Shown here one piece after another: positions 1-64,000 of a stretch of DNA of 64,000 bases (positions are counted from its first letter, which is position 1; each line of letters opens with the position of its first letter). The stretch comes from Lachnospiraceae bacterium (lineage in GTDB: Bacteria > Bacillota > Clostridia > Lachnospirales > Lachnospiraceae). Position numbers and translations under genes: made by a program. The stretch spans positions 1 through 64,000 of the forward strand of contig JAFRXK010000013.1 of NCBI GenBank assembly GCA_017442865.1. Reading direction: 5' to 3'. The notes beneath the pieces were generated by a model that was not told where the DNA came from, made no database searches, and worked only from the letters and a program-made list of their open reading frames with translations.

Positions 1-557
1 AGTGCATATCCTGCGATAATGCCGATAACAGCAGAAATACCTATGATCGCTATTGGGTGCAGCTTTTTGAATGCAAGCACAGCACCGAGGGCGAATATGC
101 CAAGAGAGAGCCAAAAGCCTGCACCTGAGAAAACCGCAGTCTGTAAGCCGTTTGGAAAGAAGACCGTCATTCCGACAGACAGAAATGCCGAACCGATCAG
201 ACCGATCACAGCAGGACGCAGACCGTACATCACACCGTCCACGGCACAGCTCTTGCGGAATCTCTCATAAAACTTTGCAACGATCAGGATTATCACAAAG
301 GACGGCAGGACAACTCCGAGTGTAGCACAGACAGCCCCGAACACGCCGCCGGTGCGAATGCCGACAAATGTTGCCATATTGATCGCAAGCGGCCCCGGTG
401 TGCTTTCACTCACAGCAATGAAGTCCACTACCTCAGCCTGTGTGAGCCAGCCGTGATGCTCGACTTCGCTTTGGATCAGAGGAAGCATTGCATAACCGCC
501 GCCGAACGTGAACGTCCCGATCTTCAGAAAGGTCAGGAAAAGCTCGATCCATATCAT
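1..557 (-). CDS. Chromate transporter, second of a pair (3' end cut by window)
   Basis: Short-chain CHR-family membrane protein, predicted to export chromate or a related oxyanion. It starts MIWIELFLTFLKIGTFTFGGGYAMLPLIQ and contains the family's FGGGYAM and STPGP motifs (VSESTPGPLAINMATFVG). About 185 codons are visible with no stop, so the C-terminus lies outside the window. Its ATG overlaps the stop of the upstream partner (ATGA, 554-557), which shows translational coupling. Short-chain CHR proteins normally occur as such pairs and work together. The actual substrate cannot be told from sequence. Confidence 0.9.
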   Translation of the reverse strand, partial: MIWIELFLTFLKIGTFTFGGGYAMLPLIQSEVEHHGWLTQAEVVDFIAVSESTPGPLAINMATFVGIRTGGVFGAVCATLGVVLPSFVIILIVAKFYERFRKSCAVDGVMYGLRPAVIGLIGSAFLSVGMTVFFPNGLQTAVFSGAGFWLSLGIFALGAVLAFKKLHPIAIIGISAVIGIIAGYA

Positions 558-1102
558 AGCTTGTCCTCCTTCCTGAACAGCAGCGACCATACAAGCCCAA
601 ACACTGCACAGCCGATGATAACGAACACTGCATCTATTTTCAGAAAAGCCGTCAGCACCAGTGCCGCTGCCATGATCACATAGGAAACTGCGTGCTTTTT
701 TGTTGCCATAAACATGGTATAGACGGCTTTGAGTATCAGAGCGAGAACGCCTGCACGGATACCCATAAATGCGTACTGTACAGCTCTTGACTCCTGAAAG
801 GCTTTCAGGATAAAAGAAATAAGCGAGATGATCAGGAATGACGGCAGCACCACTCCCAGCGTTGCACAGACAGCACCGAGCGTTCCGGCAGCGCGGCTGC
901 CAACAAACGTAGCCGCATTGATCGCCACCGGTCCCGGCGTGGACTCTGCGATCGCAACGACTTCCAGTATATCGTCCTCATTCAGCCATTTTTTATTGTC
1001 ACAGACCTCACGCTGTATCAGCGGTATCATTGCGTAACCGCCGCCAAATGTAAACGCTCCGATTCTCATGAAGGTAAGGAACAAGTCAAGTTTTTTATTC
1101 AT
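554..1102 (-). CDS. Chromate transporter, first of a pair
   Basis: CHR-family transporter subunit of 182 residues, usual for the short-chain type. It carries the FGGGYAMIPLIQ motif near residue 20 and ESTPGPVAINAATFVG near residue 50, followed by hydrophobic helices. I chose MNKKLDLF at 1102 because a GGTGAT ribosome binding site precedes it. The longer reading from 1120 would place the start inside the palindrome at 1109-1141. It overlaps the second subunit by 4 bp and forms a two-gene operon with it. Substrate specificity is not established. Confidence 0.9.
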   Translation of the reverse strand: MNKKLDLFLTFMRIGAFTFGGGYAMIPLIQREVCDNKKWLNEDDILEVVAIAESTPGPVAINAATFVGSRAAGTLGAVCATLGVVLPSFLIISLISFILKAFQESRAVQYAFMGIRAGVLALILKAVYTMFMATKKHAVSYVIMAAALVLTAFLKIDAVFVIIGCAVFGLVWSLLFRKEDKL

Positions 1103-1108
1103 AGGATC

Positions 1109-1141
1109 ACCCCATAGCATTATACCACAATGCTATGGGGT
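1109..1141. promoter_or_regulatory. 12-bp-arm palindrome upstream of the chromate transporter pair
   Basis: ACCCCATAGCAT (1109-1120) and ATGCTATGGGGT (1130-1141) form a perfect inverted repeat with a 9-nt spacer, ending 7 bp before the transporter start. There is no T-run, so it looks like an operator or a 5' UTR hairpin rather than a terminator. No cognate regulator gene is visible. Confidence 0.55.
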
Positions 1142-1327
1142 GTGTCAATTTGTTGAGTTTTTATGCCTGTTCCCCATTATAAATTCTATTTTTTGCACAT
1201 CGAATTGTGCTCCGTCAGGAAATAATACCATTATGCTTTGGAATAATTAAATTCCGCTCTGAATTGGAATTTCGGAATACAAACAACATTTGCTTAATTT
1301 TTGCTGAAATTTTTTTTAAAAACAGGC

Positions 1328-1356
1328 TTGACAAATAATAATATGCGTTGTAGACT
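1328..1356 (+). promoter_or_regulatory. Putative promoter of asnB
   Basis: TTGACA (1328-1333), 17 bp, then TAGACT (1351-1356). The -35 is perfect and the -10 matches 4 of 6 positions. Transcription would start near 1363, just before the leader hairpin at 1368-1383. Confidence 0.5.
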
Positions 1357-1367
1357 TGTTACCAACA

Positions 1368-1408
1368 AAGGCAATGGCGTCTTGGAGATATCTCCAGGGC
1401 GCCTTTTT
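1368..1408 (+). promoter_or_regulatory. ANTAR-type antitermination leader of asnB
   Basis: A 5-bp stem (1368-1372 with 1379-1383, one G-U pair) closes the hexaloop AATGGC (1373-1378), which has A at position 1 and G at position 4 as ANTAR proteins require. Its 3' half lies inside the 5' arm of an intrinsic terminator (1376-1388 pairing with 1391-1403, then TTTTT at 1404-1408). The two structures exclude each other. A matching upstream P1 hairpin is not clear here. Together with the ANTAR gene at 20567, this suggests asnB is switched on by antitermination. Confidence 0.75.
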
Positions 1409-1439
1409 GTGTTTTTATTTTCCCGTGGAGGTATATGCT

Positions 1440-3089
1440 ATGTGTTCAATTATAGGCTTTTGCTCAAAAAACGGTAGTTATGACGACACTAAAACTGCTC
1501 TGGAACAGACCGATTCAAGAGGTCCGGACGCAGAAAGAATCATAAATACGGGAAACGGATGGCTTGGCTTTAACAGACTTTCAATTATGGGGCTTACCGA
1601 CACGGGTATGCAGCCATTTGTATATAAAGATATGTCAACCGTGTTTTTACCGGCCTCTCAGACAGAAGAAGAGATAACTCTCCTTGACAAGCCGGAAGTG
1701 ATGCTTGTCTGCAACGGTGAGATTTACGGTTTCAGACCGATTAAGAAAGAGCTCATCGAAAAGGGCTACTCATTTATAAGCGATTCAGACTGTGAGATTC
1801 TTCCGGCGCTGTACAAGGAATTCGGAACCGACATGTTTTCACTGCTTGACGCAGAATACGCTCTTATTCTTTATGACGCTGAGAAGGATAGCTACATAGC
1901 CGCAAGAGACCCGATAGGCATCCGGCCTCTTTACTACGGAACACGTCAGGACGGCACTTACGTATTTGCCTCGGAGCCAAAAAACCTTATCTCGCTTGTT
2001 GATAAAATAATGCCGTTTCCTCCGGGACATTATTTCAAGGACGGCGAATTTGTTAAATACCGCGATATGTCTGAGGTAAATGAATACTGCTATGACAGCT
2101 TAGATAAAATCGCTGAAAAAATACATGATTTACTTATCAATGGCGTTAAAAAGCGTCTGGATTCAGATACCCCGGTCGGATTTTTATTATCGGGCGGCCT
2201 TGATTCCTCGCTTGTATGCGGAATCGCCGCAAGCATTTCAGACAAACCGCTTGAGACATGGGCGATAGGCATGGACATTGATGCAATTGATTTAAAATAT
2301 GCCAAAGAGGTTGCCGATTACATACATTCAAACCACCACGAGGTTATCATTTCAAAGGAGGATGTACTGGATGCGCTTGAAGACGTTATCAAAATGCTTG
2401 CAACCTACGATATTACAACAATACGTGCTTCAATCGGTATGTATCTGGTTTGCAAGGCAATTCACGAGCAGTCCGATATCCGCGTAATCATGACCGGAGA
2501 AATTTCAGATGAAATTTTCGGCTACAAATATACTGATTTCGCACCTGATGCCGAGGCATTCCAGAAGGAGGCACAGAAAAGAATTCACGAAATACATATG
2601 TATGACGTGCTTCGTGCCGACCGCTGCATAAGCGTAAACTCGCTTGAAGCCCGCGTTCCGTTTGGAGACCTTGATTTCGTGAAATACTGCATGTCAATTG
2701 ACCCGGAAAAGAAGCTCAACCGCTACAACAAGGGAAAATACCTGCTGCGCCACGCCTTTGAAAATGACGCACTTATACCGGAAAACATTCTGTGGAGAGA
2801 AAAAGCAGCCTTTTCAGATGCAGTAGGACACTCATTAAAGGATGACCTTGCAGAACTTGCAGAATCGAAATACACCGATGAAGAGTTCCGGGAAGGCGTT
2901 AAAAAATATAACCATGCAAAACCATTTACAAAGGAATCTCTTCTGTACCGCGACATATTTGAAAAATATTATCCGGGACAGTCCCAGATGGTAAAGGATT
3001 TCTGGATGCCAAACAAGGAATGGGAGGGCTGCAATGTAAACGACCCTTCAGCCAGAGTTCTTTCAAATTACGGTGCAAGCGGAGAATAA
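1440..3089 (+). CDS. asnB: Asparagine synthetase B (glutamine-hydrolysing)
   Basis: Converts aspartate, glutamine and ATP to asparagine and glutamate in the cytoplasm. The protein (549 residues) begins MCSIIGF. Cys2 is the class II glutamine amidotransferase nucleophile, so the start must be the ATG at 1440, which has GGAGG at 1427-1431. An in-frame reading begins at 1356 but would translate the leader terminator and bury Cys2. The glutaminase domain covers about residues 2-190. The synthetase domain follows with the PP-loop SGGLDSS near residue 250. It is the first gene of the nitrogen island, 79 bp before glnN, behind an ANTAR-type leader. Confidence 0.95.
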   Translation: MCSIIGFCSKNGSYDDTKTALEQTDSRGPDAERIINTGNGWLGFNRLSIMGLTDTGMQPFVYKDMSTVFLPASQTEEEITLLDKPEVMLVCNGEIYGFRPIKKELIEKGYSFISDSDCEILPALYKEFGTDMFSLLDAEYALILYDAEKDSYIAARDPIGIRPLYYGTRQDGTYVFASEPKNLISLVDKIMPFPPGHYFKDGEFVKYRDMSEVNEYCYDSLDKIAEKIHDLLINGVKKRLDSDTPVGFLLSGGLDSSLVCGIAASISDKPLETWAIGMDIDAIDLKYAKEVADYIHSNHHEVIISKEDVLDALEDVIKMLATYDITTIRASIGMYLVCKAIHEQSDIRVIMTGEISDEIFGYKYTDFAPDAEAFQKEAQKRIHEIHMYDVLRADRCISVNSLEARVPFGDLDFVKYCMSIDPEKKLNRYNKGKYLLRHAFENDALIPENILWREKAAFSDAVGHSLKDDLAELAESKYTDEEFREGVKKYNHAKPFTKESLLYRDIFEKYYPGQSQMVKDFWMPNKEWEGCNVNDPSARVLSNYGASGE

Positions 3090-3168
3090 ACCCGACAACT
3101 AAATAATTAAGCTAAAAACGCCGGTAAAACATGATGTACATGCCGGTTTGAATAGGAAGGAGAACGCT

Positions 3169-5268
3169 ATGAAAAAACAATATGTACCTGATATTTTTGG
3201 TTCAATGGTATTTGACGACAGGGTAATGAAAGCCCGTCTGTCCGCAAGTGTATACAATTCTCTCAAGAAAACTATTGATGAGAATACAAGACTTGATGAA
3301 AATGTTGCTGATGCAGTTGCTTCAGAAATGCGCGACTGGGCTATAGAACACGGCGCAACTCATTTTACACACTGGTTCCAGCCTCTTACCGGCGTTACCG
3401 CTGAAAAGCACGACAGCTTTATCACGCCATCACCTGACGGCGGCGTAATAATGGAATTTTCCGGTAAGGAGCTTATAAAGGGTGAGCCGGATGCTTCATC
3501 CTTCCCTTCAGGCGGACTGCGAGCTACATTTGAAGCCAGAGGCTATACGGCGTGGGATCCTACTTCATATGCATTTATAAAGGACCATACACTTTGCATA
3601 CCGACAGCCTTCTGTTCATATTCGGGAGATGCACTTGATAAAAAGACTCCTCTTTTACGCTCAATGCAGGCACTCAACACTCAGGCAAAAAGAATCCTCG
3701 CGCTCTTTGGCAAGGAAGTAAAATATGTCCGCACAAGCGTCGGCCCTGAGCAGGAATATTTCCTGATTGATAAAGAAATGTTTGAAAAGAGGCCTGACCT
3801 TGTATATACCGGAAGAACCTTATTCGGCGCAATGCCGCCAAAGGGCCAGGAGCTTGACGACCATTATTTTGGTGTAATAAAGCCTAGGGTTACAGCCTTT
3901 ATGGAGGATTTAAATGACGAGCTGTGGAAGCTTGGAATTCTTGCTAAGACAGAGCACAACGAGGTTGCCCCTGCACAGCATGAACTTGCACCGATTTATT
4001 CTACAACAAATATTGCTACCGACCACAACCAGCTGACAATGGAAATCATGCAGAAGGTGGCCAGAAGGCATAACCTCGTATGTCTGCTTCACGAAAAGCC
4101 TTTTGAGGGCGTAAACGGCTCCGGTAAGCACAACAACTGGTCAATGGCAACCGATACCGGCGTAAACCTTCTTTCACCGGGCGAAACGCCTTATGAAAAC
4201 GCACAGTTTTTGCTGTTCTTAAGCGCAGTTATACAGGCCGTTGATGATTATCAGGACCTTTTAAGATTATCAGTCGCAACTGCAGGAAACGACCACAGAC
4301 TTGGAGCAAATGAAGCGCCGCCTGCAATAATTTCTGTATTCCTCGGAGACGAGCTGACAGCAATTTTAGAGGCAATCAAGAATGATACCCCTTATCAGGG
4401 AAAAGAAAAGGTAATTATGAAGCTCGGCGTACACTCACTGCCGCATTTTTCAAGAGATACAACCGACAGAAACCGTACTTCACCATTTGCATTTACGGGC
4501 AATAAATTTGAATTCAGGTCCTTAGGCTCTGCAAACAGCATCGCCTGCTGCAACATTATGTTAAATGCATCTGTAGCAGAAAGCCTTAAGCAGTACGCCG
4601 ACATTCTTGAAAAGGCAGACGATTTTGAGACCGCACTCCACGCGCTTATAAAAGAAACCATCACAAAGCACGAGCGTATCCTTTTCAACGGCAACGGATA
4701 CGGTGATGAGTGGGTCGAGGAGGCAACAAAGGTTCGCGGACTTTCAAACCTTAAGACTACCGCCGATGCCATGCCTCATCTTCTTGACAAAAAGAACATG
4801 GATATGCTTATGTCACACAAGGTATTTACTGAAACAGAGCTTCATTCAAGATGTGAAATCATGCTTGAGAACTACTGCAAGAGTGTAAATATCGAAGGAC
4901 ATACAATGGTTGATATGGTAAGAAAGAATTATCTTCCTGCCATTGAAGAATATCTTTTCAGCCTTGCAAATGCAACATCACTTATGAAGTCAGTCAGCAC
5001 CAAGGTAAAATGCAACTATGAAATTTCTACTATGGAAAGGCTCTCAGAGCTTACAGACTGCATCCTTGAGCATGTAGAAATACTTGAGGGCGCGCTTGAG
5101 GACCTTAAGAAGCACGACAACATTATCAGCACATCAGAGGCAGTCAGGGACGACGTTCTTCCAAAGATGGAAGCCTTAAGAAAGTTTGTAGATGAGGCAG
5201 AAATGCTTACATCAGAAAAATACTGGCCGTTCCCAAGCTACGGAAAGCTTTTGTTCAGTGTTTATTAA
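3169..5268 (+). CDS. glnN: Type III glutamine synthetase
   Basis: Makes glutamine from glutamate, ammonia and ATP, the entry step of ammonia assimilation. The product is 699 residues, normal for the dodecameric GSIII family. It has the N-terminal [15 protein letters not shown], the catalytic block [10 protein letters not shown] near residue 200, [14 protein letters not shown] near residue 265, and the C-terminal [15 protein letters not shown]. The ATG at 3169 follows AGGAAGGAG; an in-frame ATG at 3148 lacks a good site. It follows asnB by 79 bp with no promoter seen, so it is probably cotranscribed from the asnB leader. Confidence 0.96.
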
Positions 5269-5304
5269 TTTAGCTGCTTAGATAAACTCAACATATACCT
5301 TAAA

Positions 5305-5349
5305 AGGTCATCCCACAAAGGCGTGGAACGCAGCGTGGGGTGACTTTTT
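5305..5349 (+). promoter_or_regulatory. ANTAR-type antitermination leader of amt
   Basis: The stem CCAC/GTGG (5313-5316 and 5323-5326) closes hexaloop AAAGGC (5317-5322; A1, G4). The stem's 5' arm is also the top of the terminator arm GTCATCCCAC (5307-5316), which pairs with GTGGGGTGAC (5335-5344) and is followed by TTTTT. Hairpin and terminator are mutually exclusive. No convincing P1 hairpin or separate promoter was found, so the switch may act on transcripts reading through from glnN. Confidence 0.68.
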
Positions 5350-5382
5350 ATTGCACAAAAATATAAGACGGAGGATAATATT

Positions 5383-7179
5383 ATGACAGAAGAATTAACA
5401 AAATTATTAAACGAAGAAGTATTTGCAGTATGGTTTTTGATAGGCGCTGCCCTTGTATTCTGGATGCAGGCAGGCTTTGCAATGGTCGAGACCGGCTTTT
5501 CAAGAGCGAAAAACGCCGGCAACATTCTTATGAAAAACCTCATGGATTTCTGTATCGGATGCGTGGTTTTTATAGTTATAGGCTTCGGGCTTTTGCTCGG
5601 TGAAGACCTTTTCGGTTTTATCGGAAAGCCAGGCTTTGATATTTTTACAGGCTATGCAGAGTTTGACTGGTCAAATTTTATTTTCAACCTTGTATTCTGC
5701 GCAACAACCGCAACGATTGTATCAGGCGCAATGGCTGAGCGTACAAAATTCTTAAGCTACTGCGTATACTCCGGAATTATATCCGCGCTTATTTATCCGA
5801 TAGAGGCTCACTGGATCTGGGGCGGCGGCTGGCTTGCACAGCTTGGTTTTCATGATTTTGCAGGCTCCTGCGCAATTCATATGGTTGGCGGCATTTCAGC
5901 CTTAATCGGCGCTAAAATGGTCGGCGCACGAATCGGTAAATTTGAGAAGGACGATTCCGGCAAAATCACAAAGGTTAATGCCTTCCCGGGACATAATATA
6001 GTAATCGGCGCACTCGGCGTATTTATTCTCTGGCTTGGCTGGTACGGCTTCAACGGTGCTGCCTGCACATCAACACAGCAGCTCGCATCAGTTTTTGTAA
6101 CAACAACTATTGCTCCTTCAATCGCTACAGTAGTATGTATGGTATTTACATGGATTAAATACGGCAAGCCTGACGTTTCAATGTGTCTCAACGCATCCCT
6201 TGCAGGACTTGTTGCAATCACGGCAGGCTGTGATGTAACAGATGCCCTCGGTTCAATTATCATCGGCGCTGTTTCCGGACTTTTAGTTTGCTTCGGCGTA
6301 TGGTTCCTTGATTATAAGCTTCATATTGATGACCCTGTCGGCGCAGTTGCAGTACATATGGTAAACGGTATCTGGGGAACAATCGCTGTCGGTCTGTTTG
6401 CAACAACCTCTGCTCCGGGCAATGACAGCATCATCGGCCTGTTTTACGGCGGCGGATTTAAACAGCTGGGTATTCAGTTATTAGGCTTTGTAAGTGTTGC
6501 GGCATGGACATCCGTATGTATGATTTTAGTATTTTTACTTATCAAGGCTGTATTCGGTCTGAGAGTAAGCGAGGAAGAGGAAATTGAAGGTCTTGATGTT
6601 AAAGAGCATGGTCTTACATCAGCCTACGCAGGCTTTTCAATTGTCGATATGACCGGCTCTGCCCTTCTTGCAAATGAAAATACAAGCCTTGGGGTATCTG
6701 ATTATGAAAAGGCGTCTAACGCCATGATTAATGCAGCTGTTCCTGTTGAAATCGCTTCCGCATATATCGGCGGAGCACATCTTGCCGAAGAAATAAGCCA
6801 CGAAGCAAGAGCAGACTTTGAGACCGGAATGCATAAGGTAGTAATCATTACAAAGCTGTCCAGATATGACAAGATTAAAAAGGCCCTCAACGAACTTGGA
6901 GTTACCGGAATCACAGTTACACAGGTTATGGGCTGCGGTATCCAAAAGGGTGCCGGTCAGATGTATCGTGGAGTTGAGATGGACATCACACTGCTTCCGA
7001 AAATCAAGCTTGAGGTTGTTGTCAGCAACATCCCTGTAGACAGCGTAATCGAAGTCGCAAAGAAAACTCTTTACACCGGCAAAATCGGTGATGGAAAAAT
7101 ATTTGTATATCCTGTCAGCCGTGTTGTTAAAATCAGAACAGGCGAAGAAAACTTTGCGGCATTGCAGGATGTAGAATAA
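5383..7179 (+). CDS. amt: Ammonium channel Amt fused to a PII regulatory domain
   Basis: Ammonium channel of the inner membrane joined to its own regulator. Residues 1-400 are Amt, with AGFAMVETGFSRAKN, the twin-histidine pore residues in AIHMVGG and AVHMVNGIWG, and about 11 hydrophobic helices. A linker of about 80 residues leads to a PII (GlnK) domain from about residue 484 (MHKVVIITKLSRYDKIK) to the end, including the QKG motif and TGKIGDGKIFV nucleotide-binding B-loop. The residue matching uridylylated Tyr51 of GlnK is Met (RGVEMDIT), so control is probably by ATP/ADP/2-oxoglutarate binding only. The protein is 598 residues, starts at an ATG after GGAGG, and sits behind the leader at 5305. 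Confidence 0.95.
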   Translation: MTEELTKLLNEEVFAVWFLIGAALVFWMQAGFAMVETGFSRAKNAGNILMKNLMDFCIGCVVFIVIGFGLLLGEDLFGFIGKPGFDIFTGYAEFDWSNFIFNLVFCATTATIVSGAMAERTKFLSYCVYSGIISALIYPIEAHWIWGGGWLAQLGFHDFAGSCAIHMVGGISALIGAKMVGARIGKFEKDDSGKITKVNAFPGHNIVIGALGVFILWLGWYGFNGAACTSTQQLASVFVTTTIAPSIATVVCMVFTWIKYGKPDVSMCLNASLAGLVAITAGCDVTDALGSIIIGAVSGLLVCFGVWFLDYKLHIDDPVGAVAVHMVNGIWGTIAVGLFATTSAPGNDSIIGLFYGGGFKQLGIQLLGFVSVAAWTSVCMILVFLLIKAVFGLRVSEEEEIEGLDVKEHGLTSAYAGFSIVDMTGSALLANENTSLGVSDYEKASNAMINAAVPVEIASAYIGGAHLAEEISHEARADFETGMHKVVIITKLSRYDKIKKALNELGVTGITVTQVMGCGIQKGAGQMYRGVEMDITLLPKIKLEVVVSNIPVDSVIEVAKKTLYTGKIGDGKIFVYPVSRVVKIRTGEENFAALQDVE

Positions 7180-7201
7180 ATACAGGAGATTATAATTTAC
7201 C

Positions 7202-8584
7202 ATGAGTTTTTATAACGATGACAAATTACATGAGGAATGCGGAGTGTTCGGAATATACGCTCCAAAAGGTGAAAATATTGTGCATGATATTTACTGCGGT
7301 CTTACTGCCCTCCAGCACAGAGGGCAGGAGTCCGCAGGACTTTCTGTTTCTGACACAGCCGGCGCAAAGGGCAATATTTCTACCAAAAAAGGAATGGGGC
7401 TTGTAAGCGAGGTTTTTGGGCATGACGATTTCGACAAACTGAATGGAAATATCGGCGTCGGTCATGTGCGTTATTCAACAACCGGTGAAAGCGTTCCCGA
7501 AAACGCCCAGCCCATTGCCATGAATTATATTAAAGGCAGTCTCGCGCTTGTCCACAATGGTAATATCACAAATGCCTCAGAATTAAAAGAAGCGCAGATG
7601 TACCGCGGGCAGGCGCATTACACTTCAACCGATTCTGAGGTTTTAGCGTATGAAATTATAAGCAGCAGGGCAAAAACAGATTCCATAGAAGAGGCAGTCC
7701 TTGACGCCGCCGGGAAAATACGCGGCGGGTACGCCGTAATCGTTATGAGTCCGAGAAAGCTTACAGGCATAAGGGACCCTTACGGAATAAAGCCTCTTAT
7801 CTTAGGTATGCGAAATGGCAGTTACATTTTAGCATCGGAAAGCGCCGCCATAGAAGCCGTCGGAGGTAAAATCATAAGAGACATTGAGCCCGGCGAGATA
7901 ATAACCATAAGCCGGGATGGTATAAAAAGCAATACGAAGCTGTGCGGCATGAAACACGCCCATTGTGTATTTGAATATATTTATTTTGCAAGATGCGACT
8001 CTGTCATAGACAAAATCGCAGTATATGACGCAAGATTTAACGCCGGACGCGCACTTGCGAAAAGCTCCGTTGTTGACGCTGATATTGTCGTGGGCGTTCC
8101 TGATTCGGGGCTTATTGCAGCACAGGGCTATGCGATGGAATCCGGAATCCCTTTTGCGCTTGCTTTTCATAAGAACAGTTATATCGGACGAAGCTTTATC
8201 AAACCGACTGATGAGGAGCGTAAAAGTGCGGTTCATATGAAGCTTAGCGTGCTTAAAAATGTTGTTGCCGGCAAAAAAATTGTGCTTATAGATGATTCAA
8301 TTGTGCGAGGCACGACCATGAAGCAGATTATAGAAATGCTACGTGAAGCGGGAGCTTTGGAGGTTCATGTAAGAATAAGCTCGCCTCCGTTTTTGTACCC
8401 GTGCTACTATGGTACAGACGTACCAAACAGCAGCCAGCTTATTGCATCAGAGCATTCGGACGAATATGTACGACAGAAGATAGGCGCGGATTCATTATGC
8501 TATCTTAAAATAACCGATTTTAAGTCAATGACGGGTAATCTGCCGTTATGCAGCGCCTGCTTTGATAATAATTATCCTGTTTAA
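7202..8584 (+). CDS. purF: Amidophosphoribosyltransferase
   Basis: First committed step of purine synthesis: PRPP plus glutamine gives phosphoribosylamine. The 460-residue protein has a short propeptide before the nucleophile in EECGVFGIY (Cys14), the QHRGQESAG glutaminase motif, and the PRPP loop VLIDDSIVRGTTM. Cysteines in HAHCVFEYIYFAR, YPCYYGTD and LCSACF match the iron-sulfur ligands of the Bacillus-type enzyme. It starts 22 bp after amt with a CAGGAG ribosome binding site, so it is probably in the amt transcript. Purine genes are not usual partners of amt; here the enzyme is a major glutamine consumer placed among nitrogen genes. Confidence 0.95.
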   Translation: MSFYNDDKLHEECGVFGIYAPKGENIVHDIYCGLTALQHRGQESAGLSVSDTAGAKGNISTKKGMGLVSEVFGHDDFDKLNGNIGVGHVRYSTTGESVPENAQPIAMNYIKGSLALVHNGNITNASELKEAQMYRGQAHYTSTDSEVLAYEIISSRAKTDSIEEAVLDAAGKIRGGYAVIVMSPRKLTGIRDPYGIKPLILGMRNGSYILASESAAIEAVGGKIIRDIEPGEIITISRDGIKSNTKLCGMKHAHCVFEYIYFARCDSVIDKIAVYDARFNAGRALAKSSVVDADIVVGVPDSGLIAAQGYAMESGIPFALAFHKNSYIGRSFIKPTDEERKSAVHMKLSVLKNVVAGKKIVLIDDSIVRGTTMKQIIEMLREAGALEVHVRISSPPFLYPCYYGTDVPNSSQLIASEHSDEYVRQKIGADSLCYLKITDFKSMTGNLPLCSACFDNNYPV

Positions 8585-8593
8585 AATTTTTTC

Positions 8594-8622
8594 TTGACTT
8601 TTTATAAGAACAGACGTATTAT
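8594..8622 (+). promoter_or_regulatory. Promoter of the gltB-gltD-carA-carB operon
   Basis: TTGACT (8594-8599), 17 bp, TATTAT (8617-8622). Transcription would start near 8629, immediately before the P1 hairpin of the antitermination leader. Confidence 0.65.
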
Positions 8623-8631
8623 AATTAAAAA

Positions 8632-8718
8632 TGTCAATGGAGACAGTATATATTCAGTTTATATTTTTGTTTTAAAAGCAATGGCGCTTTAAGTTAAGAA
8701 CTTAAAGCGCCTTTTTTT
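8632..8718 (+). promoter_or_regulatory. Two-hairpin ANTAR antitermination leader of gltB
   Basis: P1 is TGTC/GACA (8632-8635, 8642-8645) closing hexaloop AATGGA (8636-8641). P2 is AAAGC/GCTTT (8675-8679, 8686-8690) closing hexaloop AATGGC (8680-8685). Both loops have A1 and G4, the residues known to contact ANTAR proteins. The 3' arm of P2 is part of the terminator stem 8683-8695, which pairs over 13 bp with 8699-8711 and is followed by seven T (8712-8718). This is the classic design in which ANTAR binding to P1-P2 prevents the terminator. It is the clearest of the three leaders in the window. Confidence 0.85.
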
Positions 8719-8752
8719 ATTTTTCAACGGCAAAAAACGAGGAGGAATATCT

Positions 8753-11700
8753 ATGTCAGGTCAATTTGAAAACATTCAGGCAAAAGGTTTATATAATTCC
8801 GGCTTTGAGCATGATAATTGCGGAATAGGTGCAATTATTGATATTGAGGGCAGAAAAAGCCACAAAATAGTTTTTGACGCCCTGTCCATTGTAGAAAATC
8901 TTGAACACAGGGCCGGTAAGGATGCGGAAGGCAAAACCGGCGACGGCGTTGGTATCCTGACGCAGATTCCACACAGGTTTTTTGTCAAAAAATTAAAAGA
9001 ACAGGGCGTTACTCTTCCTGGCGAAAGGCAGTATGGAGTGGGAATGTTTTTCTTCCCGCAAAATGAGCTTGACCTGCGGCAGGCAAAATCCATGTTTGAG
9101 ATTATCGTAAGAAAAGCCGGACTTAATCTTATTGCATGGAGAAGGGTTGACTCAAATCCTGAGGTTTTAGGCAATAAAGCAAGAGAATGCATGCCGTCCA
9201 TTTATCAGGTGTTTATAGAGAGACCGAAGCACATTCAAAAGGATGTAGATTTTGACAGAATGCTTTATATTGTCCGCAGGGAATTTGAGCAAAGCAGCGT
9301 AAATACCTACATTCCTTCTCTTTCCTGCAGAACGATAGTTTATAAGGGAATGTTCCTTGTCGGCCAGCTCAGAACATTTTTCACCGACCTTATGGATGAG
9401 GACTATGAGTCTGCAATCGCAATGGTACATTCACGCTTTTCAACCAACACTGCGCCAAGCTGGAACAGGGCGCATCCTAACCGCCTGATAGTCCACAATG
9501 GTGAAATCAACACGATAAAGGGCAACGCCGACAAAATGCTTGCAAGAGAAGAAACCATGCATACCGGCATGTTCACCGAGGAAGACATGACAAAGGTGCT
9601 TCCTGTTATTTCGCAGAGCGGCTCTGATTCCGCAATGCTTGACAACACACTTGAATTTCTTGTAATGAGCGGCCTTGACCTTGCGCTTGCCGCAATGATT
9701 ACAATCCCTGAGCCTTGGGCGCACAATGAAACCCTGTCCATGGAGGAGCGCGATTTCTATCAGTACTACGCTACCATGATGGAGCCTTGGGATGGTCCGG
9801 CGTCTATCCTTTTCTCAGACGGAGATGTCATGGGCGCAATTCTTGACCGCAACGGACTTCGCCCGTCAAGATATTATGTGATGGATGACAACAGGCTTAT
9901 TTTATCGTCGGAAGCAGGCGTTCTGCCGCTTGATGAAGCTCATATTATTAAAAAAGAGCGTCTCCATCCGGGTAAAATTCTGCTGGTTGACACATTACAG
10001 AAGCGAATAATATATGATAATGAAATAAAAGAAAAATATGCGGGCAAGGAGCCTTACGGAGAATGGCTTGACAGCAATCTTCTTAAGCTTTCTGACATCC
10101 GCATTCCGAACAAAAAAATACCTGCGCTTACAGGAGATATGCTTAAAAAGCTGCAAAAAGCCTTCGGATACACCTGGGAAAACTACCATGACAGCATTTT
10201 GAGCATGGCGCTTAACGGCACTGAAGCTATCGGCTCTATGGGAGTAGACACGCCTATCGCCGCCCTCTCCGAAATGTATCAGCCACTGTTTTATTATTTC
10301 AAGCAGCTGTTCGCACAGGTTACAAATCCGCCGATTGATGCGCAGCGTGAGGAAATCGTTACCTCCCACACCGTATACATCGGTAAAAACGGAAACCTGC
10401 TTGAGGAAAAGCCTGAAAACTGTCATGTGCTTAAAATTAACAATCCTATTCTTTCAGACCTTGACCTCTTAAAAATAGAGCATTTACAGAAGGACGGCTT
10501 CAAAACCGCAAAGGTATCTACTCTGTTTTACAAGAGCACCCCTATGAAGCGCGTGCTTAAGCATTTATTTGTGGAGGTTGACAAGGCTTATAAAGAAGGT
10601 GCAAATATAGTTATTCTGTCAGACCGCGGCGTGGATGAAAATCATGTTGCGCTTCCTTCGCTGCTTGCAGTCGCCGCAGTACACAAGCATCTTGTTGAAA
10701 CTAAAAAATGCACTGCGATGTCTCTGATACTGGAGTCCGGCGAGCCTAGAGAGGTGCATCATTTTGCAACGCTTTTAGGCTATGGCGCTTCTGCCGTCAA
10801 CCCTTATCTTGCGCACGCAACAATAGCGCAGCTTGTTGACAGCGAGCTTCTGGATAAAGATTATTACGCTGCCGCAGATGATTACGATAATGCAATCCTT
10901 TCAGGCATAGTTAAGATTGCCTCTAAAATGGGTATTTCCACGATACAGTCCTATCAGGGCAGCAAAATATTTGAGGCTATAGGAATTTCAGAAGACGTAA
11001 TCGACGATTATTTTACAGGCACCGTAAGCCGCGTAGGTGGCATAAGCCTTGATGATATCGGCAGGGCTGTTGATAAGCAGCACAGTCTGGCATTTGACCC
11101 GCTGGGTCTTTCAGTCAACCTTGAGCTTACCTCAGCCGGCAGGCACAAATCCAGAAGCCAGGGCGAAAACCACCGCTACAATCCTAAGACAATACATATG
11201 CTGCAGCTTTCCACGAGAGAGGGCAATTACGATAAATTTAAAGAATACACCGAAATGGTTGATTCGGAGAACACAGGCTACTTAAGAAGCCTGCTTGATT
11301 TCAACTATCCTGACCGGCAGATTCCTCTTTCAGAGATTGAAAGCGTGGAATCAATAGTGAAAAGATTCAAGACCGGCGCAATGTCCTATGGATCTATTTC
11401 GGAGGAGGCGCACCAGACACTTGCAATTGCAATGAATCATCTGCACGGAAAATCAAACAGCGGTGAGGGCGGTGAAAGCGAGGAGCGTATTTTATCTGCA
11501 GGAACCGATAATGACAGAAGCTCTGCAATCAAGCAGGTTGCAAGCGGAAGATTCGGCGTTACAAGCAGATATCTTGTAAGTGCAAAGGAAATCCAGATTA
11601 AGATGGCGCAGGGTGCAAAGCCTGGTGAAGGCGGACACCTTCCGGGCAAAAAGGTTTACCCGTGGATTGCAAAAACAAGGCACTCAACCCCGGGCGTCAG

Positions 11701-13303
11701 CCTGATATCGCCTCCGCCGCATCATGACATATATTCGATTGAGGACCTTGCACAGTTAATTTATGATTTAAAAAATGCAAATAAAAATGCGCGTATTTCT
11801 GTAAAGCTTGTGTCGGAGGCAGGAGTAGGTACTGTTGCCGCCGGAGTTGCAAAGGCGGGCGCCCAGGTAATACTTATATCAGGCTATGACGGCGGAACCG
11901 GAGCCGCACCGCTTAGCTCAATCCACAATGCAGGACTTCCGTGGGAGCTTGGCCTTGCGGAAACGCACCAGACGCTTATAGCAAACGGGCTTAGAAATCA
12001 GGTTGTGATTGAGACCGATGGAAAGCTTATGAGCGGCAGGGATGTGGCAATTGCAGCGATACTCGGTGCTGAGGAATTCGGCTTTGCTACTGCCCCGCTG
12101 ATTACAATGGGCTGCGCCATGATGAGGGTATGCCACAAGGATACATGTCCTATGGGCATCGCAACACAAAATCCCGAGCTTAGAAAGCGCTTTGCGGGCA
12201 AGCCTGAATACGTTGAAAATTTCATGATTTTTATTGCAAGGCAGCTTCGTGAAATAATGAGTCAGTTAGGTGTAAAATCAGTTGAAGAGCTGGTCGGAAG
12301 AACCGATTTGCTGAAGGTGCGAAAGGAGCTGTCGCAGGCAGGACAAAAGCTTAATCTTGACCGCATACTTATGGATATGTCAGGCACGGACAGGTCTCTT
12401 GCAACCTTCCATCCGCAGTTTGAATATGATTTTAAGCTTTCCGATACAAAGGATGAGAGCGTGCTTCTTTCATCAAAGGCAGTTAAAGCCTCATTGGACA
12501 AGGGCACTAAATCAGAGCTTTCAATTAATATACGAAATACAGACAGAACCTTCGGAACACTCCTCGGCGCTGAGATTACAAGAAAGCATCCAGAGGGTCT
12601 TGCCGATGACACAATAACCATAAACTGCAAGGGTACGGGCGGCCAGAGCTTCGGAGCCTTTATTCCTAAGGGGCTTTCCCTTAAGCTTTCGGGCGACAGC
12701 AACGATTACTTCGGCAAGGGTCTTTCGGGCGGAAAACTAATCATAAAGACGCCGGACGAGGCAAAATATGATGCACACGAAAATATTATTATCGGAAACG
12801 TTGCTCTTTACGGTGCAACATCCGGCGAGGCGTATATCGCCGGTATGGCGGGAGAAAGATTCTGCATCAGAAATTCCGGTGCTACTGCGGTTGTTGAGGG
12901 CGTCGGCGAGCATGGCTGCGAATATATGACCGGAGGATGCGTTGTTATTCTCGGTGCTACCGGCAAAAACTTCGCCGCCGGAATGAGCGGCGGCATCGCG
13001 TATGTGCTTGACGAGGACAACAGACTTTATAAGAATCTTAATAAGCACATGGTGAGCATGGAAAGCGTAACTCTTAAAGGTGATTTAGAAGAACTTAAAA
13101 GCATTATCAGCGACCATGTAAGGTATACAGGCTCTAAAAAAGGAGCCGAGATACTTGAGAATTTTGATAAATACATTCCTCATTTCAAGAAAATAATACC
13201 TACGGACTACAAGGAAATGCTCAGGCTTATCAAGAAAAATGAGGACCGTGGCGCTGATTATGAGCAGGCAAAAATAGAAGCCTTCAGAGAATTTATCGGT
13301 TAG
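8753..13303 (+). CDS. gltB: Glutamate synthase, large subunit
   Basis: Transfers the amide of glutamine to 2-oxoglutarate, giving two glutamates. The product has 1516 residues, full length for the bacterial alpha subunit. Cys23 in FEHDNCGIGA is the class II amidotransferase nucleophile exposed after propeptide removal. Further on are the FMN-binding synthase domain (GGEGGESEERIL near residue 907, ISGYDGGTGAAPLSS near 1045), the 3Fe-4S cysteines in CHKDTCPMGIATQ near 1127, and the C-terminal GXGXG beta-helix domain. The start follows GGAGGAAT. It is the first gene of a gltB-gltD-carA-carB operon behind the ANTAR leader. Confidence 0.97.
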   Translation: MSGQFENIQAKGLYNSGFEHDNCGIGAIIDIEGRKSHKIVFDALSIVENLEHRAGKDAEGKTGDGVGILTQIPHRFFVKKLKEQGVTLPGERQYGVGMFFFPQNELDLRQAKSMFEIIVRKAGLNLIAWRRVDSNPEVLGNKARECMPSIYQVFIERPKHIQKDVDFDRMLYIVRREFEQSSVNTYIPSLSCRTIVYKGMFLVGQLRTFFTDLMDEDYESAIAMVHSRFSTNTAPSWNRAHPNRLIVHNGEINTIKGNADKMLAREETMHTGMFTEEDMTKVLPVISQSGSDSAMLDNTLEFLVMSGLDLALAAMITIPEPWAHNETLSMEERDFYQYYATMMEPWDGPASILFSDGDVMGAILDRNGLRPSRYYVMDDNRLILSSEAGVLPLDEAHIIKKERLHPGKILLVDTLQKRIIYDNEIKEKYAGKEPYGEWLDSNLLKLSDIRIPNKKIPALTGDMLKKLQKAFGYTWENYHDSILSMALNGTEAIGSMGVDTPIAALSEMYQPLFYYFKQLFAQVTNPPIDAQREEIVTSHTVYIGKNGNLLEEKPENCHVLKINNPILSDLDLLKIEHLQKDGFKTAKVSTLFYKSTPMKRVLKHLFVEVDKAYKEGANIVILSDRGVDENHVALPSLLAVAAVHKHLVETKKCTAMSLILESGEPREVHHFATLLGYGASAVNPYLAHATIAQLVDSELLDKDYYAAADDYDNAILSGIVKIASKMGISTIQSYQGSKIFEAIGISEDVIDDYFTGTVSRVGGISLDDIGRAVDKQHSLAFDPLGLSVNLELTSAGRHKSRSQGENHRYNPKTIHMLQLSTREGNYDKFKEYTEMVDSENTGYLRSLLDFNYPDRQIPLSEIESVESIVKRFKTGAMSYGSISEEAHQTLAIAMNHLHGKSNSGEGGESEERILSAGTDNDRSSAIKQVASGRFGVTSRYLVSAKEIQIKMAQGAKPGEGGHLPGKKVYPWIAKTRHSTPGVSLISPPPHHDIYSIEDLAQLIYDLKNANKNARISVKLVSEAGVGTVAAGVAKAGAQVILISGYDGGTGAAPLSSIHNAGLPWELGLAETHQTLIANGLRNQVVIETDGKLMSGRDVAIAAILGAEEFGFATAPLITMGCAMMRVCHKDTCPMGIATQNPELRKRFAGKPEYVENFMIFIARQLREIMSQLGVKSVEELVGRTDLLKVRKELSQAGQKLNLDRILMDMSGTDRSLATFHPQFEYDFKLSDTKDESVLLSSKAVKASLDKGTKSELSINIRNTDRTFGTLLGAEITRKHPEGLADDTITINCKGTGGQSFGAFIPKGLSLKLSGDSNDYFGKGLSGGKLIIKTPDEAKYDAHENIIIGNVALYGATSGEAYIAGMAGERFCIRNSGATAVVEGVGEHGCEYMTGGCVVILGATGKNFAAGMSGGIAYVLDEDNRLYKNLNKHMVSMESVTLKGDLEELKSIISDHVRYTGSKKGAEILENFDKYIPHFKKIIPTDYKEMLRLIKKNEDRGADYEQAKIEAFREFIG

Positions 13304-13313
13304 GAGAAATGTT

Positions 13314-14798
13314 ATGGGTAAGACAACAGGCTTTTTAGAATATGAACGAAAAGATGGCGCACAGAGAGAAGTCAGTGAAAGAATCAAGGATTTCCACGAG
13401 TTTCATGAGAGACTTTCTGCCGCCGATACCTGCATGCAGGCATCAAGATGTATGGACTGCGGAATACCTTTTTGTCAGGCAGGCACTATGATAAGCGGCA
13501 TGATGTCAGGCTGTCCTTTGCACAATGCTGTTCCTGAGATTAATGACCTTGTATACAAGGGAAGAATGGCTGAGGCTTATCAGAGACTTTCAATTACGCA
13601 CAGCTTTCCTGAGTTTACCTCCAGAGTGTGCCCGGCTCTCTGCGAAGCAGCATGCACATGCTCGCTTCATGGTCAGGCAGTCACCACGAAGGAAAACGAA
13701 AAGGCTGTCATTGAATATGCATATGAAAATAATCTTGTTAGTGAGATAACCCCTTCCATAAGAACCGGCAAAAAAATAGCAGTTGTCGGCAGCGGTCCTT
13801 CAGGTCTTGCTGCCGCACAGCTGCTAAACATGCGCGGTCACGAGGTTACTGTTTTTGAAAGGAAGGACCGCATTGGCGGACTGCTCAGATACGGCATACC
13901 AAATATGAAGCTTGATAAGTCCGTTATCGACAGACGCGTAGAGCTTATGGAGAAAGCCGGCGTTAAGTTTGTAGTAAACTCTGATATCGGGAGAAATGTA
14001 TCCTCTGAGGATTTACTCAAAAACTTCGACAGCGTCATTCTTGCCTGCGGTGCCTCACATGCACGAGATATTAATGCACCCGGACGCGACGCCAAGGGAA
14101 TATATTTTGCAGTTGATTTTTTAAGCACGGTTACAAAAAGACTGCTTGATTCAGATTTTAAGGACTATCCTCTTGATCTGGTAAAGGACAGGGATGTGGT
14201 TGTAATAGGCGGCGGCGACACCGGCAATGACTGCGTTGGAACCTGCATAAGACTGTCGGCAAAAAGCGTTACCCAGCTTGAAATGATGCCTATGCCTTCC
14301 ACAGGCAGACTTCCTTCAAATCCATGGCCGGAATGGCCAAGGGTCTTAAAAACGGACTATGGCCAGGAGGAGGCAATCTATAAATTCGGCAGCGATCCGA
14401 GAATATACCAGACAACGGTTAAGGAATTTATAAAGGATGAGAACGGAGCGCTTAAGGAATTACTTCTGGTTTCCCTCTCACCTAAAAAGGATGCCAAAAC
14501 CGGCAGAACCATTATGTCCGAGGTTGAAGGCTCAGAGCGTAAAATTCCTGCACAGCTCGTTCTTATAGCAGCAGGCTTTTTAGGCAGCGAGCAGTATGTA
14601 ACCGAAAGCTTCGGCGTAGAAACAGACAACAGGACAAATGTTAAGACCAAGGCAGGCGAACACGCCACCACCAAAGCAAGGGTATATACGGCGGGCGATA
14701 TGCACATCGGCCAGTCCTTAGTTGTCCGCGCAATCGCAGAGGGCAGAAGCGTTGCACGTGAAGTTGATAAAGCATTAATGGGTTATACAAATTTATAG
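13314..14798 (+). CDS. gltD: Glutamate synthase, small subunit
   Basis: Supplies electrons from NAD(P)H to GltB through FAD and 4Fe-4S clusters. The 494-residue protein has the N-terminal cluster cysteines CMQASRCMDCGIPFC and CPALCEAAC, an FAD-binding GSGPSGLAAAQLL near residue 160 and a second dinucleotide motif VIGGGDTGNDCVG near residue 300. It starts 10 bp after gltB, with TAGGAG as ribosome binding site. It differs from the NfnB protein at 52803, a related fold that partners an FNR-type subunit. Confidence 0.96.
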   Translation: MGKTTGFLEYERKDGAQREVSERIKDFHEFHERLSAADTCMQASRCMDCGIPFCQAGTMISGMMSGCPLHNAVPEINDLVYKGRMAEAYQRLSITHSFPEFTSRVCPALCEAACTCSLHGQAVTTKENEKAVIEYAYENNLVSEITPSIRTGKKIAVVGSGPSGLAAAQLLNMRGHEVTVFERKDRIGGLLRYGIPNMKLDKSVIDRRVELMEKAGVKFVVNSDIGRNVSSEDLLKNFDSVILACGASHARDINAPGRDAKGIYFAVDFLSTVTKRLLDSDFKDYPLDLVKDRDVVVIGGGDTGNDCVGTCIRLSAKSVTQLEMMPMPSTGRLPSNPWPEWPRVLKTDYGQEEAIYKFGSDPRIYQTTVKEFIKDENGALKELLLVSLSPKKDAKTGRTIMSEVEGSERKIPAQLVLIAAGFLGSEQYVTESFGVETDNRTNVKTKAGEHATTKARVYTAGDMHIGQSLVVRAIAEGRSVAREVDKALMGYTNL

Positions 14799-14811
14799 AA
14801 GGTGCTAACTT

Positions 14812-15888
14812 ATGAATTATAATCGGAAATTAATATTGGAAGACGGAAGCGAATATTTCGGGTATGGCTTTGGCAGCAGCAAAGAGGCTGTATGTGAGAT
14901 TGTATTTAACACTTCCATGACAGGATATCAGGAGATTATTTCAGACCCCTCATACACTGACCAGGCGGTTGTCATGTCATATCCTCTCATAGGCAACTAT
15001 GGAATCGCAAATGAAGACTTTGAAAGCAAATATATCACTCCGTCAGCGCTTATTATAAGAGACTTAAATGACGCCCCATCTAATTTCAGGGCGGCAAGAA
15101 CACTGTCTGAGCTTTTAGAGGAGAACAATATTCCCGGAATATATGGCGTAGACACCAGAAAGCTTGTCAGAAGCATCCGTGATTTAGGCTCAAGAAGAGT
15201 GCTTATTACCGATATTGATACTTCGCTTGAAGCCGGTCTTGAAATTATCAGGCAAACGCCGGTTCCTCATGACGCGGTCAAAAGATGCAGCTGCACAAAA
15301 AAGTGGTACAGCAGGACTTCAAACCCGCGCTTTAATGTTGTGGCAATAGACTGCGGCATGAAATCAAACATTGTCAGACTGCTTAACCGCCATAAATGCA
15401 ATGTTACTGTTGTTCCATACAATACATCCGGAGAAGAAATTCTCTCTTTGAAGCCTGACGGGGTCTTCATTTCAAACGGTCCCGGAAATCCTGAGGACCT
15501 GCCTGAGGTTGTGGAAACGCTTAAGTTTCTTAAGGGCACAGTCCCGCTTTTCGGAATATGCTTAGGACACCAGCTTATCGCCCTTTCCTATGGGGCAAAA
15601 ACCTATAAGCTTAAGTTCGGACACAGGGGCGGCAACCATCCGGTTAAAAACCTGCTTACAGGCAAAATAGAAATAACGAGCCAGAACCACAGCTATGCGG
15701 TAGATGATAAGTCCCTTCCGGGCACTGAGCTTACCGCATCTCACATTAATATACTGGACAATACTATTGAGGGTGTCTATTGCAAAAAGGACAAGGTGTT
15801 TTCGGTGCAATACCACCCGGAGAGCGCACCCGGCCCACAGGACAGCACTTATCTGTTTGAGCAGTTTATTGAATTGATGAAAAAGTAA
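14812..15888 (+). CDS. carA: Carbamoyl-phosphate synthase, small (glutaminase) chain
   Basis: Hydrolyses glutamine and channels ammonia to CarB for carbamoyl phosphate, used for pyrimidines and arginine. The 358-residue protein has the CarA N-terminal domain (NTSMTGYQEIISDPSY) and a class I amidotransferase domain with nucleophile Cys in FGICLGHQ near residue 249 and catalytic His-Glu in YHPES near residue 334. It begins 14 bp after gltD and ends 16 bp before carB, so it belongs to the gltBD transcript. Confidence 0.96.
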   Translation: MNYNRKLILEDGSEYFGYGFGSSKEAVCEIVFNTSMTGYQEIISDPSYTDQAVVMSYPLIGNYGIANEDFESKYITPSALIIRDLNDAPSNFRAARTLSELLEENNIPGIYGVDTRKLVRSIRDLGSRRVLITDIDTSLEAGLEIIRQTPVPHDAVKRCSCTKKWYSRTSNPRFNVVAIDCGMKSNIVRLLNRHKCNVTVVPYNTSGEEILSLKPDGVFISNGPGNPEDLPEVVETLKFLKGTVPLFGICLGHQLIALSYGAKTYKLKFGHRGGNHPVKNLLTGKIEITSQNHSYAVDDKSLPGTELTASHINILDNTIEGVYCKKDKVFSVQYHPESAPGPQDSTYLFEQFIELMKK

Positions 15889-15903
15889 TCCGGAGGAAGT
15901 AAG

Positions 15904-18900
15904 ATGCCAAAGCGAACCGATATTAAAAAAGTTCTTGTAATAGGCTCCGGTCCGATAGTTATCGGACAGGCTGCCGAATTTGATTATGCAGGTACTCAGG
16001 CGTGTCTCGCATTAAAGGAAGAGGGCTATGAGGTAATTCTGGCAAACTCAAATCCTGCCACTATTATGACCGACCACTCCATTGCCGATAAGGTTTACAT
16101 GGAGCCTCTTACACTTGAATACATTGCGCGAATCTGCCGCTATGAAAGACCGGATGCGATAATTCCGGGCATAGGCGGTCAGACTGGCTTAAATCTTGCA
16201 ATGCAGCTTTATGACAAGGGCGTTCTTGATGAATGTGAAATTGAGCTGCTCGGCACTGATGCAAAAAGCATAAAAAAAGCAGAGGACAGAGAGCAGTTTA
16301 AGGAGTTATGCGAGCAGCTTGGCGAGCCGGTCGTGCCATCAAGTATTACCTTCAGCGTTGAAGAGGGCCTTGCAGCCGCTAAGGCTATAGGCTACCCTGT
16401 TATTTTGCGTCCTGCCTTTACGCTCGGCGGCACAGGCGGCGGCTTTGCATACAACGAGGAGGAAATGGCTGAAATGATGAAGCATGCGCTTTCACTTTCA
16501 CCCGTCCATCAGGTTCTCGTTGAAAAAAGCATTAAAGGCTACAAGGAAATTGAATATGAGGTTATGCGTGACGCAAATGACACCGCGCTTATCGTATGTA
16601 ACATGGAAAATCTTGACCCTGTAGGAATCCACACGGGCGATTCAATTGTAGTAGCCCCAAGCCAGACATTAACCAACAAAGAATATCATATGCTCCGCGA
16701 CAGTGCGCTTAATATTATCCGTGCGCTAGAGGTTAAGGGCGGCTGCAATGTGCAGTTTGCGCTTGACCCGGAATCGTTTGATTATTATGTAATAGAAGTA
16801 AATCCACGAGTTTCAAGGTCCTCGGCGCTTGCTTCAAAGGCAAGCGGCTACCCGATAGCGCGCGTATCCGCAAAAATTGCCGTCGGCATGAACCTTGATG
16901 AAATTGCCCTCGCAAATACTCCTGCGTGCTTTGAGCCGGCGCTTGATTATGTAGTTACAAAGATGCCAAGATTTCCTTTTGATAAATTTACTCTTGCATC
17001 AAACAGGCTTTCTACACAGATGAAGGCCACCGGAGAAACCATGAGCATCGGCAGAACCATGGAGGAAAGCCTGCTTAAGGCAATTCGTTCCCTTGAAGAC
17101 GGCAAAAACCACATTCATCTTGCAAAATTTGATATAAAAAACCTTTCAGATAAGCCTGAGCCGCAAAACCGCATGGAAGCAGTCGAAAAGCTTCTTAAAT
17201 ATATTGAAGAAGGCACTGACGACCGCATTTACGCAATCTCGGAGCTTTTGTGGCTGGGCGCGGATTTATCTGTCATATACTCCAGAACAAAGATTGATAT
17301 GTTCTTTTTGGACAAAATTAAAAAGATTGTTGACTTTGAGAAAAAACTTGAACAGGCTTCATTTAAAAATGAAGCTGCTACTGCTGTCCTTGAACGCAGC
17401 CTTTTATACGATGCCAAACGAATGGGTTTTTCGGATTCGTATATCGCTGAGCTTACAGGCTGTGTCGAGGATGATATCTGGACATTAAGAAAAAAGTACG
17501 ATATTTTCCCGGTATACAAGATGATTGATAGCTGTGCCAGCGAATTTAAAAGCTATATACCATACTTTTATTCAACCTATGAGGATGAAAATGAATCAAA
17601 AGTTTCCCGAAACAAAAAAATTATTGTTCTTGGCTCCGGTCCGATAAGAATCGGACAGGGCGTGGAATTTGATTATTCCACGGTACATGCAGTTAAAACA
17701 ATTCATGAAATGGGTTATGAGGCAATCGTAATAAACAACAACCCCGAAACAGTGTCAACTGATTACACTACCGCCGACAAATTGTATTTTGAACCTCTTA
17801 CAGTAGAGGATATCATGAATATTATCAGGCTGGAAAATCCTCTTGGCGTCATTGCATCTCTCGGCGGGCAGACCGCAGTAAACCTCGCGCAGCCCCTTCA
17901 GAAAAGAGGCGTTAAAATCATAGGCACATCCCCGGAGGCAATATTTGCGGCTGAGGACAGGGATGCCTTTGAGCATATAATTGAAACCCTTCAGATTCCG
18001 CATCCGAAGGGCGTTGCGGTAACAAACATTCCTGACGGAATACAGGCTGCCGCACGTATCGGCTATCCGGTGCTTGTAAGACCAAGCTTTGTGCTCGGCG
18101 GACGTGCCATGGAAATAGTGGCTAACGAGGACATGCTGGTAAAATACCTTAAAAATGCTGTTGAGGTTGACCAGTCAAGACCGGTGCTTGTAGATAAATA
18201 TATCGTCGGTAAGGAAGTCGAGGTTGATGCAATATGTGATGGTAAGGACGTATTTTTACCGGGTATTATGGAGCTTGTTGAAAGAACCGGCGTACATTCA
18301 GGCGACAGCACCAGCGTCTACCCGCCGTTTTCAATATCCGATAAGGTCAAGCAGACCATTATCGACTACACACAAAAGCTCGGTACCGGTATTGGAATTA
18401 TAGGTCTTTACAATATACAGTTTATCGTTGATAATGATGAAAATGTATATATAATTGAGGTAAATCCGCGTGCCTCCAGAAGTGTACCATTCCTTTCAAA
18501 ATCTACGGGAGTATCTCTTGTGGATATTGCAACCAAAGTTATGCTTGGAATAAGTCTTAAAGAACAAGGCTTTACGCAGACTATATTGCCTGAAAAGGAT
18601 TTCTGGTATGTAAAGGCTCCTGCATTTTCATTTGAGAAGCTTAACGGCATGGACGCCTATCTTTCGCCTGAGATGAAGTCCACCGGCGAGGCAATCGGTT
18701 ATGATACCAGCTTAAAGAGGGCATTTTACAAGGCACTGCAGGCATCAGGTATCAAAATGAAGGAATACGGAACTGTAATAGTTACTCTTGCCGACGAAGA
18801 TAAAGAAGAGGCGCTTCCATTAGTGCAGAGGTTTTATAACCTGGGCTTTAATATCGAAGCTACTATCGGTACCGGTCAGTTTTTAAAGCAGCACGGTATC

Positions 18901-19143
18901 AAAACACGTATCCGCGGCAAGATAAGCGACGGCAGCGAGGAAATTCTTGATTCCATAAGAGCGGGCTATGTCAGTTATATAATAAATACCAGGGCAATTC
19001 TTTCAGGAATACATTATGAGGATGGCGCAGCAATAAGAAGATGTGCTATAATGAATGGTGTAACTATGTTTACGTCACTTGACACGGTAAAAATTCTGCT
19101 GGACGTACTTGAGGATATCACTCCGGGTATATCCACAATATAG
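15904..19143 (+). CDS. carB: Carbamoyl-phosphate synthase, large chain
   Basis: Makes carbamoyl phosphate from bicarbonate, ammonia and two ATP. The 1079-residue length is normal. Two homologous halves each begin with an ATP-grasp module: KVLVIGSGPIVIGQAAEFDYAG near residue 8 and KIIVLGSGPIRIGQGVEFDYS near residue 570. A C-terminal MGS-like allosteric domain starts near residue 940. The ATG follows GGAGG. It is the last gene of the operon. It is followed by a cluster of 38-bp repeats and a GC-rich hairpin rather than a classical U-tailed terminator, so some read-through to the next gene is possible. Confidence 0.97.
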   Translation: MPKRTDIKKVLVIGSGPIVIGQAAEFDYAGTQACLALKEEGYEVILANSNPATIMTDHSIADKVYMEPLTLEYIARICRYERPDAIIPGIGGQTGLNLAMQLYDKGVLDECEIELLGTDAKSIKKAEDREQFKELCEQLGEPVVPSSITFSVEEGLAAAKAIGYPVILRPAFTLGGTGGGFAYNEEEMAEMMKHALSLSPVHQVLVEKSIKGYKEIEYEVMRDANDTALIVCNMENLDPVGIHTGDSIVVAPSQTLTNKEYHMLRDSALNIIRALEVKGGCNVQFALDPESFDYYVIEVNPRVSRSSALASKASGYPIARVSAKIAVGMNLDEIALANTPACFEPALDYVVTKMPRFPFDKFTLASNRLSTQMKATGETMSIGRTMEESLLKAIRSLEDGKNHIHLAKFDIKNLSDKPEPQNRMEAVEKLLKYIEEGTDDRIYAISELLWLGADLSVIYSRTKIDMFFLDKIKKIVDFEKKLEQASFKNEAATAVLERSLLYDAKRMGFSDSYIAELTGCVEDDIWTLRKKYDIFPVYKMIDSCASEFKSYIPYFYSTYEDENESKVSRNKKIIVLGSGPIRIGQGVEFDYSTVHAVKTIHEMGYEAIVINNNPETVSTDYTTADKLYFEPLTVEDIMNIIRLENPLGVIASLGGQTAVNLAQPLQKRGVKIIGTSPEAIFAAEDRDAFEHIIETLQIPHPKGVAVTNIPDGIQAAARIGYPVLVRPSFVLGGRAMEIVANEDMLVKYLKNAVEVDQSRPVLVDKYIVGKEVEVDAICDGKDVFLPGIMELVERTGVHSGDSTSVYPPFSISDKVKQTIIDYTQKLGTGIGIIGLYNIQFIVDNDENVYIIEVNPRASRSVPFLSKSTGVSLVDIATKVMLGISLKEQGFTQTILPEKDFWYVKAPAFSFEKLNGMDAYLSPEMKSTGEAIGYDTSLKRAFYKALQASGIKMKEYGTVIVTLADEDKEEALPLVQRFYNLGFNIEATIGTGQFLKQHGIKTRIRGKISDGSEEILDSIRAGYVSYIINTRAILSGIHYEDGAAIRRCAIMNGVTMFTSLDTVKILLDVLEDITPGISTI

Positions 19144-19144
19144 C

Positions 19145-19243
19145 GTAAAATGCAGTCCGCTGCATTTTACCTTAAGCTTATCAATTAGTGCAGTCCGCTG
19201 CATTTTACCTTAAGCTTATCAATTAGTGCAGTCCGCTGCATTA
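19145..19243. repeat. 38-bp tandem repeat after carB
   Basis: Units at 19151-19188 and 19189-19226, with a partial third from 19227. Each starts TGCAGTCCGCTGCATT, a small hairpin. With the flanking GTAAAA, the first forms an 11-bp stem (19145-19155 with 19160-19170) with a TCCG loop. No T-run follows, so termination here would be weak. Confidence 0.85.
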
Positions 19244-19267
19244 GTTAATCAATAGTATCAAATATCC

Positions 19268-19291
19268 GGGCGGCTGCGTCCGCAGCCGCCC
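19268..19291 (+). promoter_or_regulatory. GC-rich hairpin in the leader of the GS-like gene
   Basis: GGGCGGCTGCG (19268-19278) and CGCAGCCGCCC (19281-19291) form an 11-bp perfect stem, 27 bp before the ATG at 19319. A short T-run (ATTTTT) comes about 10 bp later, which is far for a terminator. It could be a weak attenuator or an RNA stabiliser. It lacks the A1/G4 hexaloop of the other leaders. Confidence 0.5.
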
Positions 19292-19318
19292 CTTCCAGAC
19301 ATTTTTAAGGAGGCAGAC

Positions 19319-20494
19319 ATGATATATACGTTTGAAGATGTAATGAAATATATTGAAGAGGAGGGTGCAAAGTTTATCAGGCTTGCATTCAGGGATGCTT
19401 ACGGCGTGCAGAAGAATATTTCCGTTATGCCGGATGAGCTGAAAAAGGTATTTGACGACGGCGCATCCATTAATGCTCACAATATTGCAGGCTTTAGCAA
19501 CTGTCCTTATTCACTGCTCTATTTAAGACCTGACCCTTCTACACTTACAATTCTTCCGTGGAGACCTGACAGCGGCAAGGTTATGAGAATGTTCTGCGAC
19601 GTATATACGCCGGATGGTGAAATATACGAGGCTGACACAAGAGCAATTCTTAAAAAGGCAATTGAAAAGGCTGACGCCGCAGGCATTAAATTCAGGTTTG
19701 GCTCCGAAAGCGAGTTTTATCTTTTTAAGAAGGATGATGACGGCAACCCGACTAAAATTCCTTATGATGAGGCAGGATATATGGATATCGCTCCTGCCGA
19801 CAGATGCGAAAATATAAGACGTGAAATCAGTCTGACTATTGAGAGGATGGGACTTACTCCTGAAAGATCTCACCATGAAAGAGGTCCGGGACAGAATGAA
19901 ATTGATTTTCACTATGGCAAGCCATTAAAGGCGGCCGACCAGATGACTACCTTTAAGATGGTTGTAAGCACATTGGCAGACAGATACGGTCTTGTTGCAG
20001 ACTTCTCTCCTATGCCGCTTTACGGCAAGCCTGGAAATGGTTATCATATTAATATTTACGCCGTTGATAATGAGGGCAATGATGTTGTAAAATATGCCGC
20101 TGCAGGCATTATCAATAGAATAAGAGACATTACATTGTTTTTAAATCCTACAGACGCTTCATATTCAAGGCTTGGAAGCAATACTGCGCCTGACAGGGTT
20201 GACTGGTCAAATGCAGGCAGGTCCGAATTAATGTATATCGAAACATACAAGGGAAAAACCCGCGCCGAGCTTCGCTCGCCGGATGCATCCAGCAATCCTT
20301 ACCTTGTATACGCATTATTAATCCATGCCGGGCTTGAGGGCATTGAGAAAAAACTTCTGCTTACTGATGAAGCAGATGCAGACATAGCAAGTCTGCCGGG
20401 CTCGCGCAAGGAAGCAGGCAAGCTCGCTATGGAAAGCGAATTTATAAACAGCATTATTCCTGATGACATTATCAGAGAGTATACCGGATATTAA
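19319..20494 (+). CDS. Short divergent glutamine-synthetase-like protein beside the ANTAR regulator
   Basis: Belongs to the GSI fold but is only 391 residues against about 440-470 for true GlnA. Retained are the metal-binding GSESEFYLF near residue 130, SHHERGPGQNEIDF near residue 185, and the GNGYHIN histidine and ELRSPDASSNPY arginine. Missing are the DGSSIEG loop (here NAHNIAGF) and the flap glutamate (GYEAP in GlnA, here SNTAP). It may therefore be a different gamma-glutamyl ligase or a non-synthesising sensor. A true GSIII lies at 3169, so it is not needed for glutamine supply. It lies 72 bp before the ANTAR gene, an arrangement known from clostridial glnA-nitR pairs. Enzymatic role unproven. 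Confidence 0.85.
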   Translation: MIYTFEDVMKYIEEEGAKFIRLAFRDAYGVQKNISVMPDELKKVFDDGASINAHNIAGFSNCPYSLLYLRPDPSTLTILPWRPDSGKVMRMFCDVYTPDGEIYEADTRAILKKAIEKADAAGIKFRFGSESEFYLFKKDDDGNPTKIPYDEAGYMDIAPADRCENIRREISLTIERMGLTPERSHHERGPGQNEIDFHYGKPLKAADQMTTFKMVVSTLADRYGLVADFSPMPLYGKPGNGYHINIYAVDNEGNDVVKYAAAGIINRIRDITLFLNPTDASYSRLGSNTAPDRVDWSNAGRSELMYIETYKGKTRAELRSPDASSNPYLVYALLIHAGLEGIEKKLLLTDEADADIASLPGSRKEAGKLAMESEFINSIIPDDIIREYTGY

Positions 20495-20566
20495 TATGAT
20501 TCTGATGCAGTAGAAACATTTTCACTACTATTTGTGCTGCCGTCCTACGGCGGAATGGAGTTAATT

Positions 20567-21154
20567 ATGGCAAACAGCGTAGACAGACACAACTCAATAC
20601 TGATAGTTTCCGGCTCTGAACAATTTGATGCTGTTGTCAGAAACTCTTTGCCGCAAAAGGATTTTGCTGCAATTGATTTCCGCAAGACCGCAAGCTCCGG
20701 AAGGCGTACCCTGCTCGAACGGTATTATGATATAGTACTTATCAATGCTCCGCTTCAGGACGAGATAGGCTATGACCTTGCAATGGATATTGCAGAGCAT
20801 GGCAACGCATCAATATTAATTGCTGTACCGTCTGAGATTTACGAGGATGTCCTGGAGTATGTAACCGACCATGGTATTCTTGTGATTTCCAAGCCGCTGG
20901 CTCACGGAATCGTCAACAAATCAATACGATTTCTTCTTGCTGCACAGGACAGAATTCATAAGCTTGAGTGCCGGATTCGCTCTGCAGAGGAAAAATTAGA
21001 AGAAACCAGAATTGTAGATAAAGCAAAATTTATGCTCGTTGAGCAGAAGCATATCTCTGAGGACGAGGCCCACCGCTTTATAGGTAAACAGGCGATGAAT
21101 CACGGCGTGTCAAGAAAAAGAATTGCACAGAGAATTATTGACGAGCTGGAGTGA
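20567..21154 (+). CDS. ANTAR-domain antiterminator with degenerate receiver domain
   Basis: RNA-binding regulator of 195 residues. Residues 1-120 fold as a response-regulator receiver, but the acidic pair after strand 1 is absent (ILIVSGSEQ) and the phosphoacceptor position is Asn (IVLINAPLQ). The conserved Lys remains in ISKPL. Residues 125-195 form a coiled coil and the three-helix ANTAR domain (KFMLVEQKHISEDEAHRFI, then KRIAQRIIDELE). ATG at 20567 follows ATGGAG. It presumably binds the hexaloop leaders of asnB, amt and gltB and stops termination when nitrogen is scarce. Control is more likely by protein contact, for example with the adjacent GS-like protein, than by phosphorylation. Confidence 0.92.
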   Translation: MANSVDRHNSILIVSGSEQFDAVVRNSLPQKDFAAIDFRKTASSGRRTLLERYYDIVLINAPLQDEIGYDLAMDIAEHGNASILIAVPSEIYEDVLEYVTDHGILVISKPLAHGIVNKSIRFLLAAQDRIHKLECRIRSAEEKLEETRIVDKAKFMLVEQKHISEDEAHRFIGKQAMNHGVSRKRIAQRIIDELE

Positions 21155-21257
21155 ACCGGAGTGAATCGGAGTGAACCGGAGTGAATCGGAGTGAACCGAA
21201 GTGAATCGGAGTGAACCGAAGTAAGCCGGAGTAAGTCAGAGTAAACTTGAGTGAACC
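21148..21257. repeat. 10-bp tandem repeat (11 copies) over the ANTAR stop codon
   Basis: Eleven consecutive 10-mers of the form GGAGTGAAYC begin inside the last codons of the ANTAR gene, so copy 1 supplies the TGA stop. Copies alternate between AACC and AATC endings, giving a 20-bp higher-order period, and decay toward the distal end. Confidence 0.95.
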
Positions 21258-21304
21258 AGTAATATATAATAAACGCACGATATAATGATGAAGCATACAA
21301 TCAG

Positions 21305-21356
21305 GGGGCATCCTCTTACAGGCTGATTAACCAAACCGGCTGTGAAAGGATGCCCC
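21305..21356. terminator. Bidirectional terminator between the ANTAR gene and pgcA
   Basis: GGGGCATCCT (21305-21314) pairs with AGGATGCCCC (21347-21356), with further pairing inside. T-rich sequence follows on the plus strand. It separates two convergent genes. Confidence 0.8.
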
Positions 21357-21392
21357 TTATTCTTTAATTTTTTATTCTTTAATTCTTTATGC

Positions 21393-23126
21393 TTAAATCA
21401 TATCATTTATCATGTCAAGTATTATCCTGCCAAGCTCTTCTGACTGCTTCTCGGCATCCTCAAATGATGTGCCCTTTACTCCGTAATAGAACTTAACCTT
21501 TGGCTCTGTTCCTGAAGGTCTTACGCAAACCCATGTATCATCTGCCATATCAAAGTAAAGTACATTTGATGACGGAAGACCTGTAGGCTTAACCTCGCCT
21601 GTTGCATTGTCTGTGATGGTATCCTTCTTGTAATCCCTGAACGACTCAACCTTGTAATCACCAAATGCCTTCGGAGGATTATTTCTGAGAGTCTCCATAA
21701 TGTACTGAATCTTCTCAAGTCCTTCAATGCCCTTTAATGTGATTGTCTTAATGTCATCCTTGTAATAGCCGTAGCGCTCGTACATTGCAAGCATTGCATC
21801 CCAGAGCGTCATGCCCTTTGTCTTGTAATATGCTGCCGCCTCGCAAAGAGCCATTGTAGCAACAATTGCATCCTTGTCTCTTGCCTGTGTTCCGATAAGG
21901 CATCCGTAGCTCTCCTCAAATCCGAAAAGATATGTTCCCTTGCCGCTAATCTCACTTGCAAGAATCTGCTGTCCGATATACTTAAAGCCTGTGAGCACCT
22001 CGATAAGCTTTACTCCGTAATATTTTGCAATAGCCTCAGGAAGCTTTGAAGTAACAATGGTCTTTACCAAGAATCCATCCTCAGGAAGTCCGCTAAGCTC
22101 CTTAATCTGTCCGATTTCATAATCTGCAAGAAGGCTTCCTGACATATTGCCTGTAAGCACCTTGTAATCTCCGCTCTTTGAATCCTTAACGTATACGCCG
22201 AGTCTGTCTGCATCAGGGTCGGTAGCCAGAACCAGGTCTGCGTCCTTCTCCTTTGCAAGCTTAAGTGCAAGCTCAAAGGCTTCCGCAGCCTCCGGGTTTG
22301 GGTAGCTTACTGTCGGGAAGTTGCCGTCCGGAAGCTCCTGCTCAGGTACAACATACACATTCTCAAAGCCGAGCTCCCTAAGAATTCTTCTTGCAGGAAT
22401 ATTGCCCGTGCCATGAAGAGGTGTATAGACAATCTTTAATTCCTTGCTCATAGCCTTGATGCTGTCCCAATGCTTAACCTGCTTCTTAAGCTCTTCCATA
22501 TATCTGTCATCAATAGCCTCGCCGATTGTTATATAAAGACCTGCTGCCTTTGCAGCCTCGATATCCATTGTCTTTACATCTGCAAAATTAGTCACAGCCT
22601 TAACCTCGTCCATAATACCTGCATCATGAGGAGGTGTTATCTGTGCGCCATCCTCCCAGTATACCTTGTATCCGTTGTATTCCGGCGGATTATGACTTGC
22701 CGTAATATTAATACCTGCAATACATCCAAGCTCTCTTACCGCAAATGAAAGCTCCGGTGTAGGACGGAGTGATTCAAAGCGGTATGCCTTGATACCATTC
22801 GCACAGAGACACAAAGCTGCTTCATCTGCAAATTCAGGCGACATGTTTCTTGAGTCAAATGCAATTGCAACGCCCTTTTTCTCGCCGCCCATCTTAATAA
22901 TATAATTTGCAAGTCCCTGAGTTGCTCTTCTTACGGTGTAAATATTCATTCTATTTGTACCGATACCGATAATACCTCTGAGTCCTGCTGTTCCAAATGA
23001 TAAGTCTGTATAAAATCTTTCCTTTATCTCTTTGTCATCATCAGCAATTGCTCTAAGCTCTGCTTTAGCTGCTTCATCAAAGTAAGGATCTGCAAGCCAA
23101 TCCTCATAAACATCTCTGTATCCCAT
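21393..23126 (-). CDS. pgcA: Phosphoglucomutase (alpha-D-phosphohexomutase family)
   Basis: Interconverts glucose 1-phosphate and glucose 6-phosphate. The 577-residue protein resembles the Gram-positive PgcA type. It has FGTAGLRGIIG near residue 45, the phosphoserine loop ITASHNPPEYNGYK near residue 140, the metal site DPDADR near residue 305, sugar-binding GFEESYG near residue 402 and phosphate-binding RPSGTEPK near residue 540. A GGAGG site precedes the ATG. A promoter (TTGAAT, 17 bp, TATAAT, read on the minus strand at 23227-23199) puts +1 at the edge of the palindrome at 23154-23193. Phosphomannomutase activity is also possible. Confidence 0.92.
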   Translation of the reverse strand: MGYRDVYEDWLADPYFDEAAKAELRAIADDDKEIKERFYTDLSFGTAGLRGIIGIGTNRMNIYTVRRATQGLANYIIKMGGEKKGVAIAFDSRNMSPEFADEAALCLCANGIKAYRFESLRPTPELSFAVRELGCIAGINITASHNPPEYNGYKVYWEDGAQITPPHDAGIMDEVKAVTNFADVKTMDIEAAKAAGLYITIGEAIDDRYMEELKKQVKHWDSIKAMSKELKIVYTPLHGTGNIPARRILRELGFENVYVVPEQELPDGNFPTVSYPNPEAAEAFELALKLAKEKDADLVLATDPDADRLGVYVKDSKSGDYKVLTGNMSGSLLADYEIGQIKELSGLPEDGFLVKTIVTSKLPEAIAKYYGVKLIEVLTGFKYIGQQILASEISGKGTYLFGFEESYGCLIGTQARDKDAIVATMALCEAAAYYKTKGMTLWDAMLAMYERYGYYKDDIKTITLKGIEGLEKIQYIMETLRNNPPKAFGDYKVESFRDYKKDTITDNATGEVKPTGLPSSNVLYFDMADDTWVCVRPSGTEPKVKFYYGVKGTSFEDAEKQSEELGRIILDMINDMI

Positions 23127-23153
23127 ACCTGATCCTCCATATATATTAATTTT

Positions 23154-23193
23154 ATGATATTGCGGTCAAAAGGTGTTTTGACCCTTGTATCAT
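23154..23193. promoter_or_regulatory. Nested palindrome upstream of pgcA
   Basis: Outer arms ATGATA (23154-23159) and TATCAT (23188-23193) enclose 4-nt spacers and inner arms GGTCAAAA (23164-23171) and TTTTGACC (23176-23183). The element starts 28 bp before the pgcA ATG and spans the predicted transcript 5' end. The same design occurs upstream of the D-LDH gene (40956-40995). Confidence 0.7.
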
Positions 23194-23198
23194 TTTTT

Positions 23199-23227
23199 AT
23201 TATAACTTATTTGCTTTTCAAATTCAA
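23199..23227 (-). promoter_or_regulatory. Promoter of pgcA
   Basis: On the minus strand, TTGAAT (23227-23222), 17 bp, TATAAT (23204-23199). Confidence 0.65.
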
Positions 23228-23287
23228 TAAAACTCTATTTTTAGTTGACATTTTTTATGTGGCACACGGCAAATTCCTGTGTAAACT

Positions 23288-24616
23288 TTATGCGGCATCT
23301 GCCATACCATAGGTTTCAATCAGTTTTTCATAAGCACCAATTGCCTGCTCAATCCTTTCCTCAAGCTTTAATGCTTCAACAAGCCCGTCCGCATTCTCCT
23401 CTATATTCTTAAATCTTATATGTACTATTGACGGTGGATTTTCGCTGTCAAGCAGTGAAAGCTCTCTTAGCTGGTCCTTTGTCTGATAAACCAAATCAAC
23501 AGATATGTATTTTTTACCTGTGGCATCTGCCCACCTTGAAAATACAAGCTTGCTGCCGATAGGAGTCTTCTTCTCAATTGCATCAGGGAGTGAATAATCC
23601 TCTGCTTTAAGCGCTGCAAGAACGCTGCCCAGATTGGAATCATGTCCGCATAGGAAGGTGAAAATTCTTTCTTTAGTGTCCAGCTCTGATTTTATCTCCT
23701 CAAGCATAGGATGCGCAACATTTTCTGCTATAAGCGGAGCCGTAAAAAGCACATCTCCATACACATCCTTGATTTCAGCAAGCTTCTCCCACTGTCTGTC
23801 GCCAAGCTTTTCTCCAAAAGCAGCAGTAATCTCATCTGTCTCATAGTACTGCAGCACCAACGCATCGCTTACAGAGCATGCCGTTTTAAGCGAACCGCTC
23901 ATGCCCGGCTCCTTGCCCTCTTCAAGAATAAACTCAGTATCGTCCGTCTTAAAGCCTGTGGTCTTGCCTTCCTTCCAGTCAGAAGATCTTTTGATATCAA
24001 TTACCTTCTCCAAAAGCCTGTAATTGTCCGAAAGATTGCTAATCGTATCGGTAAACATCTCTTCCATCTGCTTTTTTGCAGCTTCGCGGTACTCATCCGT
24101 AACAAATGTAAGCTGCGGCGTAAAAACAGGGTCCATCTGGTCAAATTCCATGTGGTACTCAACGTCACAGTCACCCACCGGAAGAAGTCCGATGCTGAAG
24201 AATCTGGCTGTCGCAATCGTGCGCTGCTTGGAATTTGAATAAATTCTTACGCTGTCGCCCTCAGGCTGATAATCCTCCGGAAACAGCCCTTCCTTTTCAA
24301 GCCACTTGCGGAAATACTGTCCCATCTCAGCCTCAAGCACGCCTCCCCTTACCGACAAATCGCTCGGGTCTGACGACCACGCAAACCACTCGTAAGGTGT
24401 AATGGTATCAAGCACCGAGCCCTTGCCGCTAAGCGGTGCCCTGATGTTGTGGCGGCTCAAAACCACCACCTGTTCCAGTGTGTAGCCCTCATGCGAAAGG
24501 CTGTCCTTTACCGGCAGCTCCGCCATGCGCCCGTCTGTAGAGCAGCCGCATACCGCTGTCATTGCAAGCACGAGCATAATTGCAATTATTTTCTTAATTA
24601 TTCTTTTGTCCTTCAA
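23288..24616 (-). CDS. Histidine acid phosphatase lipoprotein, glucose-1-phosphatase (Agp)-like
   Basis: Secreted phosphatase of the histidine phosphatase branch 2 family. The sequence has a lipoprotein signal ending in VCGC near residue 25, the catalytic RHNIRAPLSGKGSVLD near residue 54, the downstream GGVLEAEMGQYFRKWL block also seen in Escherichia coli Agp, and the proton-donor HDSN near residue 325. It probably releases phosphate from glucose 1-phosphate or other organic phosphates outside the cell. The start is a TTG at 24616 with AGGAAG upstream. It lies downstream of cca and upstream of pgcA on the same strand. Phytase activity cannot be excluded. Confidence 0.85.
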   Translation of the reverse strand: MKDKRIIKKIIAIMLVLAMTAVCGCSTDGRMAELPVKDSLSHEGYTLEQVVVLSRHNIRAPLSGKGSVLDTITPYEWFAWSSDPSDLSVRGGVLEAEMGQYFRKWLEKEGLFPEDYQPEGDSVRIYSNSKQRTIATARFFSIGLLPVGDCDVEYHMEFDQMDPVFTPQLTFVTDEYREAAKKQMEEMFTDTISNLSDNYRLLEKVIDIKRSSDWKEGKTTGFKTDDTEFILEEGKEPGMSGSLKTACSVSDALVLQYYETDEITAAFGEKLGDRQWEKLAEIKDVYGDVLFTAPLIAENVAHPMLEEIKSELDTKERIFTFLCGHDSNLGSVLAALKAEDYSLPDAIEKKTPIGSKLVFSRWADATGKKYISVDLVYQTKDQLRELSLLDSENPPSIVHIRFKNIEENADGLVEALKLEERIEQAIGAYEKLIETYGMADAA

Positions 24617-24645
24617 TTATTCTTCCTTTCCGGCCGTTATAATAT

Positions 24646-25971
24646 TTAATTCAAGCCTAAATATTCAAGCAGCCTTGCCTTTGTATTTGCCTCCGGGTTA
24701 TCAAGCACCAGCTCCAGACACTTATCAAGCGCCTCGCCGATTTCCCTGCCAGGCTTCATGCCTGCATCAATAAGGTCCCTTCCTTTAAGCTCCAGCGTGG
24801 CAAGCGAGGTGCATTGCTCACTCCTCTTAATCTCCTCGTAATACTCTCTTGCCTTCGCAATAATAGGCCTGTACTGATTGACAGCATACTCCGTCTTTGC
24901 CATATTGTCTGCAAGACAGACCTCTAAAAGCGGCAGAAACATATCATCCCCGACACGGTTCACCAGTCGTCTCACCGAGCGCGGCGTAATCTCAAACCTC
25001 AGCTCGTGATTTGCCACAAGCTTAACCACCTTATTCAGAGTGTCATTATCAAACTTAAGCCTCTTCATCACGTCATGCGCAATCCTGCTTCCAAGCTCGG
25101 CATGTCCCCTGAAATGAATGATTCCGTCGGCATCCTCGCTCATTGTGTCAGGCTTTCCGATATCATGGAAAAGTGCCGTCCAGCGAAGTATTACATCTGC
25201 CCTGATTTCACTAAGCATCTTTAAGGTGTGCTCTCCGACATTCAGATTGTGGTAAATATTTTTCTGCGGAGTTGCCATCATACGGTCAAACTCCGGCAGA
25301 ACGACAGCAGTAATACCCGTCTCATACGCTATCCTCAGATAATCAGGATGCGGCGAAATCAGCAGCTTGTTTAGCTCCGTGTGTATTCTTTCAGCGCTGA
25401 TAAGCCTTAAATTGCCCGCAAGCTCTTTTATTGCGCTGAATGTAGCTTCCTCTATTTCAAATCCGAGCTGTCCCGAAAATCTGACCGCCCTAAGCATTCT
25501 TAGCGCATCCTCGGAAAATCTTTCACGAGCGTCGCCGACGCATCTTATAATTCCTCTTTCAAGGTCACCGATACCATCAAATTCGTCCACCAGTCCAAAG
25601 CCCGGATTGTACGCCATAGCATTTATCGTAAAATCCCTGCGCTTTAAATCCTCAACCAGGCTTGCCGTAAACTCCACCTGCTTCGGATGTCTGCTGTCCT
25701 CATATTCTCCGTCCACCCTGTAGGTAGTCACCTCGTAGGCGCTTCCTCCAAGCAGCACCGTCACCGTGCCGTGCTGTATGCCCGTGTCAACAGTCCTTCT
25801 AAAAAGCGCCTTTATCTCCTGCGGCTTTGCCGATGTGGTAATATCCCAGTCCTCAGGCTCCCTGCCCAGTATGGTATCCCTGACGCAGCCGCCCACAGCA
25901 TAAGCCTCATAACCGGCCTTCTCTAAAATATTTATTATCTTTGCAACATTATCTGGAATTTCTATTCTCAC
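24646..25971 (-). CDS. cca: CCA tRNA nucleotidyltransferase with HD domain
   Basis: Adds or repairs the CCA end of tRNAs. The 441-residue protein shows the class II nucleotidyltransferase core AVGGCVRDTILGREPEDWDITT (GGxVRD and catalytic DxD), RRDFTINAMAYN near residue 110, and RFSEDALRMLRAVRF for nucleotide recognition. A C-terminal HD domain contains LFHDIGKP near residue 268. The start is GTG at 25971, with AAGGTGA upstream. It ends 30 bp before the phosphatase gene, so the two may be cotranscribed. Confidence 0.94.
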   Translation of the reverse strand: MRIEIPDNVAKIINILEKAGYEAYAVGGCVRDTILGREPEDWDITTSAKPQEIKALFRRTVDTGIQHGTVTVLLGGSAYEVTTYRVDGEYEDSRHPKQVEFTASLVEDLKRRDFTINAMAYNPGFGLVDEFDGIGDLERGIIRCVGDARERFSEDALRMLRAVRFSGQLGFEIEEATFSAIKELAGNLRLISAERIHTELNKLLISPHPDYLRIAYETGITAVVLPEFDRMMATPQKNIYHNLNVGEHTLKMLSEIRADVILRWTALFHDIGKPDTMSEDADGIIHFRGHAELGSRIAHDVMKRLKFDNDTLNKVVKLVANHELRFEITPRSVRRLVNRVGDDMFLPLLEVCLADNMAKTEYAVNQYRPIIAKAREYYEEIKRSEQCTSLATLELKGRDLIDAGMKPGREIGEALDKCLELVLDNPEANTKARLLEYLGLN

Positions 25972-25987
25972 TAGTCTTCACCTTAAA

Positions 25988-26091
25988 CATGATAAAATAT
26001 ATTACAGGATTGCGTAAATGTGCAGTGCGCAGCAATCCTTAAGTGTCATTTTGGGCAAAATACCTTTTGTCCCTGATATTATTTTATCATG
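25988..26091. repeat. 104-bp element with 12-bp terminal inverted repeats
   Basis: CATGATAAAATA (25988-25999) and TATTTTATCATG (26080-26091) bound two internal hairpins: AGGATTGC/GCAATCCT (26006-26013, 26032-26039) and GGGCAAAA/TTTTGTCCC (26054-26073). The second resembles the inner palindrome upstream of pgcA. It lies in the leader of cca, just before its GTG start. It could be a MITE-like element or a structured 5' UTR. Confidence 0.65.
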
Positions 26092-26132
26092 CATATTTTT
26101 CTCTTACAAGAAAAAACTAAGCTATGTGAGGA

Positions 26133-26232
26133 TATTCTCATCCGCACCGGTCTGCGAAACTCCGTTAGGTCAAGCAATTGCAAGGCTCGCAAAGTGGAGC
26201 TATTCTCATCCGCACCGGTCTGCGAAACTCCG
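26133..26232. repeat. 32-bp direct repeat downstream of the CotS-like kinase gene
   Basis: Identical copies at 26133-26164 and 26201-26232 (period 68), the nearer one 18 bp beyond the kinase stop codon. Each contains GCACCGGTCTGCGAAACTCC. Confidence 0.9.
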
Positions 26233-26250
26233 CGTGAGATGGTATTCCTG

Positions 26251-27264
26251 CTACGCAAATGATGTACGCTTTTTAAGCTCACTAAGAAAAGCCTCCCTTG
26301 CCGACTGCTGATTTACAACTGCCATAAGCTTTTCGACATTTTTTTCAGGTATCCACGCTTTGTTGGACGCATAATAAAAGTTAAGCTGCTTCCAGTACTT
26401 TTCCGGATACAAAAACAAAAGATATATGTAGTTCCATTCTTCAGCAGATATCGCTCTGACTGAGGAATACGCATCCGTCATCGCCTTGCCGAGCTTAAAG
26501 TCCCAGCGGTTCTTTTCCAGCACCTTTCTCATAAAATAATATAAATCCTCAATCTGTATTCCCTTGTTCATGTGGGAAAATTCTATTATGTAATTCTGCC
26601 GCTGCCCAAGTATTACATTGTGGTGACAGAACTCCCCATGACACCACTGCTGTGCAATCTGCGGCTGCCCGCCCTTCATAAGCTCAGCCGTATGACACGC
26701 CTGTGAAAAAAATGTATCAAAGCTTGTCATAACCAGCCTCTCAAAGCTGTTCTTATTCTTGCGCCCCTTAATGTATGTCCGCACCCTGCTAAGCTCCCTG
26801 TTATGCCTTAAAAACAGCTCGCCTGCAGGCTCCTTAGGCACAAATGAATAGCTTACCGTCACATCATCTTCACCCTTATACTCACACACCGGAGCAATAT
26901 ACGACAGCTTCTCAAGCTCCAAATGCAGCCATGCAAGCATTCTTACCGCAAGGCAGATTTCCTTTAAATCACGTATATTGCATTCGCTGCCCTCATGCCA
27001 TGTCTTCACAACATATTTGATGCCCTCTTCACTTTCCGTCACCAGCGCACCCTCAAGATTTCTCCTGTAGGTCTCAACACATATATTTTCGGAGAGCAGG
27101 TTAAGTATTCTGTCCTCAATTTCAAGTCTGGCTTCATGCCCCTTAAATTCTTTCAGAAGAAAGCTTCCCTTCTCCGTCTCGCAAAGCAGCGCTCCCCTTA
27201 CCTTCGATATTTTCAGAACCTCAAAATCATATTTATCCAATACATCAAGCCCTCGCTCGCTCAT
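26251..27264 (-). CDS. CotS-family spore coat protein / kinase-like protein
   Basis: 337 residues with an aminoglycoside-phosphotransferase-type kinase fold as in CotS, CotI and YsxE. Residues with support are KGSFLLKEF near 33, the catalytic-loop-like CHGEFCHHNVILG near 218 (HGE-x3-HN in place of HxDxxxxN), and IIEFSHMNKG, where an acidic metal ligand (usually D) would stand. The start is MSERG at 27264, preceded by GGGGGGA; an in-frame ATG at 27279 is too close to that site. In spore formers these proteins are coat components. The actual substrate is unknown. Confidence 0.78.
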   Translation of the reverse strand: MSERGLDVLDKYDFEVLKISKVRGALLCETEKGSFLLKEFKGHEARLEIEDRILNLLSENICVETYRRNLEGALVTESEEGIKYVVKTWHEGSECNIRDLKEICLAVRMLAWLHLELEKLSYIAPVCEYKGEDDVTVSYSFVPKEPAGELFLRHNRELSRVRTYIKGRKNKNSFERLVMTSFDTFFSQACHTAELMKGGQPQIAQQWCHGEFCHHNVILGQRQNYIIEFSHMNKGIQIEDLYYFMRKVLEKNRWDFKLGKAMTDAYSSVRAISAEEWNYIYLLFLYPEKYWKQLNFYYASNKAWIPEKNVEKLMAVVNQQSAREAFLSELKKRTSFA

Positions 27265-27477
27265 AAACAATCCCCCCATCAGAATCCCCGTTATAACCGT
27301 CGCCTAAAGCATGCTAAAATTCAGGGTTCTTTCTAAAGTATGAGCTCAGTTTTAAAAAAATGCTTAATAAAACAAAAACTTTTATATGCTATCAGGCTAG
27401 TGACAAATCAAATATATGAATGTCAGCAATGCTAAAATAAATAAAGCAAACTGCATGAGTTTTACCAAATTTATTAT

Positions 27478-28593
27478 TTACAAGGCTCTCTTTACCGATA
27501 TTGCTTTCATAGGGCACATCTCCTGGCAGCAGAAGCAGGATATGCAGCCTCTTTTCGTAAAATGTGCCTTTTTATTTTTTATCCTGATTATATGCGACGG
27601 ACAGCTCTCTGCGCATCTGCCGCAGCCGACGCACAACCCGGTATCAACCTTAGGATAGGACTTTAGAAGTCTTTTCATAACAAATCCGGCGGGTTTTCTT
27701 AAAAAGCCCGGCACCCTGTCCACAAAATCCAGCCTCTTTGTATCAGGTATTGCAAACGGTATCACCTTTTCGGTAAATTCATCCCCGCAAAATGTGACTG
27801 CGTCCATGTTCGCAAGACCTGCTTCCCTTGCCAGCCTCAGCATAACTATATCATCAGGCTCTATGCCTATACATTTTGCAATATAGCAGTCCTGTGTATA
27901 CATATCCTTTGCCGCAAATGTATAGCCGAAATACTTTTTATCTCCGCCTGTCGGTCCGTTCCCCTCCATGCCTTCCACCGCATCCACAAGCGTAAGCTGC
28001 GGGGCAACAGTCATATCAAGCTCTAAAATCATTTTTGAAAAATCATTTATATCAGGCCAGCGGTAATGCATCTGCGGCTTTTCAAGCCCCGGAATAACCC
28101 CGAAAATATTCTTCATGCCGCACGAAAAGCCTGTCATGCCGTGAGTCTTAAGCTTCGGCATATTAATAATATAATCCGCCTCGCGTATCGGATTTATAAT
28201 ATTGAAGCTTCCGTTTGCAAAGCCTGCCCTTGTACTTACCGGACCTGCTCCCGTATCAAAATTCAGAAGCTCATCCATTCCGGCTCCGGCAACACTGCAG
28301 ACATTGTATATCTTCCTTAAATGCTCCTGTGTGTACAGTCCGCCCGAGCTTTCTGCTATAGTAATATTATTAATACCATGTTCCCTAAGCCATCTCACAA
28401 CCGACTTAATGAGCAGCGGATGTGTAGTTGCCGCCGCCTCAGGCTTAACTGCCATAACAAAGTTCGGTTTTATGACGACCTTCATCTCAGGCTTTAATTC
28501 ATCTGCAATCTTAAGCGTCTCAAAATGCCTGCAAACAGCATTAAATAAAAGCTCTTCATCATATTTTTCTGTTCTTACAATTGACTGAATCAT
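27478..28593 (-). CDS. DUF362 protein with two C-terminal 4Fe-4S motifs
   Basis: 371 residues. The N-terminal 290 residues match DUF362 (VVIKPNFVM, KTHGMTGFSCGMKNIFG, LVDAVEGMEGNGPTGG). The C-terminus is a bacterial ferredoxin module with CVGCGRCAESCP and CISCFCCQEMCP. Such proteins are thought to handle electrons in the cytoplasm of anaerobes, but no reaction is established. A GGAGG lies 13 bp before the ATG, which is a rather long spacing. The 198 bp beyond its stop hold no gene I can support. Confidence 0.88.
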   Translation of the reverse strand: MIQSIVRTEKYDEELLFNAVCRHFETLKIADELKPEMKVVIKPNFVMAVKPEAAATTHPLLIKSVVRWLREHGINNITIAESSGGLYTQEHLRKIYNVCSVAGAGMDELLNFDTGAGPVSTRAGFANGSFNIINPIREADYIINMPKLKTHGMTGFSCGMKNIFGVIPGLEKPQMHYRWPDINDFSKMILELDMTVAPQLTLVDAVEGMEGNGPTGGDKKYFGYTFAAKDMYTQDCYIAKCIGIEPDDIVMLRLAREAGLANMDAVTFCGDEFTEKVIPFAIPDTKRLDFVDRVPGFLRKPAGFVMKRLLKSYPKVDTGLCVGCGRCAESCPSHIIRIKNKKAHFTKRGCISCFCCQEMCPMKAISVKRAL

Positions 28594-28835
28594 TTATGCT
28601 TTATGTCCTCCTAAGTCGCGCAATACTTTACCGGTATATTCCGTTAAAAATGTTGTAACAGTTAAGTGGTTATATCTGCATTTTACCTATAATCAATAAT
28701 ATATTATTTCCATAGCATGTTTCAAGCTTTTTAAAGCATTTATTCAACTGACAAAATATATTTATGGAGTTTTTTCCCGCGATGTGATATAATATTTTAG
28801 TAATCTCACAAAAGGAGAAAATATAAGGAGAGAAT

Positions 28836-29519
28836 ATGAAAATAGGAATTATCTGCGCAAGCGAAAATGAGCTGGCACCGTTTCTTTGTGACCTACGTGA
28901 AGGGTCAATTACGGAAAAAGCAATGATTAAAATATATACTGGAAAATTAGGTGTACACGATGTTGTTTTGCTTTATTCGGGAGTATGCAAGGTCAACGCA
29001 GCGATAGCCGCTCAGATCATAATAGACGATTTCAAGGTCGACGCTATTATCAACGCCGGTGTTGCAGGCGGAATCGACACCCGGCTTAAGATATTTGATA
29101 CTGTGATCTCGACCGAAACCGCTTATCATGATGTTGCCGCCGGGATACTGACGGAATACCACCCTTGGATGAAATCGGTATTCTTTGCCGCTGACGAAAA
29201 TCTGCTGAAGCTGTCCCGGGAAGCTGTCGCCCGTATTCGGACAAAAGGCACCGTTTATTGGGGCAGGATGGTGACCGGAGAATCCTTCATTACGGATGAC
29301 GGCCGTCAAGAGATCATAGACGAGTTCCATCCGTTATCTGTCGATATGGAGACCGGGAGTATAGCTCATGTCTGCTACGCCAATTCTGTACCTTTTATCG
29401 CGATTAGATGTATCACTGATACTGCGGATCACAGCGGGGCTGAATTCTTTGAAATGAATTGTAAGGAAGCTTCCCGGATTGCAAAGTGCATTACGGTAGC
29501 GGTTATAGACTGCATTTAA
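28836..29519 (+). CDS. mtnN: 5'-methylthioadenosine/S-adenosylhomocysteine nucleosidase
   Basis: Cleaves the by-products of methylation and polyamine synthesis (MTA, SAH) to adenine and a thioribose. The 227-residue protein has the Pfs-family residues ASENELAPF near 9-17, NAGVAGGID near 73, SVDMETGSIAHV near 168 (catalytic-site Glu) and ITDTADHSG near 192 (catalytic Asp). GGAGAGA precedes the ATG; a TATAAT at 28788-28793 may be its -10. The gene uses more GC-rich codons than its neighbours and stands alone on the plus strand between minus-strand genes, a weak hint of separate acquisition. Confidence 0.92.
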   Translation: MKIGIICASENELAPFLCDLREGSITEKAMIKIYTGKLGVHDVVLLYSGVCKVNAAIAAQIIIDDFKVDAIINAGVAGGIDTRLKIFDTVISTETAYHDVAAGILTEYHPWMKSVFFAADENLLKLSREAVARIRTKGTVYWGRMVTGESFITDDGRQEIIDEFHPLSVDMETGSIAHVCYANSVPFIAIRCITDTADHSGAEFFEMNCKEASRIAKCITVAVIDCI

Positions 29520-29568
29520 TAAGATTCAGTCAATGTATGCAAACAGCATTAAATCGTGCTACGCAAAA

Positions 29569-29600
29569 GCAGACTATGACATATCCTCGCCATAGTCTGC
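29569..29600. terminator. Hairpin between mtnN and the zinc-ribbon gene
   Basis: GCAGACTATG (29569-29578) pairs with CATAGTCTGC (29591-29600) between convergent genes. The T-tail is poor. Confidence 0.6.
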
Positions 29601-29619
29601 CGTAATTATTTATAATGCC

Positions 29620-30489
29620 TTATAATCTTCCGCCGCAGAATTCACAGCATCCGTTTGCGTCCGGTATCGCAGGCGCGCCGCAATGCGGGCATATTGCCGA
29701 TGTCGGTGCTGCAGGCTCCTGTGCAACAGGCTCCTCTACTGCCTCTTCTGCCGGTGCGCTTTCCTCCGCCGGTGCCTCCTCAGGCTCCTCATTTGCATCA
29801 AGGTCTGCCAGAGTATGAGTTTCGTCCTTAATCCAAAGCAGGGCTTTCTTTATCTCGTTGCCCATGTCATAGTATTCCTTGTAATCCTCATTCCAGATTG
29901 CATTAGGGTCTACCTGTGCAAATACCATGCTGCCTGTAGGCTTCGGAGCGTCGTTTATGCTTCTGTTTCCTGTGCTTACCGAGCTTGGATTAAGCTTAAA
30001 ATTCATCTCGTTAAAGTACGGATGATTTACCTGCGCTGTGATATAAAAATCATATTCATATTCGTAGCGCGGCGGCACGTAGCTTACATAATGACCGTTC
30101 TCATCCTTTTCCTTCTGCTCATCCTTGCTCTCACGTATTTCAAAATCACATCCCGTAATCTGCGAAAAATCAAGTATATCAGGGTTGGCGTCCTCAAGAT
30201 TTCTTGCTCTTGTTATCGTGAACTTACGTGCATCCTCATCAAATAACACCTTCGTATCCCTGCCCATGCTGCGTGTCACATTAAACACCTTAACAGCATC
30301 AAGATTTTCCTTTCTGTATTCGAGCTGACTCTTAATCTCATCAACAGTGCTGCTCCTTCTTTCGCTGAACCACGGTGAAAGCTTCGCTGCGCAGTTCTTG
30401 CACAGATTGCCGTCCTCTAACTTCCTGTTTCCTAAAAGACCTATCTTCTCACCGCAGATATCACAATATTTCTTATCAAAAAAGCCCAT
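29620..30489 (-). CDS. DUF4428-type zinc-ribbon protein of unknown function
   Basis: 289 residues. It opens with a zinc finger like DUF4428 (CDICGEKIG, then LCKNCAAKL) and ends with a second zinc ribbon (CPHCGAPAIPDANGCCEFCGGRL) after an Ala/Glu/Pro-rich linker (about 235-265). The middle region (residues 50-230) is beta-rich and lacks a recognised catalytic motif. There is no signal peptide. GGAGG precedes the ATG. The next gene upstream on the strand (30561) is probably cotranscribed. Function unknown; metal-binding adaptor is the most that can be said. Confidence 0.75.
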   Translation of the reverse strand: MGFFDKKYCDICGEKIGLLGNRKLEDGNLCKNCAAKLSPWFSERRSSTVDEIKSQLEYRKENLDAVKVFNVTRSMGRDTKVLFDEDARKFTITRARNLEDANPDILDFSQITGCDFEIRESKDEQKEKDENGHYVSYVPPRYEYEYDFYITAQVNHPYFNEMNFKLNPSSVSTGNRSINDAPKPTGSMVFAQVDPNAIWNEDYKEYYDMGNEIKKALLWIKDETHTLADLDANEEPEEAPAEESAPAEEAVEEPVAQEPAAPTSAICPHCGAPAIPDANGCCEFCGGRL

Positions 30490-30560
30490 GTTTTATTCCT
30501 CCTGTATTATAAATTGCTTTTTCAGTTCAACTTAAACATTTTCACGTAGCTGCATATTTT

Positions 30561-31148
30561 TTACGCCCACGGATTTGCGCTTTCCGGCTGTCTTATTCCA
30601 ACCAAAAGGAACTGCTCCCAAAGATACCACTTGCCATCCTTAGCCTTTCTAAGCTGAACATATCTGTCCGTATCGGCACCGCCGGATGTAATAAAAAGCT
30701 TAGCATATCCCTCATTGTCATAGGAATACGGATTTTCCTTTACCGTGATTGTGTAAGGTATTGAAGGCGTATAATCATTTCCCGGAACCGCACCGTTAAA
30801 ATATGACCTCGGCACATAATCCACGCCGTCCATAAAACGGTCATTTATAAACTGTCTGTCCCTCTGGCTAAGCTCCCTCGGTCCGCTTAAATACTCCAGC
30901 ATCTTAAGCGACTCTTCCTTATTCTTCGGGTAAGTACAAAGTGCCAAAACCGTAAGCGCCGCCGTATCAAAAGGCGTTGCAAGCGCTGCCTGCGGCAGTG
31001 CCTTAAGCTCCTCAAGCGAATCCGGAATCTTAGCAAACGCTATGCTCTCGCTTTTACAGGCTGTCTGCTGCGGATTTGCACCCGGCGTGTTCTGCGTATT
31101 TTTAATAACAGCGCTTAAAGCATTTTTAAAAACATCCAGTAATCCCAT
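30561..31148 (-). CDS. Hypothetical protein beside the zinc-ribbon gene
   Basis: 195 residues, no signal peptide or membrane segment. The N-terminus MGLLDVFKNALSAV resembles that of small cytosolic partner proteins. The C-terminal half (YTITVKENPYSYDNEGYAKLFI, then RKAKDGKWYLWEQFLL) looks like a beta-sandwich ending in a conserved-looking tryptophan-rich segment. AGGAG precedes the ATG. I recognise a possible DUF6935 relation but cannot confirm it. It is likely in one operon with the DUF4428 protein at 29620. Confidence 0.65.
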   Translation of the reverse strand: MGLLDVFKNALSAVIKNTQNTPGANPQQTACKSESIAFAKIPDSLEELKALPQAALATPFDTAALTVLALCTYPKNKEESLKMLEYLSGPRELSQRDRQFINDRFMDGVDYVPRSYFNGAVPGNDYTPSIPYTITVKENPYSYDNEGYAKLFITSGGADTDRYVQLRKAKDGKWYLWEQFLLVGIRQPESANPWA

Positions 31149-31243
31149 ATCATTTCTCCTCGCTCTATAATTTCAGTCTGTACATGCGGCAGATGCCGCA
31201 GCACCATATCTGCTATTGATTAAATATCATCAACTATATGCAT

Positions 31244-32899
31244 TTATCCTGCAAATGACATGCCGTCAAAATACTCTTCAGCCTTTTCGCCGTAAATATA
31301 TTTCTCCCAGTCCTTTACCTCTACAGGAACTCTTCCGATTCGTCCGTCCGGAAGTAAAAAGTCCGCAAAGCTCTTGTCGTCCGTCCTGTAATACTGCACC
31401 TTGAAGCCGTCGCTTATCTGTGCATCACCGATTTCATCTCCGGTCTTGTCAGAAACTATTGTTACCTCTAAAGGCTTAAGCACTTCAAACAAAAGGTAAT
31501 CATCAAATCTATACCATAATGCGTCTGAAACAGGCATTCCGTTATTGCCTACATTGTAGTATTTATATCCTGTCTTTGTGCTTAAAAGGTCTGTTTTACT
31601 GTCCAGAATAAAATCCTTAGGATTTGTAAGCACCTGTACGGTATTTTCATCACTATCTTCCTCTGTTATGTCATGCATACTGCAGCTTATCGCATCAACT
31701 CTGGTCGGGTATGCAGCATTCATATCATAAACCGTAATCTGATGGATATCATCATCAAATGCATTTTCAACATATAAGTAGTTACCATTTTCACTATGTA
31801 CAAGTATCGGATCTATTTTGTATGAATATACTTCATCCTCGTACCATACTGAATTTCCATATATGGTCTGCGTCTTGTACATATCCGGATTTTCATCATA
31901 GCGCTGTCCCTCTACCAGAATAACATCCGATACTTCATCGTCATCCAGATCGTAATAGAACTGGTTACCCAGCAGCAATTCGCTACAGTAGCTCTTCGGT
32001 ACAGCAGTGTATTCATCCTTTACAAGTCCAGGATTATCTTTAAATGTAAGCGTAACAGCAAATGTACCTGCACCGCGCGGCGCAATTTCATATGTGCCGA
32101 AAACAAATGTAAGACCGTTGTAATCAAGAACCCACTTTAACTCCGTATCCTGGTCTCTGAAATAATCTTCTATATCAACCGCATATTCAAGTCTGTCGGC
32201 ATCATAAAAGGTCTGGAGCTGTTCCTTAACAAGTGCAGGCACCTTTGACATATCTGTGACAACATCCGAAAGCTCAAGCTGCTTTCCGGTCTTTGAATCA
32301 AAAGTAACTCCGCTGTAAAAATGCTCACTGCGCCTTATGCCTACATATGAATCATCCTCATACAATATACTTAATACATTTGAATCAGCTCTTCTTACCT
32401 TTGCATTTTTCTTAATATTAAATGATAAAAAGCTTTCCGGCTCTTCCTCAATCATATATAGTGCATCGCCAAGGCAGGCTGCGTATTCGGCATAATCCTT
32501 CTCTCTGAGCTTTTCATTATACTGATTCAGTGAATCGTTAAGCGCTGCATACTCTGTCTCGCTGTCTCCGTCAAGATATACGAACGGGTATGAAGCATAT
32601 ATAAGAATTGTCTCATACTCATCGTTCCAGTTATATGTTGACATAGTACCTCTCTTAAGCGAAAGCACCTCAACCTCATCCGACTCATAAGGCTCGTCAG
32701 CAGGTCCGTCATCCACAGGCTCTGCCTCCGTCTTCGTCTCTTCCTCTGTCGGTGCAGCTGTTGTCTCGACCTTGCTCTCCGCAGGCTCCGACGCCGGATT
32801 TGTTGTGCCGCCCTCGCCACCGTTTCTGGTGGTCTTTTCACATCCGGTAAATGATAAAACCATAACAAAAGCAAGCAATAATGCCAGATATCTCTTCAT
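31244..32899 (-). CDS. Lipoprotein with DUF3298 (RsiV-like) domain
   Basis: 551 residues from the ATG at 32899, which has GGGGGAG upstream; the longer reading to 32944 has no such site. A lipoprotein signal (LLLAFVMVLSFTGC) is followed by a Pro/Glu/Thr-rich spacer and then a domain with FDSKTGKQLELSDVVTDMSKVP near residue 210, the hallmark of DUF3298/RsiV-type extracellular domains. The C-terminal third contains repeated beta strands with no known motif. It is probably anchored outside the membrane. RsiV itself senses lysozyme, but no sigma factor gene is near, so that role is not implied. Confidence 0.75.
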   Translation of the reverse strand: MKRYLALLLAFVMVLSFTGCEKTTRNGGEGGTTNPASEPAESKVETTAAPTEEETKTEAEPVDDGPADEPYESDEVEVLSLKRGTMSTYNWNDEYETILIYASYPFVYLDGDSETEYAALNDSLNQYNEKLREKDYAEYAACLGDALYMIEEEPESFLSFNIKKNAKVRRADSNVLSILYEDDSYVGIRRSEHFYSGVTFDSKTGKQLELSDVVTDMSKVPALVKEQLQTFYDADRLEYAVDIEDYFRDQDTELKWVLDYNGLTFVFGTYEIAPRGAGTFAVTLTFKDNPGLVKDEYTAVPKSYCSELLLGNQFYYDLDDDEVSDVILVEGQRYDENPDMYKTQTIYGNSVWYEDEVYSYKIDPILVHSENGNYLYVENAFDDDIHQITVYDMNAAYPTRVDAISCSMHDITEEDSDENTVQVLTNPKDFILDSKTDLLSTKTGYKYYNVGNNGMPVSDALWYRFDDYLLFEVLKPLEVTIVSDKTGDEIGDAQISDGFKVQYYRTDDKSFADFLLPDGRIGRVPVEVKDWEKYIYGEKAEEYFDGMSFAG

Positions 32900-33042
32900 T
32901 AAAATCTCCCCCTTTATAACTAAGATAATTAATTGCAATAACAAATTGTCAAAATACTTTCATTTATTGCGTTTATATTTTTATATTACACTATTTTTTT
33001 ATTTTTTGCATCATAAAATATTGATTATTTTACATAAATATA

Positions 33043-33138
33043 ATTCTTTCCATGTACGCGCTTATTACGCCAAAACAGAGGAATTCATGCCAATACCACA
33101 TTTTACATGATTCTTTCCATGTACACGCTTATTACGCC
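33043..33138. repeat. 29-bp direct repeat upstream of the DUF3298 lipoprotein gene
   Basis: Copies at 33043-33071 and 33110-33138 (period 67, one mismatch), each containing TTTCCATGTAC and GCTTATTACGCC. The region 32900-33281 holds these, the proS terminator and AT-rich DNA; no gene is seen. Confidence 0.85.
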
Positions 33139-33165
33139 TGCTCAGCCGGATTTTCAACTAAGAAA

Positions 33166-33205
33166 GAGGGTGCCTTAAAAGTCATTAGACTTTTGGGACA
33201 CCCTC
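33166..33205 (-). terminator. Terminator of proS
   Basis: GAGGGTG (33166-33172) pairs with CACCCTC (33199-33205), and AAAAGTC with GACTTTT inside. On the minus strand a TTTCTTAG run follows. Confidence 0.75.
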
Positions 33206-33281
33206 AATATCATATTATTCATAAAATAATTTTATGTTACGTACAATTATGCGGTCTTTTCTGCCGGCTTTCAGCAATACT

Positions 33282-34721
33282 TTAATATGCCTTGCCCCAG
33301 TATACCATCTTCTTTGCAGGCTTGCCGCATACAGGACATACATCTGAAATGATCTTCTGTTCAAACGGCATACATCTTGAGGTAACACCTGCGTCCTCTT
33401 TTATCTTAAGCTCGCACTCTAAATCGCCGCACCACATCATCTTTATAAAGCCAGGCTTATTTGCTGCGATATCCTTAAACTCTTCATAAGTTGCTGCCTC
33501 GTAAGTATTTTCTTCAACATGTGCCTTTGCGCGTGCAAGCATATCAGCCTGCATAGTCTCAAGAATTTCTTTTGTCTTCTCTGCAATTTCATCAAGTGAT
33601 ACAACTGTCTTTTCTCTTGTATCGCGTCTTACGATAACTGCCTGATTCTGCTCGATATCCTTCGGACCTATTTCAACACGCAGCGGAATACCTCTCATCT
33701 CCTGCTCGCTGAATTTCCAGCCCGGACTCTTGTCTGTATCATCAGTCTTTACGCGAATGCCTGCTGCCTTAAGCACAGCCTCAAGCTCGGCTGCCTTTTC
33801 AAGCACGCCCTCCTTACGCTGCTGAATCGGAATAACCATTACCTGTGTAGGTGCAATTCTCGGTGGAAGCACCAGACCGCTGTCGTCGCCGTGTACCATG
33901 ATAATTGCGCCGATAATACGTGTTGAAAGTCCCCATGATGTCTCATGCACATACTGGAGCTTGTTGTCCTTGTCTGAGTACTGTATGTCAAATGCCTTTG
34001 CAAAGCCGTCACCAAAGTAATGGCTTGTGCCCGACTGCAGCGCCTTGCCGTCATGCATAAGCGCCTCGATTGTATACGTTGCCTCAGCACCCGCAAACTT
34101 CTCCTTGTCAGTCTTCTGACCCTTGATTACCGGAATAGCAAGCACCTCTTCGCAGAAATCAGCGTATACATTTAACATCTGCTTTGTACGTGCTATTGCC
34201 TCCTCGGCTGTAGCATGAATTGTATGACCCTCCTGCCATAAAAATTCTGCCGAGCGAAGGAATGGTCTTGTGGTCTTCTCCCATCTCATAACAGAGCACC
34301 ACTGGTTATACACCTTCGGCAAATCCCTGTAGGACTGAACAATCTTTGAGAAGAAATCACAGAATAATGTCTCTGATGTAGGACGAATGCACAGACGCTC
34401 CTGCAATGTCTCAAGACCTCCCTGCGTAACCCACGCAACCTCAGGCGCAAAGCCCTCAACATGGTCCTTTTCCTTCTGAAGAAGGCTCTCAGGAATAAGC
34501 ATCGGCATATATACATTCTCAACGCCTGTAGCCTTAAAGCGCGCATCCAGCTCCTTCTGGATATTTTCCCAGATAGCGTATCCGTCAGGTCTGATAATCA
34601 TACAGCCCTTTACACCTGAATAATCAACAAGCTCTGCCCGAAGTACAACGTCCGTGTACCACTGGGCAAAATCTTCACTCATTGAAGTGATGGATTCAAC
34701 TAATTTTTTTTCCTTTGCCAT
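33282..34721 (-). CDS. proS: Prolyl-tRNA synthetase (archaeal/eukaryal type, ProS3)
   Basis: Charges tRNA-Pro with proline. The 479-residue length, lack of the INS editing domain and a C-terminal zinc-binding-like segment ([18 protein letters not shown]) place it in the type 3 group. Motif 2 region [22 protein letters not shown] is near residue 150. The start is MAKEKKLVE at 34721 with GGAG upstream; the longer in-frame reading to 34817 runs into the inverted repeat of the leader. Expression is controlled by a T-box upstream (34914-35144), so the gene is induced when tRNA-Pro is uncharged. Confidence 0.95.
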
Positions 34722-34747
34722 AACTAAAACTCCTTTTTTATTTACTG

Positions 34748-34870
34748 AGCAATTGCCAGATTGTTTTTTAAATATTGAATAAATATTATATCCTCGCAAG
34801 CTCCCTAAAGAAGTCACTTGCTGAGGATATAATATTTATTCAATTCAAAGTAACAATCAATGCAATTGCT
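34748..34870. repeat. 123-bp inverted-repeat element in the proS leader
   Basis: A 21-bp core, TTGAATAAATATTATATCCTC (34775-34795), has its exact complement at 34823-34843. Outward, ATTGTT/AACAAT and AGCAATTGC/GCAATTGCT (34748-34756, 34862-34870) extend the pairing. It lies between the T-box terminator and the proS start, so transcripts that pass the T-box would carry a large hairpin. MITE insertion is the simplest reading. Confidence 0.75.
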
Positions 34871-34913
34871 GATTAATAAGCCGTCGCGGGGCTTTTGTTT
34901 CTTCGATTAAAAT

Positions 34914-35144
34914 AAAAAAATCCCCTGCGTTTACGCAAGGGACCGAAAAACCGGTGGTACCACCCTAATTGAAGCTTCAGTAAAGCTCCCTCTCATCACG
35001 CCGTTAACGCCGGGCTACGCCGTACTTTCATACGGTGCTCCGAGGCAGGTTCAATGCTGCTTCATACCAATCTTCCACCAACGATTAGCTCTCTGTGCTG
35101 AACGCTCACATCTACTGGCCCTCTTCAACGCAAAATCATGTAAT
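34914..35144 (-). promoter_or_regulatory. T-box riboswitch of proS
   Basis: On the minus strand: stem I with AGAGAGCTAATCGTTGG-type bulge motifs and GATTGGTATGAAG, a probable specifier loop GAA-CCT-GCC (CCT at 35049-35047, a proline codon), the T-box core AGGGTGGTACCACC (34966-34953), and a terminator CCCTTGCGT/ACGCAGGGG followed by seven T (34941-34914). Uncharged tRNA-Pro would pair with the T-box and stop termination. Confidence 0.93.
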
Positions 35145-35150
35145 GCAAGT

Positions 35151-35179
35151 ATTATAATATAGAGTTTGGAATTTTGCAA
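35151..35179 (-). promoter_or_regulatory. Promoter of the T-box/proS transcript
   Basis: On the minus strand TTGCAA (35179-35174), 17 bp, TATAAT (35156-35151). Confidence 0.65.
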
Positions 35180-35212
35180 GGGGAAACCATCTAAGTTTTG
35201 CCCTTTGCGACA

Positions 35213-35503
35213 GTAATATACGCTAACGCCCACTACAACATAAGCTTTTTCCTTGCCTTTTGTGTTACCATTCATCGTTATATGCGCCAACTCGCTCACT
35301 AAAACTTAAGCTTCTTCCTTGCCTTTTTTGTTACCGTTCATCGTTATATACGCCAACTCGCTCACTAAAACTTAAGCTTCTTCCTTGCCTTTTGTGTTAC
35401 CGTTCATCGTTATATACGCCAACTCGCTCACTAAAACTTAAGCTTCTTCCTTGCCTTTTGTGTTACCGTTCATTGTAATATACGCCAGCGCACCCACTAC
35501 AAC
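35213..35503. repeat. 66-bp tandem array duplicating the 3' end of the MFS gene
   Basis: The last 60 or so bases of the MFS gene (from 35438) are repeated downstream as units 35372-35437, 35306-35371 and 35240-35305, plus a partial unit at 35213-35239. Because 66 is a multiple of three, each unit re-encodes a peptide like LAYITMNGNTKGKEEA followed by its own stop, in frame with the gene. Confidence 0.92.
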
Positions 35504-36688
35504 AACTGCATAAACCGCCGCTATCGCAGGCGGACTGAGCAGCAAAACAATCGCTGAAAGAATCAGCCTGGATGCGATATCGCCAAGCTGAAAATATGTA
35601 GTCATTCCGCCAAAGGCTGTTGCAAGCATTCCTTCCTCAAGGTTATTGAAAATAATTGCACCCATTTTGGGGTCGATGCAGCCGGTCCAGAAGCTGGCAA
35701 AAAACATTGCCGGCAGTACAATATATATGTTCTGCAAAACAATTCCAAGCAGAAGGACTGCTGTTATCAGAAGAACTATTTGCAAAGCTTTCCTCAGACT
35801 TATCTTTTTAAGTAGGGATATCGTTAATGCACTGCCCACAATTCTTCCTGCAGGCTCGCACATTGCCAGCATTGAAATGGTTATCGCCGGGTTGATGATA
35901 CAAAAGCCCGGATTGTCCGCCATGCACAGCACTGCCACAGGCGTAACTATTGCCAGCCCGGCATTTAACACAGGGATTACCGCCAGCGTATCCCTTATTT
36001 CTGACATTTGCCACAACCTGCTTATCGCACTGCCAAGCTCTTTTCTAAGCGACCCTATGCTTATTTTATCAGGCTTTGAAAAAGCATCGCTATCGCTGCA
36101 ATATATTAAAAACTCCTTCCTCGCACCGATAATTATAAGCATGCTTATTAAAAATGATGCAGCATCTATCAGTGCAAGCTTTGAAAAAGACAAATATAAT
36201 ATCATTACTCCGCCAAATGCTTTAAACAAAATATTCAGCGTCAGCATAAATGACTGTCTGAATGCCATGACCTCTTCACGTATTTCATCCCTGACCATTC
36301 TGTTGCTTATAGGATAATAAAGCCCGTTTTCATACTGTCCGGCACAATCCGAGATAAAATTAAACAGACTGACCGCTGCAACAATAAGCAGGCTCGGCGA
36401 AAATTCCATAATACATGCAATAATTACGTAAATTATAATTCTTAAAATCAGCGTGCCGGTTATGGCCTCGTACCGTCTGCGGGTTCTGTCTGCCAGATAT
36501 CCTAAAACAAATGATGATAGTATTGGCAGTATCTCCGACAGATTGATAATCGACACTGCCAGATTACTTCTGTCTAACTGCAGGACATAATTAAGCAACG
36601 CAAGATAATAAAGAATATCGCCGAAATTTGATATTATATCTGCAAGCAGTATTTTAACATATAATGGTGTTTTTAATGCTTCCTTCAA
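35438..36688 (-). CDS. Major facilitator superfamily transporter
   Basis: 416 residues with about 12 hydrophobic helices and the MFS loop 2-3 motif as LGYLADRTRRR near residue 65. It resembles MFS members annotated as drug or macrolide exporters in Firmicutes, but the substrate cannot be told. The C-terminal tail ITMNGNTKGKEEA is the part copied in the 66-bp array directly beyond the stop. Its ATG at 36688 has AGGGAGAAAAG about 8 bp upstream. Confidence 0.85.
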   Translation of the reverse strand: MKEALKTPLYVKILLADIISNFGDILYYLALLNYVLQLDRSNLAVSIINLSEILPILSSFVLGYLADRTRRRYEAITGTLILRIIIYVIIACIMEFSPSLLIVAAVSLFNFISDCAGQYENGLYYPISNRMVRDEIREEVMAFRQSFMLTLNILFKAFGGVMILYLSFSKLALIDAASFLISMLIIIGARKEFLIYCSDSDAFSKPDKISIGSLRKELGSAISRLWQMSEIRDTLAVIPVLNAGLAIVTPVAVLCMADNPGFCIINPAITISMLAMCEPAGRIVGSALTISLLKKISLRKALQIVLLITAVLLLGIVLQNIYIVLPAMFFASFWTGCIDPKMGAIIFNNLEEGMLATAFGGMTTYFQLGDIASRLILSAIVLLLSPPAIAAVYAVVVVGALAYITMNGNTKGKEEA

Positions 36689-36880
36689 ATGTGTCTTTTC
36701 TCCCTATAATTTTCAAGCTTTTACTTCATCACAGACTTGTACTTATGAATATTTTCTTTTCTATTTTAAAGCAGCAAGCGTATTAAATCAATGCTTTTTT
36801 ACAATTCATATCTCTCACGGCTCCTCCACTAAACTTCTGAATTGCTGCTTTTGATAAATATTACACTACATTTCTCTCTA

Positions 36881-36913
36881 TTGTCAACCAATATATATTA
36901 TTGTGGTTGACAA
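36881..36913. promoter_or_regulatory. BirA (biotin repressor) operator of bioY
   Basis: TTGTCAACC (36881-36889), 15 bp, GGTTGACAA (36905-36913), closely matching the BirA operator of Firmicutes (TTGTTAACC-N15-GGTTAACAA). It overlaps the -35 box of the bioY promoter, so biotin-loaded BirA would block RNA polymerase. Confidence 0.85.
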
Positions 36914-36935
36914 TTCAGCGCATGTCCGATATAAT
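36907..36935 (+). promoter_or_regulatory. Promoter of bioY
   Basis: Perfect TTGACA (36907-36912), 17 bp, TATAAT (36930-36935). Confidence 0.85.
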
Positions 36936-36999
36936 TTGTTCAGTCGCAACAGAAATGATAAATCTGATGCAATATATCATTAACGAAAGAGGTTTTATT

Positions 37000-37563
37000 A
37001 TGTCTTCAAATTCTTTATCAGACACAAAAATGCTTAATACACGTTCCCTTGTCACAGCCGCACTGTTTGCAGCGCTGCTCTGCATTGCCGCATATATCAG
37101 CATTCCACTGCCGATTCCGGGAAGTCCGCATATCACGCTTCTAAACTTTGTTATTCTGCTGATTGCGCTTTTGTTCCCTTTGCCGATTGCATTTATGACA
37201 ATACTGGTGTGGATGCTTTTAGGCGTCATCGGACTGCCTGTATTTATCGGCGGCGGAGCAGGCTACGGATACCTTCTAAATATGTGGGGCGGATACACGC
37301 TTTCCTTCCTCGTTATCGCCATTGTTCTTCCGCTTATAAGAGGCAGAAAATACAACCGTATAAGATATACGATTGCAGCAATAGCGGGTGCATTGTTAAT
37401 TGATTTTCTTGGAATGATATATTTGAAGGCCATGGGAAATCTACCTTGGAAGGCAGCATTCCTGACAGGCTTTGTTCCATTTCTGCCACTTGATTTATTA
37501 AAAGCCTTTATTGCGGCTCAGATAGTGCCGGCATTTAAAAAGGTATTGCCTGAGAAGATGTAG
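37000..37563 (+). CDS. bioY: Biotin transporter substrate-binding subunit BioY
   Basis: S-component of an energy-coupling factor transporter, binding biotin in the membrane. 187 residues with six hydrophobic helices. The BioY signature is present in PLPIPGSPHITLLNFVILL and GLPVFIGGGAGYGYLLNMWGGY. The start at 37000 follows AAGAGG. It is under BirA control (36881-36913). No ECF ATPase or T-component is nearby, so it would share a common module. The last 70 bp region of the gene is duplicated beyond the stop. Confidence 0.94.
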   Translation: MSSNSLSDTKMLNTRSLVTAALFAALLCIAAYISIPLPIPGSPHITLLNFVILLIALLFPLPIAFMTILVWMLLGVIGLPVFIGGGAGYGYLLNMWGGYTLSFLVIAIVLPLIRGRKYNRIRYTIAAIAGALLIDFLGMIYLKAMGNLPWKAAFLTGFVPFLPLDLLKAFIAAQIVPAFKKVLPEKM

Positions 37564-37643
37564 ATGCTTACTCAAAGCCTTTATTGCGGCTCAGATAGTG
37601 CCGGCATTTAAAAAGGTATTGCCTGAGAAGATGTAGATGCTTA
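37501..37643. repeat. 70-bp direct duplication of the bioY 3' end
   Basis: 37501-37570 is repeated without mismatch at 37574-37643 (period 73). The first copy holds the last 20 codons and stop of bioY. Confidence 0.95.
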
Positions 37644-37660
37644 AAGATATATAGATGAAC

Positions 37661-37714
37661 CGGGCGGCGCCGGCAAAGGTATTGCAATAATACCTTCTTA
37701 TCCGGCGCCGCCCG
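37661..37714. terminator. GC-rich hairpin between bioY and the PD-(D/E)XK gene
   Basis: CGGGCGGCGCCGG (37661-37673) pairs with CCGGCGCCGCCCG (37702-37714), with AAGGTATT/AATACCTT inside. It sits between convergent genes but lacks a strong T-tail, so termination is inferred. Confidence 0.6.
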
Positions 37715-37747
37715 AAAATGTTGTTCTGTCTTTTGTCTTAATGCAGA

Positions 37748-38572
37748 TTATACTGTCTGCAAAAGTGCAAGTTCCTTAACCTCCTCTAAAGATAATTTTG
37801 CAGCCTGTGCAATCTGCTCAAAGGATAATACGTTCATTACAATGAGCTGCTGTGCAAATTCTATTTTTGCTTCACTTACAGCCTCACTTACTGCTTCCCT
37901 CACAATCTCTTCAACTATCTCACTCATTTTATCGGCTCCTTTCGTATTCTGTTTGTAAGGTCTTACGCTGTCAGCAAGGACATCCATGTACATATCTTCG
38001 GGGTCATAGCACGAAAAATCATGCATAAGCCTGCCAATGTCCGAATCGCCGCGGTATGCGCCGTTTACATACAAAATGTGCTGTCCCTCGCCAAACAGTT
38101 CATCTGTCGCCAGATTCACTCTTTCTATCGGATATACCGGTCTGCCAAGCCCGAATATATCCTCCTCTGTAATGAATATAACATATGTATCCGGAAGCTC
38201 GCTAAAATCCTGCCCTTCCTTCAAATTCTCAATATCCAGCGCACTGGAATGATATCTGGCTCTGTATTTTCCTGCGCCAAGTCTTCCCCTTTGTATCTCT
38301 AGATTATATAATTTTCCGTTATCATCCGTACATAATACATCAAGGCACAATGATCTTGCCCCGGCAAGCCGCTTTAAATCCTCCTGGGTTCGAACCTTTG
38401 TAATCTTCAAATCCGGCTTTCCGGTGATAATGCACAGCACCCTCTGTGCAAGCAAAACATTGTCCTTAAAAATGCATCTCATCAGCTCGTCGTCAATAGG
38501 TCTGAGTCTCTTAAGCTTCTGTAGTTTATCTTCATCTCTTATGTAAAGGTGTTTTCCAGCAGCTCTGTTCAT
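37748..38572 (-). CDS. PD-(D/E)XK nuclease-family protein (Rpn/transposase-like)
   Basis: 274 residues of the PDDEXK_2 type, often annotated as Rpn family or nuclease-family transposase. The N-terminal part holds RPIDDELMRCIFKDN, then the likely active site D in SLCLDVLCTDDNGKLYNLEIQRG (D and ExQ) near residue 80-100, and the FITEEDIFGLGRPVY strand. The C-terminal tail has an EIVREAVSEAVSEAK repeat and a helix-turn-helix-like LSFEQIAQAAKLSLEEVKEL. The start at 38572 has AAAGGAGG; no transposon ends are seen. It may act in recombination or be an orphan accessory gene. Confidence 0.82.
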   Translation of the reverse strand: MNRAAGKHLYIRDEDKLQKLKRLRPIDDELMRCIFKDNVLLAQRVLCIITGKPDLKITKVRTQEDLKRLAGARSLCLDVLCTDDNGKLYNLEIQRGRLGAGKYRARYHSSALDIENLKEGQDFSELPDTYVIFITEEDIFGLGRPVYPIERVNLATDELFGEGQHILYVNGAYRGDSDIGRLMHDFSCYDPEDMYMDVLADSVRPYKQNTKGADKMSEIVEEIVREAVSEAVSEAKIEFAQQLIVMNVLSFEQIAQAAKLSLEEVKELALLQTV

Positions 38573-38738
38573 ACTGCCTCCTTTCAACTGTCAAACACCA
38601 AGTACGTTCCCTATAATATAATAATACTACTTTATCTTTACCTTAACAAGTAAGATTTGTATTTAGATTACTGCCAATATACTTCACCCGGCATCCACGT
38701 ATGGCAGAATAATATGAGCAGTCTGAACATCATTTAAT

Positions 38739-39809
38739 TTACCGCCAATATGCTGCATCCTGCACATTTGCATTATTGTTTTTCCCTCCGCAATACATAT
38801 CCATCAGCTCTTTTATTATGATAAACCCCACCGGGCCAAGGATAGCTCCTGCAATTCCAAACAATCTGAAGCCGATATATATTGAAACCAGGGTTTCAAG
38901 CGAGCCTATGCCTATGCCGTTTCCTATGAGCTTTGCCTCAAGAAATTCGCGCATGAAATAACATATTATATAAATAGTCATTACAATCGCTGCCCTGTAA
39001 TAGCTGCCTGCAAAGCACAAATATATAATCCATGGAATAAAGACCGTGCCGGTGCCGAATATCGGCAGCAAATCCACAAAGCCTATGCCTATTCCAAAAA
39101 GCACTGAGTATCTGCTGCCTAAAATCATAAGACCTAAAGTACTTATAATGCTTGTGAACACCAGTATTGTAAGCTGTGTTCCCAAAAATGAAATTGCCAC
39201 ACTAAGAAGCCTTGAGGATATTCTGTCTATTTCCTGCCTGAAGGCGGATGTATTTCTCCATCTTCTGATGCGTTCCCATGAAGACGAGCACAATACAGTG
39301 GCTATAATAATTATTATTAACACGGCAATTCCATTAAAAATGCAGCTTATGACAGGAATACTGTTGCCTAAAAAATAATTCATTGAACTTTCCTGCGCCT
39401 TCGCCGCTATTAATTCATATCTGCTGTCAAGCCAGTAATATATTGTTCCATCCTCTATTCCGCAGACAGAATCCAGCCTGCAGCATATATCACTTATAAT
39501 TTTGCAAATCTTTTCTATGAGGGACGGTGCGAAATTTATAAAATTTGATATCTGCGATAAGAGTATGCCTCCCACAAGCCACAATCCGAGCATTATTGCA
39601 GCAAGCCAGAACAAAAGCACAGCAAATGCACATGCCGAAGTGGGCAAATGACTTATCCTGTTTAATTTTTTTATCTGGGGCTTCAATAGTAATGATATCC
39701 AGTATGCCATTAGAAAAGGCAGCACAAGCGGAAGCAGAAATTTTAAGCTTATATAGACTCCGGTTAAAACCGACAAAAATGTTAGAAATTTTCTTTTCCT
39801 GTCCATCAT
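38739..39809 (-). CDS. AI-2E family membrane protein, YtvI-like sporulation protein
   Basis: 356 residues with about eight hydrophobic helices, including PLVLPFLMAYWISLLLKP near residue 25 and the family core GFVDLLPIFGTGTVFIPW near residue 230 and LGPVGFIIIKELMD near residue 325. It fits the YtvI subgroup, associated with sporulation in Bacillota, rather than a proven AI-2 exporter. GGAGG precedes two adjacent ATG codons. It follows the D-LDH gene's downstream side with a small hairpin between. Confidence 0.8.
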   Translation of the reverse strand: MMDRKRKFLTFLSVLTGVYISLKFLLPLVLPFLMAYWISLLLKPQIKKLNRISHLPTSACAFAVLLFWLAAIMLGLWLVGGILLSQISNFINFAPSLIEKICKIISDICCRLDSVCGIEDGTIYYWLDSRYELIAAKAQESSMNYFLGNSIPVISCIFNGIAVLIIIIIATVLCSSSWERIRRWRNTSAFRQEIDRISSRLLSVAISFLGTQLTILVFTSIISTLGLMILGSRYSVLFGIGIGFVDLLPIFGTGTVFIPWIIYLCFAGSYYRAAIVMTIYIICYFMREFLEAKLIGNGIGIGSLETLVSIYIGFRLFGIAGAILGPVGFIIIKELMDMYCGGKNNNANVQDAAYWR

Positions 39810-39847
39810 CTTCCTGCCTCCTGCATTACTTAATTAAAGCAGAAGAT

Positions 39848-39871
39848 GTCCTTGTCTTATCAGACAAAGAC
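39848..39871 (-). terminator. Weak hairpin downstream of the D-LDH gene side
   Basis: GTCCTTGTC (39848-39856) pairs imperfectly with GACAAAGAC (39863-39871). On the minus strand it follows the ldhA stop by about 60 bp; the T-tail is weak. Confidence 0.4.
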
Positions 39872-39932
39872 ACCCTCTCTTACGCTTTAGTTTATCCAGA
39901 ATAACAGAAATGATACATGGTACAAGCTGTTA

Positions 39933-40928
39933 CTATGCATTTACTCCGTAAATAACCTCGTTCATCAGCTCTTTTCCCTCTTCGAGATTTTTTGCATTTT
40001 CCAGCGTAACTATTGCTATTGCCCTCAGTGCTTCCTTTGTGAAAAATGCCTGATGTGAGGTTATTATTACATTCGGGAAGGACATCAGTCTTGCGATAAC
40101 GTCATCCTTTACAGGCTCGTCAGAATGGTCCTCATAGAATAAATCATCCTCTTCCTCATACACATCAAACGCTACTCCGGCAAATGTATCCCCGCTCTTT
40201 AACTCTTCTATTACCGCCGCAGTATCAATAAGTGCGCCTCTGGATGTGTTCACAAGATATACTCCCTGCTTCATCTTTTTAATAGATGTCTCGTCTATTA
40301 TATGATAGGTCTCCTTTGTCAGAGGACAGTGCAGGCTGATAACGTCGGAACGCTCTAACAGTTCGTCAAGCTCCACATAATCAATATCAAGTGAATTATC
40401 AGGGTACACATCATACGCCAGCACATGCATTCCAAAGCCCTTAAGAATCCTTATCATTGCCCTTCCTATTTTACCTGTTCCGACAACTCCGGCGGTCTTT
40501 CCATGCAGGTCTGTGCCCATAAGTCCCTGTATGTTCATATTAAATTCTCTTGTCCTTACATACGCCCTGTGCGTCTTTCTGTTGACTGAAAGCAAAAGCG
40601 CCATAGCAAACTCTGCCACTGCCTCAGGAGAATAGCTCGGCACTCTCATCACACGAAGCTTTCCCTTTGCCGCCTTTAAATCAACATTATTATAACCTGC
40701 CGAACGCAGCAGTATCGCCTTTATGCCCATCTCATACAGCCTGTCAATTATATCTGCATTTACTTCATCATTTACAAATACACATACTGCATCACATCCC
40801 TGAGCCATAATAATACTGTGCTCATTCAAAAGCTCCTCAATAAATCTCACCTCATAGCCATATTCCTTTGAAAGAGGCTCAAAAAACATTCTGTCATAAG
40901 GTTTTGTCCCATAAAATGCAATCTTCAT
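39933..40928 (-). CDS. ldhA: D-lactate dehydrogenase (2-hydroxyacid dehydrogenase)
   Basis: Reduces pyruvate to D-lactate with NADH. The 331-residue protein has the NAD-binding GVVGTGKIGRAMIRILKGFG near residue 147, the catalytic Arg in TSRGALID near 232, catalytic Glu in FDVYEEEDDLFYED near 260 and catalytic His in SHQAFFT near 295. The FYEDHS insertion is typical of fermentative D-LDH. GGAGGG precedes the ATG. The nested palindrome at 40956-40995 lies 28 bp upstream, at the same distance as in pgcA. Confidence 0.92.
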   Translation of the reverse strand: MKIAFYGTKPYDRMFFEPLSKEYGYEVRFIEELLNEHSIIMAQGCDAVCVFVNDEVNADIIDRLYEMGIKAILLRSAGYNNVDLKAAKGKLRVMRVPSYSPEAVAEFAMALLLSVNRKTHRAYVRTREFNMNIQGLMGTDLHGKTAGVVGTGKIGRAMIRILKGFGMHVLAYDVYPDNSLDIDYVELDELLERSDVISLHCPLTKETYHIIDETSIKKMKQGVYLVNTSRGALIDTAAVIEELKSGDTFAGVAFDVYEEEDDLFYEDHSDEPVKDDVIARLMSFPNVIITSHQAFFTKEALRAIAIVTLENAKNLEEGKELMNEVIYGVNA

Positions 40929-40955
40929 ATATCCCTCCGTACATTCATCATATTA

Positions 40956-40995
40956 ATGATGTCCGGGTCAAAGCTAATTCTGACCCTGAAATCAT
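40956..40995. promoter_or_regulatory. Nested palindrome upstream of ldhA
   Basis: Outer ATGAT (40956-40960) and ATCAT (40991-40995), 4-nt spacers, and inner GGGTCA (40965-40970) and TGACCC (40981-40986). It is the same length and spacing as the element at 23154-23193. Probably a shared operator or 5' UTR hairpin. Confidence 0.68.
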
Positions 40996-41153
40996 TTCAA
41001 TTTAACTTTATCAGAACATCTGTCCTTTTTCAACAACTCAGAAATATTTTGCACAGATATATGCCAATTAATACATTTAAAAAGTTAATTGCAAATATAT
41101 AAGAAATAATATATATTGATGTTGGAGTGAGATTAATTTAAGGAGGATTCGTT

Positions 41154-41996
41154 ATGGTAAGCAATTTAACAATAGCCGGAATCGTAACTACACTTTTAAT
41201 AACACTGCTTCTGCCGATTATATTAATAATCATCTGGTCATTAAAAAATAAAGGCAAAAGAACCTGGTCGGCGTGGCTTTTCGGAGCCCTCGGATTTTTT
41301 ATAATGCAGCTTCTTATCAGGGTTCCTCTTTTGAGCCTGCTTGCGACCACAGACGGATATATGGATTTTATCAAAAATCATTACATAATTTACTGCCTTG
41401 CGCTTGCATTTACCGCAGGCCTGTTTGAGGTAATCGCAAGATACGCCGTTGCAAAAATAATGCGTAAGGACCTTACATACGAAAGAGGTATTGCTGCCGG
41501 ACTCGGACACGGCGGCATAGAATCAATGCTTCTGATAGGCATGACGTACTTAAATAATTTATTATATGCCTTAATGATAAATACCAACAGCTTCGATACA
41601 ATAGTAAATCAGGCAAATGAAGCAGGAGTCGACACGGCAGGTCTGCTTGAGGTTAAGACGCAGCTTATTGAAAGCTCTTCCTCCCTGTTCTTCCTCGCCG
41701 GCTTTGAAAGAATCCTTACGATTGTTTTCCATGTCGCAATGTCACTTTTGGTGTGCTATTTTGTAGCGAAGAAAAAGACATGGCTTGGCATTATTCTTTG
41801 CCTTGCGCTTCATACCCTGGTTGATTTTATATCTTCCGTAGTAAGCGGTCTTGGCAGCGAGTATCTTGGCAACAGGATATCACAGAACACATCCTACATC
41901 ATTATCTATTCTTTGCTTGCCGTGATTGCCATCGGTTCAACAATACTGATAAGGCATATCCGAAGGGAATGGAAGGATAATAAAGCGGCAATTTAA
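41154..41996 (+). CDS. YhfC-family intramembrane metalloprotease-like protein
   Basis: 280 residues with about seven hydrophobic helices. Residues shared with the YhfC/CPBP class are FEVIARYAVAK near 90, RGIAAGLGHGGIESM near 115, FHVAMSLLV near 196 and LHTLVDF near 220, which could hold a metal ion in the membrane. GGAGG precedes the ATG. The gene is monocistronic between an upstream palindrome on the other strand and a terminator at 42013-42070. Substrate unknown. Confidence 0.82.
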   Translation: MVSNLTIAGIVTTLLITLLLPIILIIIWSLKNKGKRTWSAWLFGALGFFIMQLLIRVPLLSLLATTDGYMDFIKNHYIIYCLALAFTAGLFEVIARYAVAKIMRKDLTYERGIAAGLGHGGIESMLLIGMTYLNNLLYALMINTNSFDTIVNQANEAGVDTAGLLEVKTQLIESSSSLFFLAGFERILTIVFHVAMSLLVCYFVAKKKTWLGIILCLALHTLVDFISSVVSGLGSEYLGNRISQNTSYIIIYSLLAVIAIGSTILIRHIRREWKDNKAAI

Positions 41997-42012
41997 AATA
42001 TCATAAAAAATA

Positions 42013-42070
42013 AAGGGGCTGTCGCAAAATAAGAGATTTTAAATCATCTTATTGCACGACGCCTCTTTTA
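42013..42070 (+). terminator. Terminator of the YhfC gene
   Basis: AAGGGGC-TGTCGCA-AATAAGA (from 42013) pairs imperfectly with TCTTATT-GCACGAC-GCCTCTTTT (to 42070). Its apical 15 nt GATTTTAAATCATCT (42035-42049) recur in the terminator at 61117-61175. Confidence 0.7.
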
Positions 42071-42131
42071 TTATTCCTACCCAACAAAGAATATGCGGCT
42101 CACAACAAATATGAACCGCACATCTTTTTTC

Positions 42132-42932
42132 TCAACCTGTAATTATATTCAATATCTCCTGCGGCGTCTCGACTATATAATCCGCACCGCACTCTTCAAG
42201 CACCTGTCTGCTGCGAAAGCCCCAGCACACGCCTATAAAGGTCATGCCGGCGTTCTTACCGGTTGCAGCGTCCGTCTGAGAATCGCCTATATACACTGTC
42301 CTCTCAGGAGATACACCCATTAAATCTGCAAGGTAAAGCGCTCCCGCCGGATCAGGCTTTCTCGGATAGCCTGTGCCCTCTCCAAGCACCTTAACAAACA
42401 CTCTTTGCCCTGCGGTCTTAAGTCCGCTCTGCCCGTCTGTGCTGCAGCCTGTCTGCTGCACGCTCTGCCCATCTGTGCTGCAGCCTGTCTGCTGCACGCT
42501 TGGCACCTCGGACGCACAACTGTCTGTCATCTGCTGTCTGTCCTGCTCATCTTCAAAATGCATCTCAATAAGCCTGTTGGCATAATCGTTGCGCTTATTT
42601 GTATTGACCGCCATCTTAATATGTCTTGCAGAAAGCTCCCTTACAAGCTCCTTAATACCCTCATAGGCAGCGGTTCTGTTCGCATAGCATTTTTCATAGC
42701 TCTCCACAAATTTATCATAAGCCTTTGCAAGAAGTGCATCTGTTCTAAGCTCGTCCGGTATACATCTTTCCAGCAGAACCTTAAAGCCGTTGCCGACCCT
42801 TGCCATCGCCTGCTCCACTGATACACATTCAAGCCCCAGCGAAAGCATTGCCGCATTCACGGCATCGGCTATGTCTTCAATCGTATTTAGCAGCGTACCA
42901 TCCAGGTCAAATATAACAGCATCAAAACTCAT
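42132..42932 (-). CDS. HAD-family hydrolase, phosphoglycolate phosphatase-like, with a repeat insertion
   Basis: 266 residues with HAD motifs I (FDLDGTLLNT), II (VNTNK near 110), III (PRKPDPAG near 190) and IV (YIGDSQTDAATGKNAG near 217). Family members continue directly from the region of LIEMHF to the VFVKVLGE strand. Here about 45 residues are inserted, rich in Ser, Gln, Cys and Thr, including two copies of SVQQTGCSTDGQ. The reading frame stays open, so a functional enzyme with an extra loop is likely. It starts 2 bp after the upstream gene's stop, so the two are cotranscribed. Substrate uncertain. Confidence 0.85.
   Translation of the reverse strand: MSFDAVIFDLDGTLLNTIEDIADAVNAAMLSLGLECVSVEQAMARVGNGFKVLLERCIPDELRTDALLAKAYDKFVESYEKCYANRTAAYEGIKELVRELSARHIKMAVNTNKRNDYANRLIEMHFEDEQDRQQMTDSCASEVPSVQQTGCSTDGQSVQQTGCSTDGQSGLKTAGQRVFVKVLGEGTGYPRKPDPAGALYLADLMGVSPERTVYIGDSQTDAATGKNAGMTFIGVCWGFRSRQVLEECGADYIVETPQEILNIITG
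42425..42496. repeat. 36-bp in-frame tandem repeat inside the HAD gene
   Basis: Units 42425-42460 and 42461-42496 differ at one base. Each encodes a copy of a 12-residue segment containing QQTGCSTDGQ. Confidence 0.92.
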
Positions 42933-42934
42933 AA

Positions 42935-43426
42935 TTAATTCATCTTAACCTTTCTTGGCGCTAACATTCTGATGGCATCTATCATCTCTTCATTCGGCTC
43001 AAATAATATCTTTGTGCCGCCGCCGAGCACTAAGGTATAAATCCTGTCCTCATGCGCTCTTGTCGTGAAATCCTTCACCTTATAATTCTGATAAGCTCTT
43101 GCATCCTCATGGTTTCTGCCCTTGAACATAAGCTCCATTGCCTGCAGGTCTGTTCTGTATACAGTCTTTCTTGCTGCCTTTGACATAATCTTGTCTATAA
43201 CAAGCTCGCCGTTCTGATAAATGTACTCGTATTCAAGGTCCCATCTTCTTACCAGAAAATAAACACCGAAGCCGAGCGCTGTCGCAATAATAAGAATGAA
43301 CGGATTTGCAAATAAAAGTCCGAGCAGGACAATCAGCACCTCAATAACAATGAGTGCAACCTTCGCTAAAAGCAGATAAAACGGTGTAACTCTTTTTACC
43401 ATATACTCAACATACGTATCTCCCAT
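42935..43426 (-). CDS. DUF6106-like two-helix membrane protein
   Basis: 163 residues starting MGDTYVEYMVKRV (43426), with GGAGG 7 bp upstream; the reading from 43447 lacks a site. Two adjacent hydrophobic helices (residues 15-60) are followed by a soluble PH-like domain with YEYIYQNGELVIDKIMSKAARK and LFEPNEEMIDAIR. Similar to Lachnospiraceae proteins I would place in DUF6106. No function is known. It is followed by the HAD gene with a 2-bp gap. Confidence 0.7.
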   Translation of the reverse strand: MGDTYVEYMVKRVTPFYLLLAKVALIVIEVLIVLLGLLFANPFILIIATALGFGVYFLVRRWDLEYEYIYQNGELVIDKIMSKAARKTVYRTDLQAMELMFKGRNHEDARAYQNYKVKDFTTRAHEDRIYTLVLGGGTKILFEPNEEMIDAIRMLAPRKVKMN

Positions 43427-43520
43427 AATAAGGCCTCCATAATTCATAATTAACTCTTATAATTATATCTAATATGAACATATATTTCAATGAAATTTTT
43501 ATTAAACTCTGACTTGCTTA

Positions 43521-43549
43521 TTGACGAAAACTTTGAATAATAATAAAAT
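43521..43549 (+). promoter_or_regulatory. Promoter of mnmM
   Basis: TTGACG (43521-43526), 17 bp, TAAAAT (43544-43549). Confidence 0.6.
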
Positions 43550-43660
43550 ATAAGAAACTTTTTATTCAGATATTGAGATGATAATCTCAAATTCAGGTCA
43601 TTATGCCTAAACACAGCCTGCAGCCATGATTATCATGCCGAATATCAGAAGGATTCTATT

Positions 43661-44224
43661 ATGTTAAACCTGCAAATCACGCAGTTATGTCACCATTTTA
43701 TAAATGAATATGTTGCCGAAGGCAGCGTATGTATTGACGCCACTGCAGGCAACGGATACGACACCGCATTTTTGTGCAGTCTTGTTGGAGATAGCGGTCA
43801 TGTGCTTGCGTTTGATATCCAGCAGAAGGCACTTGATAATACTGCCGCCCGCCTATTAAAGCTTGGACTTTCAGACAGGGCAGAAATAATACGCGACAGC
43901 CACTGTAACATGCATAAATATACGCCTGAAGCAAGTGTTGACTGCATAGTATTTAATTTCGGGTATCTTCCCGACGGCGACCATTCCGTCTGCACTCACG
44001 CAGACACAAGCGTGGCTGCAATAAATACGGCCCTGAGCCTGCTAAAAAAGGGCGGACTATTAAGCCTGTGCGTATACAGCGGTGGCGACACCGGCTTTGA
44101 AGAAAAGACTGCCATTTTAAATTTTGTCAAGGGACTAAGTCAAAAGCAATATACTGTTTTACGCATTGATTATTATAACAAATCAAACAACCCGCCTATG
44201 CCCGTTATGATTATAAAATTATAA
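43661..44224 (+). CDS. mnmM: SAM-dependent methyltransferase, MnmM/YtqB-like
   Basis: 187 residues with a class I Rossmann methyltransferase fold: SAM motif DATAGNGYDTAFL near residue 28, acidic residue in LAFDIQQKAL near 53, and VFNFGYLPDGDHS near 98. This matches YtqB (MnmM), which completes the mnm5s2U wobble modification of tRNAs by methylating nm5s2U34. AGAAGGA precedes the ATG. Confidence 0.85.
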   Translation: MLNLQITQLCHHFINEYVAEGSVCIDATAGNGYDTAFLCSLVGDSGHVLAFDIQQKALDNTAARLLKLGLSDRAEIIRDSHCNMHKYTPEASVDCIVFNFGYLPDGDHSVCTHADTSVAAINTALSLLKKGGLLSLCVYSGGDTGFEEKTAILNFVKGLSQKQYTVLRIDYYNKSNNPPMPVMIIKL

Positions 44225-44251
44225 TTTTATATAAATAATTCAGCAAAAACA

Positions 44252-44280
44252 TTGATAAGTTTTGATTATCATGGTAAAGT
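44252..44280 (+). promoter_or_regulatory. Promoter of the citrate synthase gene
   Basis: TTGATA (44252-44257), 17 bp, TAAAGT (44275-44280). Candidate only. Confidence 0.45.
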
Positions 44281-44330
44281 AATGAGAATACAGACATTTG
44301 ATTTGATACATACAGAAGGGAGCAATTTAA

Positions 44331-45710
44331 ATGACTGATAATATTAATAAAACATATGATGAAGATAAATTTAATAAATTAGTTGAGTATTCCAGAAGGT
44401 CAGGTACTATTGACCAGAGTCTTTACGCAGAATATGACGTTAAACGAGGCTTAAGAGAGTCAAACGGCAAGGGCGTGCTTACAGGTCTTACAGAGATATC
44501 TGATGTTGTTGCGTTTAAGACTGTGCTCGGAAGGACAATTCCCGACGAGGGAAGCCTTTTTTATCAGGGCTACAATATAAATGATCTTGTTGAAGGCTTT
44601 GCCGACAGACGCTACGGCTTTGAGGAGATTACATACCTTCTTCTTTTCGGCAAGCTCCCTACAAGAGAGCAGCTTGACGATTTTGTGCTGCTGCTTGACG
44701 ATTACAGAGCTCTCCCTGACATGTTCGTGCGTGACATTATCATGAAGGCGCCAAACAACAACATGATGAACGTGCTTCAGCGTGGCGTGCTTACACTTTA
44801 CTCGTATGACGAGAATCCTGACGATACAACCGTCGAGAATGTACTTAAGCAGTCGCTTCACCTTATAGCAAAGTTCCCGCTGATTTCGGTATACGGTTAT
44901 CAGACCTATCGTCATTATTTCCTTGACCAGAGTCTTATAATAAGAAATCCTCAGCGCGGACTTTCCTCGGCAGAGAATCTTTTAAGAATTCTCCGTTCAG
45001 ACGGCAAGTACACCGAGCTTGAGGCAAAGGTTTTGGATGTCGCACTTGTGCTTCATGCAGACCACGGCGGCGGAAACAACTCAACCTTTACAACTCACGT
45101 TGTATCCTCTACGGGAACCGACACCTATTCAGCAATAGCCGCTTCGCTCGGCTCTCTTAAAGGACCGAGACACGGCGGTGCAAATATAAAGGTTCAGCAG
45201 ATGTTTGCCGACATCAAGGAAAATGTCCAGGACTGGACAAATGAAGACGAGCTTTCAGAATATCTTCTTAAAATACTTCACAAGGAAGCATTTGACCGCA
45301 AGGGTCTTATTTATGGTATGGGTCATGCCGTTTATACATTGTCAGACCCTAGAGAGGTAATTCTTAAGAAGTATGCGCGTTCACTTGCCGAGGCAAAGGG
45401 CCGCATGGAGGAATTTGAGCTTTACGACCGTGTTGAAAGACTTGCTTCAACACTTGTTATGCAGGAGAAGACCCTGTTCAAGAACATTTGTGCAAACGTT
45501 GATTTCTACAGCGGTTTCGTATACAATATGCTTGGTCTTCCGGATGAGCTTTTCACTCCGTTGTTTGCAATTTCACGTATATCGGGCTGGTGCGCGCACC
45601 GCATGGAGGAGATAGTAAACTCCGGCAAGATTATAAGACCTGCCTACAAATATGTAGGTCATCATGTGCCTTACATCGCTATTGACGAAAGAACCGATCC
45701 TACGATATAG
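44331..45710 (+). CDS. gltA: Citrate synthase
   Basis: Condenses oxaloacetate with acetyl-CoA. The 459-residue protein has LHADHGGGNNSTF near residue 243 (catalytic His), GPRHGGANIKV near 280, YGMGHAVYT near 322 (second catalytic His), NVDFYSGFVYNMLG near 385 (catalytic Asp) and RISGWCAHRMEE near 415. GAAGGGAG precedes the ATG. It supplies 2-oxoglutarate carbon for glutamate synthesis, but it lies 25 kb from gltBD and shows no ANTAR leader. Confidence 0.96.
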   Translation: MTDNINKTYDEDKFNKLVEYSRRSGTIDQSLYAEYDVKRGLRESNGKGVLTGLTEISDVVAFKTVLGRTIPDEGSLFYQGYNINDLVEGFADRRYGFEEITYLLLFGKLPTREQLDDFVLLLDDYRALPDMFVRDIIMKAPNNNMMNVLQRGVLTLYSYDENPDDTTVENVLKQSLHLIAKFPLISVYGYQTYRHYFLDQSLIIRNPQRGLSSAENLLRILRSDGKYTELEAKVLDVALVLHADHGGGNNSTFTTHVVSSTGTDTYSAIAASLGSLKGPRHGGANIKVQQMFADIKENVQDWTNEDELSEYLLKILHKEAFDRKGLIYGMGHAVYTLSDPREVILKKYARSLAEAKGRMEEFELYDRVERLASTLVMQEKTLFKNICANVDFYSGFVYNMLGLPDELFTPLFAISRISGWCAHRMEEIVNSGKIIRPAYKYVGHHVPYIAIDERTDPTI

Positions 45711-45769
45711 ACATTATACGGTTATTCTTTATTTGTATCTGTGGATGACCGTTTTACGAGGTATTTTTA

Positions 45770-46648
45770 ATGAAAAACATTGCTATAGTTACTGACAGCA
45801 ACAGCGGCATTACACAAAAAGAGGCTGAACTGCTCGGTATAAATGTACTGCCCATGCCTTTTTTTATTGACGGCGAATTATATTTTGAAGATATAAATCT
45901 CACTCAGGACGAATTTTATAAAATGCTTGAAAATGATGCCGATATTTCCACCTCACAGCCTTCACCGGGCGAGGTAATGGATTTGTGGGATAAGCTCCTT
46001 GATGAATACATGCAGGTGTTATATATTCCGATGTCTAGCGGTCTTAGCAGCTCCTACAGCACAGCCGCCATGCTTGCCGAGGATGATTACGAGGGCAGGG
46101 TATTTGTTGTCAACAACCAGCGAATATCGGTAACACAGAAGCTTGCCGTGCTGGACTCAATCGAGCTGTCAAAAAAAGGCTATGACGGCGACGCCATAAA
46201 AAAGATTCTGGAAGCATCCAAATTTGACTCAAGCATATATATCACTCTTGAGACCCTGAAATATTTAAAGAAGGGCGGCAGAATCACACCTGCTGCCGCT
46301 ACCCTCGGAACGCTTTTAAATATCAAGCCTGTGCTTCAGATACAGGGTGAAAAGCTTGATTCCTTTGCCAAGTCGCGCGGAAAAAAAGCCGCAAAGAAAA
46401 TTATGCTTGAAGCTATTGAGCGTGATATAAATGAGCGCTTCAGCGAGGCCTATAAAAACGGTTATTTAAAGATTGCTGCCGCATATACAGGCAGCCGTGA
46501 GGATGCTGATGAATGGCTTGAAGAGATAAAGTCTCATTATCCTGATGCTGATGTTTTTATGGATCCGCTTTCACTCAGCGTTTCATGTCATATAGGAAGC
46601 GGAGCTATTGCAATTGCCTGCTCCGAGCTTCCGAAGGAATTACGTTAA
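45770..46648 (+). CDS. DegV family fatty-acid-binding protein
   Basis: 292 residues with the DegV N-terminal TDSNSGITQKEAELLGINVLPMP, the STSQPSPGE segment near residue 63 and SSGLSSSYSTAAMLAED near 90, which bind the lipid carboxylate. Such proteins present fatty acids to the FakA kinase. The start follows CGAGG, 10 bp away, and the gene lies 59 bp after the citrate synthase stop. No fakA is in the window. Confidence 0.92.
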   Translation: MKNIAIVTDSNSGITQKEAELLGINVLPMPFFIDGELYFEDINLTQDEFYKMLENDADISTSQPSPGEVMDLWDKLLDEYMQVLYIPMSSGLSSSYSTAAMLAEDDYEGRVFVVNNQRISVTQKLAVLDSIELSKKGYDGDAIKKILEASKFDSSIYITLETLKYLKKGGRITPAAATLGTLLNIKPVLQIQGEKLDSFAKSRGKKAAKKIMLEAIERDINERFSEAYKNGYLKIAAAYTGSREDADEWLEEIKSHYPDADVFMDPLSLSVSCHIGSGAIAIACSELPKELR

Positions 46649-46672
46649 GACAGTTATTTTATTAATTAAAGT

Positions 46673-46709
46673 GGCTCTAAACCTTACCTCCAGGTAAAGT
46701 TTAGAGCCT
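46673..46709 (+). terminator. First hairpin after degV
   Basis: GGCTCTAAAC/GTTTAGAGCC (46673-46682, 46700-46709) with inner TTACCT/AGGTAA. T-tail absent. Confidence 0.6.
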
Positions 46710-46719
46710 TAAAAATATC

Positions 46720-46758
46720 CCACACAACATAGTTTTTACCTTGTTGTGTGGGACTTTT
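46720..46758 (+). terminator. Intrinsic terminator after degV
   Basis: CCCACACAACA (46720-46730) pairs with TTGTTGTGTGGG (46742-46753), followed by ACTTTTT. It lies between the convergent degV and GH81 genes. Confidence 0.85.
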
Positions 46759-46859
46759 TAATTGTTATACCAATTCAAAATTCTGCTGCGGAAAATCATT
46801 TTGTCATATAAGCACTAATCTGTACTTTCTGTTGTCCGCAAGCTCAATACTGCCTCAAA

Positions 46860-49800
46860 TTAATAACCTAATACCGCAAAAGCGTCATCTGCGCCAAAGT
46901 CGATATCATTGTCGATAGCAGGTGTCTCAGGCTGTGTCTCAGGTGCAACAGTATTTCCCTTGAGCTCAATCCAGTTAATTGCATAACCGGCTGCTCCTGC
47001 TGCTTCAAGCTTCAACTCATGATTTCCGGCTGTAAGGTATACTGTCGGGCTCTCAAATGTCTGGAATGAAGCAAATGAGCCTGTGCTCTCTATATCGACT
47101 GTTGTTATTAATGCTCCATCAACATATACATTAACCTTCTTTGTTCCAGCGTACTTAATAGATGCTCTTATATCTACCTTGTAGCTGCCGCTTCCGGTTG
47201 TTGTTATATTGTAGATTGCGCTGTCTCCCTTTGCAAAGCCTGTGATATACTGTGAATCCTCATATGTCTTTGTTCCAATTGAAACACCGCCTGTCACGCT
47301 TGCAAAATCCTCTGCCTCAATATGTACTGTTTCTGTCGGTCCCTGTGGCAAGGTTTCCGGCTGTGTCTCAGGTGCTTCAGTATTTCCCTTGAGCTCAATC
47401 CAATTGATTGCATAGCCGGCTGCTCCTGCTGCCTCAAGCTTTAATGTATGGTTTCCTGCTGTAAGGTAAACCTGCTCGCCCTCGAAGGTCTGGAAGGTTG
47501 CAAATGAGCCTGTGCTTTCAATATTTACTGTTGTTGCAAGCACTCCATCTACATATACGTTTACTGTCTTTGTTCCTGCATACTTAATTGATGCCCTTAT
47601 ATCAACTGCATATTCACCGCTGCCTGCAACTGTTACGTTGTAGGTTGCGCTGTCTCCCTTTGCAAAGCCTGTGATATACTGTGAGTCCTCATACTTTTTG
47701 GTTCCTACAGCTACACCGCCTGTCACGCTCGCAAAATCCTCTGCCTCAATATGAACTGTTGTTGTCGTTCCCTGTGGCTGTGTTTCCGGCTGTGTTTCAG
47801 GTGCTGATGCGCCCTTTAACTCTATCCAGTTGATTGCGTAGCCGGCTGCTCCCGCTGCCTCAAGCTTTAATGTATGATTTCCTGCCGCAAGGTATATTAC
47901 CGGACTCTCGAAAGTCTGGAATGAAGCAAATGAACCTGTACTCTCAATGTCAACTGTTGTTGCAAGTGTTCCGTCTACATATACATTAACCTTCTTGGTT
48001 CCTGCATACTTAATTGATGCCCTTAAATCTACCGTACATGTGCCGCCATCTGTGACTGTTACATTATAGGTTGCGCTGTCTCCCTTTGCAAAGCCTGTGA
48101 TATACTGTGAATCTTCATATCTCTTTGTTCCGACTGAAACACCGCCTGTCACGCTTGCATAATCCTCTGCCTCAATATGAATTGTTGTAAGTGCTCCCGG
48201 TGCCTGTGTTTCAGGCTGTGTCTGCGGCTGGGTCTCAGGCTGTGTCTGCGGCTGAGTTTCAGGCTGTGTCTGCGGCTGAGTTTCAGGCTGTGTCTGTGGC
48301 TGAGTCTCAGGCTGTGTCTGCGGCTGGGTTTCCGGCTCATCCTGTACATTATTCAGTACATAGCTTGCCTGTGCAACGCCGGATGTAAGCATTCCCTTCT
48401 TATAAGCGACAGCCTTAAGAGTTGCTGACTGTCTAAGCTTTAATCCAGGCACATAAAGCAGTGAATTTTCATTAGGTGTAGAGCCGTCTAAGGTATATCT
48501 GATTTCAACGCCCTTTGTTGCACTTGTTATTGCAATCGTCTGTGCGCCTTCATATGTTCCTGACGGAAGGCTGAATACAGGATCTGCAACCCTTGCTGCC
48601 TCGTAAACGCCAATTTCCCAAAGTGAATAACCATAATTTAATGCTCTCTTAACGCCCTGAAGCTTTACATAACGGGCTGAAACCGCATCAATAGTTATGA
48701 CTTCCTCTCCGCCTCTGCCATTATTCTTTTCATAAACTGTAGTCCAGTTATTATTATCTGTTGAAACCTGAATGTTATAAGCTGTAGCATATGATGCTTC
48801 CCAGTCAAGAGTTATCTTGTTAATTGCATAAACCTGACCAAGGTCTACAACTGCCCATTCATTATCTGTGAAACCGGATGACCATCTTGTATTGTGAAGT
48901 CCGTCTACCATAAGGTTTCCGTTTGTTCCGCCATCCTCATATGATGAAACTGTTACATTCTTCTGGAATGCAAGGTTTACATCATAAGAAATTTCCGTAC
49001 CGCCTATTACAATTGTACTTGATGCGGTTGTTGAATCAATATATCCGTCTTTAACTGCGATTGCCTTAACAACTGTATCGCTTGATACCGCAAACATGCC
49101 GTCATAAACCTTTGATGACCTTGTAGGTGTTGAACCATCTGTCGTGTAGTAGATAACCGAGCCTGCTGTAGGAGCAGAAATCTCAACAAACTGTGTATCA
49201 TCATATGTTCCTGAAGGTACTGAAATAACAGGTGTTGCAGTCTGTGCAATTTCAAAGTGTCCGTTTTCAGATACTTCAAAATCAACCAGTGCCTTTGAGC
49301 CGATTACTGCCGAACCTACCTCTCCGTTTGCATTTCTGAAACGGACTGTCTTTGTTTCATTTGTAGGATTCCATACAACCGCCGTATATTTGCCTGTATT
49401 GTTGTTGTGGTATACAGAAGCACACACATCACCGGTTGCAACAATATTTTCAGTTCTTACGCCAAGCTTAAGCATACTGTTGATAAACCAGTATGTAAGC
49501 GCTGTATCAGTTCTCTGTACAGCTGATACGTTATTATTGAACTTTGAAAGCGCAAGCTGCGGATTTGTCTGTGACAGGAACGGCCATGCAATGTGCTGCC
49601 AGCCTGTATCCGTCTGAGGATATGTATCCAGAAGCTGTCTGATTTCTGCCTCTGTCTTTCCTGCTGCCCTGTCATGAGCCTCTGCCTTCTGCATAGCAAT
49701 ATCTGTCTCTGCAAGTAAAGCTGCATAAATGTCTGCCGCTCTCTGCTGGTTCTCGCCATAGTATGTAAGGTATTCTGAAATAGGAAGCCACTGAATACCG

Positions 49801-52637
49801 TAAATGTAAAGCGGCTGTCCGCCGAAGAATGTACCATAGAAGTTAATACCGCCGTAAACCTGTCCGACTACCTCATATGGCCAGTCATCTATCCAGTTCT
49901 CTAAATCATAGTCAAACCAGTATTCCTTTACCGCATCCATTTCATTTGTAAAACCAAAGATACCTGCATCGCGGTAAGAATCGTTCTGAGTTAATACGCC
50001 CCATAAGTAGAGTGATACCCAGCTGAATAACGACTCACTTGCCGACTCCTGGTTGTTACCTGAATCATTGTCTGCGTAACCGCCTGCCCATGAATGTCCT
50101 TCATACAAATCATAGCTTCTGAATCTGCAGTAATCCGGATCATTGTCTGATGGATTTGCATAATCTCTGATAAGCAGCTCAATCATTGATTTATAATCAT
50201 TGTAGAATTCTGCGTCATATGTTGCCAATACTGTAGCGGCAAACATGAAGTAACCATATGTGAAATGGTGGTCACAAATAGCAGTATTTGCGCCGAACTC
50301 ACTCTGAAGATAATAAAGTGTGCCCCACTTCTCATCATAAATGAAGTAACATGGATCATTTTCGCCGTCATATGTAAACCAGTTCACAAGAATCTTCTTC
50401 ATTCTTGCTAAGAATACATCCCTAAGCTCCGTCTCACCAATCTGGTCTGCCATAAGCACGCCCATGCCGAGAGGATGAAGGTTTTTGCCCTCCCAGTAAG
50501 CATCTGCTGCAGGATTAAGATTCTTTGTTGCATCATCCAGTATGCCAAGATAAGAAAGGAGGTCGTTGCTGTTAAACTCTGCATTGTCCGGCTTTGAGAA
50601 TATAGGAACAAGACCGGCAAATGTATCTGTTGTTGTAAAGAGATTTCCGATAACAGCCTTTAAATCACCTCTTACAGACTTGTAAGTTGCGAATGAATTG
50701 TTATCAGCCGTTGAATCCTTCCACTGATGAGGAAGTAAGCACTGTATTGTCTGGTTTGAGAAGCCGCCTCTCTTAACCTGTGTTGTTACCTGATAATTAA
50801 CGGTAATATTTGAATATGACTCATCATAGTTATATGTAACGCTTGTGTCGCTGACAAAAGCATAACCATGCTGATAGAAAGTATTAAGCTGGCTCTTGTC
50901 TGTCATTGAACCGATTGACATATAGCCGCCTGCTGCCGGGAATATAACCTTTACATAGCTTCCCATCTGCTTAAATACTGTTCCTGCCGGTACTGTAATA
51001 CAATAATAGCTTGTTGAATTCTTTGTCTTTTCTTTATTGTCTGTATCAATTACCTCAATACCGATATGGTCTGCTGTAATCGTTGTATTGCCATTTGTAA
51101 ATAAATCATTGTTGTTGTCACCAAAAATTCTTGTTATTGATGAACCTGAAATAAATGCTGACATTCCGTTAGGGAACTCAGTAAAGATATAAGGTGAACC
51201 CTTTACAAAGGTTGATTTCATCTGTATACCGTTCTTGTCCTTCAAATCAAGATTAACGGCATAATCACTATAACCTGAAACTATATCACATGCCGTAAGC
51301 GCATCTAAATTCTCAGGCATAATTGTAAGATCCGGTACAGTCTCAGACTGCACTGAAATATTGACATCCGTAGGTCCCGGTGTAGGAAGCCATCCGTCTG
51401 TTGCCGTAAGAACAGAAAGACCCTTTGTTGAATACTTTGCCTTAAGAGGCAGAATACATGCAAGATTACCGAACTTGTTGATAACCGAAGACTGCCACCA
51501 GTCATTTGACTCAATCGGTACTGTAATATTATCTGCAGCATATGTAGGAAGCTTTGCCTTCTCTAAATACATAGCCTGTGTTACATATGAACCCTTGCCG
51601 TTTGATGAATTAATTATCTGCATCTCCGGAAGCGGCTCAATATCGTGAGTTACAATCGGATCACCGTTTCTGTAAGGATAAACCTCTAACTCTGAAATAG
51701 AAAAACCACTGCCGTTTTCAACTCTGGTATATCCATACACTCTGACGTATCTTGCCTGATTGTGCAATTCAATATTTGCAACAGCCTGTCCGTATCCCTT
51801 TAACTGGCGATATACCGTTGTCCAGCTTGCATTGTCTGTTGAAACCTGAAGGTCGTAAATCTTACCTGCATCATTTGTCCAGTTAATGATTACACGTCCT
51901 ATAGTGTAATTTGCACCAAGGTCAACTGTAATCGACTGCTTATCAGCCTCTCCTGATGTCCATGATGTATTTGCCTTGCCGTCAACAGCATTTGAAGCAA
52001 GAACGTTTGTCTGGTTGATAACACCGTTTGCATCATACATCCACCAGACATCTCTTAAAGAAGATGCTGTTGCTGTCTTGTTAAGTGCAAGGTTTGTTCC
52101 GTAATCAACAGGTCTTTCCGTAAGACCGTTTAAGCCGTATACCTGGAATTCAAACATTGAATATCCGTAAGCCGGCAGGAACTTCTGCTGCATGTTGATT
52201 CTTACATATCTTGTATTGCCTGTAACAGCTATATTGTCCTCGCCACCATTTGAATTATTCTCGGTAAAAACCGTATTCCAATTCTGCTCGTCATCCGAGA
52301 ACTGTATGTTGTACTTTGATGCATAAGCACCTTCCCACAAAATACGAAGACTTGTAACCTGAGTAACCTTACCCAAATCAACATAATACCACTCTGTCGC
52401 ATTGTCCCATGTGCTTTCCCATCTGGTTGCTTCATCGCCGTCAACAGCAAGATTTGAATCGCTGTTTGCCTGTGATGAGCTGGCATAAGTCATACGACCT
52501 TTTGAAACTACATACGGGTCATTATCAGCAGCTTTTGCTGACCTGACAAATGATGGCATAAGGCCAACAATCATTGCCAGGGATAACAAAATCGAAAGAC
52601 TCCGCTTTACAATAGTACCTAAAGCTTTTTTGTTCAT
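46860..52637 (-). CDS. Secreted multidomain GH81 endo-beta-1,3-glucanase
   Basis: Degrades beta-1,3-glucan such as laminarin, callose or fungal glucan. 1925 residues. A signal peptide (SLAMIVGLMPSF, cleaved after AKA near 37) leads to two F5/8-type C domains (about 42-170 and 181-325) and the GH81 module (about 346-1125), with ICDHHFTYGYFMFAATVLATYD near 789 and the catalytic-glutamate block NQESASESLFSW near 862. Then come two chitobiase C-terminal domains (1136-1210, 1349-1425) flanking a third F5/8 domain (1221-1345), a PETQPQTQ-repeat linker (1432-1480) and three nearly identical CBM6/35-like modules (1484-1612, 1622-1755, 1764-1900). GGAGGG precedes the ATG. No anchor motif was found. 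Confidence 0.92.
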   Translation of the reverse strand: MNKKALGTIVKRSLSILLSLAMIVGLMPSFVRSAKAADNDPYVVSKGRMTYASSSQANSDSNLAVDGDEATRWESTWDNATEWYYVDLGKVTQVTSLRILWEGAYASKYNIQFSDDEQNWNTVFTENNSNGGEDNIAVTGNTRYVRINMQQKFLPAYGYSMFEFQVYGLNGLTERPVDYGTNLALNKTATASSLRDVWWMYDANGVINQTNVLASNAVDGKANTSWTSGEADKQSITVDLGANYTIGRVIINWTNDAGKIYDLQVSTDNASWTTVYRQLKGYGQAVANIELHNQARYVRVYGYTRVENGSGFSISELEVYPYRNGDPIVTHDIEPLPEMQIINSSNGKGSYVTQAMYLEKAKLPTYAADNITVPIESNDWWQSSVINKFGNLACILPLKAKYSTKGLSVLTATDGWLPTPGPTDVNISVQSETVPDLTIMPENLDALTACDIVSGYSDYAVNLDLKDKNGIQMKSTFVKGSPYIFTEFPNGMSAFISGSSITRIFGDNNNDLFTNGNTTITADHIGIEVIDTDNKEKTKNSTSYYCITVPAGTVFKQMGSYVKVIFPAAGGYMSIGSMTDKSQLNTFYQHGYAFVSDTSVTYNYDESYSNITVNYQVTTQVKRGGFSNQTIQCLLPHQWKDSTADNNSFATYKSVRGDLKAVIGNLFTTTDTFAGLVPIFSKPDNAEFNSNDLLSYLGILDDATKNLNPAADAYWEGKNLHPLGMGVLMADQIGETELRDVFLARMKKILVNWFTYDGENDPCYFIYDEKWGTLYYLQSEFGANTAICDHHFTYGYFMFAATVLATYDAEFYNDYKSMIELLIRDYANPSDNDPDYCRFRSYDLYEGHSWAGGYADNDSGNNQESASESLFSWVSLYLWGVLTQNDSYRDAGIFGFTNEMDAVKEYWFDYDLENWIDDWPYEVVGQVYGGINFYGTFFGGQPLYIYGIQWLPISEYLTYYGENQQRAADIYAALLAETDIAMQKAEAHDRAAGKTEAEIRQLLDTYPQTDTGWQHIAWPFLSQTNPQLALSKFNNNVSAVQRTDTALTYWFINSMLKLGVRTENIVATGDVCASVYHNNNTGKYTAVVWNPTNETKTVRFRNANGEVGSAVIGSKALVDFEVSENGHFEIAQTATPVISVPSGTYDDTQFVEISAPTAGSVIYYTTDGSTPTRSSKVYDGMFAVSSDTVVKAIAVKDGYIDSTTASSTIVIGGTEISYDVNLAFQKNVTVSSYEDGGTNGNLMVDGLHNTRWSSGFTDNEWAVVDLGQVYAINKITLDWEASYATAYNIQVSTDNNNWTTVYEKNNGRGGEEVITIDAVSARYVKLQGVKRALNYGYSLWEIGVYEAARVADPVFSLPSGTYEGAQTIAITSATKGVEIRYTLDGSTPNENSLLYVPGLKLRQSATLKAVAYKKGMLTSGVAQASYVLNNVQDEPETQPQTQPETQPQTQPETQPQTQPETQPQTQPETQPQTQPETQAPGALTTIHIEAEDYASVTGGVSVGTKRYEDSQYITGFAKGDSATYNVTVTDGGTCTVDLRASIKYAGTKKVNVYVDGTLATTVDIESTGSFASFQTFESPVIYLAAGNHTLKLEAAGAAGYAINWIELKGASAPETQPETQPQGTTTTVHIEAEDFASVTGGVAVGTKKYEDSQYITGFAKGDSATYNVTVAGSGEYAVDIRASIKYAGTKTVNVYVDGVLATTVNIESTGSFATFQTFEGEQVYLTAGNHTLKLEAAGAAGYAINWIELKGNTEAPETQPETLPQGPTETVHIEAEDFASVTGGVSIGTKTYEDSQYITGFAKGDSAIYNITTTGSGSYKVDIRASIKYAGTKKVNVYVDGALITTVDIESTGSFASFQTFESPTVYLTAGNHELKLEAAGAAGYAINWIELKGNTVAPETQPETPAIDNDIDFGADDAFAVLGY

Positions 52638-52664
52638 ATAAATCCCTCCATACCTTAAAGCTGA

Positions 52665-52745
52665 TAAAACGTTTTACTTTAACCGTGCATTAAACGTTTA
52701 AGCTATTTATACTTTGAGAATACACTAAATCGTTTAAGCCGTCAA
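52665..52745 (-). promoter_or_regulatory. Promoter and LacI-type operators of the GH81 gene
   Basis: On the minus strand TTGACG (52745-52740), 17 bp, TATTCT (52722-52717). One operator-like TAAATCGTTTAA lies between the boxes (52726-52737). Two perfect palindromes, TTAAACGTTTAA (52690-52701) and TAAAACGTTTTA (52665-52676), follow in the transcribed leader. The central CG pattern is typical of LacI-family repressors or CcpA-like control. Confidence 0.72.
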
Positions 52746-52802
52746 CACAAAATTGTTATAAAAACGCCAAAAAAATATATGTTTTTTATTCTTTCGACTC
52801 AT

Positions 52803-54215
52803 TTATTTTGATAAAGCCTCATCTATTGCCCTTGCCGCAGTTTTTCCTGCGCCCATGGCGAGTATAACTGTTGCGGCACCTGTTACAGCATCACCGCCGG
52901 CATAAACCATGTCTCTTGATGTAAGACCGGTTTCCTCCTCTACGATTATACCGCCGCGCTTGTTTACCTCAAGTCCCTTTGTGGCAGACTTGATAAGCGG
53001 GTTTGGCGACGTACCGATAGCCACGATTACACAATCAACATCAAGTACAAATTCCGAACCTTCTATTTCTACAGGTTTTCTTCTGCCTGAGGCATCCGGC
53101 TCGCCAAGCTCCATCCGAATACATTCCAAGCCCGTTACGAAACCGTTCATAGGATCTCTTTTGTTGTCCGGATTGTTATAACCGATAATCTTTACAGGAT
53201 TGTTAAGAAGCTTAAACTCAACGCCCTCTTCCATTGCATGCTCAACCTCTTCCCTTCTTGCAGGAAGCTCTTCAAGACTTCTTCTGTATACAATGTAAAC
53301 CTTCTCTGCACCCAGACGAAGCGCTGTTCTTGCGGCATCCATGGCGACATTTCCACCGCCGACTACGGCTACCCTCTTCGCCTTCATAATAGGCGTTGAT
53401 GAGGCTTCCCTGTAAGCCTTCATAAGATTGCTTCTTGTAAGGAACTCATTTGCTGAGTATACGCCCTTGAGTGATTCACCCGGGATTCCCATAAATCTAG
53501 GAAGTCCTGCACCCGAGCCAACGAATACAGCCTCATAACCCATCTCAAATATTTCATCTATAGTGATAGTCTTTCCGACCACAACATTTGTCCTGATGTC
53601 AACGCCCAATGCCTTTAAGGCGTCAATCTCCCGCTGAACAATTTTCTTTGGGAGTCTGAACTCCGGAATACCATATACGAGTACACCTCCCGCAAGATGA
53701 AGCGCCTCAAATATAGTAACCTTGTAGCCAAGCTTCGCAAGGTCACCTGCACAGGCAAGACCTGAAGGACCTGAACCAATTATCGCAACCTTATGATTAT
53801 TCTGCTTCGGAAGCTTTGGTGCTTCTGTGCAGTTAGCGCTGTGCCAGTCTGCCACAAATCTTTCAAGGCGGCCAATTCCTACAGACTCTCCCTTAATACC
53901 GCGAACACACCTGCTCTCGCACTGCGTTTCCTGCGGACAGACACGTCCACAGACTGCCGGCAATGAAGATGATTTGCTGATTATCTGGTATGCCGCCTCA
54001 AAATCTCCTGCCTTAACCCTCTCAATAAACTCCGGTATATGTATATTCACAGGACACGCCGACACGCAAGGCATGTTCTTACAGTTAAGACACCTTGCTG
54101 CTTCATCAAGCGCCATCTCCTCAGTATATCCAAGCGCCACCTCGTCAAAATTCTTTGCCCTTACCTGTGGCTGCTGTGTGGGCATCGGATTCCTTGTCTG
54201 AGACATATTTACCAT
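52803..54215 (-). CDS. nfnB: NfnB, large subunit of NADH-dependent reduced ferredoxin:NADP+ oxidoreductase
   Basis: Electron-bifurcating flavoenzyme subunit, related to GltD. 470 residues with two N-terminal cysteine clusters (CLNCKNMPCVSACP and CGRVCPQETQCESRC), FAD-binding IIGSGPSGLACAGDL near residue 150 and NADPH-binding VVGGGNVAMDAARTALRLG near 290. It could be misread as a glutamate synthase subunit, but its partner is the FNR-like gene just upstream. The ATG at 54215 lies 1 base after the nfnA stop, with GGGGGTG in the nfnA end; the longer in-frame reading to 54254 lies within nfnA. Confidence 0.9.
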   Translation of the reverse strand: MVNMSQTRNPMPTQQPQVRAKNFDEVALGYTEEMALDEAARCLNCKNMPCVSACPVNIHIPEFIERVKAGDFEAAYQIISKSSSLPAVCGRVCPQETQCESRCVRGIKGESVGIGRLERFVADWHSANCTEAPKLPKQNNHKVAIIGSGPSGLACAGDLAKLGYKVTIFEALHLAGGVLVYGIPEFRLPKKIVQREIDALKALGVDIRTNVVVGKTITIDEIFEMGYEAVFVGSGAGLPRFMGIPGESLKGVYSANEFLTRSNLMKAYREASSTPIMKAKRVAVVGGGNVAMDAARTALRLGAEKVYIVYRRSLEELPARREEVEHAMEEGVEFKLLNNPVKIIGYNNPDNKRDPMNGFVTGLECIRMELGEPDASGRRKPVEIEGSEFVLDVDCVIVAIGTSPNPLIKSATKGLEVNKRGGIIVEEETGLTSRDMVYAGGDAVTGAATVILAMGAGKTAARAIDEALSK

Positions 54216-54216
54216 A

Positions 54217-55056
54217 TTACTGCACCCCCTTGTACAGATTACAGGTCTCTTCATGGGCTTTTAGCTCAAATGGCCTGTACATCGAACCTCTGCTGATAGC
54301 CTCATCAAAATCAACCTCAAACCCATCGAAATCAGGTCCGTCCACACATGCAAACTTCGTCTTTCCGCCGACAGTAAGACGACAGCCTCCGCACATTCCT
54401 GTACCGTCAATCATAATAGGGTTCATTGAAACTACTGTCTTAACGTTGTATGGCTTTGTTGTAAGCACCACAAACTTCATCATTATGACAGGTCCGATAG
54501 CAATTACCTCATCATAATTCTCACCGGCTTCAATAAGCTGCTTAAGAGGAGCAGTAACAACGCCCTTCTCTCCATAGCTGCCGTCATCAGTCATAATAAT
54601 AAGCTTGTCCGATATCGCCTTAAACTCATCTTCAAGTATAACGATGTCCTTATTTCTAAAACCGATGATGGAATGAACCTCGCAGCCGAGCTCATGAAGC
54701 TTTTGTGCAATCGGCATGGCAATTGCACAGCCGACACCGCCTCCCACTATTGCAACCTTCTTAAGCCCGTCAAGCTCTGTTGCCCTGCCGAGAGGTCCCA
54801 CAAAATCCTGAATATAATCACCTGCAGCTTTATGATTTAATGCCTCCGTAGTCGCACCGACTACCTGAAAAATAATTTTTACGGTTCCCTTTTCCCTGTC
54901 ATATCCCGCAATGGTAAAAGGAATTCTCTCTCCGTCCTCATCGACCCTTAAAATAATAAACTGCCCCTGCTCTGCTTTTTTAGCAACCAGAGGGGCTTCT
55001 ATCTCCAGCATTGTTACTATCGTATTTAAAGACTTCTTAGCGACAATTTTATACAT
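54217..55056 (-). CDS. nfnA: NfnA, ferredoxin-NADP reductase-like subunit
   Basis: Partner of NfnB; together they interconvert NADH plus reduced ferredoxin and NADPH. 279 residues with an FAD domain (RIPFTIAGYD near residue 45), an NAD-binding domain (AIVGGGVGCAIAMPIA near 102), and a C-terminal 2Fe-2S motif in GTGMCGGCRLTVGGKTKFACVDGP near 222. GGAGA fits the ATG at 55056 better than the ATG at 55062, which is only 2 bp away. It overlaps nfnB's ribosome binding site. The 335 bp between this gene and 55393 hold no gene I can support, only AT-rich DNA. Confidence 0.9.
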   Translation of the reverse strand: MYKIVAKKSLNTIVTMLEIEAPLVAKKAEQGQFIILRVDEDGERIPFTIAGYDREKGTVKIIFQVVGATTEALNHKAAGDYIQDFVGPLGRATELDGLKKVAIVGGGVGCAIAMPIAQKLHELGCEVHSIIGFRNKDIVILEDEFKAISDKLIIMTDDGSYGEKGVVTAPLKQLIEAGENYDEVIAIGPVIMMKFVVLTTKPYNVKTVVSMNPIMIDGTGMCGGCRLTVGGKTKFACVDGPDFDGFEVDFDEAISRGSMYRPFELKAHEETCNLYKGVQ

Positions 55057-55392
55057 GGCCATATCTCCTTTATTTTTATTATTTTCTAAATACAACAGTA
55101 ATACATAAGAATGAGTAAGCACCCTATGCCTTCACAATCCTTGTATTATACAGAAAAAAAGACATTTTTATTTTAGCATTCATTTTTATTAATGTCTATG
55201 TTTGTTTGAGTGCGGGTTGCCCGGATGTTGAAAATGCATTCCGTAATACTAACATAAATAATTGAAGAGGCTTCAACATAATTCAAACATTGCTATAACA
55301 TTTTTTTAAATGACAATATTTCATGAATTTAATATGTAAAACGTGAATATAAATTATAAAGAACAAAACCACTTTCTTTACGGAGGCATGCC

Positions 55393-55761
55393 ATGAAATT
55401 CAGCAAAGACGCTAAGCCATTTATCCTGCTGCGTTCACTTATAATATCATACATAATCACAATAATACTGCTTTTGATTATTGCACTTTTATTATATAAG
55501 CTAAAATTATCGTCGGGGCAGCTTAACATAGGCATAACGCTTACATATATACTTTCCTGCTTTATCGGCGGCTTTATTACCGGCAAAAGCGCTCGGCTAA
55601 AAAGATACCTCTGGGGCGGGCTTGGCGGACTGCTTTATTTTCTTATCCTGCTGCTTGTTTCATTCATATTCAGCAATCCTTTAGACAACGGAATTGCACA
55701 GATAATCCTTGTTTTTGCACTCTGCACGGGCGGTGGAGCAATGGGCGGCATGATTAGCTGA
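55393..55761 (+). CDS. TIGR04086-family small membrane protein
   Basis: 122 residues with four hydrophobic helices and short polar loops, including FIGGFITGKSARLKRYLWGGLGGLLYF near residue 55 and GGGAMGGMIS at the end. This matches the YrzE/TIGR04086 family of Gram-positive bacteria, function unknown. CGGAGG precedes the ATG. Confidence 0.8.
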   Translation: MKFSKDAKPFILLRSLIISYIITIILLLIIALLLYKLKLSSGQLNIGITLTYILSCFIGGFITGKSARLKRYLWGGLGGLLYFLILLLVSFIFSNPLDNGIAQIILVFALCTGGGAMGGMIS

Positions 55762-55825
55762 AACCATAGAAAAGCACTGCAAAGCGACAAAAATTACACA
55801 TAACTTATCAAGATAAAAATTTTAC

Positions 55826-55854
55826 TTGACACTGGGTGTACAATTAAGTACAAT
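55826..55854 (+). promoter_or_regulatory. Promoter of the CNNM/CorC gene
   Basis: TTGACA (55826-55831), 17 bp, TACAAT (55849-55854). Confidence 0.75.
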
Positions 55855-55919
55855 CACGCTATGAACATATATATTAAGTATATATTTGTTCAAAATATAA
55901 TTTTATGGAGTGATTTATT

Positions 55920-57191
55920 TTGGGTCCCAGTGACGTCACAAAGTTAATAATACTTATCTTATTACTATTATTATCAGCGGTATTTTCCTCTATGGAGACT
56001 TCCATGACCGGTGTTAATCAGCTGCGCATAAGAAGCCTTGCAGAAGAGGGGAATGCCAGAGCATCTGTGCTTCTAAAAATATTGTCCAACAAGAACCGTA
56101 TGTTAAGCGCCATATTAATCGGCAACAACATTGTTAACCTTACGGCATCCTCTCTTGCAACCACACTCGCGATAAGCCTTTTCGGAAATGCTTATATAGG
56201 AATTGCTACAGGAATTCTGACCTTATTAATACTTATTTTCGGTGAAATCACGCCAAAGACCATGGCAACGCAGAAGGCTGAATCCATGGCTCTTGCTTAT
56301 TCACGTATTTTGTGGTTTCTGATGACAGTGCTTACTCCTGTAATCTTTGTTATCAACAAGCTGTCCAATGGTGTTCTTCGCATTTTCGGCATCGACCCTA
56401 AGGCAAAGACAGAGACAATTACCGAGAGCGAGTTCAGAACTATCCTTGACGTAAGCCACGAGGAGGGCGTTATCGAGGAAGAAGAGAAGGAAATGATTAA
56501 TAACGTGGTTGATTTCGGTGATTCCCTTGCAAAGGATATCATGATACCGCGTGTTGATATGGTTTCAATAAGCATTGATGCTACCTATGAGGATTTGATG
56601 GAGATTTTTAAGGACTGCATGTTCACGCGTATCCCTGTATACGAGGATAACAGCGACAATGTAATCGGCATCCTCAACATGAAGGACATCCTTTTCTACG
56701 ATAAGAGCACAGAGTTTGCGATAAAAGATTTCATGCGTGAGCCATATTATACCTTTGAGCACAAGAACACCTCCGAGCTTTTTATGGAGATGCGCCACGA
56801 AATCGTAAACATCGCGATAGTTCTTGACGAATACGGCGCAACTGCCGGTCTTATCACAATGGAGGATTTGCTTGAGGAAATCGTCGGCGAAATCCGTGAT
56901 GAATATGACGGCGACGAGGAAGACAACATTGTAAAAATAAATGACCGCGAATACATTGTCGAGGGTGCAATGAAGCTTTCAGACCTAAATGATGCTCTGG
57001 ATGTGAATTTTGAATCTGAAGACTACGATTCAATCGGCGGTCTCATCATCGGCGAGCTCGACAAGCTTCCAAACGTAGGCGACACCGCCGAATACGAGGG
57101 CATAAAGCTTATAGTCGAGGAGCTTGACCGAAACAGAATCCAGCATGTGAGGATAATACTGCCGGAGGAAGAAGAGGCGGAAGAAAGTTAA
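55920..57191 (+). CDS. CNNM/CorC (hemolysin C) family protein
   Basis: 423 residues. An N-terminal DUF21 membrane domain (about 1-185, with FGEITPKTMATQKAE near 110) is followed by a pair of CBS domains (about 190-330; MIPRVDMVSI, RIPVYEDNSDNVIGIL, VLDEYGATAGLITMEDLLEE) and a CorC-type C-terminal domain (345-415). Related proteins transport magnesium or cobalt ions. The start is TTG at 55920, with GGAG about 10 bp upstream; the first in-frame ATG comes inside the first membrane helix. Confidence 0.9.
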   Translation: MGPSDVTKLIILILLLLLSAVFSSMETSMTGVNQLRIRSLAEEGNARASVLLKILSNKNRMLSAILIGNNIVNLTASSLATTLAISLFGNAYIGIATGILTLLILIFGEITPKTMATQKAESMALAYSRILWFLMTVLTPVIFVINKLSNGVLRIFGIDPKAKTETITESEFRTILDVSHEEGVIEEEEKEMINNVVDFGDSLAKDIMIPRVDMVSISIDATYEDLMEIFKDCMFTRIPVYEDNSDNVIGILNMKDILFYDKSTEFAIKDFMREPYYTFEHKNTSELFMEMRHEIVNIAIVLDEYGATAGLITMEDLLEEIVGEIRDEYDGDEEDNIVKINDREYIVEGAMKLSDLNDALDVNFESEDYDSIGGLIIGELDKLPNVGDTAEYEGIKLIVEELDRNRIQHVRIILPEEEEAEES

Positions 57192-57212
57192 TACAATTAT
57201 ATATTAATACTA

Positions 57213-57266
57213 CGGCGTGGTGAAAATGCTCCATTAACGAAAGCATTTACACCACGCCGTTTTTTA
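57213..57266. terminator. Bidirectional terminator between CNNM and MATE genes
   Basis: ACGGCGTGGTG (57213-57223) pairs with CACCACGCCGT (57251-57261), with AAATGCT/AGCATTT inside, followed by TTTTTT. Confidence 0.88.
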
Positions 57267-58616
57267 TTCCTTCACCAAACTCATGCTCTTCCACTTTCCC
57301 AGCTTATACCTTATCAAACTGATTATTGCGGTGATAAGCCATGTGAGACCTGTAGTGAGCCAGAGACCCCACTTGCCTACCGCAGGCATGGCGGTCAGCG
57401 GATACACCAGACCCACACGGCCTGCAACCTCTGTTATGCCGTTTATCATGGCAAACATCGCATCGCCTGCGCCGTTAAGTATATTTCTGAGGATGTATAT
57501 CATGCCGAGGAAGAAGAAAAAGCAGCTTGTAATTTTTAATGACTGCGCACCAAGCTGAATTACATCCTGCTCGTTCGCTTTAACGAAGATTCTTACTATG
57601 TATTCTCCGAGCGTATACATTACTATCAGCATTATGAGGCTGAATACGACATTAATAATCATTGCCGACTTAAAGCCCTTCTTGACACGATCGACCTTTC
57701 CGGCACCGATATTCTGACCGGTGAATGTCGCAAGTGCGGCTCCAAGCGAACCAAACGGCTGCTGAACCAGCTGTTCAACCCTGCTCGATATGGTAAATGC
57801 CGTTACAACAATATCTCCAAAATCATTTACAACTCTCTGCAGAATAATAAGCGAAACCGAAATCATGGAGGTCTGAAGTGCAATCGGCACACCGACCCTG
57901 ATACATTTGCTGCATATTTCCCTGTTTATCTTCAAATGCTCTCTTGAAAGCTTGAAAAATTCAACCTTCCTGCGCGCATATATTATACATCCCAGTGCCG
58001 AAAGAAATTCTGCGATAATGGTTGCAAGCGCCGCGCCGGCTACTCCTGCATCCAGACCTACAACAAAGCACAAATCAAGCGCAATATTGATAAGGCATGA
58101 AATGATAAGAAACACAAGCGGCGTCCTTGAATCTCCAAGCGCCCTAAGTATCGCCGAAACTCCGTTGTATGTCGCCATAAATATTCTGCCGCCACAGATT
58201 ATCTGCAGATAAATAACCGCATCATCCATCATTATTTCAGGTGTATGTAAAAGATTAAGTATCGGGCGCGCAAACACAACACCTATTACTGTCATTAAAA
58301 CAGCCGCAAAAATAATAACATATATTGCATTTGCAATGGTTTTCCTGACATTCTCGCCATCCTTCGCTCCAAAATACTGCGAAACTATTATTCCGCCGCC
58401 AGATGCCAGTCCGATGCACAGCGAGAAAAGCATAAAAATCAGTGATGTTGTCGCGCCTATGCTTCCGAGAGCGTTTGGGCCAACGAATTTACCGACTATC
58501 GCCGAGTCTGCTATATTATAAAACTGCTGAAACAGATTACCCACAAGCATAGGCAGGGCAAATGCCGCCAGATGCTTCGCAGGGCTTCCTTCAGTCATAT
58601 CATACGTTCTTGCCAT
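57264..58616 (-). CDS. MATE family efflux transporter
   Basis: 450 residues with twelve hydrophobic helices in two MatE halves. Recognisable blocks are ALPMLVGNLFQQFYNIADSAIVGKFVG near residue 20 and FGSLGAALATFTGQNIGAGK near 265. Drug or toxin export driven by a sodium or proton gradient is typical, substrate unknown. MARTYD at 58616 is preferred, with AGAAGG at a suitable distance; the GTG at 58625 overlaps that site. Confidence 0.9.
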   Translation of the reverse strand: MARTYDMTEGSPAKHLAAFALPMLVGNLFQQFYNIADSAIVGKFVGPNALGSIGATTSLIFMLFSLCIGLASGGGIIVSQYFGAKDGENVRKTIANAIYVIIFAAVLMTVIGVVFARPILNLLHTPEIMMDDAVIYLQIICGGRIFMATYNGVSAILRALGDSRTPLVFLIISCLINIALDLCFVVGLDAGVAGAALATIIAEFLSALGCIIYARRKVEFFKLSREHLKINREICSKCIRVGVPIALQTSMISVSLIILQRVVNDFGDIVVTAFTISSRVEQLVQQPFGSLGAALATFTGQNIGAGKVDRVKKGFKSAMIINVVFSLIMLIVMYTLGEYIVRIFVKANEQDVIQLGAQSLKITSCFFFFLGMIYILRNILNGAGDAMFAMINGITEVAGRVGLVYPLTAMPAVGKWGLWLTTGLTWLITAIISLIRYKLGKWKSMSLVKE

Positions 58617-58700
58617 TTCTTTCACCTTCTAAATCGTTTTAGTTCTATTATATTTACTAAACCAAAATTGTAAATACATTTTTATATTAATTCGCTTTTG

Positions 58701-58730
58701 TTGACATATATAACACATTAATGATATATT
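58701..58730 (+). promoter_or_regulatory. Promoter of lgt
   Basis: TTGACA (58701-58706), 18 bp, TATATT (58725-58730). Confidence 0.55.
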
Positions 58731-58835
58731 TAATAATAGCATGTTTTGAAAATCGTCATTACGCAAAGCAAAATTAATTTTTCCGCTGTCTTAATGCATA
58801 TGATTTTCAGGACACAAAAAAGGAGAATATATTAT

Positions 58836-59798
58836 ATGTATAATGATTTATTTAGTATCGGGCCTTTTACCATCCATGGCTATGGACTGATGATAGGCAT
58901 AGGTTTTATCGTGGCGCTGCTTGTAGGCGAGTACCGCGCAAAAAAGCGCGGACTGAACCGTGATTTTTTATTTAATCTGGCTGTTTTGTGCCTTATTTTC
59001 GGGGTGCTTGGCGCAAAGCTTTTGTACATGCTTACCGTTATCGATAAAATTATCGCTAATCCATCCGACATTCTGAGCTTATCAGGCGGATTTGTTGTTT
59101 ACGGCGGAATTATTGTGGGAATTCTTACAGGCTTTATATACTGCAGAATAAAGCACAAGGTGTTCAGAAATTATTTTGATATCGTCATGCCTTCTGTTGC
59201 AATTGCACAGGGCTTCGGACGAATCGGCTGCTTCCTCGCAGGCTGCTGCTATGGCAAGGAAACCGACTCAGCATGCGGCGTTGTTTTTACACATTCGGAC
59301 TTTGCGCCAAATAATGTGCGCCTGATTCCTACCCAGCTTATATCAAGTGCCGCCTGCTTTTTACTGGCATTAGTTCTTATATTAATCGCAAGAAAGCAGC
59401 GCAAGCCCGGTGTCATTGCGGGATTATACCTTGTTTTTTATGGAATCGGACGTTTCCTTATAGAATTCCTGCGCGGCGACCTTGAGCGTGGCAGCATCGG
59501 AGATTTATCGACCTCACAGTTCATTTCAATAATTATTGTTGCTATCGGACTTATCTGGCTTGTCTGCATACTTGTATTTACGAAAAAGCCGGAATCAATC
59601 GCAGAAACTGTCGAAAATATTACAGAAGGCGCTGCCATGACTTTTGAAAGCACTGCTAAAGACGCTGTCAAGGCCTCTGAAAGCACTGCTGAAGACGCTG
59701 CCAAGGCTTTTGAAAACGTTGCAGAGGCTTTTGAAAGCACTGCAGGAGCTTTTGAAAATGCCGCAGATACGGCTGTAAAATCAGAGGACAAATTATGA
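58836..59798 (+). CDS. lgt: Prolipoprotein diacylglyceryl transferase with repeat tail
   Basis: Attaches diacylglycerol to the lipobox cysteine of lipoproteins in the membrane. 320 residues. Membrane core with HGYGLMIGIGF near residue 13, GGFVVYGGIIVG near 87, the Lgt signature QGFGRIGCFLAGCCYGKET near 130, and YGIGRFLIEFLRGD near 205. The start follows AAAGGAG at 58836, 30 codons inside the longest frame. An extra tail from about residue 268 is an acidic, Ala-rich, near-repeating sequence (ESTAKDAVKASESTAEDAAK...), not part of the usual enzyme. It overlaps the next gene by 4 bp (ATGA). Confidence 0.93.
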   Translation: MYNDLFSIGPFTIHGYGLMIGIGFIVALLVGEYRAKKRGLNRDFLFNLAVLCLIFGVLGAKLLYMLTVIDKIIANPSDILSLSGGFVVYGGIIVGILTGFIYCRIKHKVFRNYFDIVMPSVAIAQGFGRIGCFLAGCCYGKETDSACGVVFTHSDFAPNNVRLIPTQLISSAACFLLALVLILIARKQRKPGVIAGLYLVFYGIGRFLIEFLRGDLERGSIGDLSTSQFISIIIVAIGLIWLVCILVFTKKPESIAETVENITEGAAMTFESTAKDAVKASESTAEDAAKAFENVAEAFESTAGAFENAADTAVKSEDKL

Positions 59799-60052
59799 TT
59801 ACTATTTTTAACCGCAAGGAATTAATCGTTACAAATGATATGAAACGCCAGTCGCAGATTCGTGATAGTTTGTCTGCCGAAGGCATTGACTACACTATAA
59901 GCACCAAAAACCTTATGGGCTCTCAAGCCGGTGGAAGCCGCAGGAGCACATTTGGTAACACCGGCCTCAATCAGAATTATTCTTATGAATATAAAATTTA
60001 TGTTCACAAAAAGGATTATGATAAGGCGTTATTTCTGATGCGCCGGATTTAG
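59795..60052 (+). CDS. Small protein overlapping lgt, DUF2007-like
   Basis: 85 residues. The ATG overlaps the lgt stop, so expression is coupled. The pattern IVTNDMKRQSQIRDSLSAEGIDYTI and YKIYVHKKDYDKALFLMRRI resembles the small ACT-like DUF2007 family: a strand, a helix after the RQSQIRDSL segment, and a final helix. The family has no settled function. Coupling to lgt is the only contextual hint. Confidence 0.7.
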   Translation: MITIFNRKELIVTNDMKRQSQIRDSLSAEGIDYTISTKNLMGSQAGGSRRSTFGNTGLNQNYSYEYKIYVHKKDYDKALFLMRRI

Positions 60053-60081
60053 ATTTACGAAAAATGAAAGGGGAATGCATC

Positions 60082-61095
60082 ATGGAAAATGAAGCTATCG
60101 CTTTTGACAGGGTCACCTGTCGAAAAACTTTTAACCGAATAGGTTATGCCTACTTTGCTTTTCAGCTGCTTTTTGCAGGCGTTGCTTATCTTGTATCATT
60201 TATTTTTAACAGGTATTCCATTTCTGTGCCGGAGCTTGCACAGTGGCTTATCAACTACCTTCCAATGTACCTTTTAGCTGTACCGGTAACAGCGCTTATT
60301 ATAAGCAAAATTCCACCGACAAAGCCCGAACCCGGAAAGATAACTGCAGGAAAGTATATGATTCTTCTGCTTATCGGCTGGGGACTTACCATTGTCGGAA
60401 GCTTATTTGGAAGATTATTATCATTTATCATTAATGCAATAACCGGACTTAACACAACGGATGCTCTTAACGCAACCCTGCAGCACACCAATATTTTTAT
60501 TGTCATTTTCTTTACTGTCATAATGGCACCGATTGTTGAAGAATTTTTGTGCAGAAAATTAATTGTTGACCATACCCTCCAGTATGGCGAGAAAACAGCG
60601 ATAATTGTATCAGGATTGATTTTCGGACTGATTCACGGTAATTTCTTTCAGTTCTTTTACGCATTTATACTTGGTATGCTGATGGCATATATTTATATAA
60701 AGACAGGAAAGCTCAGATATACCATATTGTTTCACATGATTGTTAATACATTGGGCGGACTGGTTCCTACACTGCTTATACAATCCATAGGCATAGATAC
60801 AGACAAGCTTTTGCATGATTCGGCTGCCTACATGGATACATATATGGCTGCAGTTAAAAGTCACATTCCTCAGTTTTTAATGCTGATATTATTTGAGATT
60901 ATTGAATACGGCGCAGCAATTGCCGGCATTGTACTGTTCTTTGTATTTATCAAAAAAATCATTGCAACGGTTAAACCTATGAACATCCCTAAGGGCGAGC
61001 GCTTCAAATGTATAATCTTAAACCCGGGAATGATTCTTTTCCTGCTTGCAACAACAGCTGATTTTATAGCATATCTTATATTAAATCAGTATTAA
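60082..61095 (+). CDS. CPBP family intramembrane glutamic endopeptidase
   Basis: 337 residues with about eight hydrophobic helices and the CAAX/CPBP motifs EEFLCRK near residue 154 (glutamate pair and Arg), FGLIHGNFFQFFYAF near 180 and HMIVNTLGGL near 222. These would bind water or metal for peptide cleavage inside the membrane. MENEAI at 60082 is preceded by AAAGGGG. It lies 30 bp after the small protein, so lgt, the small gene and this gene probably form one operon, ending at the terminator at 61117-61175. Confidence 0.88.
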   Translation: MENEAIAFDRVTCRKTFNRIGYAYFAFQLLFAGVAYLVSFIFNRYSISVPELAQWLINYLPMYLLAVPVTALIISKIPPTKPEPGKITAGKYMILLLIGWGLTIVGSLFGRLLSFIINAITGLNTTDALNATLQHTNIFIVIFFTVIMAPIVEEFLCRKLIVDHTLQYGEKTAIIVSGLIFGLIHGNFFQFFYAFILGMLMAYIYIKTGKLRYTILFHMIVNTLGGLVPTLLIQSIGIDTDKLLHDSAAYMDTYMAAVKSHIPQFLMLILFEIIEYGAAIAGIVLFFVFIKKIIATVKPMNIPKGERFKCIILNPGMILFLLATTADFIAYLILNQY

Positions 61096-61116
61096 ATCAT
61101 GCTTTTAAAGGCAGTA

Positions 61117-61175
61117 AAATCGGGGCGCCGAAGCATAAGTGATTTTAAATCATCTATGCTTCGGCGCCCCGATTT
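61117..61175. terminator. Strong cruciform terminator after the CPBP gene
   Basis: AAATCGGGGCGCCGAAGCATA (61117-61137) pairs perfectly over 21 bp with 61155-61175. The apical part GATTTTAAATCATCT (61141-61155) is shared with the terminator at 42013-42070. It serves convergent genes. Confidence 0.85.
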
Positions 61176-61176
61176 A

Positions 61177-61271
61177 TATCTGTCCAGGCATCTGTCTAAC
61201 GCTGATGTGATTATAACATATCCGTCCAATGCAACGGTTTTGTATCTGTCCAGGCAGCTGTCTAACGCTGA
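61177..61271. repeat. 29-bp direct repeat including the 3' end of the deacetylase gene
   Basis: Copies at 61177-61205 and 61243-61271 (period 66, one mismatch). The second includes the last codons and stop (61262-61264) of the deacetylase gene. Confidence 0.92.
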
Positions 61272-63235
61272 CCCTTGAAGGATTTATAAACAACATTGTC
61301 CTCGGCACCGCCGTGTGAATTTGCAAGCTGGCTTACCGTAACCATCCCAAAGCCCTGCGCCTGCAGCTCAGGAACAATTGTCTTTACTGCTTCTGCGGTT
61401 GAGCTGTAAATGTCATGCATGAGAATTATATCTCCGTCCTGAATGCCTGTAGTCGCCTTCTGTATTACCGAAGCGGTATCTCTGCTCTGCCAGTCTCTTG
61501 TATCAATGCTCCACTTCATAACCGGCCTGTTGATTAACTGCAGTATGTCTGCATTGTACTTGCCTCCCGGCGGTCTGAAAAGAGCAGCCTTTTGTCCGAT
61601 AATATTAAGCAGTACGTTGTCAGCATCATCAATCTCCTTCTTTGCCTCTTCCAGACTGACAAATGTCAGGTATGTATGATGCTGTGTGTGCTGTGCAACC
61701 TCACAGCCCGTATTAAATTCACGACGAATCTCATCCTGATATTTTTCTGCCCTCTCGCCTATCACGAAAAATGTTGCCTTTACATTGTACTGTTCAAGCA
61801 CATCAAGTATTGAGTTCGTATATATAGATGGTCCGTCATCAAAGGTAAGTGATATCTGCTTTCCGGCTGATGATGGTTCATATTTCTTTACATATACGCC
61901 GTTATTATCAAATTCATATATATATCCGTCCATTGAATGCTGTCCGGTATATAATGCTCCGTCACTTCCGGCAAATGCCTGACTGCCATCCTCAAGCGTA
62001 ATCCAGCCCGTCTCAACATTGCCGTTTGCATTAAGATGATATAATGATGAGCCCTCCTGTACTGTCTGGCTGTAGCATATCTCTCCTGCCGCATTTGCAA
62101 AGCCCTGACTTCCGTCCTCAAGCGTAATCCAGCCCGTCTGAACGCTTCCGTCTTCGTTTACAAGCGCCTTTCTGCCATTTGCCATGGTAATCATGCCGCT
62201 TAATGTATGACCCTCTTCATTAAAATAGTAAAGCTTCTCGCCGTCAGATGCGGTCGTATTGAAGCAGATGGTTCCATCAGCAAGTGCAAAGCCTCTGCCA
62301 CCGTCCTCAAGCGTAATCCAGCCCGTCTCAATCCTACCATCTGTAAATTTATAATAATTATCATCAATCTCGTAGAAGCCGTCATAATAAAGTACGCCGT
62401 CCGGTGCAGCATATCCGACGCTGCCATCCTCATATACTATCCAGCCGGTCTTTATTATGCCATCTGCATCAAGATAATAGCTTCTTCCGTGAGAATCCTT
62501 ATGCCATCCGTTTCTAAGTAATATTCCATTCTCATCAAACAAATACATTTTGCCGTCAACGGTTAAAGCATCTTTTGCAAGCATTCCGCTGTCAAGACAG
62601 TAATAAGTATTGCCATTCTCGTCAGTATGCCAGCCGCCTATGCCTATACCGTCATCGCCGAATATATATGTGTGTATGCCTATCCTGTGCTTTCCCTTAA
62701 GTATGACGCCGTTCTCGTCCGCATACATCCTTCTGCCGTCGCTGAGCTGAATCCAGCCGGTTACAAGCTCTCCATCGCTTTCAAAATAGCGGTCAATGCC
62801 GTCAATGGTATGCTTTCCGGTCAACACAATTCCATCCTTGTCCGTGCAATAAATATCATCAAGCGCTTCTACAGCCCAGCCATCCGCAAGCGCACCGTCA
62901 TATCTGAAATAATATCTGTGTCCGGCGATGTCCTTTGTGCCGGTATATGCGATGCCGTCATCGCCAAAGTAGTATTTTTTCCCGTCTGCTTCATACCAGC
63001 AGTTCCTTACTCTCCTGCCCTTTTCAAGATACACATATCCGTCTTTAGTTTTCTCAAGACCGCTTCTTGTAAACGTCTTATATGCCCCGACCCCGTCAAG
63101 CACAAGAAGACAAAGTCCTGCAACCAGCAGGATTCTGTATATACGCTTTATTCTTTTTCTTTTTTTCTTTGCCCTTAAAATTCTTTCTTTTTTATCTATA
63201 TTATGAGCTGCCTCATCATTTACTTTATTATTCAT
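61262..63235 (-). CDS. Polysaccharide deacetylase with cell-wall-binding repeats
   Basis: 657 residues. One N-terminal transmembrane segment (IYRILLVAGLCLLVLDGVGAY, about 30-50) anchors an outside part. About 20 short repeats with G-W-x and YYF/Y patterns (about 60-440), such as TGWITLEDGSQ, match choline/glucan-binding repeats. The C-terminal NodB domain (about 455-635) has the catalytic TFDDGPS near 463, the metal-site histidines in QHTQHHTY near 513, RPPGGKYN near 555 and the late ILMHDIY near 601. It likely deacetylates peptidoglycan or another wall glycan. GAAGGG precedes the start. Confidence 0.9.
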   Translation of the reverse strand: MNNKVNDEAAHNIDKKERILRAKKKRKRIKRIYRILLVAGLCLLVLDGVGAYKTFTRSGLEKTKDGYVYLEKGRRVRNCWYEADGKKYYFGDDGIAYTGTKDIAGHRYYFRYDGALADGWAVEALDDIYCTDKDGIVLTGKHTIDGIDRYFESDGELVTGWIQLSDGRRMYADENGVILKGKHRIGIHTYIFGDDGIGIGGWHTDENGNTYYCLDSGMLAKDALTVDGKMYLFDENGILLRNGWHKDSHGRSYYLDADGIIKTGWIVYEDGSVGYAAPDGVLYYDGFYEIDDNYYKFTDGRIETGWITLEDGGRGFALADGTICFNTTASDGEKLYYFNEEGHTLSGMITMANGRKALVNEDGSVQTGWITLEDGSQGFANAAGEICYSQTVQEGSSLYHLNANGNVETGWITLEDGSQAFAGSDGALYTGQHSMDGYIYEFDNNGVYVKKYEPSSAGKQISLTFDDGPSIYTNSILDVLEQYNVKATFFVIGERAEKYQDEIRREFNTGCEVAQHTQHHTYLTFVSLEEAKKEIDDADNVLLNIIGQKAALFRPPGGKYNADILQLINRPVMKWSIDTRDWQSRDTASVIQKATTGIQDGDIILMHDIYSSTAEAVKTIVPELQAQGFGMVTVSQLANSHGGAEDNVVYKSFKGQR

Positions 63236-63454
63236 TACTATTGTCCCTTCGTTTAAAACTAATCACATATATAATACTCCTTTTGTTTTTTTTCGACAAC
63301 CCATTTAAATAAAATGTTATAATTTTTATTTTTTTATTACACTCCTGGCAATATTCCCACCCTTATACATCTGCAAAAACATATCTCCCCGGCATGGGTA
63401 CAAAAATACCTGCATTCAGAATATAAAATCCAAAATGCAGGTATTAATATTTGT

Positions 63455-63859
63455 CTATTTAAGAGCATTTATTCTGGCAACCGCTCTCTTAAGAGCCAGC
63501 TCCGCCCTTGCGACATCAAGGCTTGACTCTCTTCTTGCAAGTCTTTCCTCAGCACGCTTTCTTGCCTCCTCGGCACGCTTGATATTAATCTCGCCCGGCC
63601 ACTCCGCAGCCTCGGCAAGCACAGTCACCCTGTCTCTCAATATCTCTATAAAGCCCGTATGAAGCGCCGCCTTTTTTATCTCGCCGTTCTGATGGATTTT
63701 CATAGTTCCCGGCACAAGTATGCATGTGGTAGAAACATGCTCCGGATAAATACCTATGTCGCCTTCAATGGTTGAAAGCTCCAGCATCTCACAGTCACCT
63801 TTAAAAAATACTCTGTTCGGTGTCACCACCTCAAGAAAAAATGTCTTGTTTTCAGCCAT
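63455..63859 (-). CDS. atpC: F1F0 ATP synthase epsilon subunit
   Basis: Regulatory stalk subunit of the ATP synthase. 134 residues: a beta-sandwich (FFLEVVTPNRVFFKGDCEMLELSTIEGDIGIYPEH, conserved) and a C-terminal helical hairpin (about 85-134, rich in Arg and Glu). MAENK at 63859 follows GGAGG; an in-frame ATG at 63877 is upstream of that site and would translate it. The gene is usually last in the atp operon, so the rest should lie beyond position 64000 on this strand. Confidence 0.94.
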   Translation of the reverse strand: MAENKTFFLEVVTPNRVFFKGDCEMLELSTIEGDIGIYPEHVSTTCILVPGTMKIHQNGEIKKAALHTGFIEILRDRVTVLAEAAEWPGEINIKRAEEARKRAEERLARRESSLDVARAELALKRAVARINALK

Positions 63860-63950
63860 CTCTTCCTCCTGCTGCATGACCGCCTTGCAGTTAATACACC
63901 GCAGTCAATATAAATAAAAATCGTAGTATCAATAGCTTATTATCGTCTTT

Positions 63951-63995
63951 CCTAAACACTCAGGTTTTTAATACGCCGTCCCTAAACACTCAGGC
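63951..63995. repeat. 29-bp-spaced duplication at the window end
   Basis: CCTAAACACTCAGG occurs twice about 29 bp apart, between 63951 and 63995. On the minus strand each reads CCTGAGTGTTTAG, with an in-frame stop; it may be the duplicated end of an upstream gene, but that gene is outside the window. Confidence 0.6.
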
Positions 63996-64000
63996 TGTTA

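Follow-up and report, generated by a model that had tools for sequence, protein, structure and literature searches.

The DNA analyzed here, a 64-kb stretch referred to below as the window, comes from a draft genome of 2.77 Mb that has Lachnospiraceae, Butyrivibrio among them, as its nearest named relatives. A run of genes on its forward strand begins with an asparagine-synthase-like gene (asnB-like, 1440-3089) and a type III glutamine synthetase gene (GSIII, 3169-5268), and continues through a fusion of the ammonium transporter AmtB with the PII domain GlnK (5383-7179), purF (7202-8584), gltB (8753-13303), gltD (13314-14798), carA (14812-15888) and carB (15904-19143). It ends with two adjoining genes that are the subject of this work: one for a 391-residue protein resembling glutamine synthetase (GS-like, 19319-20494), which we propose as a sensor, and one for an ANTAR protein with a pseudo-receiver domain (20567-21154, likely starting at the ATG at 20567). 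The latter is the only gene with an ANTAR domain in the whole 2.77-Mb genome. Besides the GS-like gene, the genome encodes GSIII twice, with the other copy lying on contig C85.

The first-pass annotation of this locus had argued that a cell equipped with GSIII has no need of the GS-like protein. GSIII is indeed present, and in two copies, but the argument does not discriminate: GSIII occurs in 149 of 150 genomes of the host family, including those with an intact type I glutamine synthetase (GSI). Since GSIII is also found beside intact GSI, its presence alone is no proof of GS-like inactivity, and we dropped the idea that GSIII makes the GS redundant and hence dead.

Repeats are found at several points in the window. 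The gap between carB and the GS-like gene (19151-19290) contains 2.4 copies of a 38-base repeat with TGCAG-TCCG-CTGCA hairpins, and forms a strong GC-rich hairpin ahead of the GS-like start (folding z of -8.4 against shuffles). Longer tandem repeats occur at 35216-35487 (66 bases, 4.2 copies) and 37501-37643 (73 bases, 2.0 copies), the second covering the 3' end of a bioY-like gene, and the host genome seems prone to tandem duplications. Right after the ANTAR gene, at 21148-21257, lie 11 copies of a 10-base repeat that would form seven overlapping 4-bp hairpins, each with the hexaloop AGTGAA (A1, G4). This array has the look of a decoy RNA for the ANTAR protein, a role that we dropped because the array is absent from relatives.

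The GS-like protein and its ANTAR neighbor

Judged by its model, the GS-like protein is a GSI fold. Pfam finds both Gln-synt_N and Gln-synt_C, the alignment with GSI spans the length of the protein (about 284 bits against the P. polymyxa GS), and the AlphaFold model (pLDDT 90) superimposes on GSI structures with a TM score of 0.94. It scores only 274.9 bits with the NCBIfam GlnA model TIGR00653, under the cut-off of 429. A distant match is lengsin, a GS-like protein of the lens (PDB 2j9i). The alignment stops ahead of the C-terminal thong, the element of GSI that joins the two hexamer rings, and related short GS-likes measure 389-439 residues, compared with 441-445 for 12 full-length family GSs.

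With residues numbered as in the S. typhimurium GS, the window protein carries N for D50, P for N264, T for E327 and Y for R344, and its flap is one residue shorter. It retains E129, E131, E212, E220, G265, H269, R321, R339, E357 and R359, a set that includes all six metal ligands and the glutamate arginines R321 and R359. The original description of a 391-residue GS-like protein without the DGSSIEG loop and the flap glutamate, but with ligands for metal and glutamate, is thus borne out. We scored 15 active-site positions in 102 short GS-likes against the 12 full-length family GSs and two solved GSs. Among the 102, E131, E212, E220, G265, H269, R321 and R359 are retained in all or all but one, with E131, G265, H269, R321 and R359 present in every protein; together they make up the n1 metal site and the residues holding the amino acid. 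N264 is gone from all 102, the flap glutamate E327 is absent from 96, and at least one n2 metal ligand is missing from 15. The shorter flap is found in 100 of 100 measurable short GS-likes and 0 of 12 full-length GSs. The short proteins form one clade (support 100/100) on a long stem of 0.72 changes per site, and the full-length family GSs make a separate clade. Within the 38-member subclade of the window protein, D50, E327 and R344 are lost in 38/38 and R339 is lost in 35, the window protein being one of those that keep it. Outside this subclade, GS-likes retain D50, R339 and R344, and for the most part the metal ligands.

Loss of E327 and D50 is no proof of inactivity, since GlnA4 and PauA7 are active gamma-glutamyl-amine ligases that lack both (PMC6529630), and we dropped these two losses as a proof on their own. 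The ADP-phosphate arginine R344 is present in both ligases (PMC6529630), so its loss is the better argument for inactivity in the window subclade. With D50, N264, E327 and R344 all lost, the protein is conserved yet very probably no glutamine synthetase, in keeping with the earlier reading of it as a pseudo-GS.

The neighboring protein is recognized by the Pfam ANTAR model (56.3 bits, cut-off 27.3), and its receiver domain scores 21.5 bits with Response_reg, under the cut-off of 30.2. The best solved structural matches of its model are EutV with RNA, Rv1626, and AmiR from the AmiC-AmiR complex. The receiver fold and the beta5 Lys-Pro are retained. The phosphoacceptor position holds Asn60 and a Ser-Gly replaces the acidic pair, in line with the first-pass annotation, which had noted the Asn and the lack of an acidic pair. 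Across 36 ANTAR partners the conservation of Asn60 reaches at least 90%, and the acidic pair is missing across the partner clade. Partners of the full-length family GSs have Cys, Ser or Gly at this position and never Asp, and thus the whole GS-ANTAR lineage in the family seems not to use phosphorylation. From these substitutions we conclude that the receiver is very probably not phosphorylated, which upholds its designation as a pseudo-receiver.

Pairing of the two genes is conserved across genomes, a check that had been proposed for this locus and that we carried out. The short GS-like gene is followed directly by an ANTAR gene in every one of the 22 family genomes that we examined, and at 78 of 79 loci in named genomes outside those 22, drawn from Lachnospiraceae, Oscillospiraceae, Christensenellaceae and other families of Clostridia. 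Conversely, a GS gene stands directly upstream of ANTAR at 29/29 loci of relatives retrieved by an ANTAR search. In other genera a full-length GS sits in the same position beside the ANTAR gene, and a GS homologue of some kind was detected in 130 of the 150 family genera sampled. GS and ANTAR distances correlate at 0.83 (0.73 with GSIII distances removed), although genetic linkage alone could explain much of this correlation.

No natural GS-ANTAR fusion was seen among the relatives examined. One long ANTAR frame that we took up as a candidate proved to be a CTP synthase-ANTAR fusion. Such fusions, in which the glutamine-using CTP synthase (PyrG) carries a C-terminal ANTAR domain, occur in five genera of the family (L247:2125-3873 in genome G015, and also L249, L252, L253 and L254; Pfam CTP_synth_N, GATase and ANTAR). 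In two genomes, G015 and G055, the search of family genera matched no GS homologue. PyrG-ANTAR is possibly another glutamine-enzyme input to ANTAR control.

Hexaloop leaders upstream of nitrogen genes

The earlier proposal that this pair acts on RNA is supported by leaders in which a hexaloop hairpin competes with a terminator ahead of nitrogen genes, and which are the predicted targets of the ANTAR protein. The first leader (all leader elements are on the + strand) begins with a promoter, TTGACA-17-TAGACT (1328-1356), whose -10 element ends 11 nt before the hairpin AAGGC[AATGGC]GTCTT (1368-1383), upstream of the asnB-like and GSIII genes. An intrinsic terminator with a following T-run (1376-1403) is mutually exclusive with this hairpin. 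The asnB-like gene is the first gene after the leader. A second promoter, TTGACT-17-TATTAT (8594-8622), serves the gltBD-carAB-GS-like-ANTAR run. Here a P1-like hairpin, TGTC[AATGGA]GACA (8632-8645), precedes by 29 nt the P2 hairpin AAAGC[AATGGC]GCTTT (8675-8690), which is in turn mutually exclusive with an intrinsic terminator followed by T7 (8683-8711). Both AATGGC-loop hairpins overlap the 5' arm of their terminator. Shuffled 64-kb windows yielded 0 or 1 such site each, and folding places short leader transcripts in the hairpin and longer ones in the terminator. A diverged candidate leader of amtB-glnK (5306-5349) also combines a hairpin, a terminator and a T-run; its hairpin, CCAC[AAAGGC]GTGG (5313-5326), shares its CCAC with the terminator stem (5306-5344). 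This candidate was not recovered by our R1 and R2 model searches.

A strict scan of the window for the dual-hexaloop motif gave no match, and the leaders were found after the scan was loosened to a single hairpin with a terminator. Rfam returned no meaningful match on the leaders. Its only match in the window is a T-box leader elsewhere (34935-35137, - strand), which precedes a prolyl-tRNA-synthetase-like open reading frame (33282-34817, - strand).

In relatives, the leader element is found before gltB at about 9 of 16 loci, before amtB at 9 of 16 and before GSIII at 10 of 29. Across 22 aligned leaders the core C[AANGGC]G is invariant except for N, and both of the mutually exclusive helices covary far above shuffles and slid controls. 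Pairing holds in 95.5% of cells for the hexaloop hairpin, both sides being changed in 19 cells, and in 96.2% for the terminator, both sides being changed in 61. A covariance model from whose training the window sequences were left out finds, in the 2.77-Mb genome, strong + strand sites only at 8673-8724 (E 8.3e-9) and 1366-1416 (E 6.1e-7); its remaining matches in the window comprise two weak ones and the opposite strands of these sites, which are palindromic. Most of its best matches in other genomes precede GSIII, gltB, amtB, asnB-like, purF or carA. Matches also precede a glutamate-dehydrogenase-like open reading frame, which was identified by eye, and an aminotransferase-like one (loci L241 in G105 and L245 in G042), pointing to a broader regulon in some genera. 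More than 20 genomes, many of them with a full-length GS, have a match on the same strand about 200 nt or less upstream of GSIII. The occurrence of GSIII leaders in so many full-length-GS genomes implies that the target set either predates the degenerate GS or does not depend on it.

Most leaders have a single hexaloop right after the promoter and do not match the dual motif. In 20 of 28, a TTGACA-16/17-TATAAT promoter lies so close upstream, ending 8-12 nt from the hairpin, that a first hexaloop would not fit. The gltB leader of the window, with its two hexaloops, is an exception.

A candidate glutamine sensor and its rivals

We favor a nitrogen antitermination switch of the NitR type in which the GS partner has turned into a catalytically dead sensor, and give this reading a probability of roughly 0.6. 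On the asnB/GSIII, gltBD-carAB and probably amtB-glnK transcripts, the ANTAR protein would bind a single AANGGC hexaloop at the 5' end, and by steadying the hairpin would block the overlapping terminator and let the nitrogen genes be read. The GS-like protein would take glutamine (or glutamate) into its retained pocket and act on the ANTAR protein through direct contact, most likely keeping it inactive at high glutamine and letting it go as glutamine falls. Sequence comparison lends strong support to the loss of GS catalytic residues with the ligand pocket kept, a receiver that would not be phosphorylated in the usual way, the obligate pairing, and the predicted hairpin/terminator leaders. Contact between the proteins and the nature of the ligand we infer from the precedents of AmiC-AmiR and NasS-NasT, of the GS that holds GlnR, and of NitR. 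The sign of control is taken from NitR, which acts on nitrogen limitation, and is a guess for the window system. As the presumably dead GS-like protein almost always sits beside an ANTAR protein with nitrogen genes as its predicted targets, it is probably that protein's glutamine sensor. Whether a GS lineage as a whole became an amino-acid sensor gating an ANTAR protein on single 5'-terminal hexaloops, before real nitrogen-assimilation genes, we regard as an even bet.

Several observations cut against a sensor switch, and they are best weighed along with the rival explanations. The main rival holds that the GS-like protein works as an ATP-dependent gamma-glutamyl ligase on some amine other than ammonia, and has no more than an operon in common with the ANTAR regulator. 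GlnA4 and PauA7 are active despite the same losses of E327 and D50 (PMC6529630), the window protein keeps its six metal ligands and glutamate arginines, and GS-likes outside its subclade keep R339 and R344, along with D50 and most metal ligands. Yet both of those ligases keep the R344 that the window subclade has lost throughout, along with most of its R339, and their flap loops are larger, where those of the GS-likes are shorter. At least one n2 metal ligand is missing from the 15 of 102 GS-likes noted above, and the neighboring genes are for ammonium assimilation, with no amine-catabolism genes nearby. Thus we consider a ligase unlikely overall, and least likely for the window subclade.

Slightly less probable still is that the ANTAR protein acts alone, regulated by its amount, by the GlnK of the AmtB-GlnK fusion or by a ligand of the pseudo-receiver, and that the GS-like protein has some other role. 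A GlnK domain is encoded in the same cluster, the leader can occur in family genomes without a detectable GS homologue, and five genera fuse ANTAR to CTP synthase instead. Against this, the short GS-like gene hardly ever occurs without an ANTAR neighbor, and it is a GS, full-length, that holds the same place in other genera. That the receiver takes its phosphate on a different residue, or from a small-molecule donor, which would make the protein an ordinary EutV-like two-component antiterminator, is very improbable: the receiver fold and beta5 Lys-Pro are kept, but the Asn acceptor and missing acidic pair are clade-wide, and partners of full-length GSs also lack the Asp. EutV bears on the sensor switch in another way, as its antitermination requires two hexaloops, one sufficing for binding (PMC8934654), and most leaders here have one.

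Known systems and significance

In Clostridium saccharobutylicum the GS gene presumably adjoins the NitR ANTAR gene, and in the family examined here an ANTAR gene likewise adjoins a GS gene. NitR, like the predicted window regulator, is an ANTAR antiterminator of ammonium-assimilation genes, the window targets being predicted GS, GOGAT and ammonium genes. Unlike the normal full-length enzyme beside NitR, however, the window GS partner is degenerate and short, the GS under predicted control is GSIII, and the leaders mostly have one 5'-terminal hexaloop. Lengsin is non-catalytic; the window protein would resemble it in having a GS fold without GS activity, but lengsin has no known link to any RNA-binding regulator. 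NitR is reported to induce GS/GOGAT genes on nitrogen limitation (PMC6316151), and NitR with glnA in C. saccharobutylicum is described there after Stutz et al. 2007; a C. thermocellum NitR homologue appears in PMC4676874. In these papers on NitR we found no sensing role for its GS partner.

The closest precedents for a partner that senses are AmiC-AmiR and NasS-NasT, where the ANTAR protein is held by a protein that binds a ligand; NasS, a binding protein, retains its ligand residues (PMC3795266). The proposed pair resembles them in joining a ligand-binding protein to an ANTAR protein, by a putative contact, and our ANTAR model has AmiR among its best structural matches. It differs in its candidate sensor, which has the fold of a GS enzyme where theirs are binding proteins of the periplasmic type. 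The first-pass annotation had instead compared the pair to GlnA and GlnR. That analogy is useful as a precedent for a GSI fold that serves as the glutamine sensor of a regulator, but AmiC-AmiR and NasS-NasT, combined with NitR, are closer. In Bacilli, feedback-inhibited GS controls GlnR and TnrA and holds GlnR with its E flap and D50 loop (PMC9249791), both of which are remodeled in the GS-like protein; there the GS is active and the regulators bind DNA, whereas here a degenerate GS would partner an RNA-binding protein. EutV shares with the window system the ANTAR fold and a hexaloop with A1 and G4 that overlaps a terminator (PMC3369931, PMC8934654). It is phosphorylated and uses two hexaloops, in contrast to the receiver and most of the leaders described here.

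NitR and a link between ANTAR proteins and nitrogen are already known. New within the literature searched are a partner clade made up of degenerate GSs and the mapped, mostly single-hexaloop leaders in Lachnospiraceae; our search, which covered open papers, found no GS pseudoenzyme described as the partner of an ANTAR protein. If correct, the proposed switch would give ANTAR proteins a third type of ligand sensor, one derived from an enzyme of the controlled pathway, and would mean that one hexaloop is enough for ANTAR antitermination. It bears on what signal NitR-type ANTAR proteins receive and on the sufficiency of a single hexaloop, and provides a testable circuit with a candidate sensor, a regulator and mapped predicted RNA targets. 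Lachnospiraceae and related Clostridia are major bacteria of the gut and rumen, and their nitrogen sensing is poorly described in the papers we found. In these bacteria, the switch would show how an enzyme can become a pure sensor while the leaders that it probably serves stay conserved.
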